From the NCBI GenBank assembly GCA_019454045.1, contig SKCR01035595.1, positions 17,147 to 81,146 on the forward strand: a DNA stretch of 64,000 bases, read 5' to 3'. Position 1 is the stretch's first letter. Each line of letters opens with the position of its first letter. The translations under genes were made by a program, and so were the position numbers. The stretch comes from Zanthoxylum bungeanum (taxonomy: Eukaryota; Streptophyta; Magnoliopsida; Sapindales; Rutaceae). Positions 1-64,000 of this stretch are shown here, piece after piece. The notes below the pieces were generated by a model. It was not told the origin of the DNA. It did not search any database and worked only from the letters and a program-made list of their open reading frames with translations.

Positions 1-618
1 GAATAGATTTAGTAAAATAAAATAATAATTCAAGTGAAAAAAGGCTGAATTATTTGAAGTGATGTGCAATTTTAAATTGGACTGCAACAATAAAATAAAA
101 TGATGTGGCTAAATGATCCACTCTTGATATTTCAAATTTAGATAACTTTTATTTTTTATAATATATAAATTATCATTATTACCCAGTTAATTTACTTAAG
201 GAATTAATTATGTCAAAACATATAAAACCAGCCATAAATGCAGTGATAACATTTGTCTATAACAAGTCCAGATAGGTACTCAATTATGCAAAATCTATAA
301 AGCCAGTCATATATGCGGTAACAAAATTTGTCAATAGTTAATTCAGATTTAAATTAAATAATATTCTTTAGATTATAATTCATATATTATAATATAAGTA
401 AAATTAATCTATATTCTCATATTAAGAGTTTCACGCTTTACCCCAGCAGGATGAAATTAACTACTCATACTTTCAATAAAAACACACGTAATTTTATTAC
501 TGAAAGAAAAATAAATTACAACAAAATTTGAAAAGTAAAACACACATGAGTTGAAACTCCACAAATTTTCAGAGAAAAAATTATGGAACCCGGGCTGATT
601 TTCTAAGGTACTGAGCAC

Positions 619-632
619 CTCTATTTATAGTA
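619..632 (-). promoter_or_regulatory. LTR promoter TATA box, element A
   Basis: The minus strand reads CTATAAATAG, a good plant TATA box. It sits about 670 bp inside the LTR measured from its minus-strand start at 1299. The D and E LTRs have minus-strand TATA boxes in the corresponding place (19643-19650, 47516-47527). Confidence 0.6.
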
Positions 633-660
633 GAGGGCTCAACACCATCCCAGCTCCAAT

Positions 661-736
661 GACAATTGCATTGCAAAAAGTAATGCAATTGTCAAAATCG
701 GGTCATCCACATTTCGGTGGAAAAGGTGGATGACCC
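661..736. other. Two adjacent perfect inverted repeats in the LTR U3 region
   Basis: Arms GACAATTGCATT (661-672) and AATGCAATTGTC (682-693) are perfectly complementary around a 9-base loop. Arms GGGTCATCCAC (700-710) and GTGGATGACCC (726-736) pair around a 15-base loop. Both lie just upstream, in minus orientation, of the TATA box at 619-632, where regulatory sites would be expected. No function is known to me. Confidence 0.6.
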
Positions 737-874
737 TTCTTTTATTATTATTTTTTTATATTTTATTATAAAATATTATTATATTATAATATATATATAA
801 TCGTGGGACCTCCAAAATAATATATATAATTTAATATATATAAAATTTTGGTGGGACCTCTAAAATATATTATT

Positions 875-978
<104 letters not shown>

Positions 979-1299
979 CATGTGTGGCTAAATACATTAT
1001 AAACTTCTTTTGTTGCCAATCTAAACACGGTGAATGTTTTTCAAGTCCGATTTGAATATAGCTGTCACATTCTTTTGAGTTTTCTGGGTCTTGGAATTCA
1101 AATCTCATATTTATTTTTCCTGTTAAGCTTCCAAAACAGTATTTTACCTACGCAATAAATAAAAAAACATAATAAAAATATATAAAATATAAATTTAATT
1201 GTTATTTCCTAAATATGCTAAATTAATGGGATTAATAAAACTATAAGTGTAAAATGATTATTTTCTCTTTGTTAAATGTATACTTTTTAGTATTCATCA

Positions 1300-1313
1300 C
1301 ACCTCCAATCAGC
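1300..1313 (-). other. Polypurine tract of element A
   Basis: On the minus strand GCTGATTGGAGGTG directly precedes the LTR start TGATGAA. It matches in position the purine tracts of D (24854-24869) and E (48148-48163), which prime plus-strand DNA synthesis in LTR elements. Confidence 0.6.
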
Positions 1314-2539
1314 TTATTACTAGTCTATAGTAATTTAAGCAAAAACTAAAAAGATAAATTCTTACCTAAGTTAGTAATTATTTTCTTTCTTTCTAAATTA
1401 TGAAATAAATAAATTCTCTTGTACTTTTTACCCTTCGTCCATACACATATAAAATAAAGTATCATTCAATTCATTGTGCCCACAATATTCACAGGTCTTG
1501 TTGAAAAGAGAGTAATATATTTGTCCTAAAGTTATATCAGAATTCACACCAATTGACAATGACAGTTTATTTATACATATATTTTTTAAATAATACATCT
1601 TTAACCCTTGTAATAAGCTTTGGGCCAGTGACTCCCAAACCAGTTGGCTTTAGGGCACTAGATGTTAAGACACCCATACAGACTTAATTGCTCAGATCTC
1701 ATATGTTAAAAAGAAGAACTGTTTGATTTCCTAAAGCTTTCTCTTTAACCTATGTAATGAGCTTTGGGTCAGTGACTCCCAGACCAGTTGGCCTTAGGGC
1801 GCTAAGTGTTAAAACACCCCTACAGACTTAATTAGTCGAGTTAGAGAGGCTACGGAATTGAACTTATTCACACACACTTTTTTTAATTAAAATAATTCAA
1901 TCTCTACTGTTTTACGTGAACAATCACTGCTTGTTAAGGCAAGATGTTCGGTTATCAAGTAAAAGCTTGATTATTATCATTTTTTTATAACTAACTCAAG
2001 CCCAACCATTTTACGCGAACAATTACTGCTTACTAAGGCAAGATGTCTGGTTACTAAGTAAAAACATAAATTTCACTGCCTTTAGGTGCTACCTCTAACA
2101 ACTTAGAGAATTGAATATTACAAAATTTTCACTTACAACCCATGATCATATGTTACTGTGTATGTTGATAGTACCTGTCAAATGAGCATATGAAGATCAA
2201 TTTAATCAATATTATTGAGAATTCATAAATTTAAATAATTCAAAAAGAAATGAACAAAAATAACTTGTTACGAAATACATTGAGATGCGTCTCATGAGAA
2301 AAACTCCTTACACATCCATCTCTTAACAACAATTCCATTTGATTAGTCAAAAATTTATTGTTGGTTTGAGTGTAATTTTTTTAAATAAAAACACAAAATA
2401 AAATTAACACAAAATAAATTTTTTACATACAAAACAGCAAAAAAACAACAGAATTATTTTTTCAAAAAAAAACAACACCACAAAAATGAAAATATTTTTT
2501 TAACAAAAAAAAACATAAAAACGAAAACTATTTAGTCAA
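1314..2539 (-). repeat. 3' non-coding region of A with two duplicated blocks
   Basis: No ORF is supported. A block of about 80 bp with the core CCAGTTGG occurs twice (about 1604-1690 and 1745-1830), and the same doublet occurs in D (25376-25615) and E (48710-48920). A second tandem pair, about 54 bp with period 100 (1911-1964 and 2011-2064, core AAGGCAAGATGT), was seen only in A. The rest is AT-rich sequence. Confidence 0.75.
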
Positions 2540-2583
2540 CTATCTTTTCCCCCAATCAAATGAGACATTGTCCCCATTGTCTG
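2540..2583 (-). promoter_or_regulatory. Internal purine-rich block conserved in A, D and E
   Basis: On the minus strand the block contains GGGGACAATGTCTCATTTG followed by a G-rich tract. The same block occurs at 26073-26125 (D) and 49383-49440 (E). Athila/Tat-type plant elements commonly have a similar GGGGACAATG...GGGGGAGG sequence just after their last ORF, so this probably marks the end of the coding region. Its function is not shown by the sequence. Confidence 0.6.
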
Positions 2584-2673
2584 AATAAGAAGAAGTAGAG
2601 TTTAGAAGACATCACCTGGTTAGTGTGAAAAAAATAATTGAATCAATAACACTACTATTTAATCCCAAAAAAG

Positions 2674-3330
2674 TTACATATTAAGATTCAAGTCCATTCT
2701 ACGCTTCTTGCCCCGATCGTTATCTGACCAATACAACTTGGAAAGAATTGGGCCGATTCTTGGTTCATAAGATAACAATTGATCGATTAATTTAGCAATT
2801 TTTCCTGCAGTAAGAATCATATTTTTTGCCGATTTTGAAATGAACCCGAAATTTTTAGCATCTTCCAGAAATACTAAAAGAAAATCGAAAAAATGATCTA
2901 CATTGAGTAGTCCAATGGGTTTCGGTGAATGTTCAAATTTACCCATGACACAACTGTGAATATTTCTTTCAACGTGCCCAGCCTACATGGTAAAGCAATA
3001 AAAACGTCAGCATGATTAATTATTTCAGTGAGTCTTTCAGACAACTTAGAGACAATGTATTATTCTCCATTTTATTTTTCAATGAGATATCTGTCTGCCA
3101 AAGTTTTTGGGATGATTCCTAAAATTGACCGCCTCCTTCTTGCACGGCCTTTGAAACACATCCCATCAATCCAAGATTGCCACCGTTATATACTAAATGC
3201 ATTTTTTTTTGCCATAACTCTACCCAATTCTTTTGTAGCCTCAATAAATTCTGGTTTAGTACCAGAGCTAGATCCACAAAAATACACATATATTAGTGAC
3301 TCGTCGTCCTGGAGTTTTCTCAATTTTTTT
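2674..3330 (-). pseudogene. LOG-like cytokinin riboside phosphoribohydrolase, degraded copy in A
   Basis: The minus strand encodes, in several frames, a protein resembling plant LOG enzymes, which release active cytokinin bases from cytokinin nucleotides. Recognisable parts in order are NICVF, GTKPEFIEA, GNLGLMG, LGIIPK, SERL, DVFIALP and NLNIH, ending in a basic tail with KKRR. The family signature PGGxGTxEE is damaged: PGG reads PCR and the first Glu is Lys. The start codon position reads ATT, a run of A causes a frameshift near 3205, and stops occur near 3083. No intron is visible, although plant LOG genes are normally multi-exon. The copy is clearly non-functional. Confidence 0.85.
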
Positions 3331-3644
3331 CTTTCTCTTATTTGGATGTATCGAAAAGAGAAATGACGAGCTGTATTTATAGATCCGAAAAAAGAGTGAG
3401 TAATAAAGCACTAGTACCTGAAAATGATAATTATTAGATGAGCAGTAAAATAGATCGTGAAAGCCAAAAAGTTTAGATATTGTCGGCAAAATTAAAGTAA
3501 ATGAAATCAAAACAGTAAATTAAAGTGAATCAAAACAGTAATTTAAAGTACAGGAAATCAAAGTAATAAATTGAAACAATATGTACTGGTAGTTGTGATT
3601 GTGGCTCACATCTTTCTTTGGTTTTATGTCCAGTAACGACTTGA

Positions 3645-4200
3645 ACACCCTCTATGGGTCGGGGATATGTTTCCCATTCAATTTTCTTACAAATTGGAAA
3701 ACATGGTATTTTAAAGTCAGATTCCCGAGATTGTATTGTTGTCTTTCTTTTTGAAATTATGTATGCAAATTGCGAATTACTCGATGAACATATCCACTAG
3801 GATGCGTCTCGAGAGTCAATGATATATCATCCAAAAACTCCTTACTCAAGTCATTTCTAATGGATTGAATTTTATCTTCGCGATTATTAGACACTATTCC
3901 TAAAGAACGATAACGAGTGTTGCACGTCCAACATGCATATTTATAACAAACACCTAATTATTTAGCTCTTCGTTTTTTAGCATATGTGTTTTTTTTTAAA
4001 CCAGGCATGTAAGAAATAAAGGAGTAAGATAACTCACCTGCCAAGTAAACCCTTTCTTCAATTACCCAACGAATATCACTTGGAAAACCATTGATCATAA
4101 GAAGCCTTATTCTTTTGGTACGTGCTTTGTAAATTTTAATCAGAGAATTTTGGGGGAGATAATGAAAATGATTGTGGCATTTTGCGAGAGTTTTTTTCAT
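3645..4200 (-). pseudogene. Cysteine-rich accessory ORF, degraded copy in A
   Basis: This aligns along its length with the 162-residue ORF of E (50403-50891). The first 80 residues are open (ATG at 4200-4198) and end in YAKKRRAK, then a stop interrupts at 3958. The reading continues after it with NTR, REDKI, DDIS, THPSGYVH and FQKERQQ blocks. Two cysteines of the cluster seen in E read Tyr here. It lies directly upstream of the LOG copy, as in E. Function unknown; see the E copy. Confidence 0.75.
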
Positions 4201-4392
4201 GTCTTGATTCTAGGGTATCAGTAATTTTTGAAAATTGAAAGAACCGATTTAGGGTCACGGAGTACCGTTATCCACTGCTTAACTGGGGTGCAATACTCTG
4301 ACAAAAAGGAAAAAAATGCTACAAAACTCAAGAAAAAATAGAAATGAGACAAATACAAAAGAAAAGAAAAGAAAATAACAACTTATAATACA
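4201..4392. other. Spacer between integrase tail and cysteine-rich ORF in A
   Basis: About 190 bp of AT-rich sequence with no supported ORF. It corresponds to the short pol-accessory gap of E (50892-51088). Confidence 0.5.
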
Positions 4393-4655
4393 TCATTCAC
4401 AGTACACTGGGTTTGAAAGGAAAAAATATTCTCGAAAATTTGAACACTCTAAAAATATTTTCAGATGTAATCCATTAAATTTAAATACATCACTATCCAT
4501 AGGATTCTCAATGTCAACAACTCCATATGGGTAAACGTGCTTTATAATAAATGGGCCACTCCATTTGGATTTCAATTTTCCAGGAAAAATAAATGAAGAC
4601 GAGAATTATAAAGGAAAACATTTTGACCAATTTCAAATATTTTTCATGAAATTCG
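4393..4655 (-). pseudogene. Integrase C-terminal part of element A
   Basis: The minus strand encodes a KSKWSGPF motif followed by VVDIENP, the GPF/Y module at the end of gypsy integrases. Upstream, in another frame, is FEIGQNVFLYNSRLHLF. A one-base frameshift separates the two. The reading continues across element B into 14199, where LNELEELMNDSYENAK is encoded, so B split this gene exactly at its 5-bp target site. Confidence 0.85.
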
Positions 4656-5471
4656 TGTTGGGGTTGGTGCTCAGAGCGCCAATTCCGGTTGTATTTCTTT
4701 ATGAATACTTATGTAAAACATTATTATTATGAATAATATATGCAGTTTCTATAATATAATGTATCTTTTAATATGGTAAAGACGTAATGACCTTAGAATG
4801 ATTAGTCATGGTACTGTTGCAAAAAGCGTCGCAACTGACATTGAGTAGTATCATGACGTTGTCATTCTCAGAAAGTTCCTGGTCAAGGTTTACACTACTT
4901 GGTCAGTATAGTAAACCCGTTGAGACCGGTACATGTCGTATACTGGAATATATGATTCCAATGGTTTCTCAATAAACCATCAGTCTTGGAGACTGGTATA
5001 GACGTGTGGGTGTTTATAGCGGATAAACACTGAACGACTCACCGAAGATTCTTAATGGATGGTACACCAACGTCAATAAGAATATTCTCGGGTTGAGTAG
5101 CACTTGTGATTCTTAGACTTGAGATGCCATTGTGGGCACATGAGACATCTTCTACACTTAGATGGCAGTCACGTCACCGATCTATTTAGATCATACCTCT
5201 GCCTGTTCGTTGGGTGTAGATAGATCATCAGGGTGTCCTATGTGTTCAAGATAGGATCCGTCAGTTCTATGTATCAGAGCATAGGTAGTCCACATGATTA
5301 GCAATCAGATAAAACCATGGGCCCGTGGTACAGTTTAGAAAACTAGTTCTAAACATTCTTTTTGAGATTGTTAATAGAATAGTCGACTGGATAATCCCCA
5401 TAGAGATTTGACGTTTACTTCTATATCTCTGGGATATATCCGGATACTTGTGACGGAGGAATTATACATTT

Positions 5472-5558
5472 GCCATGACCTCGACCTGTATGATTCAGCA
5501 AGTTATCCGTGATTGCCATGACCTCGACCTGTATGATTCAGCAAGTTTATCCGTGATC
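5472..5558. repeat. 43-bp tandem duplication private to the 5' LTR of B
   Basis: The segment starting GCCATGACCTCGACC occurs twice in direct succession (5472-5514, 5515-5558). The 3' LTR has it once (from about 12598). It either arose after insertion or was carried by a mixed template. Confidence 0.9.
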
Positions 5559-5871
5559 GTCATAATTTACGGGTGGATAAATTATGGACACGAAATTGGA
5601 TTTCGTGACGGGTATGCCTGAATCTAGAGAGTCTCAATAATGAAATATATTCGTAGAGCACTAGAGCAACACTTATAAATAATGTTGATTATTTATAAAG
5701 TCGTTTAAAGGTTAAACGCAAAAATACATGCTTAAGGACCCAATAGTCATTTCCTTAATTATTGTGTATTTACATTTAATACTTGATTAATTTAAATACA
5801 CATTAATTAATAGTCAAATTGAGATATTTGACTAATATCATAAATGTATATATGTATTTAATATATTTGTA

Positions 5872-5902
5872 TTTAATTAATTAATTAATTAATTAATTAT
5901 TA
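5872..5902. repeat. (ATTA)n microsatellite in LTR B
   Basis: A short run of ATTA/TTAA units; the 3' LTR carries a shorter, interrupted version near 12985-13015. Confidence 0.8.
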
Positions 5903-7064
5903 AATGATTAAATTAATTAAAATATAAATATCTTAAGATTTAGATATTTGATTAAATGGCTAAGTTGCCTTTATTGACTTAATTAAAATATCTATAAAGT
6001 GTTTATTAGATATTTTAACAAGTTGATCAAATTAAAAACCAAATGAAATTGAAATTAATTTTGTTGTATTTGCCTTTACCATTTTCGACCAAGGCCATTT
6101 CTTGGCAAGTATAAATTGTTTTCATTTCATTTTGGTAAATTAACCTAATACACTTTACAAACTCCATTAAAAGAAACAAAAGAAGCTTGTGAGGAAGAAG
6201 AGAAAAACAAAGAGAAAATCAAAGAAAGCTTAAGATTTAGTAAGTTTCTTCAACCTACTATTAGAAGGGAAAATGTTCCTTAAGATCTAGGCTACATCTT
6301 GTGATATTCTCATGTTATTCTTTTCTTTATTCTTTGTGTTTTTGATGAATGGAAGTTTGGTGAAAGTGTTGAGCATGTATGATGATGGAAGCTTGTGACT
6401 AGTGTAGTTATAAGTGTTCTTTTATGGTTTTGGAAACTTTGTTGCTAATCTAGAGTTTTTGACCCACTCTTAATGACCTATATTTGATCTATAGTTATTT
6501 CATTGTGTTGAGACTTTAATTGGATGGAAGAATGATGATTAAAGAAATTGATTTAACAAATTTGAAGAAATTGAAAAATTAGGGTTTAAGACCTTGTCCA
6601 AATTTGGGGATTTTCATTTATGTCGTGTATAAGGATGTGTATATATGCATATAAAGTTTCATGTTGATTGGATTTCATTTGGATGTGTCTTGAAGCATGG
6701 AAGTGCAAAATGCACAATAATGAACCCTTGTGAGGCTCACGGCCAAATGAAGAAATTGAGGATTTATGTTGCCTTTGGTGTTTTGACATTTAGGACATGT
6801 TAAGTTCATCTTAGAAATGATTTAGAATCATCCAAAATTGATTTGAACAATTTCGGACTAAAATGAACAAGATACCAAGTGTAAGGGCAATTCGGTAAAT
6901 TCACATGAATATGATTTATTGAATTTTATTTCATAATTTGATTATTGGGTAATTAAATAAATATGTTTATTTAATGAATCCGAGAAAAATTTTTGAAATC
7001 GGAAAATTTGATTTTCCACCGTTTCCGCTGCTTTACCGGATTTAGCCCCTAAAACCCCACAAAA

Positions 7065-7080
7065 TGGTATTAGAACGAGT
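7065..7080 (+). other. Primer binding site of copia B
   Basis: TGGTATTAGAACGAG starts 3 bp after the LTR. It is a decayed form of the usual copia site TGGTATCAGAGC, complementary to the 3' end of initiator methionine tRNA. Confidence 0.85.
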
Positions 7081-7823
7081 CTGATTCTAGGCCCCCTAAA
7101 ATGATTAGCCTTAACTAAATCAATGTTTAATCATGTTTTCTTGACTTTATACATGCTTGTTATAATCTAATTTGATTAGATTTAAGGTGTATGACACTTA
7201 GCGGAAAATCCATAATTAATAAGGTTTTAATATAATTATGTATTTGATGCATGTTATGTGGTCCGTCTTGTCAATACGGTTTATGAATATTTCTCTGTGA
7301 CTACATCCGAGACCGTGCCTCTGCTGTGAGGGTGTAGCCGATATAGATTTATTTATACCGAATGTATATTAGATACTAGATAAATTCAAGCGAAAGCGGA
7401 ATTCTGAACGTGCCCTGCTGTCCGGATTACGTAAGTAACTAGAGTTTATCATTGACGAGTTTAACCTTGGTACGTCTCCTTGTGGGCCTGCCTTCGCAGC
7501 GACAATGAGAAACGACCAAGACCGGAAACCCATGAGTCATTAGTGAATGATTGACAAAAGAGTTGTCTACCTGATGAATATACGTAAGCGAGACCGTGCA
7601 TCTGCTGTGAGCTGAAATATATTCACGGGATCCACTTTTCACTATTTGTATTTAATTTAATTATTAAATCTTTGCATTCTGTTTGGGGATTACAATATTG
7701 CATGATTTAGTGGGAGGGGCATTTTTAGATTAAAAAATCCATGATCTAGTTTATGCTTTTGATATTATAGAAACTACTTAATTTCTGCTAACCGTTTTTC
7801 GTGATCCATATGATAGATTTGCG
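7081..7823 (+). other. Untranslated leader of copia B
   Basis: No supported ORF between the primer site and gag. The phrase GAGACCGTGC.TCTGCTGTGAG occurs twice (7310-7332 and about 7590-7612), a short internal duplication. The packaging signal would be expected here, but none can be identified. Confidence 0.6.
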
Positions 7824-8660
7824 ATGGCGGCACCATCCATAAATCAGTTTGCGCGTATGCTTGATGCAAACAAACTTAAAGACACTGAGAACTTCGCTGA
7901 CTGGGAATTGGATTTGAGGATTGTCCTCGATTCTGAAAAGCTGGGATATGTTCTTGAGGGTCCGTTGCCCCTTGCTGTGGGTGCGGAAGCCACGGAGGAG
8001 GAACGCCAAGTTTATGAAACTTGGAAGGATGATGATTTAAGGGTTAAATCGTACATCCTTAGTTCACTGTCTCCGAAACTCAAGAAACAATACTATGGCA
8101 TGTTAGATTCGTATAGTATGATGACGCGATTGAGACAATCATTTGAGAACCAAGAACAAGTGATTGTTCACAAAGTCGCAATGGAACTGTTCCATGCGCG
8201 TTTGGATGAGGGGCAAGATGTTAGCCCAAATGTTCTTCAGATGATCGATTTGATCGATCAATTGAGGCAACATAATCTCATCTTGAATGACATTCTCGGT
8301 AGGAGTGTCATTATTGGTTCACTCCCAGCTTCATATCGCCAGTTCGTGATGTACTTCAACATGAATGGGACTGTCTGTACCTACCAAGAGCTACATAGGA
8401 TGTTGCTCACGGCGGAAGAGGACCTCAAGAAGGGAGTACCGACTCGCCCTCCGAGACCTACTTCTCTCTCTGCTTCTTCTTCCTAGACATGGTCAAAGGG
8501 AAGAAGAAGAAAGGAAGAAGAAGAAGGTTTCGGTCCTCAACAACAGGCAAAGATAGCTAAGCCCAAGAGGGCTTCTGAAGACAAATGCCACCACTACGGC
8601 AAAGTCGGGCATTGGAAAAGGAACTGTCCTGATTACATAGCCCAGCTGAGGAGAGATAGA
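7824..8660 (+). pseudogene. Copia B gag
   Basis: A 220-residue open frame from ATG 7824 begins MAAPSINQFARMLD and matches copia gag proteins (retrotransposon gag/UBN2 type, with WELDLRIVLDSEKLGYVL near residue 28). It stops at 8486. The zinc knuckle lies beyond in another frame at about 8584-8628. Its CCHC pattern is damaged: the second Cys is Tyr (KCHHYGKVGHW). Gag would form the virus-like particle and bind RNA. Confidence 0.9.
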
Positions 8661-9110
8661 GCATCTACATCAGGTACATTTATTTTTCCAGTTATTGATT
8701 TATCTTTGGCTTGTGAAGCCGTTACATCCAGCTGGATTTTAGATTATGCTTGTCCCATTCACATTTGCAATTCGTTGCAGGTGCTGAAGGAAAGTAGAAG
8801 GCTGAAGCCCGGAGAGATGCAGTTGCGATTCGGGAGTGGAGACTCTTTGGATGCAGTTGCAGTGGGAGTATGCGAGATCTCATTACCGAATGGGACACTT
8901 TTGTTAAATGAATGCCATTTTGTACCAGGATGTGTAGCTAATATTATATCACTTTTTGTATTGGATACAGAAGGCTTTTGTATTAATATTAAGAACAGTT
9001 CTTATATTTATATGATAGAAATAATATTCAGATCCTTTGTTGTCCAAACCAGCATGGTCATTATACATTGCAAACTTCAAAGATATTTTAAATACTGGAG
9101 TTAATAAACG
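8661..9110 (+). pseudogene. Copia B protease region
   Basis: The frame at 8706-9104 has SSWILDYACPIHICNSLQVL, the start of the copia aspartic protease, followed by RFGSGD and CHFVPGC blocks. The catalytic D-[ST]-G motif reads DYA here, so activity is not expected. The 3' part of the ORF runs out of the conserved frame. Confidence 0.85.
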
Positions 9111-10143
9111 TAGTTTACCTGTAATTAATGATACTGAACTTTGGCATATGCGGCTTGGTCATATAGGCGTTAACGCCTTACCCAATTGGTTAGGAATGGT
9201 TTGATACCAGATCTTACCATTGAATCCTATCCAACTTGTGAATCCTGTATTCAGGGTAAGATGACCAAAGCCCCATTTTCTGGTGTTGGACACCGCGCCA
9301 CTAACTTACTGGAACTCGTACATTCTGATGTATGTGGTCCACTAAGTTAGATTGCTCACAGTGGTTATTCGTACTTCGTTACCTTTACCAACGATCTGTC
9401 ATGGTACGGTTATGTCTATTTGATGCGACATAAATCGGAAACCTTTGAAAAGTTCAAAGAGTTCCGAATGAATAGAAAACAAACTGGTCAATATATTAAA
9501 TGCCTTCGATCTGATCTAGGCAGCGAATATATGAGTGGTGAGTTCATGGATTATATGAAGGAGAATGGGATTCTCGCTCAATATACTCCTACAGGTACTC
9601 CACAACACAATGGAGTGTCTGAGAGGAGAAATCAGACTTTATTGGATATGGTCCGATCAATGTTGAGTTTCACAGATTTGCCCTATTATTTATGGGGCTA
9701 CTCTTTTAACAGCTGCACATCTTTTGAACAAGATTCCTTCAAAAGTTGTTCCTACGACTCCGTATCAGATATGGTTCGGTAGGAGACCAAATCTTAATTA
9801 TATTAAGGTTTGGGGTTGTCCTGCCTATGTCAGGGTGACTCAGCAAGATAAGCTTTCGCCTCGAGGGAAAAAGTTTAGGTTTGTCGGATATCCTTCGAAT
9901 ACGAGGGGGTATCTGTTCTATGATACCGAGCATCGAAATATGTTCGTAGCTCGCTTCGCAAAATTTCTAGAAGTAGAATTTTTGTCAGAAGGTGGTAATC
10001 ATAGACAGATTGAGCTTGATGAAGTCCAACCTGAAAACAACGAACCAACGGAGGAACCTGAAGTTCAAGTAGATGAAAGACCTTCAACACACACACTCCG
10101 TAGGTCGGAAAGGGTATCTAGACCTCTGAAAGCTTGTATTTGA
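9111..10143 (+). pseudogene. Copia B integrase
   Basis: The HHCC domain begins at about 9138 (LWHMRLGHIG) and ends in a CESCIQGKMTKAPF-like stretch near 9240, in shifting frames. The catalytic core is at 9420-9782 (DLGSEY, GTPQHNGVSERRN with the last catalytic Glu). A frameshift near 9730 leads to the C-terminal part (PYQIWFGRRPNLNYIKVWGC, RSERVSRP) ending at 10143. In-frame stops occur near 9202 and 9348. Confidence 0.9.
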
Positions 10144-11170
10144 TACAAGAAAAGAGTCTGGATGTTCTTTTAGTTGAAGAGACAGATCCTTTCACCTATA
10201 GAGAATCGATGTTGGACATCGACTCCGTGAAATGGCAATGTGCCATGAAATCCGAGATAGACTCAATGCATGAGAATCAAGTTTGGGACTTGGTTTCGCT
10301 TCCCGAAGGAATTGTTCTCATTGGTTGTAAATGGGTTTACAAAAGGAAGCGCTGGCCTGACGGTAAGGTTGAGACTTACAAGGCCCGACTGGTTGCAAAA
10401 GGTTACACGCAGTGACCTGGCGTCGACTACGATGAAACTTTTTCACCAGTAGCAATGCTTAAGTCTATTCAGATTTTGCTTTCTATAGCTGCGTATCATG
10501 GCTACGAGATTTGGCAAATGGATGTCAAAGCAGCTTTTCTAAATGGATTTCTTGATGAAGAAATCTATATGGAACAGCCAGAAGGTTTTGCGTCCAGGGA
10601 AAACTCGGGAATGGTATGTAAGCTTAAGAAGTCCATTTATGGACTTAAGCAAGCTTCACGAAGTTGGAATCTTCGATCGACGAGATTATTAGATCGTCTG
10701 GTTTTCTCAAGAATTCGGAAGAATCCTGTGTGTATCAGAAGGCTAGTGGGAGCATGGTCGTATTTTTAGTCCTATATATTGATGACATCCTAATCATTGG
10801 GAATGATTTAGGTATGTTACAAGCCGTAAAAGCGTACCCCTGTAAGAATTTCTCCATGAAGGACCTGGGAGAAGCTTCCTATGTTTTAGGGATAAAACTC
10901 TATAGAGATAGACAAAGGAGGCTGATTGGGTTGTCCCAATCAACGTACATAGATAAGATCTTGGAACGGTATAATTTTGGTAACTGTAAGACATCAAACA
11001 TACCGTTCAGACATGGGATTCATCTTTCAAAGAAGATGAGTCCACAAACAGAAGATGAGAAGGTTAGAATGTCTAACCAACCTTATGCTTCGTGTTTAGG
11101 TAGCATAATATATGCCATGTTATGTACGAGGCCTAATATCAGTTTCGCTGTTAGCGTAACTAGTCGATAA
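10134..11170 (+). pseudogene. Copia B reverse transcriptase
   Basis: The RT begins around MKSEIDSMHENQVWDLV. The first frame is cut by a TGA at 10413 just after AKGYTQ and continues in frame with AMLKSIQILLSIAAYHGYEIWQMDVKAAFLNG. A frameshift near 10660 leads to the 10664-11170 frame with the catalytic YIDD (LVLYIDDILIIGND). A stop at 11168 follows a CTRPNISFAV block. Confidence 0.92.
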
Positions 11171-11764
11171 CAGTCTAATCCAGGTAATGACCATTGGATG
11201 GCCATTAAACATAACCTCAAGTATCTTAAAGGTACTAAGGATAAATTAATAATTTATGTAGGAAACGAACTGCAAGTTAACGGGTATACGGATTCTGATT
11301 TCCAATCGGATCCCGATGATAGATGTCTACATCTGGATTCGTATTTACCCTTAACGGAGGTGCAATTTGTTGGAAGAGTTCCAAACAGGGATCGACAGCA
11401 GATTCCACCACTGAGGTGGAATATATTGCAGCTTCTGAAGCTGCAAAAGAGGCTGTGTGGATAAAGAACTTTATCACATAATTGGGAGTTTTCCCAAGTA
11501 TTGAGAATGCGATTCTGTTATACTGTGATAATACTGGAGCCATTGCGCAAGCAAAGGAACCGAGGGCGCATCAGAAGTCGAAGCATGAGGAACGCAAGTA
11601 CCACACATCATTCGAGAGATTGTGTCGCGAGGGGATATTGTCGTGTGCAAGGTACCGAGTGAAAATAATGTAGCAGACCCACTGACGAGGCCATACCTAC
11701 CTCTGAAGTTGTTTGATAAAAATGAGGAGTCGATGGGTATTAGATACAATCGTTATTGGCACTA
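11171..11764 (+). pseudogene. Copia B RNase H
   Basis: Follows RT in the same frame: HNLKYLKGTKDKL, then GYTDSDFQSDPDDR. A frameshift near 11320 follows, then other frames with a VEYIAASEAAKEAVWIK-like stretch, LLYCDNTGAIAQAKEPR and HQKSKHEERKYH. The last coding block, near 11665, is the usual NNVADPLTRP-type end. Confidence 0.85.
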
Positions 11765-11765
11765 G

Positions 11766-11781
11766 AGCAAGTGGGAGATTT
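11766..11781 (+). other. Polypurine tract of copia B
   Basis: GCAAGTGGGAGATTT directly precedes the 3' LTR and is the usual copia-type plus-strand primer. Confidence 0.85.
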
Positions 11782-14198
11782 TGTTGGGGTTGGTGCTCAG
11801 AGCTTCAATCCCCGGTTGTATTTCTTTATGAATACTTTTGTAAAACTTTATTATTATGAATAATATATGCATTTTCTATAATATAATGTATCTTTTAATA
11901 TGGTAAAGACGTAATGACCTTAGAATGATTAGTCATGGTACTGTTGCAAAAGCGTTGCAACTGACATTGAGTAGTATCATGATGTTGTCATTCTCAGACA
12001 GTTCCTGGTCAAGGTTTACACTACTTGGTCAATATAGTAAACCCGTTGAGACCGGTACATGTCGTATACTGGAATATATGATTCCAATGGTTTCTCAATG
12101 AACCATCAGTCTTGGAGACTGGTATAGACGTGTGGGTGTTTATAGCGGATAAACACTGAACGACTCACCGAAGATTCTCAATGGATGGTACACCAACGTC
12201 AATAAGAATCTTCTCAGGTTGAGTAGCACTTGTGATTCTTAGACTTTAGATGCCATTGTGGGCACATGAGACATCTTCTACACTTAGATGGCAGTCACGT
12301 CACCGATCTATTTAGATCAGACCTCTGCCTGTTCGTTGGGTGTAGATAGATCCTCAGGGTGTCCTATGTGTGTCAAGATAGGATCTGTCAGTTCTGTGTA
12401 TCAGAGCATAGGTAGTCCACATGATTAGCAATCAGATAAAACCATGGGCCCGTGGTACAGTTTAGAAACTAGTTCTAAACATTCTTTTTGAGATTGTTAA
12501 TAGAATAGTCGACTGGATAATCCCCATAGAGATTTGACGTTTACATATATATCTCTGGGATATATCCGGATACTTGTGACGGAGGAATTATACATTTGCC
12601 ATGACCTCGACCTGTATGATTCAGCAAGTTTATCCGTGATCGTCATAATTTACGGTGGATAAATTATGGACACGAAATTGGATTTCGTGACGGATATGCC
12701 TGAATCTAGAGAGTCTCAATAATGAAATATACTCGTAGAGCACTAGAGCAACACTTATAAATAATGATGATTATTTATAAAGTCGTTTAAAGGTTAAACG
12801 CAAAAATACATGCTTAGGGACCCAATAGTCATTTCCTTAATTATTTTTTATTTACATTTAATACTTGATTAATTTAAATACACATTAATTAATAGTCAAA
12901 TTGAGATATTTGACTAATATCATAAATGTATATATGTTTTTAATATATTTAATGTAAATATAATACATATATTTAATATATTTGTATTTAATTAATTAAT
13001 TAATTATTTAATTGTTAAATGATTAAATTAATTAAAATATAAATATCTTAAGATTTAGATATTTGATTAAATGGCTAATTTGCCTTTGTTGACTTAATTA
13101 AAATATCTATAAAGTGTTTATTAGATATTTTAACAAGTTGATCAAATAAAAACCAAATGAAATTGAAATTAATTTTGTTGTATTTGCCTTTACCATTTTC
13201 GACCAAGGCCATTTCTTGGCAAGTATAAATTGTTTTCATTTCATTTTGGTAAATTAACCTAATACACTTTACAAACTCCATTAAAAAGAAACAAAAGAAG
13301 CTTGAGGAAGAAGAAGAAAAACAAAGAGAAAATCAAAGAAAGCTTAAGATTTAGTAAGTTTCTTCAACCTACTATTAGAAGGGAAAATGTTCCTTAAGAT
13401 CTAGGCTACATCTTGTGATATTCTCATGTTATTCTTTTCTTTATTCTTTGTGTTTTTGATGAATGGAAGTTTGGTGAAAGTGTTGAGCATGTATGATGAT
13501 GGAAGCTTGTGACTAGTGTAGTTATAAGTGTTCTTTTATGGGTTTGGAAACTTTGTTGCTAATCTAGAGTTTTTGACCCACTCTTAAATGACCTATATTT
13601 GATCTATAGTTATTTCATTGTGTTGAGACTTTAATTGGATGGAAGAATGATGATTAAAGAAATTGATTTAACCAATTTGGTCTAATTTGTCCAATTTGAA
13701 GAAATTGAAAAATTAGGGTTTAAGACCTTGTCCAAATTTGGGGATTTTCATTTATGTCGTGTATAAGGATGTGTATATATTGCATATAAAGTTTCATGTT
13801 GATTGGATTTCATTTGGATGTGTCTTGAAGCATGGAAGTGCAAAATGCACAATAATGAACCCTTGTGAGGCTCACGGCCAAATGGAAGAAATTGAGGATT
13901 TATGTTGCCTTTGGTGTTTTGACATTTAGGACATGTTAAGTTCATCTTAGAAATGATTTAGAATCATCCAAAATTGATTTGAACAATTTCGGACTAAAAT
14001 GAACAAGATACCAAGTGTAAGGGCAATTCGGTAAATTCACATGAATATGATTTATTGAATTTTATTTCATAATTTGATTATTGGGTAATTAAATAAATAT
14101 GTTTTTTAATGAATCCGAGAAAAAAGTTTTGAAATCGGAAAATTTGATTTTCCACCGTTTCCGCTGCGTTACCGGATTTAGCCCCTAAAACCCATACA
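11782..14198 (+). repeat. 3' LTR of copia B
   Basis: 2417 bp, near-identical to the 5' LTR apart from the listed indels. It is followed at once by the ATTCG target duplication and the resumed integrase gene of A. Confidence 0.95.
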
Positions 14199-15060
14199 AT
14201 TCGACTATCATGAAAGGCTTTAGTTTCGCTTTAATAATTTTTGCATTCTCATATGAATCATTCATTAACTCTTCAAGTTCATTTAATTACAGTTTACGTT
14301 CATGACTGACATTTTCAAGTTTAAGTTGAATACTTTAATAGCTCAATACGACTTATGCTCAAGTTCTACAGGCAAATGACAAAGTTTTTCTTAAACTAGA
14401 CGATAGAGAGACATTCCCAAAGACGTTTTGAAAGCTGTTCGATATGTCCAAAGTGCATCAGTCAGTCGAAGAGACCAATCTTTGCGATTCAGGTTAACCA
14501 TTTTTTCCAAAGTTTGTTTGATTTCTCTATTTGTTGTTCAACTTGACCATTTGTCTGAGGGTGATAGGATGTGAAAAATTTTATGTACAATTCCATACTT
14601 TTTCATTAAAGACTCAAAAGGCTTGTTACAAAAGTGTTTACCTTCATCATTTATAATGGTCCGAGAGATTCCAAATCGACTTAAAATACTTTCTTTTAAA
14701 AATTTAATCGCAGTTTTGTGATCATTGTTTCGACCATGAATCGCCTCAACCCATTTTGAGACGTAATCAACTGTAACCAAAATATATAAAAATCCAAATG
14801 ACGGTGGAAATATACCCATGAAATCTATTCCCCAACAATCAAATATTTCGATGACCAGAATGTGATTTAAAGACATCATGTTTCTTTTAGAAATGGATCC
14901 ATACTTTTGACAATTTTCACAAGTTTTGCAGAAAGCATGTGTATCGTTAAATAAGGTGGGCCAATAAAATCCACACTGTAAGATTTTTATAGCGATTTTT
15001 TTTAGACGAGAAGTGACATCTGCATGCTTCTGAACGACAAAACTAAATAACACTACTTAT
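14199..15060 (-). pseudogene. Integrase core and zinc-binding domain of element A
   Basis: The minus strand from about 15053 encodes the HHCC end (FCKTCENCQKYG), then WGIDFMG with the first catalytic Asp, VDYVSKWVEA, and FGISRTIINDEGKHFCN with the second Asp. The catalytic Glu lies in a GQVE context in another frame at about 14550, so a frameshift separates it. Further [14 protein letters not shown] and ELEELMNDSYENAK stretches lead to the B insertion. Confidence 0.92.
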
Positions 15061-15700
15061 CTCATTGTCCGGTATGAATCATCGAAAAATATGATCAGGG
15101 CAATACTTGAGCAGATATGGATTGTCCTAGTAGAATCTTTTGACTTCGGTCAAAAATTTCTTATTATCTTGATGGCTACAGTCTAGATGTATTTTTCCTG
15201 TTGTAAGAAAATTGGCAATATTAGCATACCAATGCATTGTATATACATAAAATAAAAAAATCATCAGGAAAAGAGTCATTGATATGAGTTGTGTCAAATG
15301 ATGACTCATTTGTTAGACTCGATAAATAATCTGCAACTACATTCTCTGCTAATTTCTTATCCTTGATTGTGAGATTGAATTATTGAAGTAACAAAATCCA
15401 CCGTAATAATCCTGGCTTTGCATCCTGTTTAGACATCAAATATTTAACAACAGCATGATCAGAATAAACAACGGTTGATGAACCAATAAAATATTATCAA
15501 AATTTGTCCAATGCAAATATTACAGCAAATAGTTCTTTTTCTGTGGTAGTGTAATTCATTTGTACACTGTTTAAAGTTCTATTTGCGTAATAAATTACAT
15601 ATGGCTTACCTTCCTTTCTTTGTCTTAATATAGTGCCAATTGCGTAATCACTCACATCACACATTAGCTTAAAAGGCAAAAACCAATCAAGAGATTACAT
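15061..15700 (-). pseudogene. RNase H and linker of element A
   Basis: The frame at 15679-15497 has CDVSDYAIGTILRQRKEGK, YYANRTLNSVQMNYTTTEKE and FALDKF, typical gypsy RNase H. A SDHAVVKYLMSKQDAKPG block and a LTIKDKKLAENVVADYLS block follow in other positions, then the linker to integrase. It is broken by stops at about 15496 and 15340. Confidence 0.9.
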
Positions 15701-16307
15701 GATAAGAGAAGAAGTTAAAAGACTGATAATATTTTCAAATGATTTTTGACATTCTTTGGTTTATTCAAATATTGCATCTTTTAATAGGAGGTTATACAAT
15801 GATCTGGATATGGTAGTAAAGTTTTTAACGAACCTCCTATAAAATCCTACATGTCCTACGAAATAATAGAATTCCCTTACTGTTTTTTGTGGTGGCAATT
15901 TAGAGATCACCTCTATTTTTTCTTTGTCAACCTCAATACTTTAGATGACACAACGTGACCCAAAATAAGTCTTGAATCAGTCATGAAATGGCATTTTTCT
16001 CAATTTAACACAAGTCATTTTTCTTTACATCTTTTCAAAATATTTTCCAAATTATTCAAGAAATTATCAAATGAGTTCCCAAAAATAGTTTATCATCCAT
16101 AAGGACCTCTAAATAATGTTCAACCATGTCACTAAATATACTTAACATGAATCGTTGGAATGTTACCGGTGCATTACAAAGTCCAAATGGTATTTTCCTA
16201 AATACAAATGTTCCAAAGGGACATGTGAATGTGGTCTTTTTCCAATCTTTTAAAGCAATGAAAATTTGATAATAACCTGAGTAACCATCAATAAAGCAAT
16301 TGTAGGG
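15701..16307 (-). pseudogene. Reverse transcriptase fragment of element A
   Basis: The minus strand starts abruptly at 16307 with NCFIDGYSGYYQI, then FGTFVFRKIPFGLCNAP, TFQRFMLSIFSDMVEHYLE and the catalytic VLMDD. After a frameshift it shows LILGHVVSS and GHVGFYRRFVKNF blocks. The N-terminal third of RT is missing, because LTR C3 begins at 16308. Confidence 0.9.
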
Positions 16308-18366
16308 TGTTAGGATATATCACTATAAGAAAATAGATCTTTAGCGTCGAAAAATTTCATCGCTAAAGGTCTTTAGCGTCGAATAAAATTTTTGACGCGA
16401 AACCTTGGTCGAGGTAGGTATTCAGCGTCAAAAACTGATTTCGACGCTAAAACTATGTCTTTAGCGACGAAAATATTTGTCGCTAAAAGTACTTATCTTT
16501 AGCGTCAAAATTCATTTTCGACGCTAAAAATTAATACTTTTTGCGTCGAAATTCATTTTCGACTCTAAATATCTACCTTGACCAAGATTTCACGTCAAAA
16601 ATTTTATTTCGACGCAGAAAATATTTTGCGACCAAATTTTGACTTTTAGCGATGAAGTTTTCGACGCTAAAAGTGAAAATAAAAATAAAAAATTTGTTAT
16701 AATTAGTTTTAAAAACTAATTATAACAAAATTGATATTATAAATTAATTTCAAACTAATTTAATTACAAAAGTAATTAAATTTTTAAAAAACATAAGAAC
16801 ATAATTACAAACTTGTTATAAAATATTATGACAATGATATCTTTATTAATATGAAAATAAAATTACAAAATTTATCACAACAAAAAAGCTTAAAATAATA
16901 AACAAAATGATAAAATATAAATTTTCTATATATTTTTTCCATCTTCACTTTCATATTCTTCATCTTCACTTAAGGAAAAAAATAACCTTTAGCGACGAAA
17001 TAGACTTTCGTCGCTAAAGGTCCTCAAATAGCGGGAATTAATTCAGCCAAAATTTTGATTTTTAGCGTCGAAATATTTGACTTTTAGCGTCGAAAATTCG
17101 TCGCTAAAAGTTAAAAAATTTAAATCAAATTTTATTAGGCGAAAAGTTCAAATTTTAGAAGGAGAGAATTCGAAAAATTTAATTTTACCCTGTAGCGAGG
17201 AAATAGTTGACTTTTAACGTCGAAAAATTCGTTGCAAATTGTCAAAAATTAAAATCTAGGCGAAAATTTCAAATTTTAGAAGGTGGAAAATCGAAAAATT
17301 TAAATTTACCCTTTAGCATCGACTTTTTAGCGTCCAAATAGAATTTCGACGCTAACGGTTAGAACCTTGAGCGTCAGACGCTAAAGTTGCACCTTTAGAA
17401 TCGAAATAGTTGTTTGACGCTAAATGGTTACCTTTTAGTGTCAAAATTTAAATTCGACGCTAAAGAGTTCATTAGCGTCGAAAAAAATTTCGACGCTAAA
17501 TGTCCATTTTCTTGTAGTGTATGCCCTAGAGCATCATGTAATGTAAACAATATTATATTTTATGAAATAAAATGATGCATTATTCATTTATCGAAGTTTT
17601 TGTTTAATATCACATATTGTATATTATCATGTTTACCCTAGATTACTCATGTGCCTTTAGATTTAGTGTATGAGTGTCATACACATGAGGATTTAAGTCT
17701 GAAGTTAGTAATTTAAAATAGTCCATATAGAGCAAACAAAACATGTACTTTATTTGTGGTTTATCTATAGCTGCGGTCCATTCTATAATTGTATGGCGAC
17801 TTTGATCCAGGATCATCCATGTGGGGACATGAGAATGAAGGCACATTGTATGATGTGATCATATAGGACTGGATCTAGATAGAAATGAGTTTTTTCTAAT
17901 TTCCGTTAAATAAAGAAATTCATTTAGATCTACCCGATGGTCATAAATGAATTGATCTTAATCCTGAGTGTACTACGAACTCTTGCAAGGCAGGCTATGT
18001 CCTTTGATTTACAAATGTGAGGTTGTGTAGCAATCCCGACCAATAGCTACATACTTTGGGGACATAATTTGGTGTGTAGCTGGAGACGTTTTATATAGAT
18101 ATGAAATTCACTCCTTCTTGCGAGAAGTAGATGAGTATATTCCTTAAGGGTTGATTTGGTACTTGAACGGTTAAAGCGCTCAAGTCTTTCTATTACGAAT
18201 AGAAAGATTAACATTCATAATGGTTATTAATAAATCGTTCATTAGAGAATTAATGGCACTTTAGGTAAAAATAATTAGAAGGGTATAACATATATTATGC
18301 CCCGATTCTAATTACGAGATACTCAGGAAGGGATAATCCGTATGTAATGACTATATCGATGAACAC
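16308..18366 (+). repeat. Truncated LTR of the copia C family (C3)
   Basis: TGTTAGGATATATGCCCTAG, read across the CACTA insertion, matches the C LTR start at 43530 and 56409. Homology runs to a CTATATCGATG(A/G)ACAC block at 18350-18366, about 860 bp of a 2.27-kb LTR. It ends where the D LTR begins. The left end sits in the RT gene of A. Confidence 0.88.
16321..17519. mobile_element. Non-autonomous CACTA (CMC) DNA transposon, 1.2 kb
   Basis: Terminal inverted repeats CACTATAAGAAAAT (left) and ATTTTCTTGTAGTG (right) are flanked by a perfect 3-bp target duplication TAT (16318-16320, 17520-17522). Both features are diagnostic for CACTA elements. About two dozen copies of TTTAGCG(T/A)CGAAA, or its complement, fill the subterminal regions, often as facing pairs that could form hairpins. 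The middle (about 16680-16980) is AT-rich. There is no transposase ORF, so it would depend on an autonomous partner. Confidence 0.95.
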
Positions 18367-19184
18367 TGATCGGTGAAATCACACACGTAACACAATAGCA
18401 CGTATCGTTCAAGTAATATAAAAATATCGATCACATGCAGACTTAATTTCTACAGTTATTATTAATTATTGATACTATTTATTTACAGGTATTTAATTAA
18501 AGGGAGAAGAGAATGATTGCTTGATTGATTGGTTGAATGTGGATTTGCTAAATAAATAAATAGATAAATACACAAAACAAAATAATAAATAAAATAAACA
18601 AAAAACACAAATAACTAGGGTTGTGATTCCACACAATATTATTCTAATGATGAATTGATTCTCTTATATATGTGTAATAAATCAGTTTGCTAACCTGGAA
18701 CACGAAGATATGCAAAAGCCTCTTCCGATGGTCAGATGCAAACACCCAAAAATAACCAAATTAATCATATTCCTATGTTAACCAAGTTATTTGAATTCAT
18801 TAAGTTCAATTTCTAATTATGGCTACCCGCCCGACAGGTATAGTCCTATCCTGTAAGAAATCTACATAAGGATCATCTGCCCTAAGGTGAGATCGTGAGC
18901 TATTGAATCTAAGGCTAAAACCTAAAATCCCTTTTCCAAGTCCATTTTAAGTTTACCAAATCAATCTTATTGGTGATCAGGCAACAAGAAGTATTAAGCT
19001 TAAGATTCAATAAACAAACCTAAAGTATTACCCAATATAAAAAGAAAATCAATAATTAAACTCATGAATATTGTGTTCATCACTTCCTAGAATAAAAATA
19101 AAATAAAATATTGGGGTTAGGGGATCCACCTTTACTATTTCTAATTTAGAAATCTCCCTTATTATAATATATAAATTACCAGTG

Positions 19185-19400
19185 ATATTACCAACCGACC
19201 ATATATGCGGTATCCTGATTAAGTCAGATTTTCGATTAAGTCCAACCGACCATAAAGGCAGTGTTATTATTTGTCCATAAACCAGCCATATAGGCGGTAA
19301 TAATCTGTCACATAAAGACCGGTAATATAGGCGGTGTCACATTATGTCAAATAAATAAAACCAGCCATTAAGGCGGTATCAAATTTAGTCCATATTATTA
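19185..19400. repeat. About 36-bp tandem repeats in LTR D
   Basis: Five imperfect units with the core CCAGCCATATAGGCGGT and linkers ending in TTTGTCC or TCTGTCA. Two or three related units occur at 225-330 in LTR A. They lie downstream of the TATA box in the direction of transcription. Confidence 0.75.
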
Positions 19401-19642
19401 GATTATAATTTCCATATTATAATTATGGGAGATTAATCTAAACTATAATAAAAGCTTCACCCTTCCCCCATCGAAAAATAAACTACAAAACATAAAAGAA
19501 AGATAAAGAAAATAAACTACTACTATTACTGGAAATAAAAATACATTATTTAAATTACAAAACTTAAACACACAAGATACAGTCCTTATATCTTTATTAG
19601 AACCTTAAGGAAAGTTCAAAATTGAACATGAAATCGAATTGA

Positions 19643-19650
19643 ATTTATAG
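19643..19650 (-). promoter_or_regulatory. LTR promoter TATA box, element D
   Basis: The minus strand reads CTATAAAT. It lies 80-300 bp downstream (minus orientation) of the G-box cluster at 19731-19950, a normal promoter geometry. Confidence 0.55.
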
Positions 19651-19730
19651 GGAAATTTCCCTCCAGCGCGTCGCGACGCCTGAGCTAGCAACACGACAGA
19701 CGCGGCTTGCTCAGTTGTCTGCTGAGGTGG

Positions 19731-19950
19731 CACGTGGAAATCCATCGGTCCAATATAATACTGACACGTGGCAAAAGATGATTTGCGGCTGGTGATGTGG
19801 ATGACATGTGGCAAGTCGACGCGGTATAAGGCTGACGTGGCTGACTCGTGGCTGACACGTGGATGACACGTGGCACGCGGTTGATGAGGTCCAATCGGAT
19901 GATGACACGTGGCACGCGGTTTTGTCGGCAACATATGATGATGACACGTG
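19731..19950. promoter_or_regulatory. Cluster of six G-boxes (CACGTG) in the U3 of LTR D
   Basis: Perfect CACGTG palindromes start at 19731, 19765, 19856, 19867, 19906 and 19945. Three continue as CACGTGGC (19765, 19867, 19906), the ABRE-type core bound by plant bZIP factors. TGACGTGG at 19833 adds a related site. The density in 220 bp is far above chance. By general knowledge such clusters confer abscisic-acid, stress or light response; whether this LTR responds is inference. Confidence 0.75.
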
Positions 19951-20084
19951 TCCGACGTATGTTAGCGGATTTGATGTGGTGTTGACACATGGTAGGTGCA
20001 TGTTAGCAGTCGGTGTATTTTAGCATCGGCTCATTTTAGCAAATGAATCATTTTAGCAATGACACATTTTAGCAAACGGCGTAT

Positions 20085-20805
20085 TGTACGGGATAAATTT
20101 GGGCCAAGGGAAATTTTGACTTTTCGCTTCGGCCCAATACTAAATACACCCCAAATTCCCCTAACAGTACCCAAGATAAGATTCAGGCCCTAAGTTACCA
20201 TCTCAAGCCCACACACTAAGGGAGGGCCCAATATCCTCCAATCTAAAGGACCACAGACTCTCAAAGGTAGCCCTATTTTATAAGTCTATATTGGCCCAAA
20301 GATATTACGCAAACCCATACCCAGTAAAGATACCATATCTGAACCGTATCCCAGACTCAATCATGTGCCATCCCACGAAACGCCCAGACTCATAAATACC
20401 CCACATAATTCAACCGTTTCCAGCCTTCAAACGGACAAACAATCAAGAGCAATAAGTGAGCACGTTTCACATGTGTGTATATATTAGAGGAGAAATCTAA
20501 GAGGGGGGACACACAAGCTCTACTACTCATAACTTAATAATATTCACTCCAGAGCTCCCAGAACCCCCTACCTACCGCCCTCACGGCATCTCACGTGGAT
20601 CAAGGTAAACTCTGACCTTGGTCCTCCTTCTACGACACTTACAACATATTTCCACCACTGACTTGGGCGTCGGAGTTGCTACGGCATACACCACACCGGT
20701 GGGTAGATTCTCCACGCTCACTCTACTTCTTGTTTTGCAGGATCGCCAGTGCCCCCAACCAACAAATTCTCAATTGTGGACCTCGGTCGTAGACCAGTGT
20801 CTACA
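20085..20805 (+). repeat. 5' LTR of F
   Basis: About 721 bp, TGTACGGG...GTCTACA. It matches 24024-24712 closely except for the last roughly 34 bp. The LTR contains GTTTTGCAGGATCG near its end, an intron-acceptor-like stretch common in Tat LTRs. Confidence 0.8.
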
Positions 20806-20806
20806 A

Positions 20807-20826
20807 TTTGGCCCCCACCATGGGGC
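20807..20826 (+). other. Primer binding site of F
   Basis: TTTGGCCCCCACCATGGGGC follows the LTR after one base. The form TTGGCGCCCACC..GGGGC is familiar from plant Tat-type elements. I do not assign the tRNA. Confidence 0.55.
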
Positions 20827-20884
20827 TCTAACGATTCATAGCAAACAAGCCTTTCTTCAATCTACGGGACTTGCAAACATAACA

Positions 20885-21186
20885 ATGGCATCGAGCAGCG
20901 AGCCTTCGAATCTTCTAGCTAACTAATTTTCCATCCTCCAGGAATGTCTACGGGTTTTGGAAGAGGAGAATTCAGTCATGAAGAGTTCCAACAGCGACCT
21001 CCAAAGGCAATTGGAACATATATCATCCACATCGAGACATAGAGGATTCACAGATCCTCCCGATCGACCGGACCGCCAGTCCAACTTGATGGAGACACCA
21101 GACAACAAAACGGGCGACATCCCCCCACCCGAAGGTCATCCAAAAAGTCAAGAAAGGAATCAGCGCATTCCACCGGTCGAACATGA
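20885..21186 (+). pseudogene. N-terminal gag fragment of F
   Basis: ATG at 20885 gives MASSSEPSNLLAN, then a stop. The same frame region continues with ECLRVLEEENSVMKSSNSDL, a likely coiled-coil start as in Tat gag proteins, and a Pro/Asp-rich stretch (TDPPDRPDR). At 21187 coding sequence ends at the B-family LTR fragment. No gag core domain remains. Confidence 0.6.
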
Positions 21187-23181
21187 TGGGGCTTTATGGC
21201 GGAAATCTGGTAACGCAGCGGAATAGTGGAAAATCAAAATTTTTCGATTTCAAACTTTTTTTCGAATCAATTAAATAAACTTACTTATTTAATTATACAA
21301 TTATCAAATTCTGAAAAATTACACAAGAGATTAAATTTCTTGGTAATTACCGAATTGCCCCAAAACTTTGTAAATTGATTATTTTAGCCCAAAAATTATC
21401 AAATATAATTTTGGATGATTCTAAATCATTTCTAAAATGTTTTTCAACACATCTAATGCATAAAAATCAGATTCCACACAAATCCCCAATTTTTGAGTAA
21501 TTGTCGTGAGCACCCCAAATTTTCAAGTAATTGTATTTTGGTCCATTTTGTTCAAAACATGCCAAGATCAAATCCAATCAACCCAAAAATTTACATGCAT
21601 CATATTCATTCCATAATACATCACATAAATGAAAATACCTAAATTTGGAGTGGGTTATGAATCCTAATTATTCAATTTCAACTAATTGTCCAATTTCACC
21701 AAATCATTAAAATCCAACACTTTAATCCATTCAATACTTCACCAATCTAGCCTCACCACTTTGAAACAACTCTAGAACAATTCTAGGTCACCAAGGAGTG
21801 GCTTACCAACTCTAGAATGGCAACTTGAATTTCCAAAAATTAAAAGTAAAGCTTTGAAACCATTTCAAGCTCACTTACATGCATCAATCTTTCATCAAAG
21901 TTCACCATTAAAACATAAACGTAAGTAAAGATACAACATCAAAGCAACACAAGATGAAGCTAAGTATGTTAGAAATATTTTCTATGTTGAAGACTTTAAA
22001 GAAAAACTTATAAAAATAAGATTTTTCCAAGCTTTCTTCTTTTGCCTCCAAGCATTTTTCTCTCAACTCTATTATGTTTATTTGGTAACTTATGAACCCT
22101 TAACCTAATGAAAATTAAACAAAACAATATATACTCCCCAAAATTTCCCTTGGCCGAAATTGGAAGCAAAAGATTAATATCTAGATATTTTTGTTTCATT
22201 TAAAGCTTACTTTATCAACTTGTTAATTTGATCATTACAACTTTAATGAAAATTCAACAGGTCAACAAAATCAACTCAAGGCATCTCCTAAAATATCAAA
22301 ACTTATGATATTTATATTTTTAATTCATTTAATTATTTAACAATTAAATAATTAAATAATTATTTAAATACAAATATTTTAAATATATGTATAATATTTA
22401 CTTTAAATATCCAAATACATATATATTTATGATATATGTCAAATATCACAATTTGACATTTAATTAATGTGCATTTAACAAAATCTATCATTAAGTACAA
22501 ATACACAATAATTAAGAAATTAAAATTAGGTCTCATCACATGTATTTTTCGTTTAACATTTAAACGATTTATAAATAATCATCATTATTCATAAAAGTTA
22601 CCCTAGTGCTCTACAAGTATATTTCATTAGTGAGACTCTCTAGATTCAGGTATATCCGTCACAAAATTCAATTTCGTGTCCATAATTTACCCACCCGTAA
22701 ATTATGACGACCACGGATAATCTAGCTGAATCATACAGGTCGAGGTCATTACATACGTATAATCCCTCCGTCACAGGTATCCGGATAATCCCGGAGATAT
22801 AGATGTAAACGTCAAATCTCTATAGGTATTATATCGTCGACGTTTCTATTAGCAATCTATAAATAACATTCGGAACTCACTTCCGAAGTATACTATGTCC
22901 ATAGATTTAACTGATTGCTAATCAGATATGGACTACCTATGCTTTGTACACAGAACTGACGGATCCTATCTTGACACACAGAGAATATCCTGAGGATCGG
23001 TCCACACCCAACAAACAGGCGGAGTTCTGATCTAAATAGATCGGTGACGTAACTGTCATCTAAGTGTGGAGGATGTCTCATACATCTACAGTGGTATCTC
23101 AAGTCAAATGACCACTATGCTACTCAACCCAAGAAGATTCTTATTGACGTTGGTGTACTATCTATTAAGAATCTTTGGTGA
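21187..23181 (-). repeat. Truncated B-family copia LTR inside F
   Basis: Reverse-oriented match to LTR B: the U5 end (GGTAACGCAGCGG) is at the left, and sequence like 4990-5200 of B in reverse is at the right. It stops at about 23181 without the TGTTGGGG terminus, so about 350 bp of the LTR start is missing. No internal sequence accompanies it. Confidence 0.85.
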
Positions 23182-24023
23182 ATTATTTCCTGGCCTACAT
23201 CAGGTCTAGTCGATGGGAACACTCCCCAATTAGTCCATGATGGAGCCAAGTTCAGTTAAAATGCCTTCCTATGTCCAGCCGACATGTAGATTCGATTTGG
23301 TCCCTATTCGCCACCAAATGAGTGAATGGTTTCCCGGCCTTTATCAGGTCCAGTCGACGGGAACACTCCTCATTTGGCTCGTGGTGGAGACTAGTATAAA
23401 ACCTTGACCTTCTTATGGTTCAGACAATATGCAGATTCGATTTGGTACATGTTCGGTACCAAGTGAGCGAGTCGACATGCTCATTCCTCAAGAAGCTCAT
23501 TAATTGAGTCGGGATATCAACCCGGACCTCTATTTGATTCAAGACGACATGTGACCTCACTAAGGCCATGTACCGCACCATTCGGTAGAATAACCTCCAT
23601 GCCATCATCGGGCGAGTTGAACACTTGAACTACATTCAGTCTAGACATGTAGGCTTTATTGGTCCTCTGACCAATCGATTGGAGTTCTTCAAAGAACACC
23701 ACTCAGTTATGTCGACTGGGACATGACTAAACAAATAAAAGACTTGGACTATATTCAGTCCAGACATGTAGGCTCCATTGGACCTCAGACCATTCGTATG
23801 GATATGTCCAGAAACAACGTCTGATTCGATCGATTGGGGATATCTTCCCTAACTCATGTCGAGTCAGATTCAAGACTTTAGCCATACTGTCCAGATGACA
23901 TTGAAGACGCTCAATCACGTCCTGGTCCAGACAACAAAGACTTTCCCATTTTAGTTCAGACGACACGACCAATGAGTACTCTCAAAGCCAATGACTAATT
24001 GACTTAGAGAGTAGGGGACAAAC
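23182..24023 (+). repeat. 3' repeat region and polypurine tract of F
   Basis: Imperfect repeats of about 120-145 bp: GGCCTACATCAGGTCTAG near 23192 recurs as GGCCTTTATCAGGTCCAG near 23337, and CAGACATGTAGGCT occurs near 23642 and 23761. Short ORFs here are not conserved genes. The purine tract lies at 24003-24020. Tat-lineage elements are known for such tandem repeats in this position. Confidence 0.7.
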
Positions 24024-24712
24024 TGTACGGGCTAAATTTGGGACAAGGGAAATTTTGACTTTTCGCTTCGGTCCAATACTAAATACACCCCAAATTCCCC
24101 TAACAGTACCCAAGATAAGATTCAGGCCCTAAGTTACCATCTAAAGCCCACACACAAAGGGATGGCCCAATATCCTCCAATCTAAAGGACCCCGGACTCT
24201 CAAAGGTGGCCCAATTTTATAAGTCTATACTGGCCCAAAGATATTACGCAAACCCATACCCAGTAAAGATACCATATCTGAATCGTATCCCATACTCAAT
24301 CATGTGCCAGCCTACGAAACGCCCAGACTCATAAATACCCCACATAATTCAACCGTTTCCAGCCTTCAAACGGACAAACAATCAAAAGCAATAAGTGCGC
24401 ACGTTTCACAAGTTTGTATATATTAGAGGAGAAATCTAAGAGGGGGGACACACAAGCTCTACTACTCATAGCTTAAAAATATTCACTCCAGAGCTCTTAG
24501 AACCACCTACCTACCGCCCTCACGGCAGCTCACAGGGATCAAGGTAATCTCTGACCTTGCTCCTCCTTCTACGACACTTACAGCATATTTCCACCACTGA
24601 CTTGGGTGTCGGAGTGCCTACGGCATCCACCACACCGGTGGGTAGATTCTCCACGCTCAATCTACTTCTTGTTTTGCAGGATCGCTAGTGCCCCCAACCA
24701 ACAAATTCTCGA
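24024..24712 (+). repeat. 3' LTR of F
   Basis: About 690 bp, matching 20085-20774 with few substitutions. The match ends near 24712, where LTR D resumes. Confidence 0.8.
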
Positions 24713-24853
24713 ATTGCTTCCAGTGGAACCTGAAACCTTATTTATCTACAAAAATAATACAAAACACATCAAAACATTCATAAAACCCAAGAAAAACTAT
24801 ACAAAATACTAGGTCAAATGAGTGGGAAATAGTGATATATTTACCATTTATCA

Positions 24854-26190
24854 CACCCTCAAACCTAACATTTTCTAATCCTCGAGCAAAACAACAAAAT
24901 AACATAAACATCTTTAAAATAATAATTAAACTAATCCATTTTTGTAGGGATCACGGTTGCATTTAGCATATGCAACAAGCCTTTAAACCCCTAGGTGTCC
25001 CTAGTGGATGAGTTGTAGTCTCGTGAGGGCTTACAGCAATGATACCCACAAACGCCAATCTAATGCACACAAAAGCAAAAAGACAAGAGAAAATAGAATA
25101 ACAAGTTAGTGACTAAACATGTGAAACTTCTTATTTAAGTTAGTAGTTATTTTCTTTCTTTCTAAATTACCAAATAAGTAAATTCTCTGATTATTTTTAC
25201 CATTCTCCATATACACAACCAACAAAGTATTAATCAGTCATTGTGCCCACAATATTGATAAGTGTAGTTGAAAAGAGAGTAATATTTGTGTCCTAAAGTT
25301 ATATCAGAATTCACATCTTTTTAAGCAATGAAATATTTTTTCAGATTTTTTTTAATTTATATACAATATCTTCCATCCATGTAGCGATCTTTGGGCCAGT
25401 GACTCCCAAACCAGTTGGCTTTAGGGCACTAGGTGTTAAGACACCCTTAAAGAATTAATTACTCGGATTTCATATATATATCTATATATTATATATATTA
25501 TATATATATATTATAACAACTTAATCCATGTAGCGAGCTTTGGGTCAGTGACTCCCAAACCAGTTGGCTTTAGGGCACTAGGTGTTAAAACACCCCTATG
25601 GACTTAATTACTCAAATCTCATATGTGTTTTATTATTATTTTTATTATTATTATTATTATTTATTTATTTCATCGTTTTTTAGATGTTTCCTCCAATTAA
25701 ATTAGAGCACTGAATATTACAAACTTTTCAATTAAAACTCATGTCCGTATGTTACCATTTTATATTGATAATACCTGTCAACTGAGCAAATGAAGATCCA
25801 TTTTAGTCAGTATTATGGAGAATTCACAGCTTAATAATTCAAAAGGAAATAAACAAAAATTTACTTGTTACAAAATATCTTGAGATACGTCTTAGGAGTG
25901 AAAATTCCTTACACATCTATCTCACACCAATTTCACCAATAGTTAGTCAAATTAAAACAAAATATTTTTTAATTTTTATAAATTTTTTTTATAATTGTTT
26001 TTGAATTTTCTGAAAATTTTTGACTAAGAATCAAATAAAAACAACCACCATACCTAAAAATAAGATACTAGTCAACTATTCCCCTCCCCCAAACCTAAAT
26101 GAGACATTGTCCCCATGACTTTAAAAGTAGAAGAAGGGTTTAGAAGATAGTACCTGATTAGCTGAAATTCTACATCTCAAAAGAAAATTA
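24854..26190 (-). repeat. 3' non-coding region of D
   Basis: No gene. On the minus strand, after LOG, it has the purine block (26125-26073), the duplicated block (25376-25615, two copies with core CCAGTTGGCTTTAGGGCAC), a highly conserved block (24944-25054, shared with E at 48226-48336) and the polypurine tract (24869-24854, TTAGGTTTGAGGGTG). AT and TTA simple repeats lie at 25460-25520 and 25628-25672. Confidence 0.8.
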
Positions 26191-26204
26191 AAGGTTAAGA
26201 TCTA

Positions 26205-26841
26205 GATTTATCCGATGCTTCTTTCCAAGATCATTATCAGACCAGTTTATCTTGGAAAGAATATGGTCAATTTGTGGTTCAAAGGCTAAGATTTGGTCAA
26301 TTTAAATCATGGAAAGTTCTGGCAGTGAAGATTATTTCTTTTACAGGTTTTGACACGAATCCATTTCTCCGTGCATCATCAAGAAACACACAAAGAAAAT
26401 CATAAAATCCATCAGCGTTAAATAGTCCAATTGGTTTCTGGTGTATGTTCAAGTTCGCCCAAGATAGCATTGTAGAAATTTCATCCATCGTACCCAAGCC
26501 ACCTGGTAAAGCAATAATAGCATCATCACGATTGATCATTTCAACAAGTCGTTCGGACATACCTGGCACGATAAGTTCCTCTCCGTTTGATGGTCCTATA
26601 AGATTCGCCTCTGCCAAAGGTTTTGGGATGATTCCCAAAACTTGACTACCTTTTTCCTGTACGGCCCTTGAAACGTACCCCATTAGTCTAAGATTGCCAC
26701 CGCCATATACTATGTGCATATACTTTCAGCTATGACTCTACCCAATTCTTGTGCTACTGCAATAAATTATGGTTTAGACCCAGCACTAGTACCATAAAAC
26801 ACACAGATATTTACAACTCGTCTTCTTGAAGTAGCTTCCAA
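26205..26841 (-). pseudogene. LOG-like cytokinin riboside phosphoribohydrolase in D
   Basis: The minus strand encodes a LOG-type enzyme. The N-terminal part (ATSRRRVVNICVFYGTSAGSKP) is in one frame and has a stop after KP. The rest is open from 26719 to 26297: VYGGGNLRLMG, LGIIPKPLAEANLIG, PGMSERLVEM, IALPGGLGTMDE, NLNIHQKPIGL and DGFYDFLCVFLDD. The PGGxGT signature, the Arg of the SER motif and the last acidic residue are kept. The start codon reads TTG. Another frameshift near 26305 separates a C-terminal tail similar to E. No introns. Broken, but less decayed than A. Confidence 0.88.
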
Positions 26842-27094
26842 TTTTTTTATGTATTTCTTTCTCAAATTCGGATGCCTTCAAAAGTGTAATGATGAGTTGA
26901 ATTTATAGCACCCGAAAAGGGTGAGTAATAATAGCACTAGTATCTTCCAATGGATGATTATTAGCTTAAATAATAAAATAAATCGTGAAAGGTCAAAAAG
27001 TCTGGATCTTGTCGGCGAAAATAAAGATAATTACAACAGCAAAGCAAATCAAAGCAATTATTAAGGCAACAAAATTGTGTACACAATACGCCAC

Positions 27095-27215
27095 TCGTTT
27101 GGTATATAAATCCATTAGGATGTGTATCAAGAATCCATTCCTTACTCAGCCATCACTAATGAATTAGCTCTCATATTTGTGATTGCCAAACACCATTCCT
27201 ATTTTCTTACTTTGC
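27095..27215 (-). pseudogene. Remnant of the cysteine-rich ORF in D
   Basis: Nucleotide similarity to 50524-50660 of E (phrases like TCCA..AGGATGTGTATCAAGA and CACCATTCCTA), at the right distance upstream of LOG. No ORF is left. The rest of the gene appears deleted. Confidence 0.5.
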
Positions 27216-27299
27216 CTTAAATGTCCCGTTTGTGCTTTTCCCTGAAAATATCACACAAAATTAAAAACTCTACAACATGTATAAACAAAATATGAAAAC

Positions 27300-27499
27300 A
27301 TAAATTCCAATAAATTGCATGGGTTGCTTCCTGCTAGTATTAAATTTTTCATCTTCAGCGAGACGTGACTGAAATCCATATGTCAAGGAGGTTTTAGCAT
27401 GGTTTTGGATGTCCGTTTAAAGACAATCCTATGAGCATTTCTTTTGAAGGGTCTCTTCCAACGGTAAAGTGGCAAAAAGAATTTTGTCTCATTCAGTGT
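27300..27499. other. Spacer similar to the pol-accessory gap of E
   Basis: The stretch around AATTGCATGGGTTGCTTCC resembles 51020-51060 of E. No gene is seen. Confidence 0.5.
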
Positions 27500-27781
27500 T
27501 TATGCCACCTTTTTAAACTTTATCGCTCCTATGGTTTCTGGAAAGAAGGAAAGAAAATCAAGAGGTCTCGTATGGTGCTTGACTTTGAATAAGAGTTCCA
27601 TTTTGTCAATCTTCTGGGCGGTGTCTTTGATATGTACTCCCCAAAACAGTGATATTTCTCCTAAATGTATGAGATCTTCAATATGGTCAGACATTTGCTC
27701 CTCCATTTGCTTTGCATCTTGCTCCACCTTTTCATCACAGATGTATTTTAAAATTTTCGCATTCAGCTCTTCATCTGTCAT
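27500..27781 (-). pseudogene. Unassigned 93-residue ORF of D
   Basis: Open from ATG 27781 (MTDEELNAKILKY). It is acidic and Lys-rich with a predicted helical first half (KVEQDAKQMEEQM) and an ISLFWGVHIKD segment. The reading is also open upstream in this frame with DTSFHPQVDTYGACISH, so it is probably an internal piece of a longer gag-pol-type protein, not a separate gene. I do not recognise a domain. Confidence 0.4.
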
Positions 27782-27893
27782 ATGTGAAATACATGCTCCA
27801 TAAGTGTCAACTTGAGGATGGAAAGATGTATCTAATTTTAGGTCTTCATCCTCTGTGGTTGATATGACTGCTCAGGTAGCTCTTCTTCAAACA

Positions 27894-28660
27894 TCAGTGC
27901 AATGCATGCTCCAAGATCTTCATTTTTAGGATACAGAGTTTCATCCTTATTTGTAGTTGGTACAAATGGCTCTGGTTCTTGTTCCTCATCAGAGTTTGAT
28001 GAATAATAAAATCAAATCGAGATTTTGCTGGTTCGGGCTCCTGAATTGATACCTCTGGTTCTTGATATTGTTCAGCCTTTTTCTCTGATAATGCGTCATC
28101 GTGAAATGCTTGGTACTCGAAGGTTTCGTCAATGTCATTTGAATTTGTTCCGTGAGATATGTAATTCAGGTTGTTTGTTAATTGTCTAATTTGATTTATC
28201 ATCCTATGTATGGATGCTGCTTGACTATGAAATTGTGCATCAAATTGAGCTTCCCGTTCCTCGAGCCAATCTTTGAGCATGTCAATCATCCGATCTTCAT
28301 CTGATGGTTCTGGTTCTTGATGAAGATCGTAGATGGATGGTGGATAAGATGGAAAACGTGGTTAAGTGAAATATGATGGTTCTTCGAACTCTGAATGATT
28401 CTGATAATTCTGTCACCCTGAAAGGTATATGCATTGATTGCTCGGGTGGTTACCATCGTATATTTCACATCTCCCCATTGCGTTCTGTTGAGCAAATGTA
28501 GTATTGCTTGGTTCTGACATCCAGTGATAATTGGTGGGCTGGACAACAAGCATCAGAAAACCGGACTGTTGCTCCCTGATTTGGGGTGTATCTTCTTCTA
28601 GTAAAGCTCGTAATCTCTCAATCGCCCAATAATGTTCCATTTCAACCATCTGAAAAATAA
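27894..28660 (-). pseudogene. Gag remnant of D
   Basis: The frame 28649-28413 begins MVEMEHYWAIERLRALLEED and leads to a zinc-knuckle-like CEIYDGNHPSNQC, where the second Cys is Tyr. The capsid core between them is missing, which implies an internal deletion. The frame 28289-27894 has DWLEEREAQFDAQFHSQAAS and IRQLTNNLN, matching the C-terminal gag coil of E (52599-52400), then an acidic Pro/Glu-rich stretch. Confidence 0.7.
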
Positions 28661-28750
28661 AAGAAAGAAATAAAAATTACAGATAAAAATAAGAAAATTA
28701 GATACAAGGAAATTATATAGCTTCAAAATTAATAACTCAAGAAAAATAAG

Positions 28751-28768
28751 TCCCCGGCAACGGCGCCA
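28751..28768 (-). other. Primer binding site of D, tRNA-Asp
   Basis: The minus strand reads TGGCGCCGTTGCCGGGGA, complementary to the 3' end of plant tRNA-Asp. It is identical to the E site and typical of Athila/Tat elements. Confidence 0.9.
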
Positions 28769-28774
28769 AAAACT

Positions 28775-28892
28775 TGATCAGTGAAATCACACCAGTAACG
28801 CAAACGCACATATCGCTCAAGTAGTATACTATCGATCCCACGAGGACTTAATTTCTAGTGTTGTTATTAATTATTGATACTATTTATTTACA
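28775..28892 (-). repeat. 5' LTR remnant of D
   Basis: The 118 bp starting TGATCAGTGAAATCAC match the start of 18367-18490. Homology stops at CAGGTA; the sequence then becomes A protease. Confidence 0.88.
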
Positions 28893-29535
28893 GGTAAACC
28901 GAAAATGGAGTCTGCTACTATTTTACGTCAAGACTTCACTCTTCTATCTAATGTTGTTATTAAGTATTACAGGAATTTGATTATAATTGTCTGCTACATG
29001 CTGTTTTTTCAAGACAATAAAATTCACATGATATATTAATTTATCGACTTGAAATAACAAGTCTTCCACAATTCCTTTTGATACCTTGTCTGATCTATCG
29101 GCAAGTAAAAAAGTAGTTGAAATTGGTTTTAACTCACAAATTTTATGTTGTTGGTAAACCGAAAATGGAAGCAAATTGACACTAGCTCCAAAATCAAGCA
29201 ATGCATGTTCAATTTTATGATTTCTAATAATACGTGAAATAGTTGGACAATGAGGGTCTTTGTATTTCAATGCATTATTAGTTTAAAGGATGTAACTTAC
29301 ATGTTCAGCTAGAACAACTTTCTTTCTTACCTGATGTCTTCTTTTAACGATGAATGAGCCTTCAAAAATTGGCATAAGATGATATCTGTTGGATGGCATT
29401 TAAAAAAGGAATATTGACCTTCGCTTGTTTGAATATTTCATATATCTCTAGGGAATGGTTTAATTTCTTTGTTTTCAATGCTTGAGGAAATGGAGGTGCA
29501 TATGACAAATCGTTATCATCAACGATAGGTAATGG
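28893..29535 (-). pseudogene. Protease region of element A
   Basis: Minus-strand frame 29270-28944 contains HALLDFGASVNLLPFSVYQQ, LLADRSDKVSKGIVEDLLFQ and VNFIVL, the retropepsin of Athila-type gypsy elements (DLGAS-type active site, here DFGAS). Upstream, IPFLNAIQQISSYANF corresponds to the end of gag in E. The gene is cut after a PVIL motif near 28950, followed by about 50 bp of unassigned filler. Confidence 0.85.
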
Positions 29536-29608
29536 TTCATCAACCCCTTACTTACCCTTTGAAGCGGAAACCTTCACGAGGTTTAAGAAGGTTTTTGGAT
29601 GACCTTAC

Positions 29609-32162
29609 TGTTAGGATTTTATGGAGGAATATCGGTAACGCAGCGGAAACGCGGGTCGGGGCAGAAATCGTATTTCAAAAAAAAACTTTTTCAAAATACC
29701 GAGTAAATTATTCAATATCTAATATAAATAATCTATTCAGATTTCACCTAAACCCAAAAACATTACTCACATTCATGATCCGATCAGAAGAAGTAATAAT
29801 CTGACCACAAAAGGCCCATGGTCCGAGCACATGAAGCCATGGTCCGACCACATGAGGTCACGATCCAACCACATGAGGTCATTCCGACCACATGGGGTCA
29901 TGATCTGACCAAACTAGGTCCTACCAGACTAGAGACGACCATAAGAGGTCCGACCAAACTAGGGCCGACCAGACGAGGTCCGACCAGACGAGGTCCGACC
30001 AGACGAGATCCGACCAGACCAGGTCCGACCAGACTAGGGCCGACCAGACGAGATCCGACCAGACCAGGTCCGACCAGACTATGGCCGACCAGACGAGATC
30101 CGACCAGACCAGGTCCGACCGGACGTGGTCCGACCAGACCAGGGTCAACCCGACGAGTATTTTACATGCATCATATACACATCCAAATACACAACATAAA
30201 TGAAAAGCCCGAAGGTGGGAGAAGGTCTAAAAACTTAATTTATTAGACAAAATTAATTAAATCCAACACTTCAATCAAGTTTCTTAAACACAAAAAAAGC
30301 CTCACCACAATGAAATAACTATAGAACAATTCTAGGTCATTTAAGAGTGGGTCAATAACTCTAGAATGGCAACAAGTTTCTCAAAACATCAAAAGAATGC
30401 TTATAAACACATTATTACATTCTATGATCTTTATACATGCTCAACCTTATCCAAAACTTCCATCCTCCAAAAATACAAAGAATAAAGAATAGAAAAACAT
30501 AAGAACATCACAAGATGAAGCCCACAACAAGAGGAACATTTTTCTCTCTAATGGTAAGTTGGAAATACTTACTAGATTCCAAGCTTTTCTTTGTTTTTGC
30601 TTTTCTTTCTCTCAAGCTTCTTTGTCTTCCTTTTAATGGAGTTTTTGGATGAGATTTTGCTTAATGAAAATATCCAACACTTTTGCTATTTTCTAGCTTG
30701 GCCGAATTCAACAACAAGAGAAAATATTAATATTTTTCATTTTATTTCAATCAAGCCAACTTGGCCACTTGCTTTTGAAATCATTAACTCATTAATGAAT
30801 TTCTTAAAGTCAAGTATATCATCTTTATGTCATCTCAATGATTATCATAACTTTAATACATTTATATTTTAATTAAATTAATCATTTAATAATTAATTGA
30901 TTATTTAATTATTAAAATACAAATATATTAAATATATGTATTAAATTTACAATAAATATCAAATACATATATATTTATGATATAAATCAAATATCTCAAT
31001 TTGACAATTAATTAATGTGTATTTCATAAAATCTAACATTAAATGCAAATACACAAAAATTAGGAAATGACTATTAGGTCCCAACGCATGTATTTTCCGT
31101 TTAACCTTTAAACGACTTATAAATAATCAGTATTATTTATAAATGTTGCCCTAGTGCTCTACGAGTATATTTCATTAGAAAGACTCTCTAGATTCAGGTA
31201 CAAAATCCAATTTTCTGTCCATAATTTACCCACCCGTAAATTATGATGACCACAGATAAACTAGTTGAATCATACAGGTCGAGGTCATTGCATACGTATA
31301 ATCCCTCCGTCACAGGTATCCGGATAATCCTAGAGATATAGATGTAAACGTCAAATCTCTATAGGTATTATCCCGTCGACGTATCTATTAGCAATCTATA
31401 AATAACATTCGGAACTGATTCCGAAGTATACTATGGCCATAGATTTAACTGATTGCTAATCACATATGGACTACCTATGCTCTGTACACAGAACTGACGG
31501 ATCATATCTTGACACACACAAGATATCATGAGGATCGGTCCACACCCAACGAACAGGCGGAGGTCTGATCTAAATAGATCGGTGACGTGACTGCCATCTA
31601 AGTGTGGATGATGTCTCATACATCTACAGTGGTATCTCAAGTCGAATGACCACTATGCTACTCAACCCGAGAAGATTCTTATTGATGTTGGTGTACCATC
31701 CATTAAGAATCTTCGGTGAGTCGTTCAGTGTTTATCCACTATAAACACCTACACGTCTATACTAATCTCCCCAAACTCATGGTTCATTGGGATAAACATC
31801 GGACCAAGTCTCGATATACGACATGTACTGGTCTCAACCGGATTTGACTAACCGACCCGTGTTAGTGAATCTTGACCAGGAACTATATTTAAAAATATAC
31901 ATTTAGGAGTGACATTTCCCAATGTCAATTACAAACTACCGTTGTAACTGTGTACTGCATTATATATTATCGGGCATTTGTCTAATATATACATATCACT
32001 AAACAACATTTAGTCTCAATCTAATCGTAATCAGATCGAATACGTATATAAAAAAAAGAGGTGCAACCATAAATAAGTAATATTATGGAAAATTGGATGT
32101 TTATATTCATGAATCAGACATAAATACGGTCCGGATTGGCACTCTGAGCACCGACCCCAACA
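29609..32162 (-). repeat. Solo LTR of a B-related copia family
   Basis: Minus-oriented LTR: TGTTGGGGTCGGTGCTC at 32162 down to CCTAACA at 29609. It is flanked on both sides by the perfect 5-bp duplication CTTAC (29604-29608, 32163-32167). No internal sequence is present, so it arose by LTR-LTR recombination. It interrupts the gag region of A and contains the minisatellite at 29930-30150. Confidence 0.95.
29930..30150. repeat. 15-bp minisatellite with 45-bp higher-order unit
   Basis: Units of GACCAGACGAGGTCC and variants (GACCAGACCAGGTCC, GACCAGACTAGGGCC). Three variants in fixed order form a 45-bp unit repeated about three times. Looser units with GACCACATGAGGTCA precede it (29840-29930). 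Proline/threonine/arginine reading frames across it are artefacts. Confidence 0.9.
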
Positions 32163-32500
32163 CTTACCACTGCAAAGAGTAATAACAGATTTAACTTGGT
32201 CTATGTGTTGACTACCAGAACTACCCTCGTGAGAGTTTTGATGACTCTATGGATTTGGTTGTGGTTGTACATGAAACTTTCATTTCTCATTAATGGTCAA
32301 TGCAGATATGATTTTGGATAAATTATCTTTCAGATCAATCAATGTTTGCAAAATTTGATTATTGATGGCTTTTTGTTTCTCAATGAATGCATGCAAAGTA
32401 TCCTCCAGGGTTTTCCTAGTTGGTGGGACATATGGGGTATAATTCTGAGAATTTTAAAAATTCTGGTGTAATTGGGAGGTTATTGGGATGGTTGTGCTTG
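32163..32500 (-). pseudogene. Gag C-terminal part of element A
   Basis: The minus strand reads, with one frameshift, PTRKTLEDTLHAFIEKQKA, then LQTLIDLKDNLSKIISALT, a coiled gag tail common in Athila-type elements. It continues left of the solo LTR at 29608. The larger N-terminal gag part is absent; sequence right of about 32520 is unrelated. Confidence 0.75.
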
Positions 32501-32519
32501 GTTATCATTCCTCTAAATA

Positions 32520-33293
32520 ATTTTTTTAGAAAGTGATGATTTTTAAAGCATGATTTTGATGATTTTCTGGAGGTATGGGGGAAAAACTCACCTCAATTGT
32601 AACTTGGTACATATATTGGAATTGACGGTTACTGGAATTGACGGATTCAGAGCATCTGCATATATAGAGCATGACTAGGGGGACGACGATACATAACGCC
32701 CCTAGATCCTAGATTTCAGGGCTAGGGGGATGGCGAGACGTAACGCCCCTAGACTCTAGATTCAAAGTCGAGATGATAGCATTGATCCACATATTGGGCT
32801 CTAATTTAGTGACTTGGGGGATGGCGAGACGTAACACCCCAAGACCACTAGTTAGACGTATGAGGGGACGGCGAGACATAACGCCTTCATACATCAAGTC
32901 TTTCATAGACAGATTTTTAGAGATGAGATTTTCAGAGATATGGTTTTTCATAAACGATAAGTTTTATGAAAGAGTTTTCCAGAGGATTCAGTTTTATAGA
33001 TAGTAATTTAGAATTTTTCAGAAAGAAAAGTTTCCAGAAAGAGAACTGTTTTCATATAAGAAAGAATTTTCAAAAAGATCAGATTTCTTTGAGATGATTT
33101 TGATTTCAGTAAAATGAATGTTTCATAAAGTATTTCAGTTTTTCGTCTTTAAATTATCCACTCAAAGGTCGTTTAAAACGATCTAACCCATATACTCCCA
33201 GTTTTTCTATTTTGCAGGTTTACCCGGAGTACGAGCTCGGAAGGATGGATACTGATTGTAGTCACTAGGGTGTATGGATTTACCAGGTCGTAC
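32520..33293. other. Unassigned non-coding repeat DNA (left of H)
   Basis: No conserved ORF. It holds four hairpin-like units (32675-32892) and a GA-rich stretch (32890-33100). It resumes on the far side of H at 43025. It could be part of another LTR, but no LTR end is seen. Confidence 0.5.
32675..32892. repeat. Four stem-loop units with a conserved loop and changing stems
   Basis: Each unit has a 17-base centre (GAYGRCGAKACRTAACR) between complementary arms: CTAGGGG/CCCCTAG (32675-32681 with 32699-32705, and 32722-32728 with 32746-32752), CTTGGGG/CCCCAAG (32813-32819 with 32837-32843), and GTATGAGGG/CCTTCATAC (32858-32866 with 32884-32892, one G-T pair). Arms differ between units but stay complementary. 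Confidence 0.8.
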
Positions 33294-35209
33294 TGTAGGC
33301 ATTGCATTTTTACACATTAGCCCAATGATGAGTCTCGTATGGAGGCAACTACTTCTTTAGTCATGAAAGTCGCGGGAAACGGACGTTGGAAGGGTAAAGT
33401 TGGAAAATAGAATTTTCGATGGATTTAATCTCCTTGTTTTCCGCTTCGGTTGCTAGTTATACCTCCGTTTCTAAGCTCACCTTAGGCCCAAAACTCCCAT
33501 AGACCACATACCTAACCCAACCAAGCCCAAATACCCAAGTCAACCCAAGTCAAACCAAGTCAAACCAAATCCATGCCCAAAGGATGTAATTCACGCCCAA
33601 AGCCCATTTATTTAGGTACATGCATATTATCACATGTTTAAATCTTGTAAATCCTTACCTAAATAAAAGAAATCAAATCAAATCCCTACCAAATCAAATC
33701 CAATCCCAAATCCTAATTAGGAGATGCATTCCTTATTAGAAATCAATTAGGAGATTCCTTCCTAATCTAATAGGAAAGCCATCACCCTTTGCCTATAAAA
33801 AGAGGCCTTCACCCCCATTCACAACCCTAGCACACATACTTCCCTTGACGTCCCAAACACTTTCTCAAGCCTCCTTGCACCTCCAAAAACCTCCTTGAAG
33901 CCTCCATTGCCGAATCATAAACCTAAGCACCCTCCATTGCCGCATCTTTCATCCTTCACCAACACCCTTCACGCCTAAGCCCCTTTCACTACCCTCCATT
34001 GCCGAATTTTAGCCACCATTCACAGCCCTAAAACACACCAAAAATAAGCCTCAAATAAAGCCCTAAAGTCGCACTAAACACTCTCCAAACACAGCCCCAT
34101 TCGCAGCCCCAAAACAGTCCCCAAAAACGCCCCCACTGCACCTTGAACTGCCGCATCTTCACCTTATGTTCTGGTCCGTTTTGGCTGCGACTTTAGCCAG
34201 AAAACAGCCCTAAAATCACCTAGAACCATCCCAAAAACCTCCATAAAGTTTCCCTAAAAAATCCCCACAAACGCACCTCCCTAAGCCTTCAAAATCACCC
34301 AAAACAGTCCGCTAAACCATCAAGACAGTGACCTGAAACGTAGAAGCGAGCAGCAGCGAAACGGACTTGAAAAACAGCAGCCCGAGCAGCAAAACAGCGA
34401 GGAAAGATGTGGAGTTGGTGAACTAAAAGAGTAGCGGATCATTCACCCTTCCAACGGACGTGTAACGCCTTTTCTTAGACGACAAAAGAGGTTAGACCTG
34501 AGGGCACCTTTCTACTTATCTTCTTTATTGTTGTTTTATTTATTTTGATATATAATGGCATGAGAGTCGTTTGAAGCATGATGTGATTGTTGGGTGAGCG
34601 GGATATGTGTTCCCTTTTGTGGTATATCGGATGGAAACCCGGACGTAAATTCCATAGCCGATTCCGAATGGACGGTAGTATGGTCTGCACTCGGGATACA
34701 ATGCCACATACCACTTAAGATACACGTATCTCGTCTCATCCAAATTTGTATTTGAGCATGTTATAGTCTTTAGGTTATATGTTTATTATTTAAAGCATGG
34801 TTTAATTTAGTTTGTTATTTATTTGTTAAAGCATGTTTAGGTTGTCCATTATGCATGTTCTTAGTTTATGATGCGTTGGGTAATGATTTATACATGTGAT
34901 TCAATGGTTCAATATGCTTGTTGTGTTACATTGCGTGAAAATTATTTGGATGAAAGCATGTTAGATCTAAGTACCCTTGAGCATGATTATTGAGTAGACT
35001 TGGTTAGTTCATTGCACAATTATATCATCACAAGTGACATAAGTAAGGGACCATTCCGAACCCAACGGTTTGAGGTCTTCCCTTGCGAGGGGTGAGTGCG
35101 GCCTTAAATCTTTGTCCCGGTTCACACCGGGTGGCGACTCCATGTTATTTCATACTTCCCAACTAGGCCACGAGCCTAGAAAAGCGTCGCCCAGGTTCTG
35201 TTGTCTACA
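33294..35209 (+). repeat. 5' LTR of H
   Basis: 1916 bp, near-identical to 41112-43024 (1913 bp), differing by scattered single-base changes and small indels, which points to a fairly recent insertion. The plus-strand TATA box CCTATAAAAAGAGG is at 33792-33805. Downstream is C-rich, repetitive leader-like sequence (CCTCCATTGCCG recurs). Antisense ORFs near 34475-34743 occur identically in both LTRs and are not genes. Confidence 0.95.
33792..33805 (+). promoter_or_regulatory. TATA box in the 5' LTR of H
   Basis: CCTATAAAAAGAGG, a canonical plant TATA box 500 bp into the LTR, duplicated at 41603-41616 in the 3' LTR. Confidence 0.7.
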
Positions 35210-35212
35210 GTC

Positions 35213-35230
35213 TGGCGACTCCACTGGGGA
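35213..35230 (+). other. Primer binding site of H
   Basis: TGGCGACTCCACTGGGGA starts 3 bases after the LTR. This site is widespread in plant gypsy elements; I do not assign the tRNA. Confidence 0.85.
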
Positions 35231-36130
35231 TATAGAGAATCGGCCCGAAATCATGTCTTGTGATGTGTATAATTTGTGCATTAGTTGACCATTTCTATAG
35301 TGGGTTGAGGGGGTTAATCAAAGGCTTTGTTGAAGCTAGGTGATGGTTGGGTGTCTTCCTTCACTCACTACCCTTCGGGGAAAAGCTGTGAAGACACCCA
35401 GATAAATCATTACTTGTAGCTCGTTGTGACATACTAGTTTGGAGGACTCGTTGTTTATTCCTGACACCAAGCGATAAGAGCCTAAGGGGCTTGGGTACTT
35501 AAGAGAGCCTCGCTCCACCCTTCCCTCTGGGGAATCTACAACGGGAAATCCATTCGACAGTTAGTCACACACTGTAACTCGTTGGCACGTACCGTAAGGT
35601 ATAAAAAAATGGTGCACTCACTTGGTCGCTTGAACCCTTGAGTGGGGAGTCCTAGTTGTGGGTAATCCTTCGTCAAAGAGAGCCTTTGTCCACACTCCGT
35701 GAACCCACTTGTGAAACTTAGCCTTGAAAGAACCGGTGGTTAGTTATTTATTTTATGTTTGTGTGTTGGACCGCCGTCATTTGGATCCAGTTGGACCTTT
35801 TGTCAAAAGATGTGACTTGTTGGGCCATTTAAACTGGGGCAAGTTTGTGTCATTTGACAGTTGGGCCAAAAAGCTTCTAAAATGCCAGTGGGCCACTTTG
35901 TGAATGGGCCTTTTATCATTTGAAGTCATTTAGCCATATCATTGTAAAGTGTAAACCTGTTGGGCCTTTTCAACTGGGACAAGTTTGCACCGCGCGATGG
36001 TGTGATAAATACTTTAAAATGATAATGGGCCAAGTAGTTTAAAGTTTCTTTTTTTTATCTATTACATGCATCGCATGCATCTCATGCATCTCATGCATAC
36101 ATGCATCATGTTACCCTTGTGTCTAAAAGC
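35231..36130 (+). other. Leader of H up to the deletion point
   Basis: No gag ORF is recognisable. A short ATGCATCTC-type repeat lies at 36064-36108. Near 36145 the sequence passes directly into the C-terminal part of RT, so gag, protease and the RT core were removed. Confidence 0.7.
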
Positions 36131-37203
36131 CATCATGGATACCCGTTGGGTTAGAAAAAAAGAAAGAAGTCAGAGCATTCCTTGGGAAAATCCAGTATAT
36201 CACTCGGTTCATTGCAAACTTGACGTCAGTGTGTGAACCTATCTTCAAGCTGTTGAGGAAAGACCAGCCAGTAAAATGGAACGAACAGTGTCAGGAAGCA
36301 TTTGACAGAATAAGGGAATATTTGGTGAAACCTCCCGTCCTGAGACCTCCGAAACAGGGCAGACCTTTGGTGCTTTATTTGGCTATTGAACCCGAAGCGC
36401 TGGGGGCGATGATGGTACAAGCCGATGAGATAGGAGTAGAGCACGCCATCTAATACCTCAGTAAGAAGCTGCTTCCGTACGAAGCCCGCTATCAAGAAGT
36501 AGAGAAGATTTGTCTAGCAGTAGTATGGGTGTCCAGGAAATTACGCCACTATTTCCAGTCTTACAAGATCCAAGTAGTCGCAAATGAGAATCCTTTGAAG
36601 TATCTACATTCGGTGCCTTCACTAGTTGGAAAGCTGGGCAGATGGTTAGTACTGTTGACTGAATTTGACATCGAGTACCTCACTTCAAAGGTAATCAAAG
36701 GGTGAGCCGTGGCAGAATTCTTAGCCTTACAACCTGTTGAAGGGGATCAGTACAAGTTTGAATTCCCCGACGAAGAAATCCAAGCTATAGCAGTCCAAGG
36801 ATGGAAGATGTATTTTGACGGAGCAGTGAACTGCAAATGAGCCGGAATCGGTATTGTAATAGTAACCCCTGGGGGAGAGACTTTGCCTATGGCCAAGAGG
36901 TTGACGTTCAGGGTAACTAACAATATGGCTGAGTATGAAGCATGTGCATTCGGCTTGAGTGCATTAATAGCCTTGAGAGCTACGAACGTGGATGTTTACG
37001 GAGATTCAATGTTGGTGATCCGACAGATGCAAGGAGAATGGGAGTTAAAAGAAGAACGGTTGAAGCCGTACTTATTCCACCTCAGAAACCTAGCACATCT
37101 TATCCCTAACTGCAAATTTCAGCACTTGCCTCGGGAAGAAAATCAGATGGCAGATGCATTGGCAACGCTAGCCGCAACCGGGAGAATCCAGAGAAATTGG
37201 TGA
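36131..37203 (+). pseudogene. RT end plus two RNase H domains of H
   Basis: One frame starting around EVRAFLGKIQYITRFIANL (end of RT thumb), then CEPIFKLLRK and the first RNase H (LVLYLAIEPEALGAMMVQ, YQEVEKICLAVVW). From about 36810 comes a second, cellular-like RNase H (MYFDGAV, GIGIVIV, NNMAEYEACAFGL, VYGDSMLVIRQM, ENQMADALA). Two RNase H domains are characteristic of Tat elements. Three stops interrupt the same frame near 36451, 36703 and 36838. Confidence 0.9.
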
Positions 37204-38534
37204 TGAGACCACTTGTGTTGACAACGGCCAGCAGCAAACCGGTTTATGAGATAGAGAGGTCTCGGGGAGTAGAGGTCGATGACGAGAACGTGGTATTATG
37301 ACATCCAGAGGTACCTGGAACATGGGAATACCCAGAGGAAGCGAGCAGAAAAGACAGAATCGTCATTCAGAAGTTGGCTGCTCAACATGTGAGTCTGAAA
37401 GGAGAACTCAACAAAATGCAAGCGAACGGTGTTCAGCTGAAATGCTTGAGAAAGGAAGAAGCTCAGAAGATAATAGATGAAGTGCATGCTGGCGTTTGTG
37501 GACCACATATGAACGGATTGAACTTGTCCCGCAAGATTGTGAGACAAGGCTTTTACTGGTCAACCATGGAAGCCGACTGCGCGAAGCTGGTAAGGCACTG
37601 TCATGATTGTCAAGCGCACGGGAATTTGAATCATTTGCCGCATACAGAATTGCACGGGTTGTCAGAACCGTGGCCTTTCTCAGCATGGGGAATTGATATG
37701 ATCGGAGAGATTCGGGCCGAATGCGTCAAACGGACATCGCTTTATAGTGGTAGCAGTGGACTACTTCTCGAAATGGGTAGAAGCCGAGTCATTCCGTAAT
37801 GTCACGGCAAAACAAATGGCTAAGTTCATATCCCGAAATCTCATATGCCGGTACGGTATGCCGCATCACGTGGTTACGGACAATGGAGTCCAGTTTCAGG
37901 GAGAGACCAAGGCGATGTTACAGAGGTATGGGATAGGTCATCATAAGTCTTCACCATACAGACCGCAGGCTAATGGAGCAGTTGAGGCAGCCAACAAGAC
38001 AATAAAGACGATTCTGGCGAAGATGACGGAGAATTACAAAGACTGGGCTGATAAGCTGTCGTATGCCTTGTGGGGATACAGAACTTCTGTAAGGACAGCA
38101 ACTGGAGCTACGCCTTACTCTTTAGTCTACGGAATGAAGCGGTATTGCCGGTGGAAGTTGAGATACAGTCCATGCGGGTGTTAGCAGAATCAGAATTGCC
38201 TGAACGAGAATGGACCTCGCAGAGGTTTGAGCAGTTAGCATTGATGGATGAGAAGAGGATGAAGTCCTTGCATCACATGCAGATATATCAGAAGAGGTTG
38301 GCCCGAGCATTTAATAAGAAGGTGCGTCCTACCAAGATCAAGAAAGGTGATCTGGTACTTAAGCAGTCGAAGCCGTCGACGACAGACCCAATAGGGAAGT
38401 TCAGACCAAATTGGGAAGGACCATACATTGTTCAGAAGGTAATGGGAAATGGAGTAGTGAGACTGTCGGACTTGGAAGGGAATGAGTTCACCGAGCCGAT
38501 CAATGTTGACAGATTGAAGTTGTATTTTTGCTGA
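37204..38534 (+). pseudogene. Integrase of H
   Basis: Zinc-binding domain in frame 37374-37799 (HAGVCGPHMNGLNLSRK, HCHDCQAHG), then WGIDMIG with the first catalytic Asp. A frameshift near 37735 moves to 37747-38184 with VDYFSKWVEAES, VVTDNGVQF (second Asp) and ANGAVEAANK (Glu). Another frameshift near 38140 leads to the C-terminal frame ending at 38534 (NWEGPYIVQKV, INVDRLKLYF). Catalytic residues are all present but split between frames. Confidence 0.92.
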
Positions 38535-39904
38535 GGGACAGAAGACTGAATAGTCATCCGCGCAGAAGACCTAACCAACGGGATAAAGAGAACTCATGCA
38601 TGCATGCACACATATAACCCACTTATTGCATTCCTTTTTTTTTGCGTGTTTTGTGTTTTTTGTTTTATATTCATAGGTATCGAAGAATAAAAGAGAAAAC
38701 GGCAAAGACAATCTAATCAGAACAGCGAAAGCACTGTATTGAATTTGGGAAGAAATCCTAAGGCTGAGGTCCACATCGGTGTTAAGATTCAGATGGTAAT
38801 CTGAGGGTTAAGGCCCATTTTGAGTTTGAATTCGGATATGGATCCGGGGGCGAAGCCCCATGGTCAGCAGTAAAGAGGAAGAATTCCTTTGATTGAGTGA
38901 GTGAGGTGAAAAAAAAAAAGAGTGAGAGAGAGAAGTCTTTGATGGTTAAACATATGTCCGGTGATGATTATGTGCTGTAGGGAGAAGCCTTAGAAGCGAG
39001 AAGCGCGAGACGCGCTCTTATCGGTATTCTGAATGGATTGATCTCGGCTGGATCATGAAGCACTTGATAAAGGTATCTCAACAGTAGAAGCCTGAGCGGT
39101 TGATGAGATGACTAGTTGAGAGATGGTGGATCGGTGAATGACCGTTTGCCTGGATGTCCACACTGATTTGCCTATGGTACGATACATGATATGGTTGAAA
39201 ATAAAGAAAAAAAGTCTCTGCAATGAAAAGAAAAGAAATAGACCGCCTATAACCGATAAGCGTGAAGCTACCCATGGGCGAGTATTAGGACCACCATGAG
39301 GAGAAATGCTACCCTAAAGGGTAGGTGAGTCAGGAGAAAAGAAAAAAGAAAGAAAAGAAAAGAAAAGAAAAAAAAAAAAAAATGAAGGAAAAAAATGAAA
39401 AGAAAGAGACGATGCAATAAAAGAAGACCATATCATGTTGAGTATGCTACAGTAATCACAGAATGTGACCCAGACATCCAGGTTGGTTAGACCCACTGAT
39501 CCGATTCTCCGAAGCGAAATCATCGAGTTGGCTGACTTAAGGAATAAGCTGCGAAGGAACCTTAGCACACACACACACTAGGAGTCTAGTTCAGATCACC
39601 CATTCAGAGGATTGGGTTTGAGTATGTCGAGTACTTTGAAGATTCTTTGGCTTTGACGTGAAGCATCCGTTGAGGACAAAAATATGTTAGCTATCAAGAT
39701 TATCTCGAAGAGAGGCACTACAGTATGCAAAATAGAGAATCGGCATCAGTAGTAGACTTGCCAGGTATGGCATTCAGAGGGCGAGGCCCACATTAGATCA
39801 ACATCAGTAACGGACTTGCCGGTATGGTTCAGGGGGCGAGGCCCATATTAGGTTTAGCATCAGATCTGCCGGGTATGGCATTCTGTGGGCGAGGCACACA
39901 TTGG
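38535..39904 (+). other. 3' untranslated region of H before the arrays
   Basis: No gene is supported. It includes an A/G-rich tract (39334-39412), useful as a marker but not a gene, and scattered copies of a GGGCGAGGCCCA phrase (39780-39890) that lead into the tandem arrays. Confidence 0.65.
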
Positions 39905-41000
39905 TTCAAATCAGTTTCAGCCAGGTACGGCACTCCGGGTATGGAGATATCAGATCAGCCAGGTACGACACTGCGGATATGGAGATATCAGTTCAGCCAG
40001 GTACGGCACTCGAGTATGGAGATATCAGTTCAGCCGGTACGGCACTCCGGGTATGGAGATATCAGATCAGTTCAGCCAGGTACGGCACTCCGGGCATGGA
40101 GATATCACAGCGGCGACACCCTAGGTACGGGGTTAGCATTCAGACATTTGTGGCACTCTAGGTACGGAGGCGTCACTGCGACACCCTAGGTACGGGGTTA
40201 GCACTCAGACATTTGTGGCTCTCTAGGTACGGAGGCGTCACACGCGACACCCTAGGTACGGGGTTAGCACTCAGAGATTTGTGGCACTCTAGGTACGGAG
40301 GCATCACTGCGACACCCTAGGTACGGGGTTAGCACTCAGACATTTGTGGCTCTCTAGGTACTGAGACGTCACTTCGACGCCCTAGGTACGGGGTTTAGCA
40401 TTCAGACCACAGCGACGCCCTAGGTACGGGGTTAGCACGCCAGGTACGACATGTGGACTATTCAGACATTTGTGGCTCTCTAGGTACGGAGACGTCACCG
40501 CCGCGACACCCTAGGTACGGGGTTAGCATTCAGACCACAAGCGACGCCCTAGGTATGGGGTTAGCACGCCAGGTACGGCATGTGGACTATTCAGACATTT
40601 GTGGCTCTCTAGGTACGGAGACGTCACTGCGACACCCTAGGTACGGGGTTAGCATTCAGACCACAGCGACGCCCTAGGTACGGGGTTAGCACGCCAGGTA
40701 CGGCATGTGGACTATTCAGACATTTGTGGCTCTCTAGGTACGGAGACGTCACCGCGACACCCTAGGTACGGGGTTAGCATTCAGACCACAGCGACACCCT
40801 AGGTACGGGGTTAGCACGCCAGGTACGGCATGTGGACTATTCAGACATTTGTGGCACTCTAGGTACGGAGGCGTCACTGCGACACCCTAGGTATGGGGTT
40901 AGCACTCAGACAACCAACATCATCATTGCGGTACTCTAGGTATGGAGACGCAACCGCGACGCCCTAGGTACGGGGTTTAGCATTATCAACTCAGCACAGC
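39905..41000. repeat. Nested tandem arrays in the 3' region of H
   Basis: Three array types share an AGGTACGG core. About five units of 38-42 bp (CCAGGTACGGCACTCCGGG, 39909-40110) are followed by units of about 65 bp (GCGACACCCTAGGTACGGGG plus CTCTCTAGGTACGGAG, 40107-40380). Then come four composite units of about 125 bp; the ATGTGGACTATTCAGAC phrase recurs near 40450, 40580, 40705 and 40830. Reading frames across them are by-products. Confidence 0.92.
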
Positions 41001-41097
41001 AGGCAGACCAGGTGACAGCTGGCGAGCCAGGTAAGTAAAAATGCATTGCACGTACTTTGATAGGATTGTCATTGTCACACACTGCACAAGTCCCATC

Positions 41098-41111
41098 AAA
41101 GTGGGGGCGAC
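41098..41111 (+). other. Polypurine tract of H
   Basis: AAAGTGGGGGCGAC directly precedes the 3' LTR. Confidence 0.85.
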
Positions 41112-43024
41112 TGTAGGCATTGCATTTTTACACATTAGCCCAATGATGATTCTCGTATGGAGGCAACTACTTCTTTAGTCATGAAAGTCGCGGGAAACGG
41201 ACGTTGGAAGGGTAAAGTTGGAAAATAGAATTTTCGATGGATTTAATCTCGTTGTTTTCGCTTCGGTTGCTTGTTATACCTCCGTTTCTAAGCTCACCTT
41301 AGGCCCAAAACTCCCATAGACCACATACCTAACCCAAACCAAGCCCAAATACCCAAGTCAACCCAAGTCAAACCAAATCCATGCCCAAAGGATGTAATTC
41401 ACGCCCAAAGCCCATTTATTTAGGTACATGCATATTTATCACATGTTTAAATCTTGTAAATCCTTACCTAAATAAAAGAAATCAAATCAAATCCCTACCA
41501 AATCAAATCCAATCCCAAATCCTAATTAGGAGATGCATTCCTTATTAGAAATCAATTAGGAGATTCCTTCCTAATCTAATTAGGAAAGCCATCACCCCTT
41601 TGCCTATAAAAAGAGGCCTTCACCCCCATTCACAACCCTAGCACACATACTTCCCCTTGCACGTCCCAAACACTTTCTCAAGCCTCCTTGCACGTCCAAA
41701 AACCTCCTTGAAGCCTCCATTGCCGAATCATTAAACCTAAGCACCCTCCATTGCCGCATCTTTCATCCTTCACCAACACCCTTCACGCCTAAGCCCCTTT
41801 CACTACCCTCCATTGCCGAATTTTAGCCACCATTCACAGCCCTAAAACACACCAAAATAAGCCTCAAATAAAGCCCTAAATTCGCACTAAACACTCTCCA
41901 AACACAGCCCCATTCGCAGCCCCAAAACAGTCCCCAAAAACGCCCCCACTGCACCTTGAACTGCCGCATCTTCACCTTATGTTCTGGTCCGTTTTGGCTG
42001 CGACTTTAGCCAGAAAAACAGCCCTAAAAGCACCTAGAAAACCATCCCAAAAACCTCCATAAAGTTTCCCTAAAAAATCCCCACAAACGCACCTCCCTAA
42101 GCCTTCAAAATCACCCAAAACAGTCCGCTAAACCATCAAGACAGTGACCTGAAACGTAGCAGCGAAGCAGCAGCGAAACGGACTTGAAACAGCAGCCCGA
42201 GCAGCAAAACAGCGAGGAAAGACGTGGAGTTGGTGAACTAAAAGAGTAGCGGATCATTCACCCTTCCAACGGACGTGTAACGCCCTTTCTTAGACGACAA
42301 AAGAGGTTAGACCTGAGGGCACCTTTCTACTTATCTTCTTTATTGTTGTTTTATTTTTTTGATATATAATGGCATGAGAGTCGTTTGAAGCATGATGTGA
42401 TTGTTGGGTGAGCGGGATATGTGTTCCCTTTTGTGGTATATCGGATGGAAACCCGGACGTAAATTCCATAGCCGATTCCGAATGGACGGTAGTATGGTCT
42501 GCACTCGGGATACAATGCCACGTACCACTTAAGATACACGTATCTCGTCTCATCCAAATTTGTATTTGAGCATGTTATAGTCTTAGGTTATATGTTTATT
42601 ATTTAAAGCATGGTTTAATTTAGTTTGTTATTTATTTGTTAAAGCATGTTTAGGTTGTCCATTATGCATGTTCTTAGTTTATGATGCGTTTGGGTAATGA
42701 TTTATACATGTGATTCAATGGTTCAATATGCTTGTTGTGTTACATTGCGTGAAAATTATTTGGATGAAAGCATGTTAGATCTAAGTACCCTTGAGCATGA
42801 TTATTGAGTAGACTTGGTTAGTTCATTGCACAAATTATATCATCACAAGTGACATAAGTAAGGGACCATTCTGAACCCAACGGTTTGAGGTCTTCCCTTG
42901 CGAGGGGTGAGTGCGGCCTTAAATCTTTGTCCCGGTTCACACCGGGTGGCGACTCCATGTTATTTCATACTTCCCAACTAGGCCACGAGCCTAGAAAAGC
43001 GTCGCCCAGGTTCTGTTGTCTACA
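41112..43024 (+). repeat. 3' LTR of H
   Basis: 1913 bp, matching the 5' LTR. Ends GTCTACA, followed by AGTAC, the probable target duplication. Confidence 0.95.
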
Positions 43025-43529
43025 AGTACAAAGGTTGAACATAGTCAGTGTCAAGTAAAGTTGCGTTTCAGTCATTAGTAATGTATAAGTCTTGGTAGTG
43101 TATTAAAAGTGTTCATTAACAAGAGTTGTAAAAAGAAGTGTATTTGAGTATACATTTATAAGTACTAATGTACATTGCATGTTGTTGATTTGGGCAACGG
43201 TCTCATGTATTAGTTTACATTTGAGATAGAGTTGTAGTATGGATCACAGTTAGAAAGTCAGATGCTCAGGCAGATAATGTAAGTCTCTAAGACATGCCAC
43301 AAGATCCTAAACATGATTCTATGTGTGAATTAATCAAGTAAAGTGGTGGAATCACTTAAATTGAGTTGGAGAAAAATTTGAAATTATTCCTTTGGATGAA
43401 GCTCCAAGCTTGTTGATATGTTCTTTTGTTGCTTGGGTGAGTTTCCCTATCACCTCATTTGACTCCTCAAGTGCTAGCTTTGAAGAATTATTGAAGAAAA
43501 AATTTCATTTCCATGGAGAGAGTGTTTCG
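43025..43529. other. Unassigned non-coding DNA between H and C
   Basis: Probable continuation of 32520-33293. It contains a TTGGATGAAGCTCC stretch and a pyrimidine-rich TTCTTTTGTTGCTTGGG stretch, no ORF. It continues after C at 58685. Confidence 0.45.
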
Positions 43530-45067
43530 TGTTGGGGTATATGCCCTAAGCTACATATAATGTAAACGGTTTTATATGATATGAAATAAAATGATGCATT
43601 ATTCATTTATCATTATTTATTTAATTATCGCATATTGTAAATTATCTAAAATACCATAGATTACTAATGTACCTTCAGACTTAGTGTATAGTGTCATACA
43701 CAAGAGGATTAAAGTCTGAAGTTAGTAATCTTAAATAGTCCATAGAGAGCAAACAAAGCTGGTACTTTATTTGTGGTTTATCTATAGCTGCGGTTCATTA
43801 TATATTTGTATGGCGACCTTGATCCGGGATCGTCCATGTAGAGACATGAGAATGGAGGCACCTTGTATGATATGATCATATAGGACTGGACCCAGATGGA
43901 AATGATTTTCTTATAATATATGTTAACAAAGAAAATCATTTCGATCTACTAGATGGTCATATATGGATTATCTTAATCCTGAGTGTACTACGAACTCCTG
44001 CATGGCAGGCTATGTCCTTTGATTTATAAAGGTGAGGTTGGTGTAGCAGTCCCGACCAATAGCTACGTTCTTTGGGGACATGGTCTATTGTGTAGCTGGG
44101 AATGTTTTACATAAACATGGAGTTCACTTCTTCTTGCGAGAAGTAGAGGAGTATCTTTCTTAAGAGTTGATTCGGTACTATTGAACGGTTTAGCGCTCAA
44201 GTCTTTCTATTACGAATAGAAAGATTAAAATTCATAAACGTTATGAATAAATCGTTCATTAGAGAATCAATGGTGCTTAAGGTAAAAATAATTAGAGGGG
44301 TATAACAGACATTATGACCCGACTCTAATTACGAGATACTAGTGAAGGGTTAATCTATATGTAGTGACTATATCGATGGACACCGACTTGGTTCGGCTTA
44401 ATATACTACTATCGCGGCAACGAGAGTGCAACTTCAAGTTTTTAGTGGAATAACCCGGAGTTAATAATTCAGAATAATTAATTAAGAGCTTAATAATTAA
44501 TATTCGAGATTATTGCAACTTCAAGTTTTTAGTGGAATAACCCGGAGTTAATTAATTAAGTTTATTTGGTCCCCGTGCTAGCTCAATATACTATAGCGGA
44601 TTTAATATAATTGGATAGTCCAATTATATACTCACATATGAATAAATATTATTAATATGATTAATAACCTTATTTGTCACACTTAGAACTATATTTTAAA
44701 AGTTAATATATGGTTTATGTAATAAATTATTATATGATTAATGATAATTGTTTATTATTAATTGTTAAATTATATTTGATATAAGTTAATTAGAGGGAAA
44801 TCTTGGAATTCCAATTTGGGTTTTGGAAACCCTTGAATTGAATTTGGAAGTTACATCTTTATGAAAGGTAGTAACTATTTGATTTTGTAACATATCTTTT
44901 AATTATGGAATTAAATACTTGATGTTACAAAAAAATTTATTCAATTCCTTGCTTGGCCGATTCTTAAACAAAATAAGGGGAAGATTTTTTGGAAATCACA
45001 CATCTTAAATTGGATTTAACAACTCTTTAAATGGGATATTTAAATTGTCATTTAGATGATAATTATG
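43530..45067 (+). repeat. 5' LTR of C, 3' part deleted
   Basis: Matches 56409 to about 57900 of the 3' LTR. It carries a partial duplication (TGCAACTTCAAGTTTTTAGTGG twice, near 44427 and 44515) that the 3' LTR lacks. It ends at the inverted repeat 45042-45101. Confidence 0.9.
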
Positions 45068-45101
45068 TAAGAAAGCATAATTATCATCTTAATGATAATT
45101 T
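45042..45101. other. Inverted repeat at the internal deletion junction of C
   Basis: Perfect arms AGATGATAATTATG (45054-45067) and CATAATTATCATCT (45076-45089) with an 8-base loop. Pairing extends to 26-base arms (45042-45067, 45076-45101) with two mismatches. The left arm is ordinary LTR sequence; the right arm is a reversed copy, followed by integrase sequence. Confidence 0.85.
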
Positions 45102-45540
45102 CTGCATATGGGGGTGTCCAGCAGATGTGTTGAAGAACAAAACAACAAAGTTGGAGCCATATTCTCAGGTGTGCCTATTTGTAGGCTATCCTAAGGAGAC
45201 TAGGGGTGGATTCTTCTATAGTCCTAATGATAAAAAGTATTTGTATCGATAAATGCTACGTTTCTAGAGGAAGACTGTATGAGGGAGTTCAAGCCTCGAA
45301 GTAAAGTGTTACTCAAGGAGTTACTTGCTGGTTCGACCAGCACACCATCGTCAATGACAGTTGACAAATACATAGCACCTTCGATATCTGAGAGTAAGAT
45401 GCAAGTTCGTCAGAATGATCTACCACCTAGATGCAGTGGGAGGGTTGTACGAAAACCTGATCACTACCTTGGGGTTGGAGAGGCACAAGTTGCGCCGCAT
45501 CTAGCAATGGTATAGATGATACATTGACCTATTGTAGTGC
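45102..45540 (+). pseudogene. Integrase C-terminal fragment of C
   Basis: The frame has FCIWGCPADVLKNKTTKLEP, VCLFVGYPKETRGGFFYSP: the WGCPA and FVGYP blocks of copia integrase C-termini. The next frame (45279-45515) has LPPRCSGRVVRKPDHYLG, the RRSGR..RKP block before RT. Confidence 0.85.
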
Positions 45541-46370
45541 AGTGGATGATTCTGACAAAGATGAATGGCTCAAAGCCATGAACCTAGAGATGGAGTCCAT
45601 GACTCCAACTCAGTCTGGGAACTTGTAGACCAACCTGATGAGGTAAAACTCATAGGTTGCAAGTGAATCTACAAGAGGAAGAGAGGAGCAGATGGGAAGG
45701 TTCAGACCTTCAAGGCTAGGCTAGTGGCCAAGGGTTATACCCAGAAAGATGGAGTCGACTATGAGGAAACTTTCTCACCAGTAGCCATGCTCAAATCCAT
45801 CCGCACTCTTCTTTCCATTGCCGCATATTATGACTATGAAATTTGGAAAATGGACGTCAAAACTGCATTCTTGAATGGCAATCTTGATGAAAGTATCTAT
45901 ATGGTACAACCAGAAGGGTTCATAGCCCAAGGTCAAGAGCAAAAAATTTGCAGGCAGCAAAGGTCCATTTATGGACTTAGCAATCATCTCGATCTTGGAA
46001 TATAAGATTTGATACCACGATCAAGTCTTATGATTTTGAGCAGAATATTGATGAGCCTTGTGTATACAAGCGCGTCATTGACGGGAAGGTATTTTTTCTT
46101 GTTTTATACGTCAATGATATTTTACTCATTGGGAATGATGTAAAGAAATTATCGGACGTGAAAACCTGGCTAGCTAATCAATTCCAAATGAAAGATTTGG
46201 GAGAGGTGAGTTATATTCTTGGGATCCAGATTCTTCGGGATCGTAAGAAATGACTGTTAGCTATGTCTCAGGCATCCTACATCGACAAGATACTTGTGCG
46301 ATTTGGGATGTATAATTCCAAGAAAAACAATCTGCCTTTTCGACATAGAATTCATTTGTCGAAGGAATAG
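45541..46370 (+). pseudogene. Reverse transcriptase of C, part 1
   Basis: SDKDEWLKAMNLEMESM opens the RT. The frame 45724-46005 has [20 protein letters not shown] and [13 protein letters not shown] with the first catalytic Asp. After a frameshift, LVLYVNDILLIGND shows the YVDD box with its first Asp replaced by Asn. LGEVSYILGIQILRD and LPFRHRIHLSKE follow, where E is inserted. Confidence 0.92.
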
Positions 46371-47139
46371 TGACCGGCGTAAACACACACGTATAACGCA
46401 AGCGCACGTATCGTCAAGTAGTATAAAAATATCGATCCCACGAGGACTTAATATCTAAACTATTAATTTTATGAGGTCAAATGATTACTAGTATCTAACA
46501 GATTGTTTGATTGATTGATTTGAAATGGTGACGATTCTAAATTTAAAAGCAAGTAAATAAAATTGTCGAAAATATGTTTTAAGAAAATTCAATATTAAAA
46601 ACTATCTAGGGTTGTGATTTCTTCCAATATCATTTTAAAGATGAAGTGGTTATCTTAGTTGGGTAACATATTGATTTATTAACCTGGAACACTAAATTAT
46701 GTGTAAGCCTCTGTCGATGGTCAGACACAAATACCCAGTTTAACCCAATTGAACCATATGTCTATGTCAACCAAATTATCTGGATTCATTAAGTTTAAGT
46801 CCAATTATGGCTACCCCCGCCCGACAGGTATATTATCCTATCCTGTAAGGAAATCTATTAAAGGGTTATCTATCCTCAAGGAAGATCGTGGGCTATTGAG
46901 TCTAAGGCTGAAACCTAAAATCCCTATGTCTAGTTCATTTTAGATTTACCAGATCAGTTTTATTAATGGCCAGTTAATGAAAAAGCATTAAGTTTAAGAC
47001 TCAATAAATAAATCTTTATATTACCCAAGCTATAATCTAACCCTTTATAACCGGTGATATTGGATTTCATCACAACCCCAGATAACTGGCTTAGTTACGA
47101 CACATATTTACAGGTGGTAAAAAAACTTAAATAAAATAA

Positions 47140-47440
47140 AAGACATAAAGTAAAATACTGAAAATGAAATACTGAAAAGTAAATGCTAAAAGTAAATACT
47201 GAATTAAATACTGAAAATTAAATGCTGAAAGTAAATTACTGAAAGTAAATTGCTGAAGTAAATTACTGAAAGTAAATTGCTGAAAAGTAAATTGCTGAAA
47301 GTAAATTACTGAAAAGTAAAAACTGAAAATTAAAGAAAGAAAAGTATTGTGCGTAAAAGTAAATTGCGGAAGTAAAAACTGAAAAGTAAAGAAAAGAAAA
47401 TGCGAAAGCGAAATTAATTACTGAAAGCTGTAAATAAACA
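47140..47440. repeat. 15-16 bp tandem repeats in LTR E
   Basis: Repeated AGTAAATTGCTGAA / AGTAAATTACTGAA units, also at 54675-54960 in the other LTR with a different unit count. They lie downstream of the TATA box, in the transcribed part. Confidence 0.85.
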
Positions 47441-47515
47441 AACAAGATACAATCTTCTTAGTATTCTTAAGGAATTCCTTAGAAGAAAGTATGAATTTTA
47501 CAAATGAAATGGCTT

Positions 47516-47527
47516 GGTATTTATAGG
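47516..47527 (-). promoter_or_regulatory. LTR promoter TATA box, element E
   Basis: The minus strand reads CCTATAAATACC. Duplicated at 55037-55048 in the 5' LTR, where it would drive the element. Confidence 0.7.
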
Positions 47528-48147
47528 CAAAATTTTGCCACCATCAAATCATCAATCATTTCTCCACCAATTACATTATTAATTTCTCCACTAATTACTC
47601 CACCAAATCCATAATTGCTCCAATAATTTCTTATCTTGTTTGGTGTTGATTTGATAATTTTTATATTAATTTTAATTAATTAATATTTTGCTTTGAAAAT
47701 GATTGATAATGACTTTTAATAATTACACTCCACACACTTCTGGATGGTTCATCAATTTCGGTCATGAAATCTTCAGAATTCGAAAATATTTTCTCTTTCA
47801 AAGTTGTAGATCTTTGAGTCTTCTTTAATCTGGCACTTGAATCAGCTCAATCCGATATCTGAGTAAAACGTTATGCCCAACATACGACAGATGTGCAAAA
47901 CTGGAATTTCCAAAACTGCACTTCGTCAAAACGCCCTTTCAAATTTCCAATCTCCAAAATTAATATATCAAGTCCAATAATTGCCCTTATTTGATCCACA
48001 TTTCGTCCTAAATGATTTCATTGAGTCCCGATATTATTTTATCTGCAAAATAAAATAAAACATATCAAAACGTTCATCAAACCCGAGAAACTAAACAAAA
48101 TATTAAGTAAAAGGGGCGGTAAATATTGATATATTTTCCGCTCATCA

Positions 48148-49382
48148 CACCCCCAAACCTAAGATTTTGCTAGTCCTCGAGCAAAACAACAAAATAAAAT
48201 TAAAATTAAACTAAGCCACTTTCGTAGGGATCACGGTTGCATTTAGCATATGCAACAAGCCTTTAAACCCCTAGGTGTCCCTAGTGGACGAGTTGTAGTC
48301 TCGTGAGGGTTTACAGCAATGATACCCACAAACATTTTACAAAAGTAAAAAGGTATTAAAACTAATGCACACAAAAGCAAAAAGACAAGCGAAAAGAGAA
48401 TAAAGAAATTTAGTGACTAATCAGGTAAAACTTTACTCCAAGTTACTAGTTGTTTTGTTTCATTCTAAATTACCGAATAAGTAAATTCTCCGATTATTTT
48501 TACCATTCTTCATATACACAGCCAACATAATATTAAACAACTCATTTTTGCCCACAACAGTCATAAGTGCAGTTGATAAGAGAGTAATATTTTTGTCCTA
48601 AAGTTCTATCAGATTCACACCTTTTTGTAGCAATGGAATAATTTTTCTGATTTTTCTGATTTTTTCTTTGATTTTCTCTATTTTTTATTTATATACAATA
48701 TCTTCCATCTATGTAGCGAGCTTTGGGTCGGTGGCTCCCAAACCAGTTGGTTTTAGGGCACCAGGTGTTAAGACACCCCCTACGGACTTAATTACCCAGA
48801 CTTCAGATATAAATATATTTTTGCAGCATCTTTGATCCATGTAGCGAGTGTTGGGCCAGTGACTCCCAAACCAGTTGGCTTTAGGGCACTAGGTGTTAAA
48901 ACACCCTTACAGACTAATAACCGGATCTTAGATACTTTATTTTTGTAAATTTTTTTTTTTTTTTTTTTTTTTTTTACTCCCCATTGCTTTTTGAGATGCT
49001 TCCTCCAATTAAACTAGAGCACTGAATATTACAAACTTTTCAATTTAGCTCATGTCTGTATGTTACTATTATGTTGATAATATCTGTCAACTGAGCATAT
49101 GAAGATCCATTTTAGTCCGTTTTAAGGAGAATTCACAAATTAAATAATTCAAAATGAAATAAACAAAAATTAACTTGTTTCGAAATAGGTTGAGATACGT
49201 CTCAGGAGTGGAAACTCCTTACTCAGCTATCTCTTACCAATTTCACCTTTTTAGTCAAATTAAAAACACAAAAAAAAACACAAAATATTTTTGTAATTTT
49301 TGAAAATTTTTCAATTTTTTTGTATTTTTCGAAAAATTTAGGACTAAAAATAAAAACAACATACAAACTAAAAACAAGGTAC
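48148..49382 (-). repeat. 3' non-coding region of E
   Basis: No gene. Contains the polypurine tract (48163-48148, TTAGGTTTGGGGGTG), the conserved block 48226-48336 (shared with D), the duplicated block 48710-48920 (shared with A and D), a poly-T run of about 26 at 48950-48975, and AT-rich sequence. Confidence 0.85.
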
Positions 49383-49440
49383 TAATCAACTAATTTCCTC
49401 CCCCAAACCTAAATGAGACATTGTCCCCAATGTCTTAAAC
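49383..49440 (-). promoter_or_regulatory. Internal purine-rich block of E
   Basis: The minus strand has GGGGACAATGTCTC and then TTTAGGTTTGGGGGAGG, just after the LOG gene. It resembles a second polypurine tract; the same block follows LOG in A and D. Confidence 0.65.
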
Positions 49441-49512
49441 AGTAAAAGGAGAGTTAAGAAGGTCGTACCTGGTTAGCTGAAATCTACAGGAAATTAAAGG
49501 TTAAGATCCAGA

Positions 49513-50142
49513 TTAACGACGCCTCTTACCACGATCGTCCTCGGACCAATTTATCTTTGAAAGGATAGGGTCAACTGTGGTTCATAGCTATGAGTTGGTC
49601 TATTAGATCCGGAGCAGTTCTGGCAGTAAAGAGGAGTTCTTTCATAGGTTTTGACACGAACCCATTTCTCCGAGCATCATCAAGAAACACACAAAGAAAA
49701 TCATAAAATCCATCAACGTTAAGCAATCCAAGTGGTTTCTGGTGTATGTTCAGGTTGCCCAAGATAGAACTATAAAAATTTCCTCCAATGTACCCAAACC
49801 ACCTGGCAAAGCAATAAAAGCATCAGCACGATTAATCATTTCTACCAGGCGTTCAGACATACCTGGCACGATCAGTTCCTCTCCGTTTGATGACCCAATA
49901 AGATTTGCCTCTGCCAAGGGTTTTGGGATGATTCCCAAAACATGACTGCCTCCTTCTTGTACGGCCTTTGAAACGATCCCCATTAATCCAAGATTGCCTC
50001 CGCCATATATTAAGTGCATATTCCTTGCAGCTAAGACTCGACCCAATTCCTGTGCTGCTTCTATGTATTGTGGTTTAGTACCAACACTACTACCGCAAAA
50101 CACACAAATGTTTTCAACTCGTCTTCTTGAAGTGGCTTCCAT
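49513..50142 (-). pseudogene. LOG-like cytokinin riboside phosphoribohydrolase captured by E
   Basis: ATG at 50142. The frame runs 130 residues: RRRVENICVFCGSSVGTKP, LIYGGGNLGLMGIVSKAVQ, VLGIIPKPLAEANLIG, PGMSERLVEMINRADAFIAL, then PGGLGTLEE, the LOG/lysine-decarboxylase-like signature. One missing A in TGGGCAACCTG (about 49761) shifts to the second frame with NLNIHQKPLGLLNVDGFYDF and KELLFTARTAPDLIDQL. A second one-base loss near 49573 precedes a tail ending KRRR at 49513. Total length (about 208 codons) fits plant LOG proteins, 200-230. Catalytic Arg and Glu positions are kept. No introns. Known LOG enzymes convert cytokinin nucleotides to active bases in the cytosol; this copy would need two frame corrections, unless these are assembly errors. 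Confidence 0.92.
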
Positions 50143-50402
50143 GTTTTATGTTTTTCTTTCTCAACTCTGGATGACTTCAAAGGTGCAATGATGAGTTGAA
50201 TTTATAATACCTGAAAAGGGTGAGTAAAAATAGCACAAGTTTCTTCCAAAGGACGATTAGTAGCAAAATAATAAATAGACCGTGATAGTCAAAAAGATCT
50301 GGATCCTGTCGGAGAAAACAAAGAAAACAACAAAAAAATCAATAATATTAGGAAAAGACAAAGAGATATAATATGTACAAAAATTTACAGCTTGATTAAC
50401 GT
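50143..50402. other. Gap between LOG and the cysteine-rich ORF of E
   Basis: 260 bp, AT-rich, with no ORF. The same gap is seen in A (3331-3644). A separate transcript start or internal promoter could lie here; none is evident. Confidence 0.5.
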
Positions 50403-50891
50403 CTATGCGTCAGGGACAAGCTTCCCATCCAATTTTCTTATAAATTGGCAAACAGGGTCTTTTTGAGTCAGATTCCCGAGACTTAACTGTTGTCTTTCTT
50501 TTTGAAATTGTGTATGTAATTTGCGAATGGTTATATGAACATATCCACTGGGATGCGTCTCAAGAGTCGAAGATATATCATCTAAAGACTCCTTACTCAA
50601 GCCATCCCTAATGAAGTTAATTTTGTCTTCGCGATTATCAGACACCATTCCTAAAGAACGACAACGAGTGTTGCAATTAAATCGTGCACATTTGAAACAA
50701 ACACCCATTTGCTTAGCTCTACGTTTCTTTGCATAGGTGCTTCTTCCAAAACCAGGCAGATGTGAAATAAAAGAATCAGAAGACTCACCTGCCAATCGGA
50801 CTCGTGCTTCAATTACCCAACGAATATCATTAGGAATACCATGGATTGTTAATAACCTCATCCGTTCCAAGCGAGCTTTGTATACTTTCAT
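50403..50891 (-). CDS. Cysteine-rich basic accessory protein of E, 162 residues
   Basis: An intact ORF from ATG 50891; an in-frame stop near 50958 limits any extension, and codons just upstream also align with A. Features in order: basic N-terminus (KARLERMRLL), IPNDIRWVIEARV, then GRSTYAKKRRAK (basic patch, residues 49-60), a C-x2-C-x4-C-x3-C cluster (CFKCARFNCNTRC, about residues 65-77), DKINFIRDGL, and a polar C-terminal half (FQKERQQL). A basic GRS.YA..RRA stretch directly before a Cys cluster recalls the cysteine-rich nucleic-acid-binding proteins of carlavirus-type plant viruses (Pfam Carla_C4). That is resemblance by eye only. It could equally be a retroelement-specific RNA-binding protein. 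It is the only undamaged accessory ORF here. Confidence 0.7.
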   Translation of the reverse strand: MKVYKARLERMRLLTIHGIPNDIRWVIEARVRLAGESSDSFISHLPGFGRSTYAKKRRAKQMGVCFKCARFNCNTRCRSLGMVSDNREDKINFIRDGLSKESLDDISSTLETHPSGYVHITIRKLHTQFQKERQQLSLGNLTQKDPVCQFIRKLDGKLVPDA

Positions 50892-51088
50892 CAGAGATTT
50901 TGGAGGGAGAGAAGGAAATTGCTTGTGAAGATTTGCGAAGCTTCTTCCATCTTGAAATGACTAAACCTGCAAAAATAAAACACACAAAATTAAATCACAC
51001 CAAATCACAATATATACAAAAATTGCATGGGTTGCCTCCCTGCTAGCGCTAAGTTTAAAGTCGTCAGCCAGACATGACTTCTCGAACG

Positions 51089-51290
51089 TTAAGCTGGATC
51101 TGAAAGTGTAACACTTTCTTTTTGTCGCTCAAATGATTCTCCCCAGTAGTGCTTGACACGCTTGTTTTTAACCTTGAAAGTTTTGTTAGCGTCAGAATCA
51201 TGTATCTCAACGGCTCTATTTGGTAAAACTTTGGTGATCACAAATGGACCTGACCACCGTGATTTTGGCTTCCATGGGAAGATTTTCACC
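51089..51290 (-). pseudogene. Integrase C-terminal tail of E
   Basis: Frame with KIFPWKPKSRWSGPFVITKV, AVEIHDSDAN and VKHYWGE, the GPF/Y module that ends gypsy integrases. It follows the 51286-52164 frame after a one-base shift at KVLLNNQG. Confidence 0.88.
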
Positions 51291-52240
51291 CTTGATTGTT
51301 TAACAGTACCTTCTGCCCTGGTTCCAGTTGTATGCGCACTAACTTCTCATCATGTCTTTTCTTGCCCTTTTCTTTGTACAATTTGGCATCTTCAAAAGGC
51401 TGATTGTGAAATTCCTCCAATTCGTTGAGCTGGTGGAACTTTTTCTCTTCTGTTGCTTGTAGAGCAAGAATTGGCTCTTTCAGTGCAAAAGATGCTTTAT
51501 CTTTAGGCTCCACAGGCAATTGACATGTTTTAAGTTTGTCAGTAGAACTTTGTCTTTTATCAGAGTTCTGAATGGTACTGTGTATCACATCGAGTTTGAA
51601 ACATTCCTCATTCTTTTCATCATCTGGAAAATTCATGGCCTTGAAAACATTGAATGTTACTTCTTGGTCCTGTACCCTCATGGTTAGTTCTCCTTTTTGT
51701 ACATCAATAATGGTTCGACCTGTAGCCAAGAACGGTCTCCCGAGGATGATTGGCACGTCTGCGTCTTCCTCCATATCAAGGACAATAAAATCTGCTGGGA
51801 AAATGAATTTGTCAACCTTGACCAGCACATCCTCAACTACGCCTCTTGGAAATACGAGCGTTCTATCAGCAAGTTGCAGTGAGACTGAAGTTGGCATTGT
51901 TTCTCCAATCTGTAATTTCCTGAAAATAGAAAAAGGCATCAAGTTAACACTAGCACCTAAATCACATAAAGCCTTACCAAAGTTATGTTCTCCTATGACG
52001 CAAGGAACAGTGAAACTGCCAGGATCTTTCAACTTTGGGGGAAGTTTCCTCTGAATGATAGCACTGCATTCTTCTGTTAATGCTACTGTCTCGTAATCCC
52101 CCAATCTCCGCTTTCGTGAAAGAATATCTTTCATGAATTTGGCATAGGTGGGCATTTGTTCCAACGCTTCTGCAAATGGAATGTTGATATGCAGCTTTTT
52201 GAAGATCTCCAGAAACCGGAAAATTGCTTGTCCAATTTAT
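51286..52240 (-). pseudogene. Protease joined in frame to integrase C-terminus, E
   Basis: A 292-residue frame. It begins with YAKFMKDILSRKRRLGDYE, then the retropepsin: KALCDLGASVNLMPFSIF (active site DLGAS), LQLADRTLVFPRGVVEDVLV, FIVLDMEEDADVPIILGRPF. About residue 195 it passes into a linker and then ELEEFHNQPFEDAKLYKEK, RQLEPGQKVLL-type sequence of the integrase C-terminal region. RT, RNase H and the integrase catalytic core (about 700-800 residues in relatives) are missing with the frame kept. Confidence 0.9.
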
Positions 52241-53790
52241 TCTTCTGAAGACGTTGAGGAGGTGGAGGTGGAGTGATCTGTTCTTTTTCCTTTGCTTCTT
52301 TTTCTTCCATTTGTTGCTTTATTTCTTTGGAACTTCTTCTCCTCAGCAGTTGAATTGACTCCAACATCTTTGTTGATTTCAGTACCGCTCTTTAACATGA
52401 TGGCATGACATTGTTCCTTCCCCATGTTTCTTGGATTTGGCTCTGTGTTGCTGGGAAGGGTACCTGGCGGTCTGTAACTCTGAGCATTTGCCAGTTGTCC
52501 CATTTGATTCTCTAGTGCTTTAATAGAAGCAGATTGACTTTGAATTAATGCCGCTTGAGATTGAAATATAGCATCATACTTTTTTAACTGAGTCAGCACT
52601 TCTGTTATGCCTGGTTCATTTGTCTGCTCCTGGCTTTTGTTCTGCTGTTGGAATTCAGGTGGTGGATAGTTCTGCTGTTGAAATCCTGGTGGTGGATTGT
52701 TCCTTTGTCCAATTGTTGCTCCATGAAAAATTGGGATGATTCCTCCACCCTGGGTTGTAGGTGTTGGAATATGGATTGTTTCCCTTGTCTGTTAAATTGT
52801 TGACATAATTCACCGTTTCTTCAGTTTGAGTTGGCTCTGGTGCTCCTCCATATGTTGAACTTGTTGCTCCAATATTGCTTTGAGTGTTGAGAGTCTCCAT
52901 GAATTTGCATATCTGGTCCAGTTTGGCACTAACTGCTGTGTTGGCTCCAACTTCATAAATTCCTGCAATTCTTTGAATCAAGCTCCTTTCTGTTGGCCAC
53001 AAGGAATTGTTATTGGCCATCTCTTCGATTAGGTCCCAGGCTTGATCTTCTCCTTTTGACATCAAAGCTCCTCCAGCAGCAGCATCAATAGTGGTTCTCA
53101 TCAATCCAGAAAGTCCATTATAGAAAGTTTGGACTTGAAGCCATTTTGGAATCTCATGGTGAGGACATTTCCGGAGCAGATCTTTGTATCTTTCCCCCAA
53201 GCTTCGTACATGGATTCTGAATCTTGCTGCACAAAGGATGTGATGATGTCATTTCTCAGTTTTGCTGTTCTGGCTGGTGGAAAGTACTTTGCAAGGAATT
53301 TGGTGGCTAGGGTGTTCCATGTTGTGATGGAACCTGCTGGTAGTGAATGTAGCCAGGCCTTTGCTCTGTCTTTCAAAGAGTATGGAAAAACCCGCAATCT
53401 CATTGCTTCTTCAGCTCCTCGGTTGTAATTGAAAGTGCCGCAAACTTCCAGGAAGTTGCTGATGTGGGCGTTAGGATCTTCAGTTGCATTCCCTCCAAAT
53501 TGAACTGACTGCTGAATCATCTGAATGCATGTTTTGATGTCACACGCATTTGCTGGTAAGGGAGGAAGTACAATACATGAAATGAGTCTGTCAACCATCG
53601 GAATGGTTCTGTCTCGAATGGGAATTGGTGGTGCAACGATCAAAGGTTCAGGTTCCATGTTGACTAAAGCTTCTTGGCCTTCTCGCCTTTCTCTTCTCAA
53701 CTGTCTGATGGTTCTTTCAATTTCTAGGTCAAGTGGTCGGAGTTCAAAGCTTCTGGTTCGTCTCATGAAGTGTCTAAGAACCTGTAACAC
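52237..53790 (-). pseudogene. Gag of E
   Basis: Starts at about 53790 (RRTRSFELRPLDLEIERTIRQ). The capsid-type gag domain has AHISNFLEVCGTF, DRAKAWLHSLPAGSITTW and LATKFLAKYFPPARTAK. A missing G near 53190 shifts to 53200-52655 (ERYKDLLRKCPHHEIPKW, FYNGLSGLMRTTIDAAAGG, then Asn-rich sequence). A further shift leads to 52599-52237 with a coil (FQSQAALIQSQSASIKAL) and AIMLKSGTEI. No CCHC knuckle is recognisable. Confidence 0.9.
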
Positions 53791-53874
53791 AAGAAAACAG
53801 AAATAATAAGTAAAAAGAAATTAGATACAAGTAAAGGTATCTAACCCCTAAACTAATAGTAAAAGATAACTAAG

Positions 53875-53892
53875 TCCCCGGCAACGGCGCCA
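53875..53892 (-). other. Primer binding site of E, tRNA-Asp
   Basis: The minus strand reads TGGCGCCGTTGCCGGGGA, six bases inside the 5' LTR end; identical to D. Confidence 0.92.
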
Positions 53893-53898
53893 AAAACT

Positions 53899-55676
53899 TG
53901 ACCGGCGTAAACACACACGTATAACGCAAGCGCACGTATCGTTCAAGTAGTATAAAAATATCGATCCCACGAGGACTTAATATCTAAACTATTAATTTTA
54001 TGAGGTCAAATGATTACTAGTATCTAACAGATTTTTGATTGATTGATTTGAAATGGTGACGATTCTAAATTTAAAAGCAAGTAAATAAAATTGTCGAAAA
54101 TAGGTTTTAAGAAAATCAATATTAAAAACTATCTAGGGTTGTGATTTCTTCCAATATCATTTTAAAGATGAAGTGGTTATCTTAAGTTGGGTAATATATT
54201 GATTTATTAACCTGGAACACTAAATTATGTGTAAGCCTCTGTCGATGGTCAGACACAAATACCCAGTTTAACCCAATTGAACCATATGTCTATGTCAACC
54301 AAATTATCTGGATTCATTAAGTTTAAGTTCCAATTATGGCTACCCCCGCCCGACAGGTATATTCCTATCCTGTAAGGAAATCTATTAAAGGGTTATCTAT
54401 CCTCAAGGAAGATCGTGGGCTATTGAGTCTAAGGCTGAAACCTAAAATCCCTATGTCTAGTTCATTTTAGATTTACCAGATCAATTTTATTAATGGCCAG
54501 TTAATGAAAAAGCATTAAGTTTAAGACTCAATAAATAAATCTTTATATTACCCAAGCTATAATCTAACCCTTTATAACCGGTGATATTGGATTTCATCAC
54601 AACCCCAGATAACTGGCTTAGTTACGACACATATTTACAGTAGTAAAAAAACTTAAATAAAATAAAAGACATAAAGTAAAATACTGAAAATTAAATACTG
54701 AAAAGTAAATGCTAAAAGTAAATGCTGAAATTAATACTGAAAATTAAATGCTGAAAGTAAATTACTGAAAGTAAATTGCTAAAGTAAATTACTGAAGTAA
54801 ATTGCTGAAAGTAAATTGCTGAAAGTATTACTGAAAATAAAAACTGAAAATTAAGAAAGAAAAGTACTGTGCGTAAAAGTAAATTGCGGAAGTAAAAACT
54901 GAAAAGTAAAGAAAAGAAAGTGCGAAAACGAAAATTAATTACTGAAAGCTGTAAATAAACAAACAAGATACAATCTTCTTAGTATTCTTAAGGAATTCCT
55001 TAGAAGAAAGTATGAATTTTACAAATGAAATGGCTTGGTATTTATAGGCAAAATTTTGCCACCATCAAATCATCAATCAATTTCTCCACCAATTACATTA
55101 TTAATTTCTCCACTAATTCTCCACTAATTACTCCACCAAATCCATAATTGCTCCACTAATTTCTTATCTTGTTTGGTGTGATTTGATAATTTTTATTAAT
55201 TATTAATTAATTAATATTTTGCTTTGAAAATGATTGATAATGACTTTTAATAATTACACTCCACACACTTCTGGATGGTTCATCAATTTCGGTCATGAAA
55301 TCTCAGAATTCGAAAATATTTTCTCTTTCAAAGTTGTAGATCTTTGAGTCTTCTTTAATCTGGAACTTGAATCAGCTCAATCCGATATCTGAGTAAAAAG
55401 TTATGCCCAAATACGACAGATGCGCAAAACTGGAATTTCCAAAACTGCACTTCGTCAAAACGCCCTTTCAAGTTTCCAATCTCCAAAATTAATATATCAA
55501 GTCCAATAATTGCCCTTATTTGATCCACATTTCATCCTAAATGATTTCATTGAGTCCCGATATTATTTTATCTGCAAAATAAAATAAAACATATCAAAAC
55601 GTTCATCAAACCCGAGAAACTAAACAAAATATTAAGTAAAAGGGGCGGTAAATATTGATATATTTTCCGCTCATCA
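53899..55676 (-). repeat. 5' LTR of E
   Basis: 1778 bp; TATA box at 55037-55048 on the minus strand; 15-bp repeats at 54675-54960. Ends TCATCA before the resumed copia C reading. Confidence 0.97.
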
Positions 55677-56395
55677 TAGTCTCCTAAGACACCTCAAGAT
55701 GTTTGAGGAAATGAGATATTCTTATATCCTCCATCAGTTGGTAGTCTCATGTATGCTATGCTTGCACGAGACCAGACATCTATTTAACAGTGGGAGTAGT
55801 CATAGGTTTCAGTCCAACCCAGGATTGGGTCATTGGGTGGCAGTGAACCACATTCTCAAGTATCTAAGAGAACAACCCCGAGAGATTATTGCTTATATAT
55901 TCCCGGTGAGAATATGATCATAAGAGGATGACAAACTCCTGATTTCAGACAATGTAGATTCCAAGAAAACACATCTGGATCAGTGTTACCCTAGATGGTG
56001 GGGCTATAGTATGGCAGATTATAGAATCTTGCATTTCTGACTCCACCATGGAGGCTGAGTATGTAGTGCTTGCGAAGCAGCTCAGGAAAGCAGTATGGCT
56101 CCATAAGTTCTTGGGAGATCTGGAAGTTGTTCCAGATGTGGAGAAACACTCACACTTTATAGATAATAGTGGTGCAGTGGAAAATTCAAAGGAACCAAAA
56201 AGCCACAAGAGGGGAAAGCATATAGAGAGTAAATACCATCTCATCAGGGAGATAGTGCAGAGAGAAGACATTTTTGTCACAAAGATTGCATCCGCAGAAA
56301 ACTTGGCTGATCCGTTTACAAAGACCTTGCCGGCTAAAGTGTTTGAAGGCCACCTAGATAGTCTGGGATTACGTGACATGTCTCATTTGCTCTAG
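55677..56395 (+). pseudogene. RT end and RNase H of C, part 2
   Basis: Resumes with SPKTPQDV, then a VGSLMYA/CTRP-type region in broken frames and a NPGLGHWVAVNHILKYL block. The frame 56048-56395 has EAEYVVLAKQLRKAVWLHKF, IDNSGAVENSKEPKSHKRGK and ENLADPFTKTLPAKVFEGH, a complete RNase H C-terminus ending at the stop before the purine tract. Confidence 0.92.
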
Positions 56396-56408
56396 TGCAA
56401 GTCGGAAT

Positions 56409-58679
56409 TGTTGGGGTATATATGCCCTAGAGCTACATGTATTGTAAACAGTTTTATATGATATGAAATAAAATGATACATTATTCATTTATCAAATTAT
56501 TTGTTTAATTATCGCATATTGTAATTATCTAAAATACCCTAGATTACCCATATACCTTCAGACTTAGTGTTTGAGTGTCATACAATAGGATTAAAGTCCA
56601 TAGAGAGCAAACAAAACGGGTACTTTGTTTGTGGTTTATCTATAGCTGTGGTCCATTCTATATTTGTATGGACAACTTGATCCAGGATCGTCCATATAAA
56701 GACATGAGAATGGAGCACCTTGTATGATTTGATCATATAGGACTGGACCCAGATGGAAATGATTTTCTTATAATATCCGTTAAAACAAAGAAAATCATTT
56801 CGATCTACTAGATGGTCGTATATGCATTAATCTTAATCCTGAGTGTACTACGAACTCTGCATGGCAGGCTATGTCATTTGATTTACAAAGGTGAGGTTAG
56901 TGTAGCAGTCCCGACCAATAGCTACGTACTTTGGGGACATGGTCTGTTGTGTAGCTAGGAACGTTTTACATGACATGGAGTTCACTCCTTCTTGTGAGAA
57001 GTAGAGGAGTATCTTTCTTAAGAGTTGATTCGATACTTGATAGTTAGAGTGCTCAAGTCTTTCTATTACGATAGAAAGATTAAAATTCATAAACGTTATG
57101 AATAATCGTTCATTAGAGAATCAATGGTGCTTAAGGTAAAATAATTAGAGGGGTATAACAGACATTATGACCCGACTCTAATTACGAGATACTAGTGAAG
57201 GGTTAATCTATATGTAGTGACTATATCGATGGACACCGACTTGGTTCGGCTTAATATACTATCTGCGGCAACGAGAGTGCAACTTCAAGTTTTTAGTGGA
57301 ATAACCCGGAGTTAATAATTCAGAATAATTAATTAAGAGCTTAATTAATATTTCGAGATTATTGGAGCTCGGAACCGTAAGTTTATTTGGTCCCCGTGCT
57401 AGCTCAATATACTATAGCGGATTTAATATAATTGGATAGTCCAATTATATACTCACATATGAATAAATATTATTAATATGATTAATAACCTTATTTGTCA
57501 CACTTAGAACTATATTTTAAAAGTTAATATATGGTTTATGTAAAAATTATTATATGATTATATGATAATTGTTTATTATTAATTGTTAAATTATATTTGA
57601 TATAAGTTAATTAGAGGGAATCTTGGAATTCCAAATTTGGGTTTTGGAAACCCTGAATTGAATTTGGAAGTTACATCTTTATGAAAGGTAGTAACTATTT
57701 GATTTTGTAACATATCTTTTAATTATGGAATTAAAGACTTGATGTTACAAATTTTTTTTATTCAATTCCTTGCTTGGGGCCGATTCTTAAACAAATAAGA
57801 GGAAGAGTTTTTTTGGAAATCACATATCTTAAATTGGATTTAACAACTCTTTAAATGGCATATTTAAATTGTCATTAAGATGCTAATTATGTAATATATT
57901 TGATGTTACAATTATTTCCTATAGAGTTAATGTGATTGCCGAAAATTACAAGTGAGAATGGGAAAGGATTTTGAAATTTTGGACATTGAAAATCCTAGAT
58001 ATAAAAAGAAAAATTAGATTTTTTCTTGGGAACTCTCATTCTTGCAAACCCTCAGGCTCCATCTTCTTCCTCATTCTCTCTTCAATTGTTGAGAGAAGAA
58101 AAATAAGAAAAATACAAGTTTGACTAGTAATCTCTAAAAGGTTTAGGGATTCATTTAGTGAGTGTAGCCCACATTACTTTCCGTTGGTTGTGAGACATAG
58201 CACGAAGAACTTTTGTGTGTCGAACAAAATTATCTCCCTCTCCATCTTATTCTTGTGTCACGGCAGTGAGCATAGATTTTGCTCACTGCTGCATAAACCA
58301 TTGGGGTTTGGGGCTCGGTTTGTTTTAATCCAGAATTTTGGGAAACACTTGGGGTATTTTTGGGGTTGTGTTAGGACTGATTTTTGAGTGAAAAATCACA
58401 CCTGAAACATCATTGTTAGTCACAAAAATAAGGGGCTGATTTGGGTAAAGTTCGGGCGCATAACGGGTCCAAAATAGTCCAATATTTCACTGCATTTCGG
58501 GGGCTGTTTGGGGACTGTTTCGGGGGCGTTTCGGAGTTGAAATTTTTTCCGAAACAGAAATAAAATTTCAGTATTCCTGCTGGTTGCATTCGGCCTGAGA
58601 AGTGAAGAGCAGAAAAAATTTTCAAGTCCGATCCGGGTGCCTAAGACGTTTCCGCTGTGCTAGGAAATCATTTCCTACA
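56409..58679 (+). repeat. 3' LTR of C, complete
   Basis: 2271 bp, TGTTGGGG...CCTACA, preceded by the purine-rich GCAAGTCGGAAT (56397-56408) and followed by TTTCG. Short ORFs near 58184-58625 are unsupported. Confidence 0.94.
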
Positions 58680-58684
58680 TTTCG

Positions 58685-58742
58685 GCCATATGTATGGAAG
58701 AAGAGAGAGTGAATAGTGAATTCAAGATTTGGCTGGTGTGTG
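58685..58742. other. Short host remnant between C and I
   Basis: Sequence interrupted by C: GCCATATGTATGGAAG continues from 43529. GA-rich, no gene. Confidence 0.5.
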
Positions 58743-60298
58743 TGTTAAAGCATCCAATTAATAAAGCCAACTAATTCCATAAAGTATGACCATTGATGTA
58801 AGTCATGTGGTCCCACCACATTTAAATTCAAAATTTGTGTTGGCTTCCTCAACACACAACTAGACTTGGGCCTGGGTTCGTTTAATTCCGATTAAACGAA
58901 TTTATCGTCGCTACATAATTAAATCCAATTTAATTAAATAATTATGCCTCGCAAAGTTATTACGATGGTTGCTTTCGAATTAATTCTAATTAATTTGTTC
59001 GCTCGAATTAAAATCCATTTTAATTTCCTATTGAAATCTTATTTCAATTAATTATCTGATATATTATTTAGAGCCCAAATAAATAAATTAAATAAAAAAA
59101 TCAAATTTAACTATTAAATTTATTTTATCGATTAATTCTAAATTAATCGCGTTCTCTTTTCTATAATAATACGAAGTTAATCCCAGATTAATTCTTGTCG
59201 TAATTAATCCCAGATTAATTTTCTCTCTCAAAATTAATCCCAGATTAATTCTATTTGAGTCAAATGTCATTGGTGAATCTTTAAGAAGCGACCCAAGAGA
59301 TTCCTGGATATGTTGGCAGTAAATACGGTAATCTGACTATCCGAATATGTGCGTACCCCGTACCACATTCTCACCGATTTACAAGACATGGTTGGCTTCT
59401 AGCAAAGCACCGTCCCTACCCAATTCTCCAGAAATATTCGCTGAGGAATATCATTTGTATCAGGCGTAGTAATACTAAGAGTATGTAATTCGTAATACGA
59501 TCCAGTATCGAATGTCACATGCTACGCCTAGGGCTGGCTCTGTGTCTGCCCCGTACGAAGCATATATCGGATCCTGAGTAACTAGTCCCTGTAATCGGAA
59601 AGTCATGACCTAGTCATACTATCCCGATAGCTGCAGCTTTTAAGAGTACTAGTTCCATATCATGTGTGACCATCATCTACATATGACTGAAGTGATACTC
59701 CCATCTTGACATCACATCCAATACACTACGATTCTCAATAAACCCAATACAGGCTTACACAGAACCTCTTAAAGCTCCAGACGACCTATACCAAAGTAAA
59801 TTGATTGTCGCAAGTAATAGCGACGTAAGTCTCAGGTTAAAGATCACATACACCTACCCTGATTCGGATTCCCATAGACACATAGTTATACTACCAATGG
59901 ATTCCAGTGGGTCTATCCAGAGCGAACTGTTCCCGGTCTAACGGCTAACAGAACCTCTTATTACACTGCATAAGTTTCCAATACCTAAATATATGAGAAC
60001 TATGACGTTAAGCTTCCATAACGTGCACAAATGTAATACTAGTCTATTCCGCATTATCAATGTCCAGTCTCGATAATACTTCGACTAGGGATATTTAATG
60101 ATTAAATCGTTCATGGATTAATATTGTCTCATATCTTATTAATCTGATTTAATCATATGGACTTTTATCATTAATATATATCCAAGTAATCCAATTACAA
60201 TAATGATAAAATAGCAATTTCCTCTTGTCACATAGTTAATTTGTACAAAACACATGTTCTTTACAAATGGTGATGTTATGGGTCACAATTGTCCAACA
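58743..60298 (-). repeat. 3' LTR of I (left boundary tentative)
   Basis: The minus-strand LTR begins TGTTGGACAATTGTGACCC at 60298, right after a purine tract. The left end is placed at 58743, where the minus strand ends GCTTTAACA, mirroring TGTT. No second LTR is available to confirm it. No gene inside; ATTAATTC-type repeats at 58980-59250. Confidence 0.6.
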
Positions 60299-60310
60299 AT
60301 CTCCCAATTG
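60299..60310 (-). other. Polypurine tract of I
   Basis: The minus strand CCAATTGGGAGAT precedes the LTR start, the standard copia arrangement. Confidence 0.8.
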
Positions 60311-60835
60311 GCCTATAGCCAATCACTCAAGTATCTAACACTCGAACTATGTACATGTCGCTCAAATTTTGTTGAGATATAGCTTTCATCAGCGGATCTG
60401 CAATGTTATCATCTGATGCGATCTTTTGATCTTCACATCGCCACGATGTATGATCTCACGAATCAGATGAAATCATCGAAGTACATGCTTGGATCGTTAA
60501 TGAAACCGTGGTTCCTTACCTGTGCGATGCCCTATTATTGTCACAATACAAAGGAACGAGCTTAGCTGCTAACGGAACTACTCCTAATCTAATTAGGAAT
60601 TTACGGATCCAAACTGCTTCTTTTGCTTGCCTCAGCTGCAGCAATATATTCTGCTTCTATTGTTGAATCGGTAATAGTCTCTTGCTTGGAAGATTTCCAG
60701 CTCACTGCTCCGTTGTTCAAACAAAATATGTACCCTGATTGCGACTTACAATCGTCTTTGTCGGTTTGGAAACTTGCATCGGCGAACCCAGTCACCTCAA
60801 GTTCTCATTCCCCATAGACTAAGAAAATCATTTTA
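60311..60835 (-). pseudogene. RNase H of I
   Basis: Frame 60795-60601: VTGFADASFQTDKDDCKSQS, GYIFCLNNGAVSWKSSKQ and EAEYIAAAEASKRS. The last third, downstream of 60600, is broken by several stops. Confidence 0.9.
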
Positions 60836-61890
60836 GTTCGTCTAAGATACTTAAGGATGTTCTTTACAGCAATCCAGTAACCATCACCTGGATCGGCCTG
60901 ATAGCGACTGCACATGCTCAAAGCATATGAGACATCAGGTTGCGTACATATCATGGTGTACATGATCGATCCGACTACTGAAGCATATGGGATCTGAGTC
61001 ATTGCATCTCTCTCATCTTGAGTTATAGGACACATATCCTTTGAAAGAGAGACGTCATGTGACACCGAAGCAGCCCCATCTTGGACTGATCCATGTTGAA
61101 TCTCTTCAACACTTTGTCAATGTACTAGTTCTGAGAGAGTGCCAGCAGCTTCCTAGATCTATCCCGGTAGATTCTTATTCCTAGAATAAAGGCTGCCTCT
61201 CACAGGTCTTTCATGGAGAATTTTAATTAAAGCCAAGCTTTCACCGATTGTAGCATGTGAATGTCATTGCCAAGAAGCAATACATCATCAACATATAGGA
61301 TAATGAATGTCAGTGTGCTCCCACTAACCTTCTTATATACACAAGAATCATCTTTATTTTGAATGAAACCATATTTTTTTATGATCTCATCAAAACGTTG
61401 GTTCCAAGAACGCTATGCTTGCTTTAAAGCATAGATGGATCGGTTTAACTTACAAACCTTGTTTGCATGTTTTGGCACGACAAAACCATCAGGTGTTGCA
61501 TATAAACATCCTCCAAAAGGTTTTCGTTAAGGAAAATGATTTTGACATCCATCTGCCATATTTCATAATCGAAATATGCAGCAATAACAAGTATTATCCG
61601 AATGGATTTAATCATGGAAACAGGTGAAAAGGTTTTGTCGTAATCGAAACCATATTGTCGACGATACCCTTTAGCTATAAGCCTAGCTTTGTACGTTTGT
61701 ATGTTTCCATCCATGTCTATCTTCCTTTTGAAGATCCATTTACAACCAATAGGCTTAATGTCTTCTGGTACATCAACCAGTGTCAAAACTTGGTTGGTAT
61801 ACATGGAATCCATTTCGGACTTTATGGCTTCTTGCCATAAAGCGGAGTCGATACCTTGTATCGCTTCCTCATACGTAGTCAGTTCATCTT
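60805..61890 (-). pseudogene. Reverse transcriptase of I
   Basis: WQEAIKSEMDSMYTNQVLTL near 61840 opens RT. WIFKRKIDMDGNIQTYKARL and YEIWQMDVKIIFLN give the first catalytic Asp (61560). A stop at 61445 follows. Then GLKQA-like (ALKQA), LYVDDVLLLGND with an intact YVDD (61283-61294), and PYASVVGSIMYTMICTQPDV in 61065-60805. Confidence 0.92.
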
Positions 61891-63090
61891 CCTCAATAAG
61901 ATTAATGTCTACATGAGGTGAGATCAGAAACCCATACCTCTTAGGTTGTTTTTTTACTCTCTCCGACTTATGCGGTTCTTGTGTATTAGGAGATTGTGGA
62001 ACAGTCTCATCTTTGATGGTCTGTTCATGTTCCGTGAGGGGGTCGGTGTCAGGAACAGTTTCACTCTGATTTTCATCGAGTTCTACTTTCCTCCCACTTA
62101 CCACTGCATTCATGAATTCCTTTTCGAGGAAAACTACATGAAGAGCAACAAATATTTTGTTCTCTTATGGATTGTGAAAATAATATCCTTTCATTTCCTT
62201 AGGATAGCCTAAAATAGGCACTTATCCGATTTGGGTTCTAGTTTGGTACTATCCAAACGTTTAACATATGCTCCAGCATCCCCAAACCTTCAGGAATGAG
62301 AAACCCGGTTTCTTTCCTGTCCATATTTTATATGGAGTTTATTCAACAGACTTTGAAGGAACCTTATTCAAAATAAGTATTGCACTGTATAATGCGTATC
62401 CCCATAAGTAAATTGGTAGCTCTGTGCGACTCATCATTGACCTTACCATGTCCAATAAAGTTCGTTTCTCTGTTCGGACACACCGTTCAATTGAGGTGTT
62501 TCGGGAGGAGTCCACTGTGAAAGAATACCATATTCTTTCAAGTAATCTTGAAAGTCATTCCTTAAGTATTCTCCACCATAGTCCGACCGTAATATTTTAA
62601 TACTTTTGCTAGTCTGTTTTTCTACTTCGTGTCGAAACACTTTGAATTTCTCAAAAATTTCCGACTTGTGTTTCATAAGATACACATAACCATAACAAAA
62701 TGCATCATCCGTAAAGGTTACGAAGTATTCATATCCACCTCTAGCCTGGCTATACATGGGCCCGCATACGTCACTATGAACGAGGGCTAACATCTCGGTG
62801 GCACATACACATTTACCACTAAAATGTGTTTTAGGCATTTTGCCTAACAAACAAGATTCGCAGACATCATATGAATTATGATCAAATCCGTCCAAGTATC
62901 CATTCTTCGAAAGTGTGGATATATGAGTTCTTTTAATGTGTCCTAGAAGACAATGCCACAAATAAGTCTCATATATTTTACTCAATTTGAGCTTTTTATT
63001 TGTCATGTTATATGTTTGAGATTCGTTTATATTCAAAATATAAAGACCATTATTCACATCTGTTGTACATATCTCAATATCATCTTTATA
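61890..63090 (-). pseudogene. Integrase of I and linker to RT
   Basis: YLWHCLLGHIKRTHISTL and CESCLLGKMPKTHF form the HHCC domain. The core has VHSDVCGPM, FVTFTDDAFCYGYVYLM and ILRSDYGGEYLRNDF, with TPQLNGVSEQRN for the last Glu. The frame breaks at about 62443; a VWGC-type C-terminus follows in broken frames. The linker (62113 onward) is acidic and ends in SERVKKQPKR. Confidence 0.92.
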
Positions 63091-63470
63091 AACAAAACAT
63101 CCAGTGTTCCTTAATACAAAGGTATACCCGCATCGGGTTAAACTAGATACAGAGATAATATTCCTAGTCAAACTAGGTACAAAATAACAGTCGCCTAATG
63201 TAAGTACATGTCCTGATGGCAGACTCAAAACATAGGTGCCAACAACCAAAATAGTGACTTTCATCCCATTTCTGAATCGGAGGTCGATCTCCCATGAAGC
63301 CAGTCTCCTACTATTATGCAGATCCTGCACATCAGTATATATGTGAGTACCACATCTAGAATCAAAAATCCAATTTTTAAAACTAGTAGTGGACATGTTT
63401 ATTTCAATAACAAACATACATGAAGCCAGAGCCTTGCCCGCCTTCGCCTCCTTCAAGTCCACCTGGAACA
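63090..63470 (-). pseudogene. Protease of I
   Basis: FKNWIFDSRCGTHIYTDVQD near 63370 is the copia protease start; the catalytic D-[ST]-G reads DSR, one substitution that should abolish activity. LRFRNGMKVTILVVGTYVLS and CYFVPSLTRNIISVSSL follow. It shares one open frame with integrase (63471-62443). Confidence 0.88.
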
Positions 63471-64000
63471 TACGGCAGTCACGCTTCCAATGACCCCGTT
63501 TGCCACAGTATAGGCAGAAATATTGGGATTTGTCCTTTGTCTTCCCAGAAGATTATGACGATTGAGCCGTGCCCTTCTTTTTCTTCTTCTTCACACCCCC
63601 AGAAGCCTTCGGCTAAGCCTTGGGCTTCTTGGATGTCAAAGTAAGATATGCCTCGTGCTTCTTGCCTTTTTGAAGCTCTGGCTCCGCCTCTTTCAGCATA
63701 GCCATTAACTCTCCAAGAGTTTTCTCTTGATTCATCATATTATAGTTCATGACAAACCCGCCCCAGCAGTTGGGCAGAGACTGTAAGATCAAATCTATGG
63801 AAGTCTTGGCCTCGAAGGTAATGTCGAGTTGACCCAGCTGTTCGATGTCAGCAATCATCTATGACACGTAGTGTTCGACAGATGTACCCTCTGACATACG
63901 AGAGCGAAAGAGCTTCTTCGGCAAATCATACTTCTGAGATATAAGATTAGATCTATGAAGATCCTTCAATTTCAACATCATCGCATAAGGATCCAATCCC
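63471..64000 (-). pseudogene. Gag of I, partial at the window edge
   Basis: LKLKDLHRSNLISQKYDLPK, then a stop near 63860 and IADIEQLGQLDITFEAKTSI, ILQSLPNCWGGFVMNYNMM (UBN2-type gag). A Lys-rich stretch precedes an intact CCHC knuckle (CLYCGKRGHWKRDC, near 63500). The N-terminus lies outside the window. Confidence 0.9.

Follow-up and report, generated by a model that had tools for sequence, protein, structure and literature searches.

The window, a stretch of 64,000 nucleotides of Zanthoxylum bungeanum whose positions are numbered from its first letter, is plant-like DNA packed with nested LTR elements, and three Ty3/gypsy copies within it (A, D and E) each contain a gene derived from the LOG family. 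All three genes are located on the minus strand, which is also the strand of gag and pol, and are positioned downstream of pol. The gene of E (49494-50142) comprises 217 codons and a stop, with frame changes near residues 129, 186-191 and 210, and its first 130 residues match the Pfam Lysine_decarbox family (PF03641, 3e-21). In D (26188-26841) the match spans 137 residues at 2.6e-33, and the frame is interrupted by a stop at residue 25 and by frame changes near residues 39 and 181. The gene of A (2674-3324), delineated by tblastn and a codon map, has four frame changes and two stops. All three copies are pseudogenes. Previously, a sequence-only reading of this DNA had described a LOG-like gene in three gypsy copies, and its presence is confirmed at all three places; the interval assigned to E, 49513-50142, is correct at the start of the gene, but the gene extends to a stop codon at 49494. 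Codon positions were defined by mapping each copy to P0002, a full-length relative of 217 amino acids that can be traced by ungapped tblastn through 217 codons of A, 216 of D and 213 of E. No intron-sized gap is present in any of the three maps, in agreement with the earlier reading. The best solved structure for the window LOG by sequence is Arabidopsis At2g37210 (PDB 2a33, 8.1e-40). When E and D are compared, nucleotide identity is 0.80-0.89 per 100 bases within the LOG gene, which aligns with few gaps, and 0.75-0.98 in the flanks, such that identity within the gene does not exceed that of its surroundings.

Element E, which lies on the minus strand throughout, is bounded by a 5' LTR at 53899-55676 and a 3' LTR at 46371-48147, identified by self-BLAST, each of which starts with TGATGAGC and ends with CCGGTCA. 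A probable primer-binding site, an 18-mer found by pattern matching (53875-53892), adjoins the edge of the 5' LTR, and is followed by a stop-to-stop open reading frame encoding gag (53104-53820; Retrotrans_gag 2.7e-12 on 53101-53790). Further downstream, a protease-like ORF (51289-52236; Asp_protease_2 at 0.0036, below the Pfam cutoff) runs into a stretch resembling the end of integrase, and the integrase C-terminal end itself is detected at 51092-51346 using the corresponding piece of A as a tblastn query (2.3e-9). The protease-like ORF thus passes into the integrase end with no reverse transcriptase, RNase H or integrase core between them, and neither Pfam nor the pieces of A used as queries detected these domains in E. 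The earlier reading had placed LOG between pol and the purine block that precedes the 3' LTR. LOG is indeed downstream of pol; however, the purine block just downstream of it (49400-49408, with the same block in D at 26086-26094 and no exact match in A) is a different tract from the one that adjoins the 3' LTR (48150-48158, by pattern match). The two LTRs of E differ by a K2P distance of only 0.012 over 1762 sites, which indicates that E is a young insertion; a 5-bp target-site duplication was looked for at E and not found. Judged by its sequence, E looks non-autonomous. The combination of a broken LOG, a missing reverse transcriptase and young LTRs suggests that E did not require LOG in cis and owed its movement to factors acting in trans, although the frame changes in its LOG could also postdate insertion.

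Copy A is split by a copia element (4656-14193) whose LTR-like repeats (4656-7057 and 11782-14193) are separated by ~7.1 kb, and which encodes gag (7824-8486) and RVT_2 (10664-11170) on the plus strand. Beyond this nested element lie minus-strand pieces assigned to the reverse transcriptase (16059-16319; RVT_1 4.9e-9), RNase H (15500-15694; RT_RNaseH_2 1.6e-17) and integrase core (14541-15056; rve 6.6e-13) of A, spanning 14541-16319, whereas the integrase C-terminal end, a zinc-finger ORF and LOG occupy 2674-4605. The integrase end (4396-4605, minus strand) is an ORF with no Pfam match of its own, a piece of which matches E at 51152-51283. We infer that the two halves form one element, because their strand, their order and the nested insertion fit. 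The 3' region of copy D aligns with that of E over 2387 columns at 80.9% identity, and D contains the same primer-site 18-mer at 28751-28768, but its middle differs; the reverse transcriptase, RNase H and integrase-core pieces of A gave no match in D, and the middle of D (27503-28361, minus strand) holds two ORFs of 123 and 155 amino acids with no Pfam match. An LTR-element-type gag in E and the reverse transcriptase, RNase H and integrase in A identify the copies as Ty3/gypsy. The shared 18-mer resembles, we presume, tRNA-Asp, and a primer-binding site of the tRNA-Asp type is a trait linked with the Athila lineage. Together with the appearance of gag and pol and the extra 3' ORFs, this makes Athila the most likely assignment. 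The presence of LOG in register in three insertions of one gypsy lineage, a central point of the earlier reading, is supported by these data. Other parts of the window also contain repeats: copia pol pieces (RVT_2, gag_pre-integrs and rve) are present at 61445-63471 on the minus strand, direct repeats of 1.9 kb that are 97.9% identical and 7.8 kb apart (33292-35209 and 41110-43024) are perhaps the LTRs of another element and enclose a short-repeat family at 40113-40942, and a tandem array with a 15-base unit is located at 29859-30188. Rfam and tRNA scans of the whole window returned no match.

Pol and LOG are separated by another conserved ORF, which the earlier reading had not mentioned. In E this minus-strand ORF (50406-50960) follows the pol end, precedes LOG and matches the Pfam families Viral_NABP (6.3e-7) and Carla_C4 (1.6e-6), both above the gathering score; it is open from approximately residue 6 of its relatives to the end, and the start of the relatives lies in a different frame. 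Its counterpart in A (3655-4200, minus strand) has three stops and is 67% identical to the relative P0121 over 181 residues. The order pol end, zinc-finger ORF, LOG is therefore the same in A and E, and at this place in D there is a relic (27072-27214, minus strand) recognized by tblastn with P0121, which yields two adjoining segments (E=0.002), whereas P0129 as query recovers only one of them (E=0.59). Homologues are numerous, as 248 of the 285 database proteins taken as candidates score at E<=0.001, and they are uniform in length, with 92 of the 120 listed relatives measuring 178-190 amino acids and 65 exactly 182. Their named hosts (Populus, Acer, Xanthoceras, Orobanche and Rhamnella) are all dicots. 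Among 61 aligned members, 50 match Viral_NABP and 49 match Carla_C4 at E<=0.001, and C88, C91, C96 and C100 are nearly invariant, forming a CX2CX4CX3C arrangement that follows a basic stretch. A carlavirus-type CX2CX12CX4C finger, a spacing cited from one virus, was not found in the ORF. We therefore describe the encoded protein as NABP-like, a term that its Pfam matches would justify short of membership among the true NABPs. The A-E comparison yields a dN/dS of 0.39 (bootstrap 0.24-0.60). The structure model of the protein (mean pLDDT 64.6, pTM 0.32) is too low in confidence for a fold search, and a search of the PDB by sequence gave no convincing match (best E 1.6).

To describe the LOG protein we turned to its relatives. 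The AlphaFold model of P0002, which is a relative and not a window copy, has a mean pLDDT of 88.2 and matches 2a33 best (TMt 0.96, rmsd 1.0), showing that it adopts the LOG fold. We take the PGGxGTxxE motif and the active-site arginine to have the roles ascribed to them in LOG enzymes. Both of these features of type-I LOGs, the cytokinin nucleotide phosphoribohydrolases, are found in E and D, where the codon map bears out the earlier report of an intact PGGLGT and of the arginine in SER, whereas A retains the arginine and has PCRLGT in place of PGGLGT. The final glutamate of PGGxGTxxE is present in 116 of 119 relatives and the arginine in 108, the remainder having glutamine (10) or histidine (1). 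Seven of the glutamine proteins (P0008, P0010, P0013, P0014, P0016, P0018 and P0043) belong to one clade of eight, in which only P0021 has the arginine; the others are P0112, which is outside the tree, P0027 and P0120, and the histidine is in P0118. The loss of the arginine in 11 of 119 relatives, including seven of the eight in one clade, implies that, in some of these proteins, selection may preserve something other than catalysis.

A second feature distinguishes these proteins from host LOGs. An LxLxL sequence occurs within the last 12 residues of 75 of 97 full-length relatives, as compared to 0 of 114 full-length host LOGs (LxLxL anywhere in the protein is found in 6 of 121 host rows), and in 73 of the 75 tailed relatives it is preceded by a basic pair; the strict motif is missing in 22 of the 97. 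In the window, D ends in INLDLNL, E reads VNLDLNL across a frame change, and A ends in RRMDLNLNM, with DLNLNM at the position of the tail. LxLxL represents the EAR class of corepressor-binding motif. A match to this pattern is no proof by itself of TOPLESS binding, and we refer to it as an EAR-like tail. It could be that the enzyme role was lost or changed and that the protein acts as a nuclear regulator, its basic and LxLxL tail recruiting a TOPLESS-type corepressor with the LOG fold as a scaffold. The frequency of the tail favors this idea, as does the replacement of the arginine in 11 of 119 relatives, three of which (P0027, P0118 and P0120) have the tail. We nonetheless regard it as quite improbable, as most rows retain both the arginine and PGGxGTxxE, five of the seven arginine-less rows in the clade described above end in LDIDLNR and have no strict LxLxL, and the tail is of low confidence in the P0002 model.

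The relatives were obtained by scoring the 7999 candidates that share most words with the query, and the best 120 of 7775 matches were listed. Full-length relatives of up to 90% identity exist, and 62 of the 120 listed are exactly 217 amino acids long. A tree of 148 rows was built from 104 of these 120 relatives (185-260 amino acids), 40 of the 120 canonical hits that were listed, the genes of E and D, and two bacterial sequences; A was too broken to include. E, D and their relatives form one clade of 105 rows (support 98/95), which is sister to a group containing the 40 canonical rows and Papaver P0119. The earlier reading had expected a single clade nested within the host LOGs. The single clade is recovered; however, it is sister to the sampled host sequences, which are of the LOG1/3/8 type as they derive from a LOG3/LOG8 query, and the donor group may lie outside this sample. 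Element context is established directly for A, D and E only. It extends indirectly to P0008 and P0010, whose leaders resemble the stretch immediately preceding LOG in all three window copies at E-values of 3.7e-6 to 0.003, and to two pairs of proteins that suggest shared contigs. The pairs emerged when LOG and zinc-finger hits were compared by the size of their source contigs (97 and 111 distinct sizes, contigs >1 Mb left out): six sizes are common to both, of which four (905, 1018, 1022 and 1161) may coincide by chance, and the other two join P0071 with P0149 (8723) and P0105 with P0141 (4511). Relatives with DNA context were not found in viral contigs (queries P0121, P0001 and alignment A2). 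Element-borne status is thus shown for part of the LOG clade only, and the clade might instead consist of a tailed group of host LOG paralogues together with captures from it, perhaps repeated, by elements. Consistent with this idea, the element context is confined to the members just named, and eight tail-less rows lie at the base of the LOG clade. We consider it improbable, as there are several loci per named species (e.g. five Reevesia and three Paulownia names) and the host LOG1/3/8 sequences group apart in a separate clade (100/95). Populus proteins named LOGL10 fall in the LOG clade and may belong to elements, which calls for caution among annotators.

Pairwise dN/dS values of the LOG genes (Nei-Gojobori) are 0.24 for A-D, 0.20 for A-E and 0.26 for D-E (bootstrap 2.5-97.5% for D-E: 0.17-0.43), at dS values of 0.43-1.34. 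These ratios are well below 1, an outcome that the earlier reading had named, for internal branches, as a sign of selection on the protein, and by this measure the codons of A, D and E show past purifying selection; pairwise values do not reveal on which branches selection acted, and they include decay after insertion. Values computed from a gapped alignment (LOG A-D 0.31, A-E 0.29, D-E 0.48; zinc-finger A-E 0.39) were rejected, because the frame of E was wrong. The LOG could still be a mere passenger that was captured once and copied with the element to no benefit, the low dN/dS predating capture. All window copies are broken, including that of the young E, and seven of eight rows of one clade have lost the arginine, as would be expected of a passenger. 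Against it, A, D and E apparently diverged as elements, given their dS, yet their dN/dS is 0.20-0.26; moreover, a length of exactly 217 amino acids is kept by 62 of 120 listed relatives over a deep clade, and the tail found in 75 of 97 relatives occurs in none of the 114 host LOGs. On balance we think it rather unlikely that LOG is only carried along.

We favor, with moderate confidence, the explanation that LOG was captured and then kept behind pol beside the zinc-finger gene, with cytokinin-related and nuclear roles, and that E is a passenger. A dicot gypsy lineage, most likely Athila, would long ago have acquired LOG from a spliced transcript and retained it downstream of pol as an additional gene, next to a second such gene for a zinc-finger protein resembling the viral NABPs. 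In working elements the LOG protein would be made along with the element and would convert cytokinin nucleotides locally to active cytokinin, its tail might add a nuclear and possibly TOPLESS-binding role, and the function of the zinc-finger protein might be nucleic-acid binding or a weakening of silencing. Cells that divide, or that are less able to silence, would favor the element and its inheritance. E would be a young, defective passenger that was moved by the proteins of other copies. The gene's identity, position and lack of introns, its clade and its past selection, the LOG fold of a full-length relative and the basic LxLxL tail common in the clade are established by our data; the activity of LOG, its location in the cell and its benefit to the element are what we infer from sequence. 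The observation made in the earlier reading is thus confirmed and its interpretation partly supported, while the suggestion that cytokinin activation benefits the element is still speculation. Counting against the favored explanation, the window LOGs are broken, E moved recently despite a broken LOG and a missing pol core, some relatives lack the arginine or the strict LxLxL as described above, and the nucleotide identity of E and D within LOG does not exceed that of the flanks.

The pairing of LOG with a zinc-finger neighbor may be a sign that the element acts on its host cell through the two genes together. In the boldest form of this idea, they would constitute a host-manipulation cassette of a widespread dicot retrotransposon lineage, in which an NABP-like protein that suppresses silencing or controls transcription and a LOG enzyme refitted with a nuclear tail that recruits a corepressor produce cytokinin-rich, division-prone and less silenced cells, a possibility that we put forward tentatively and consider doubtful. 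If true, the cell state driven by the cassette would favor the element. To our knowledge, few of the extra genes found in plant LTR elements have been assigned a role. LOG, a hormone enzyme whose chemistry is known, here appears to be kept by selection and has both a tail that belongs to an established motif class and a neighbor resembling a viral gene, and enzyme, binding and silencing assays on the natural full-length relatives could test what such genes do for elements.

Comparison with known systems separates what is familiar from what is new. The host LOG enzymes (At2g37210 and At5g11950; PDB 2a33 and 1ydh) share the fold, the arginine and the PGGxGTxxE motif with the proteins described here. 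They differ in two respects: host LOGs have PGGYGT in 121 of 121 cases, whereas leucine, phenylalanine or isoleucine replaces the tyrosine in 117 of 119 members of the element-related clade, and host LOGs lack the C-terminal tail. Two Athila-like elements reportedly described by Steinbauerova et al. (2011) have LOGL4-like extra ORFs in their 3' region and would resemble the copies in the window in this respect. The capture of LOG by gypsy elements is already in print and is not new. Gypsy LTR-element consensuses from Citrus sinensis and C. clementina contain a YgdH (LOG family) domain, as does Populus trichocarpa Gypsy when a filter is omitted, and the accessible portion of that study presents the finding as agreeing with that of Steinbauerova et al. 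(PMC9289625). These consensuses thus resemble our copies in having a LOG domain inside a Ty3/gypsy element, but the same portion of the account mentions neither selection nor a tail or zinc-finger neighbor of the kind described here (PMC9289625). The available parts of two papers on extra ORFs (PMC11963269, PMC7264820) contain nothing relevant on LOG, cytokinin or lysine decarboxylase, and the open-access literature searched, which misses most subscription papers and was judged in part by title, yielded no report of the LOG tail or of the zinc-finger neighbor. A single LOG clade with an LxLxL tail and a zinc-finger ORF upstream of LOG were accordingly not found in print. The closest parallel to the zinc-finger protein is the cysteine-rich NABP of carlaviruses, which likewise has a basic stretch followed by a four-cysteine finger, and whose Pfam families the ORF matches above the gathering score. 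According to the part of a study on jasmine virus C available to us, carlavirus NABPs are silencing suppressors with a basic stretch and CX2CX12CX4C, and in one virus the NABP is associated with an increase in a host factor and with the proliferation of cells (PMC8839810). The viral protein is of 11 kDa (PMC8839810), whereas the ORF described here encodes ~182 amino acids with a CX2CX4CX3C finger. Finally, Gypsy elements of Phalaenopsis encode a different enzyme, an AlkB m6A demethylase whose activity, according to the accessible text, was shown (PMC9289625), whereas LOG is here known from sequence; in both cases a host-like enzyme gene has become fixed in a gypsy lineage.
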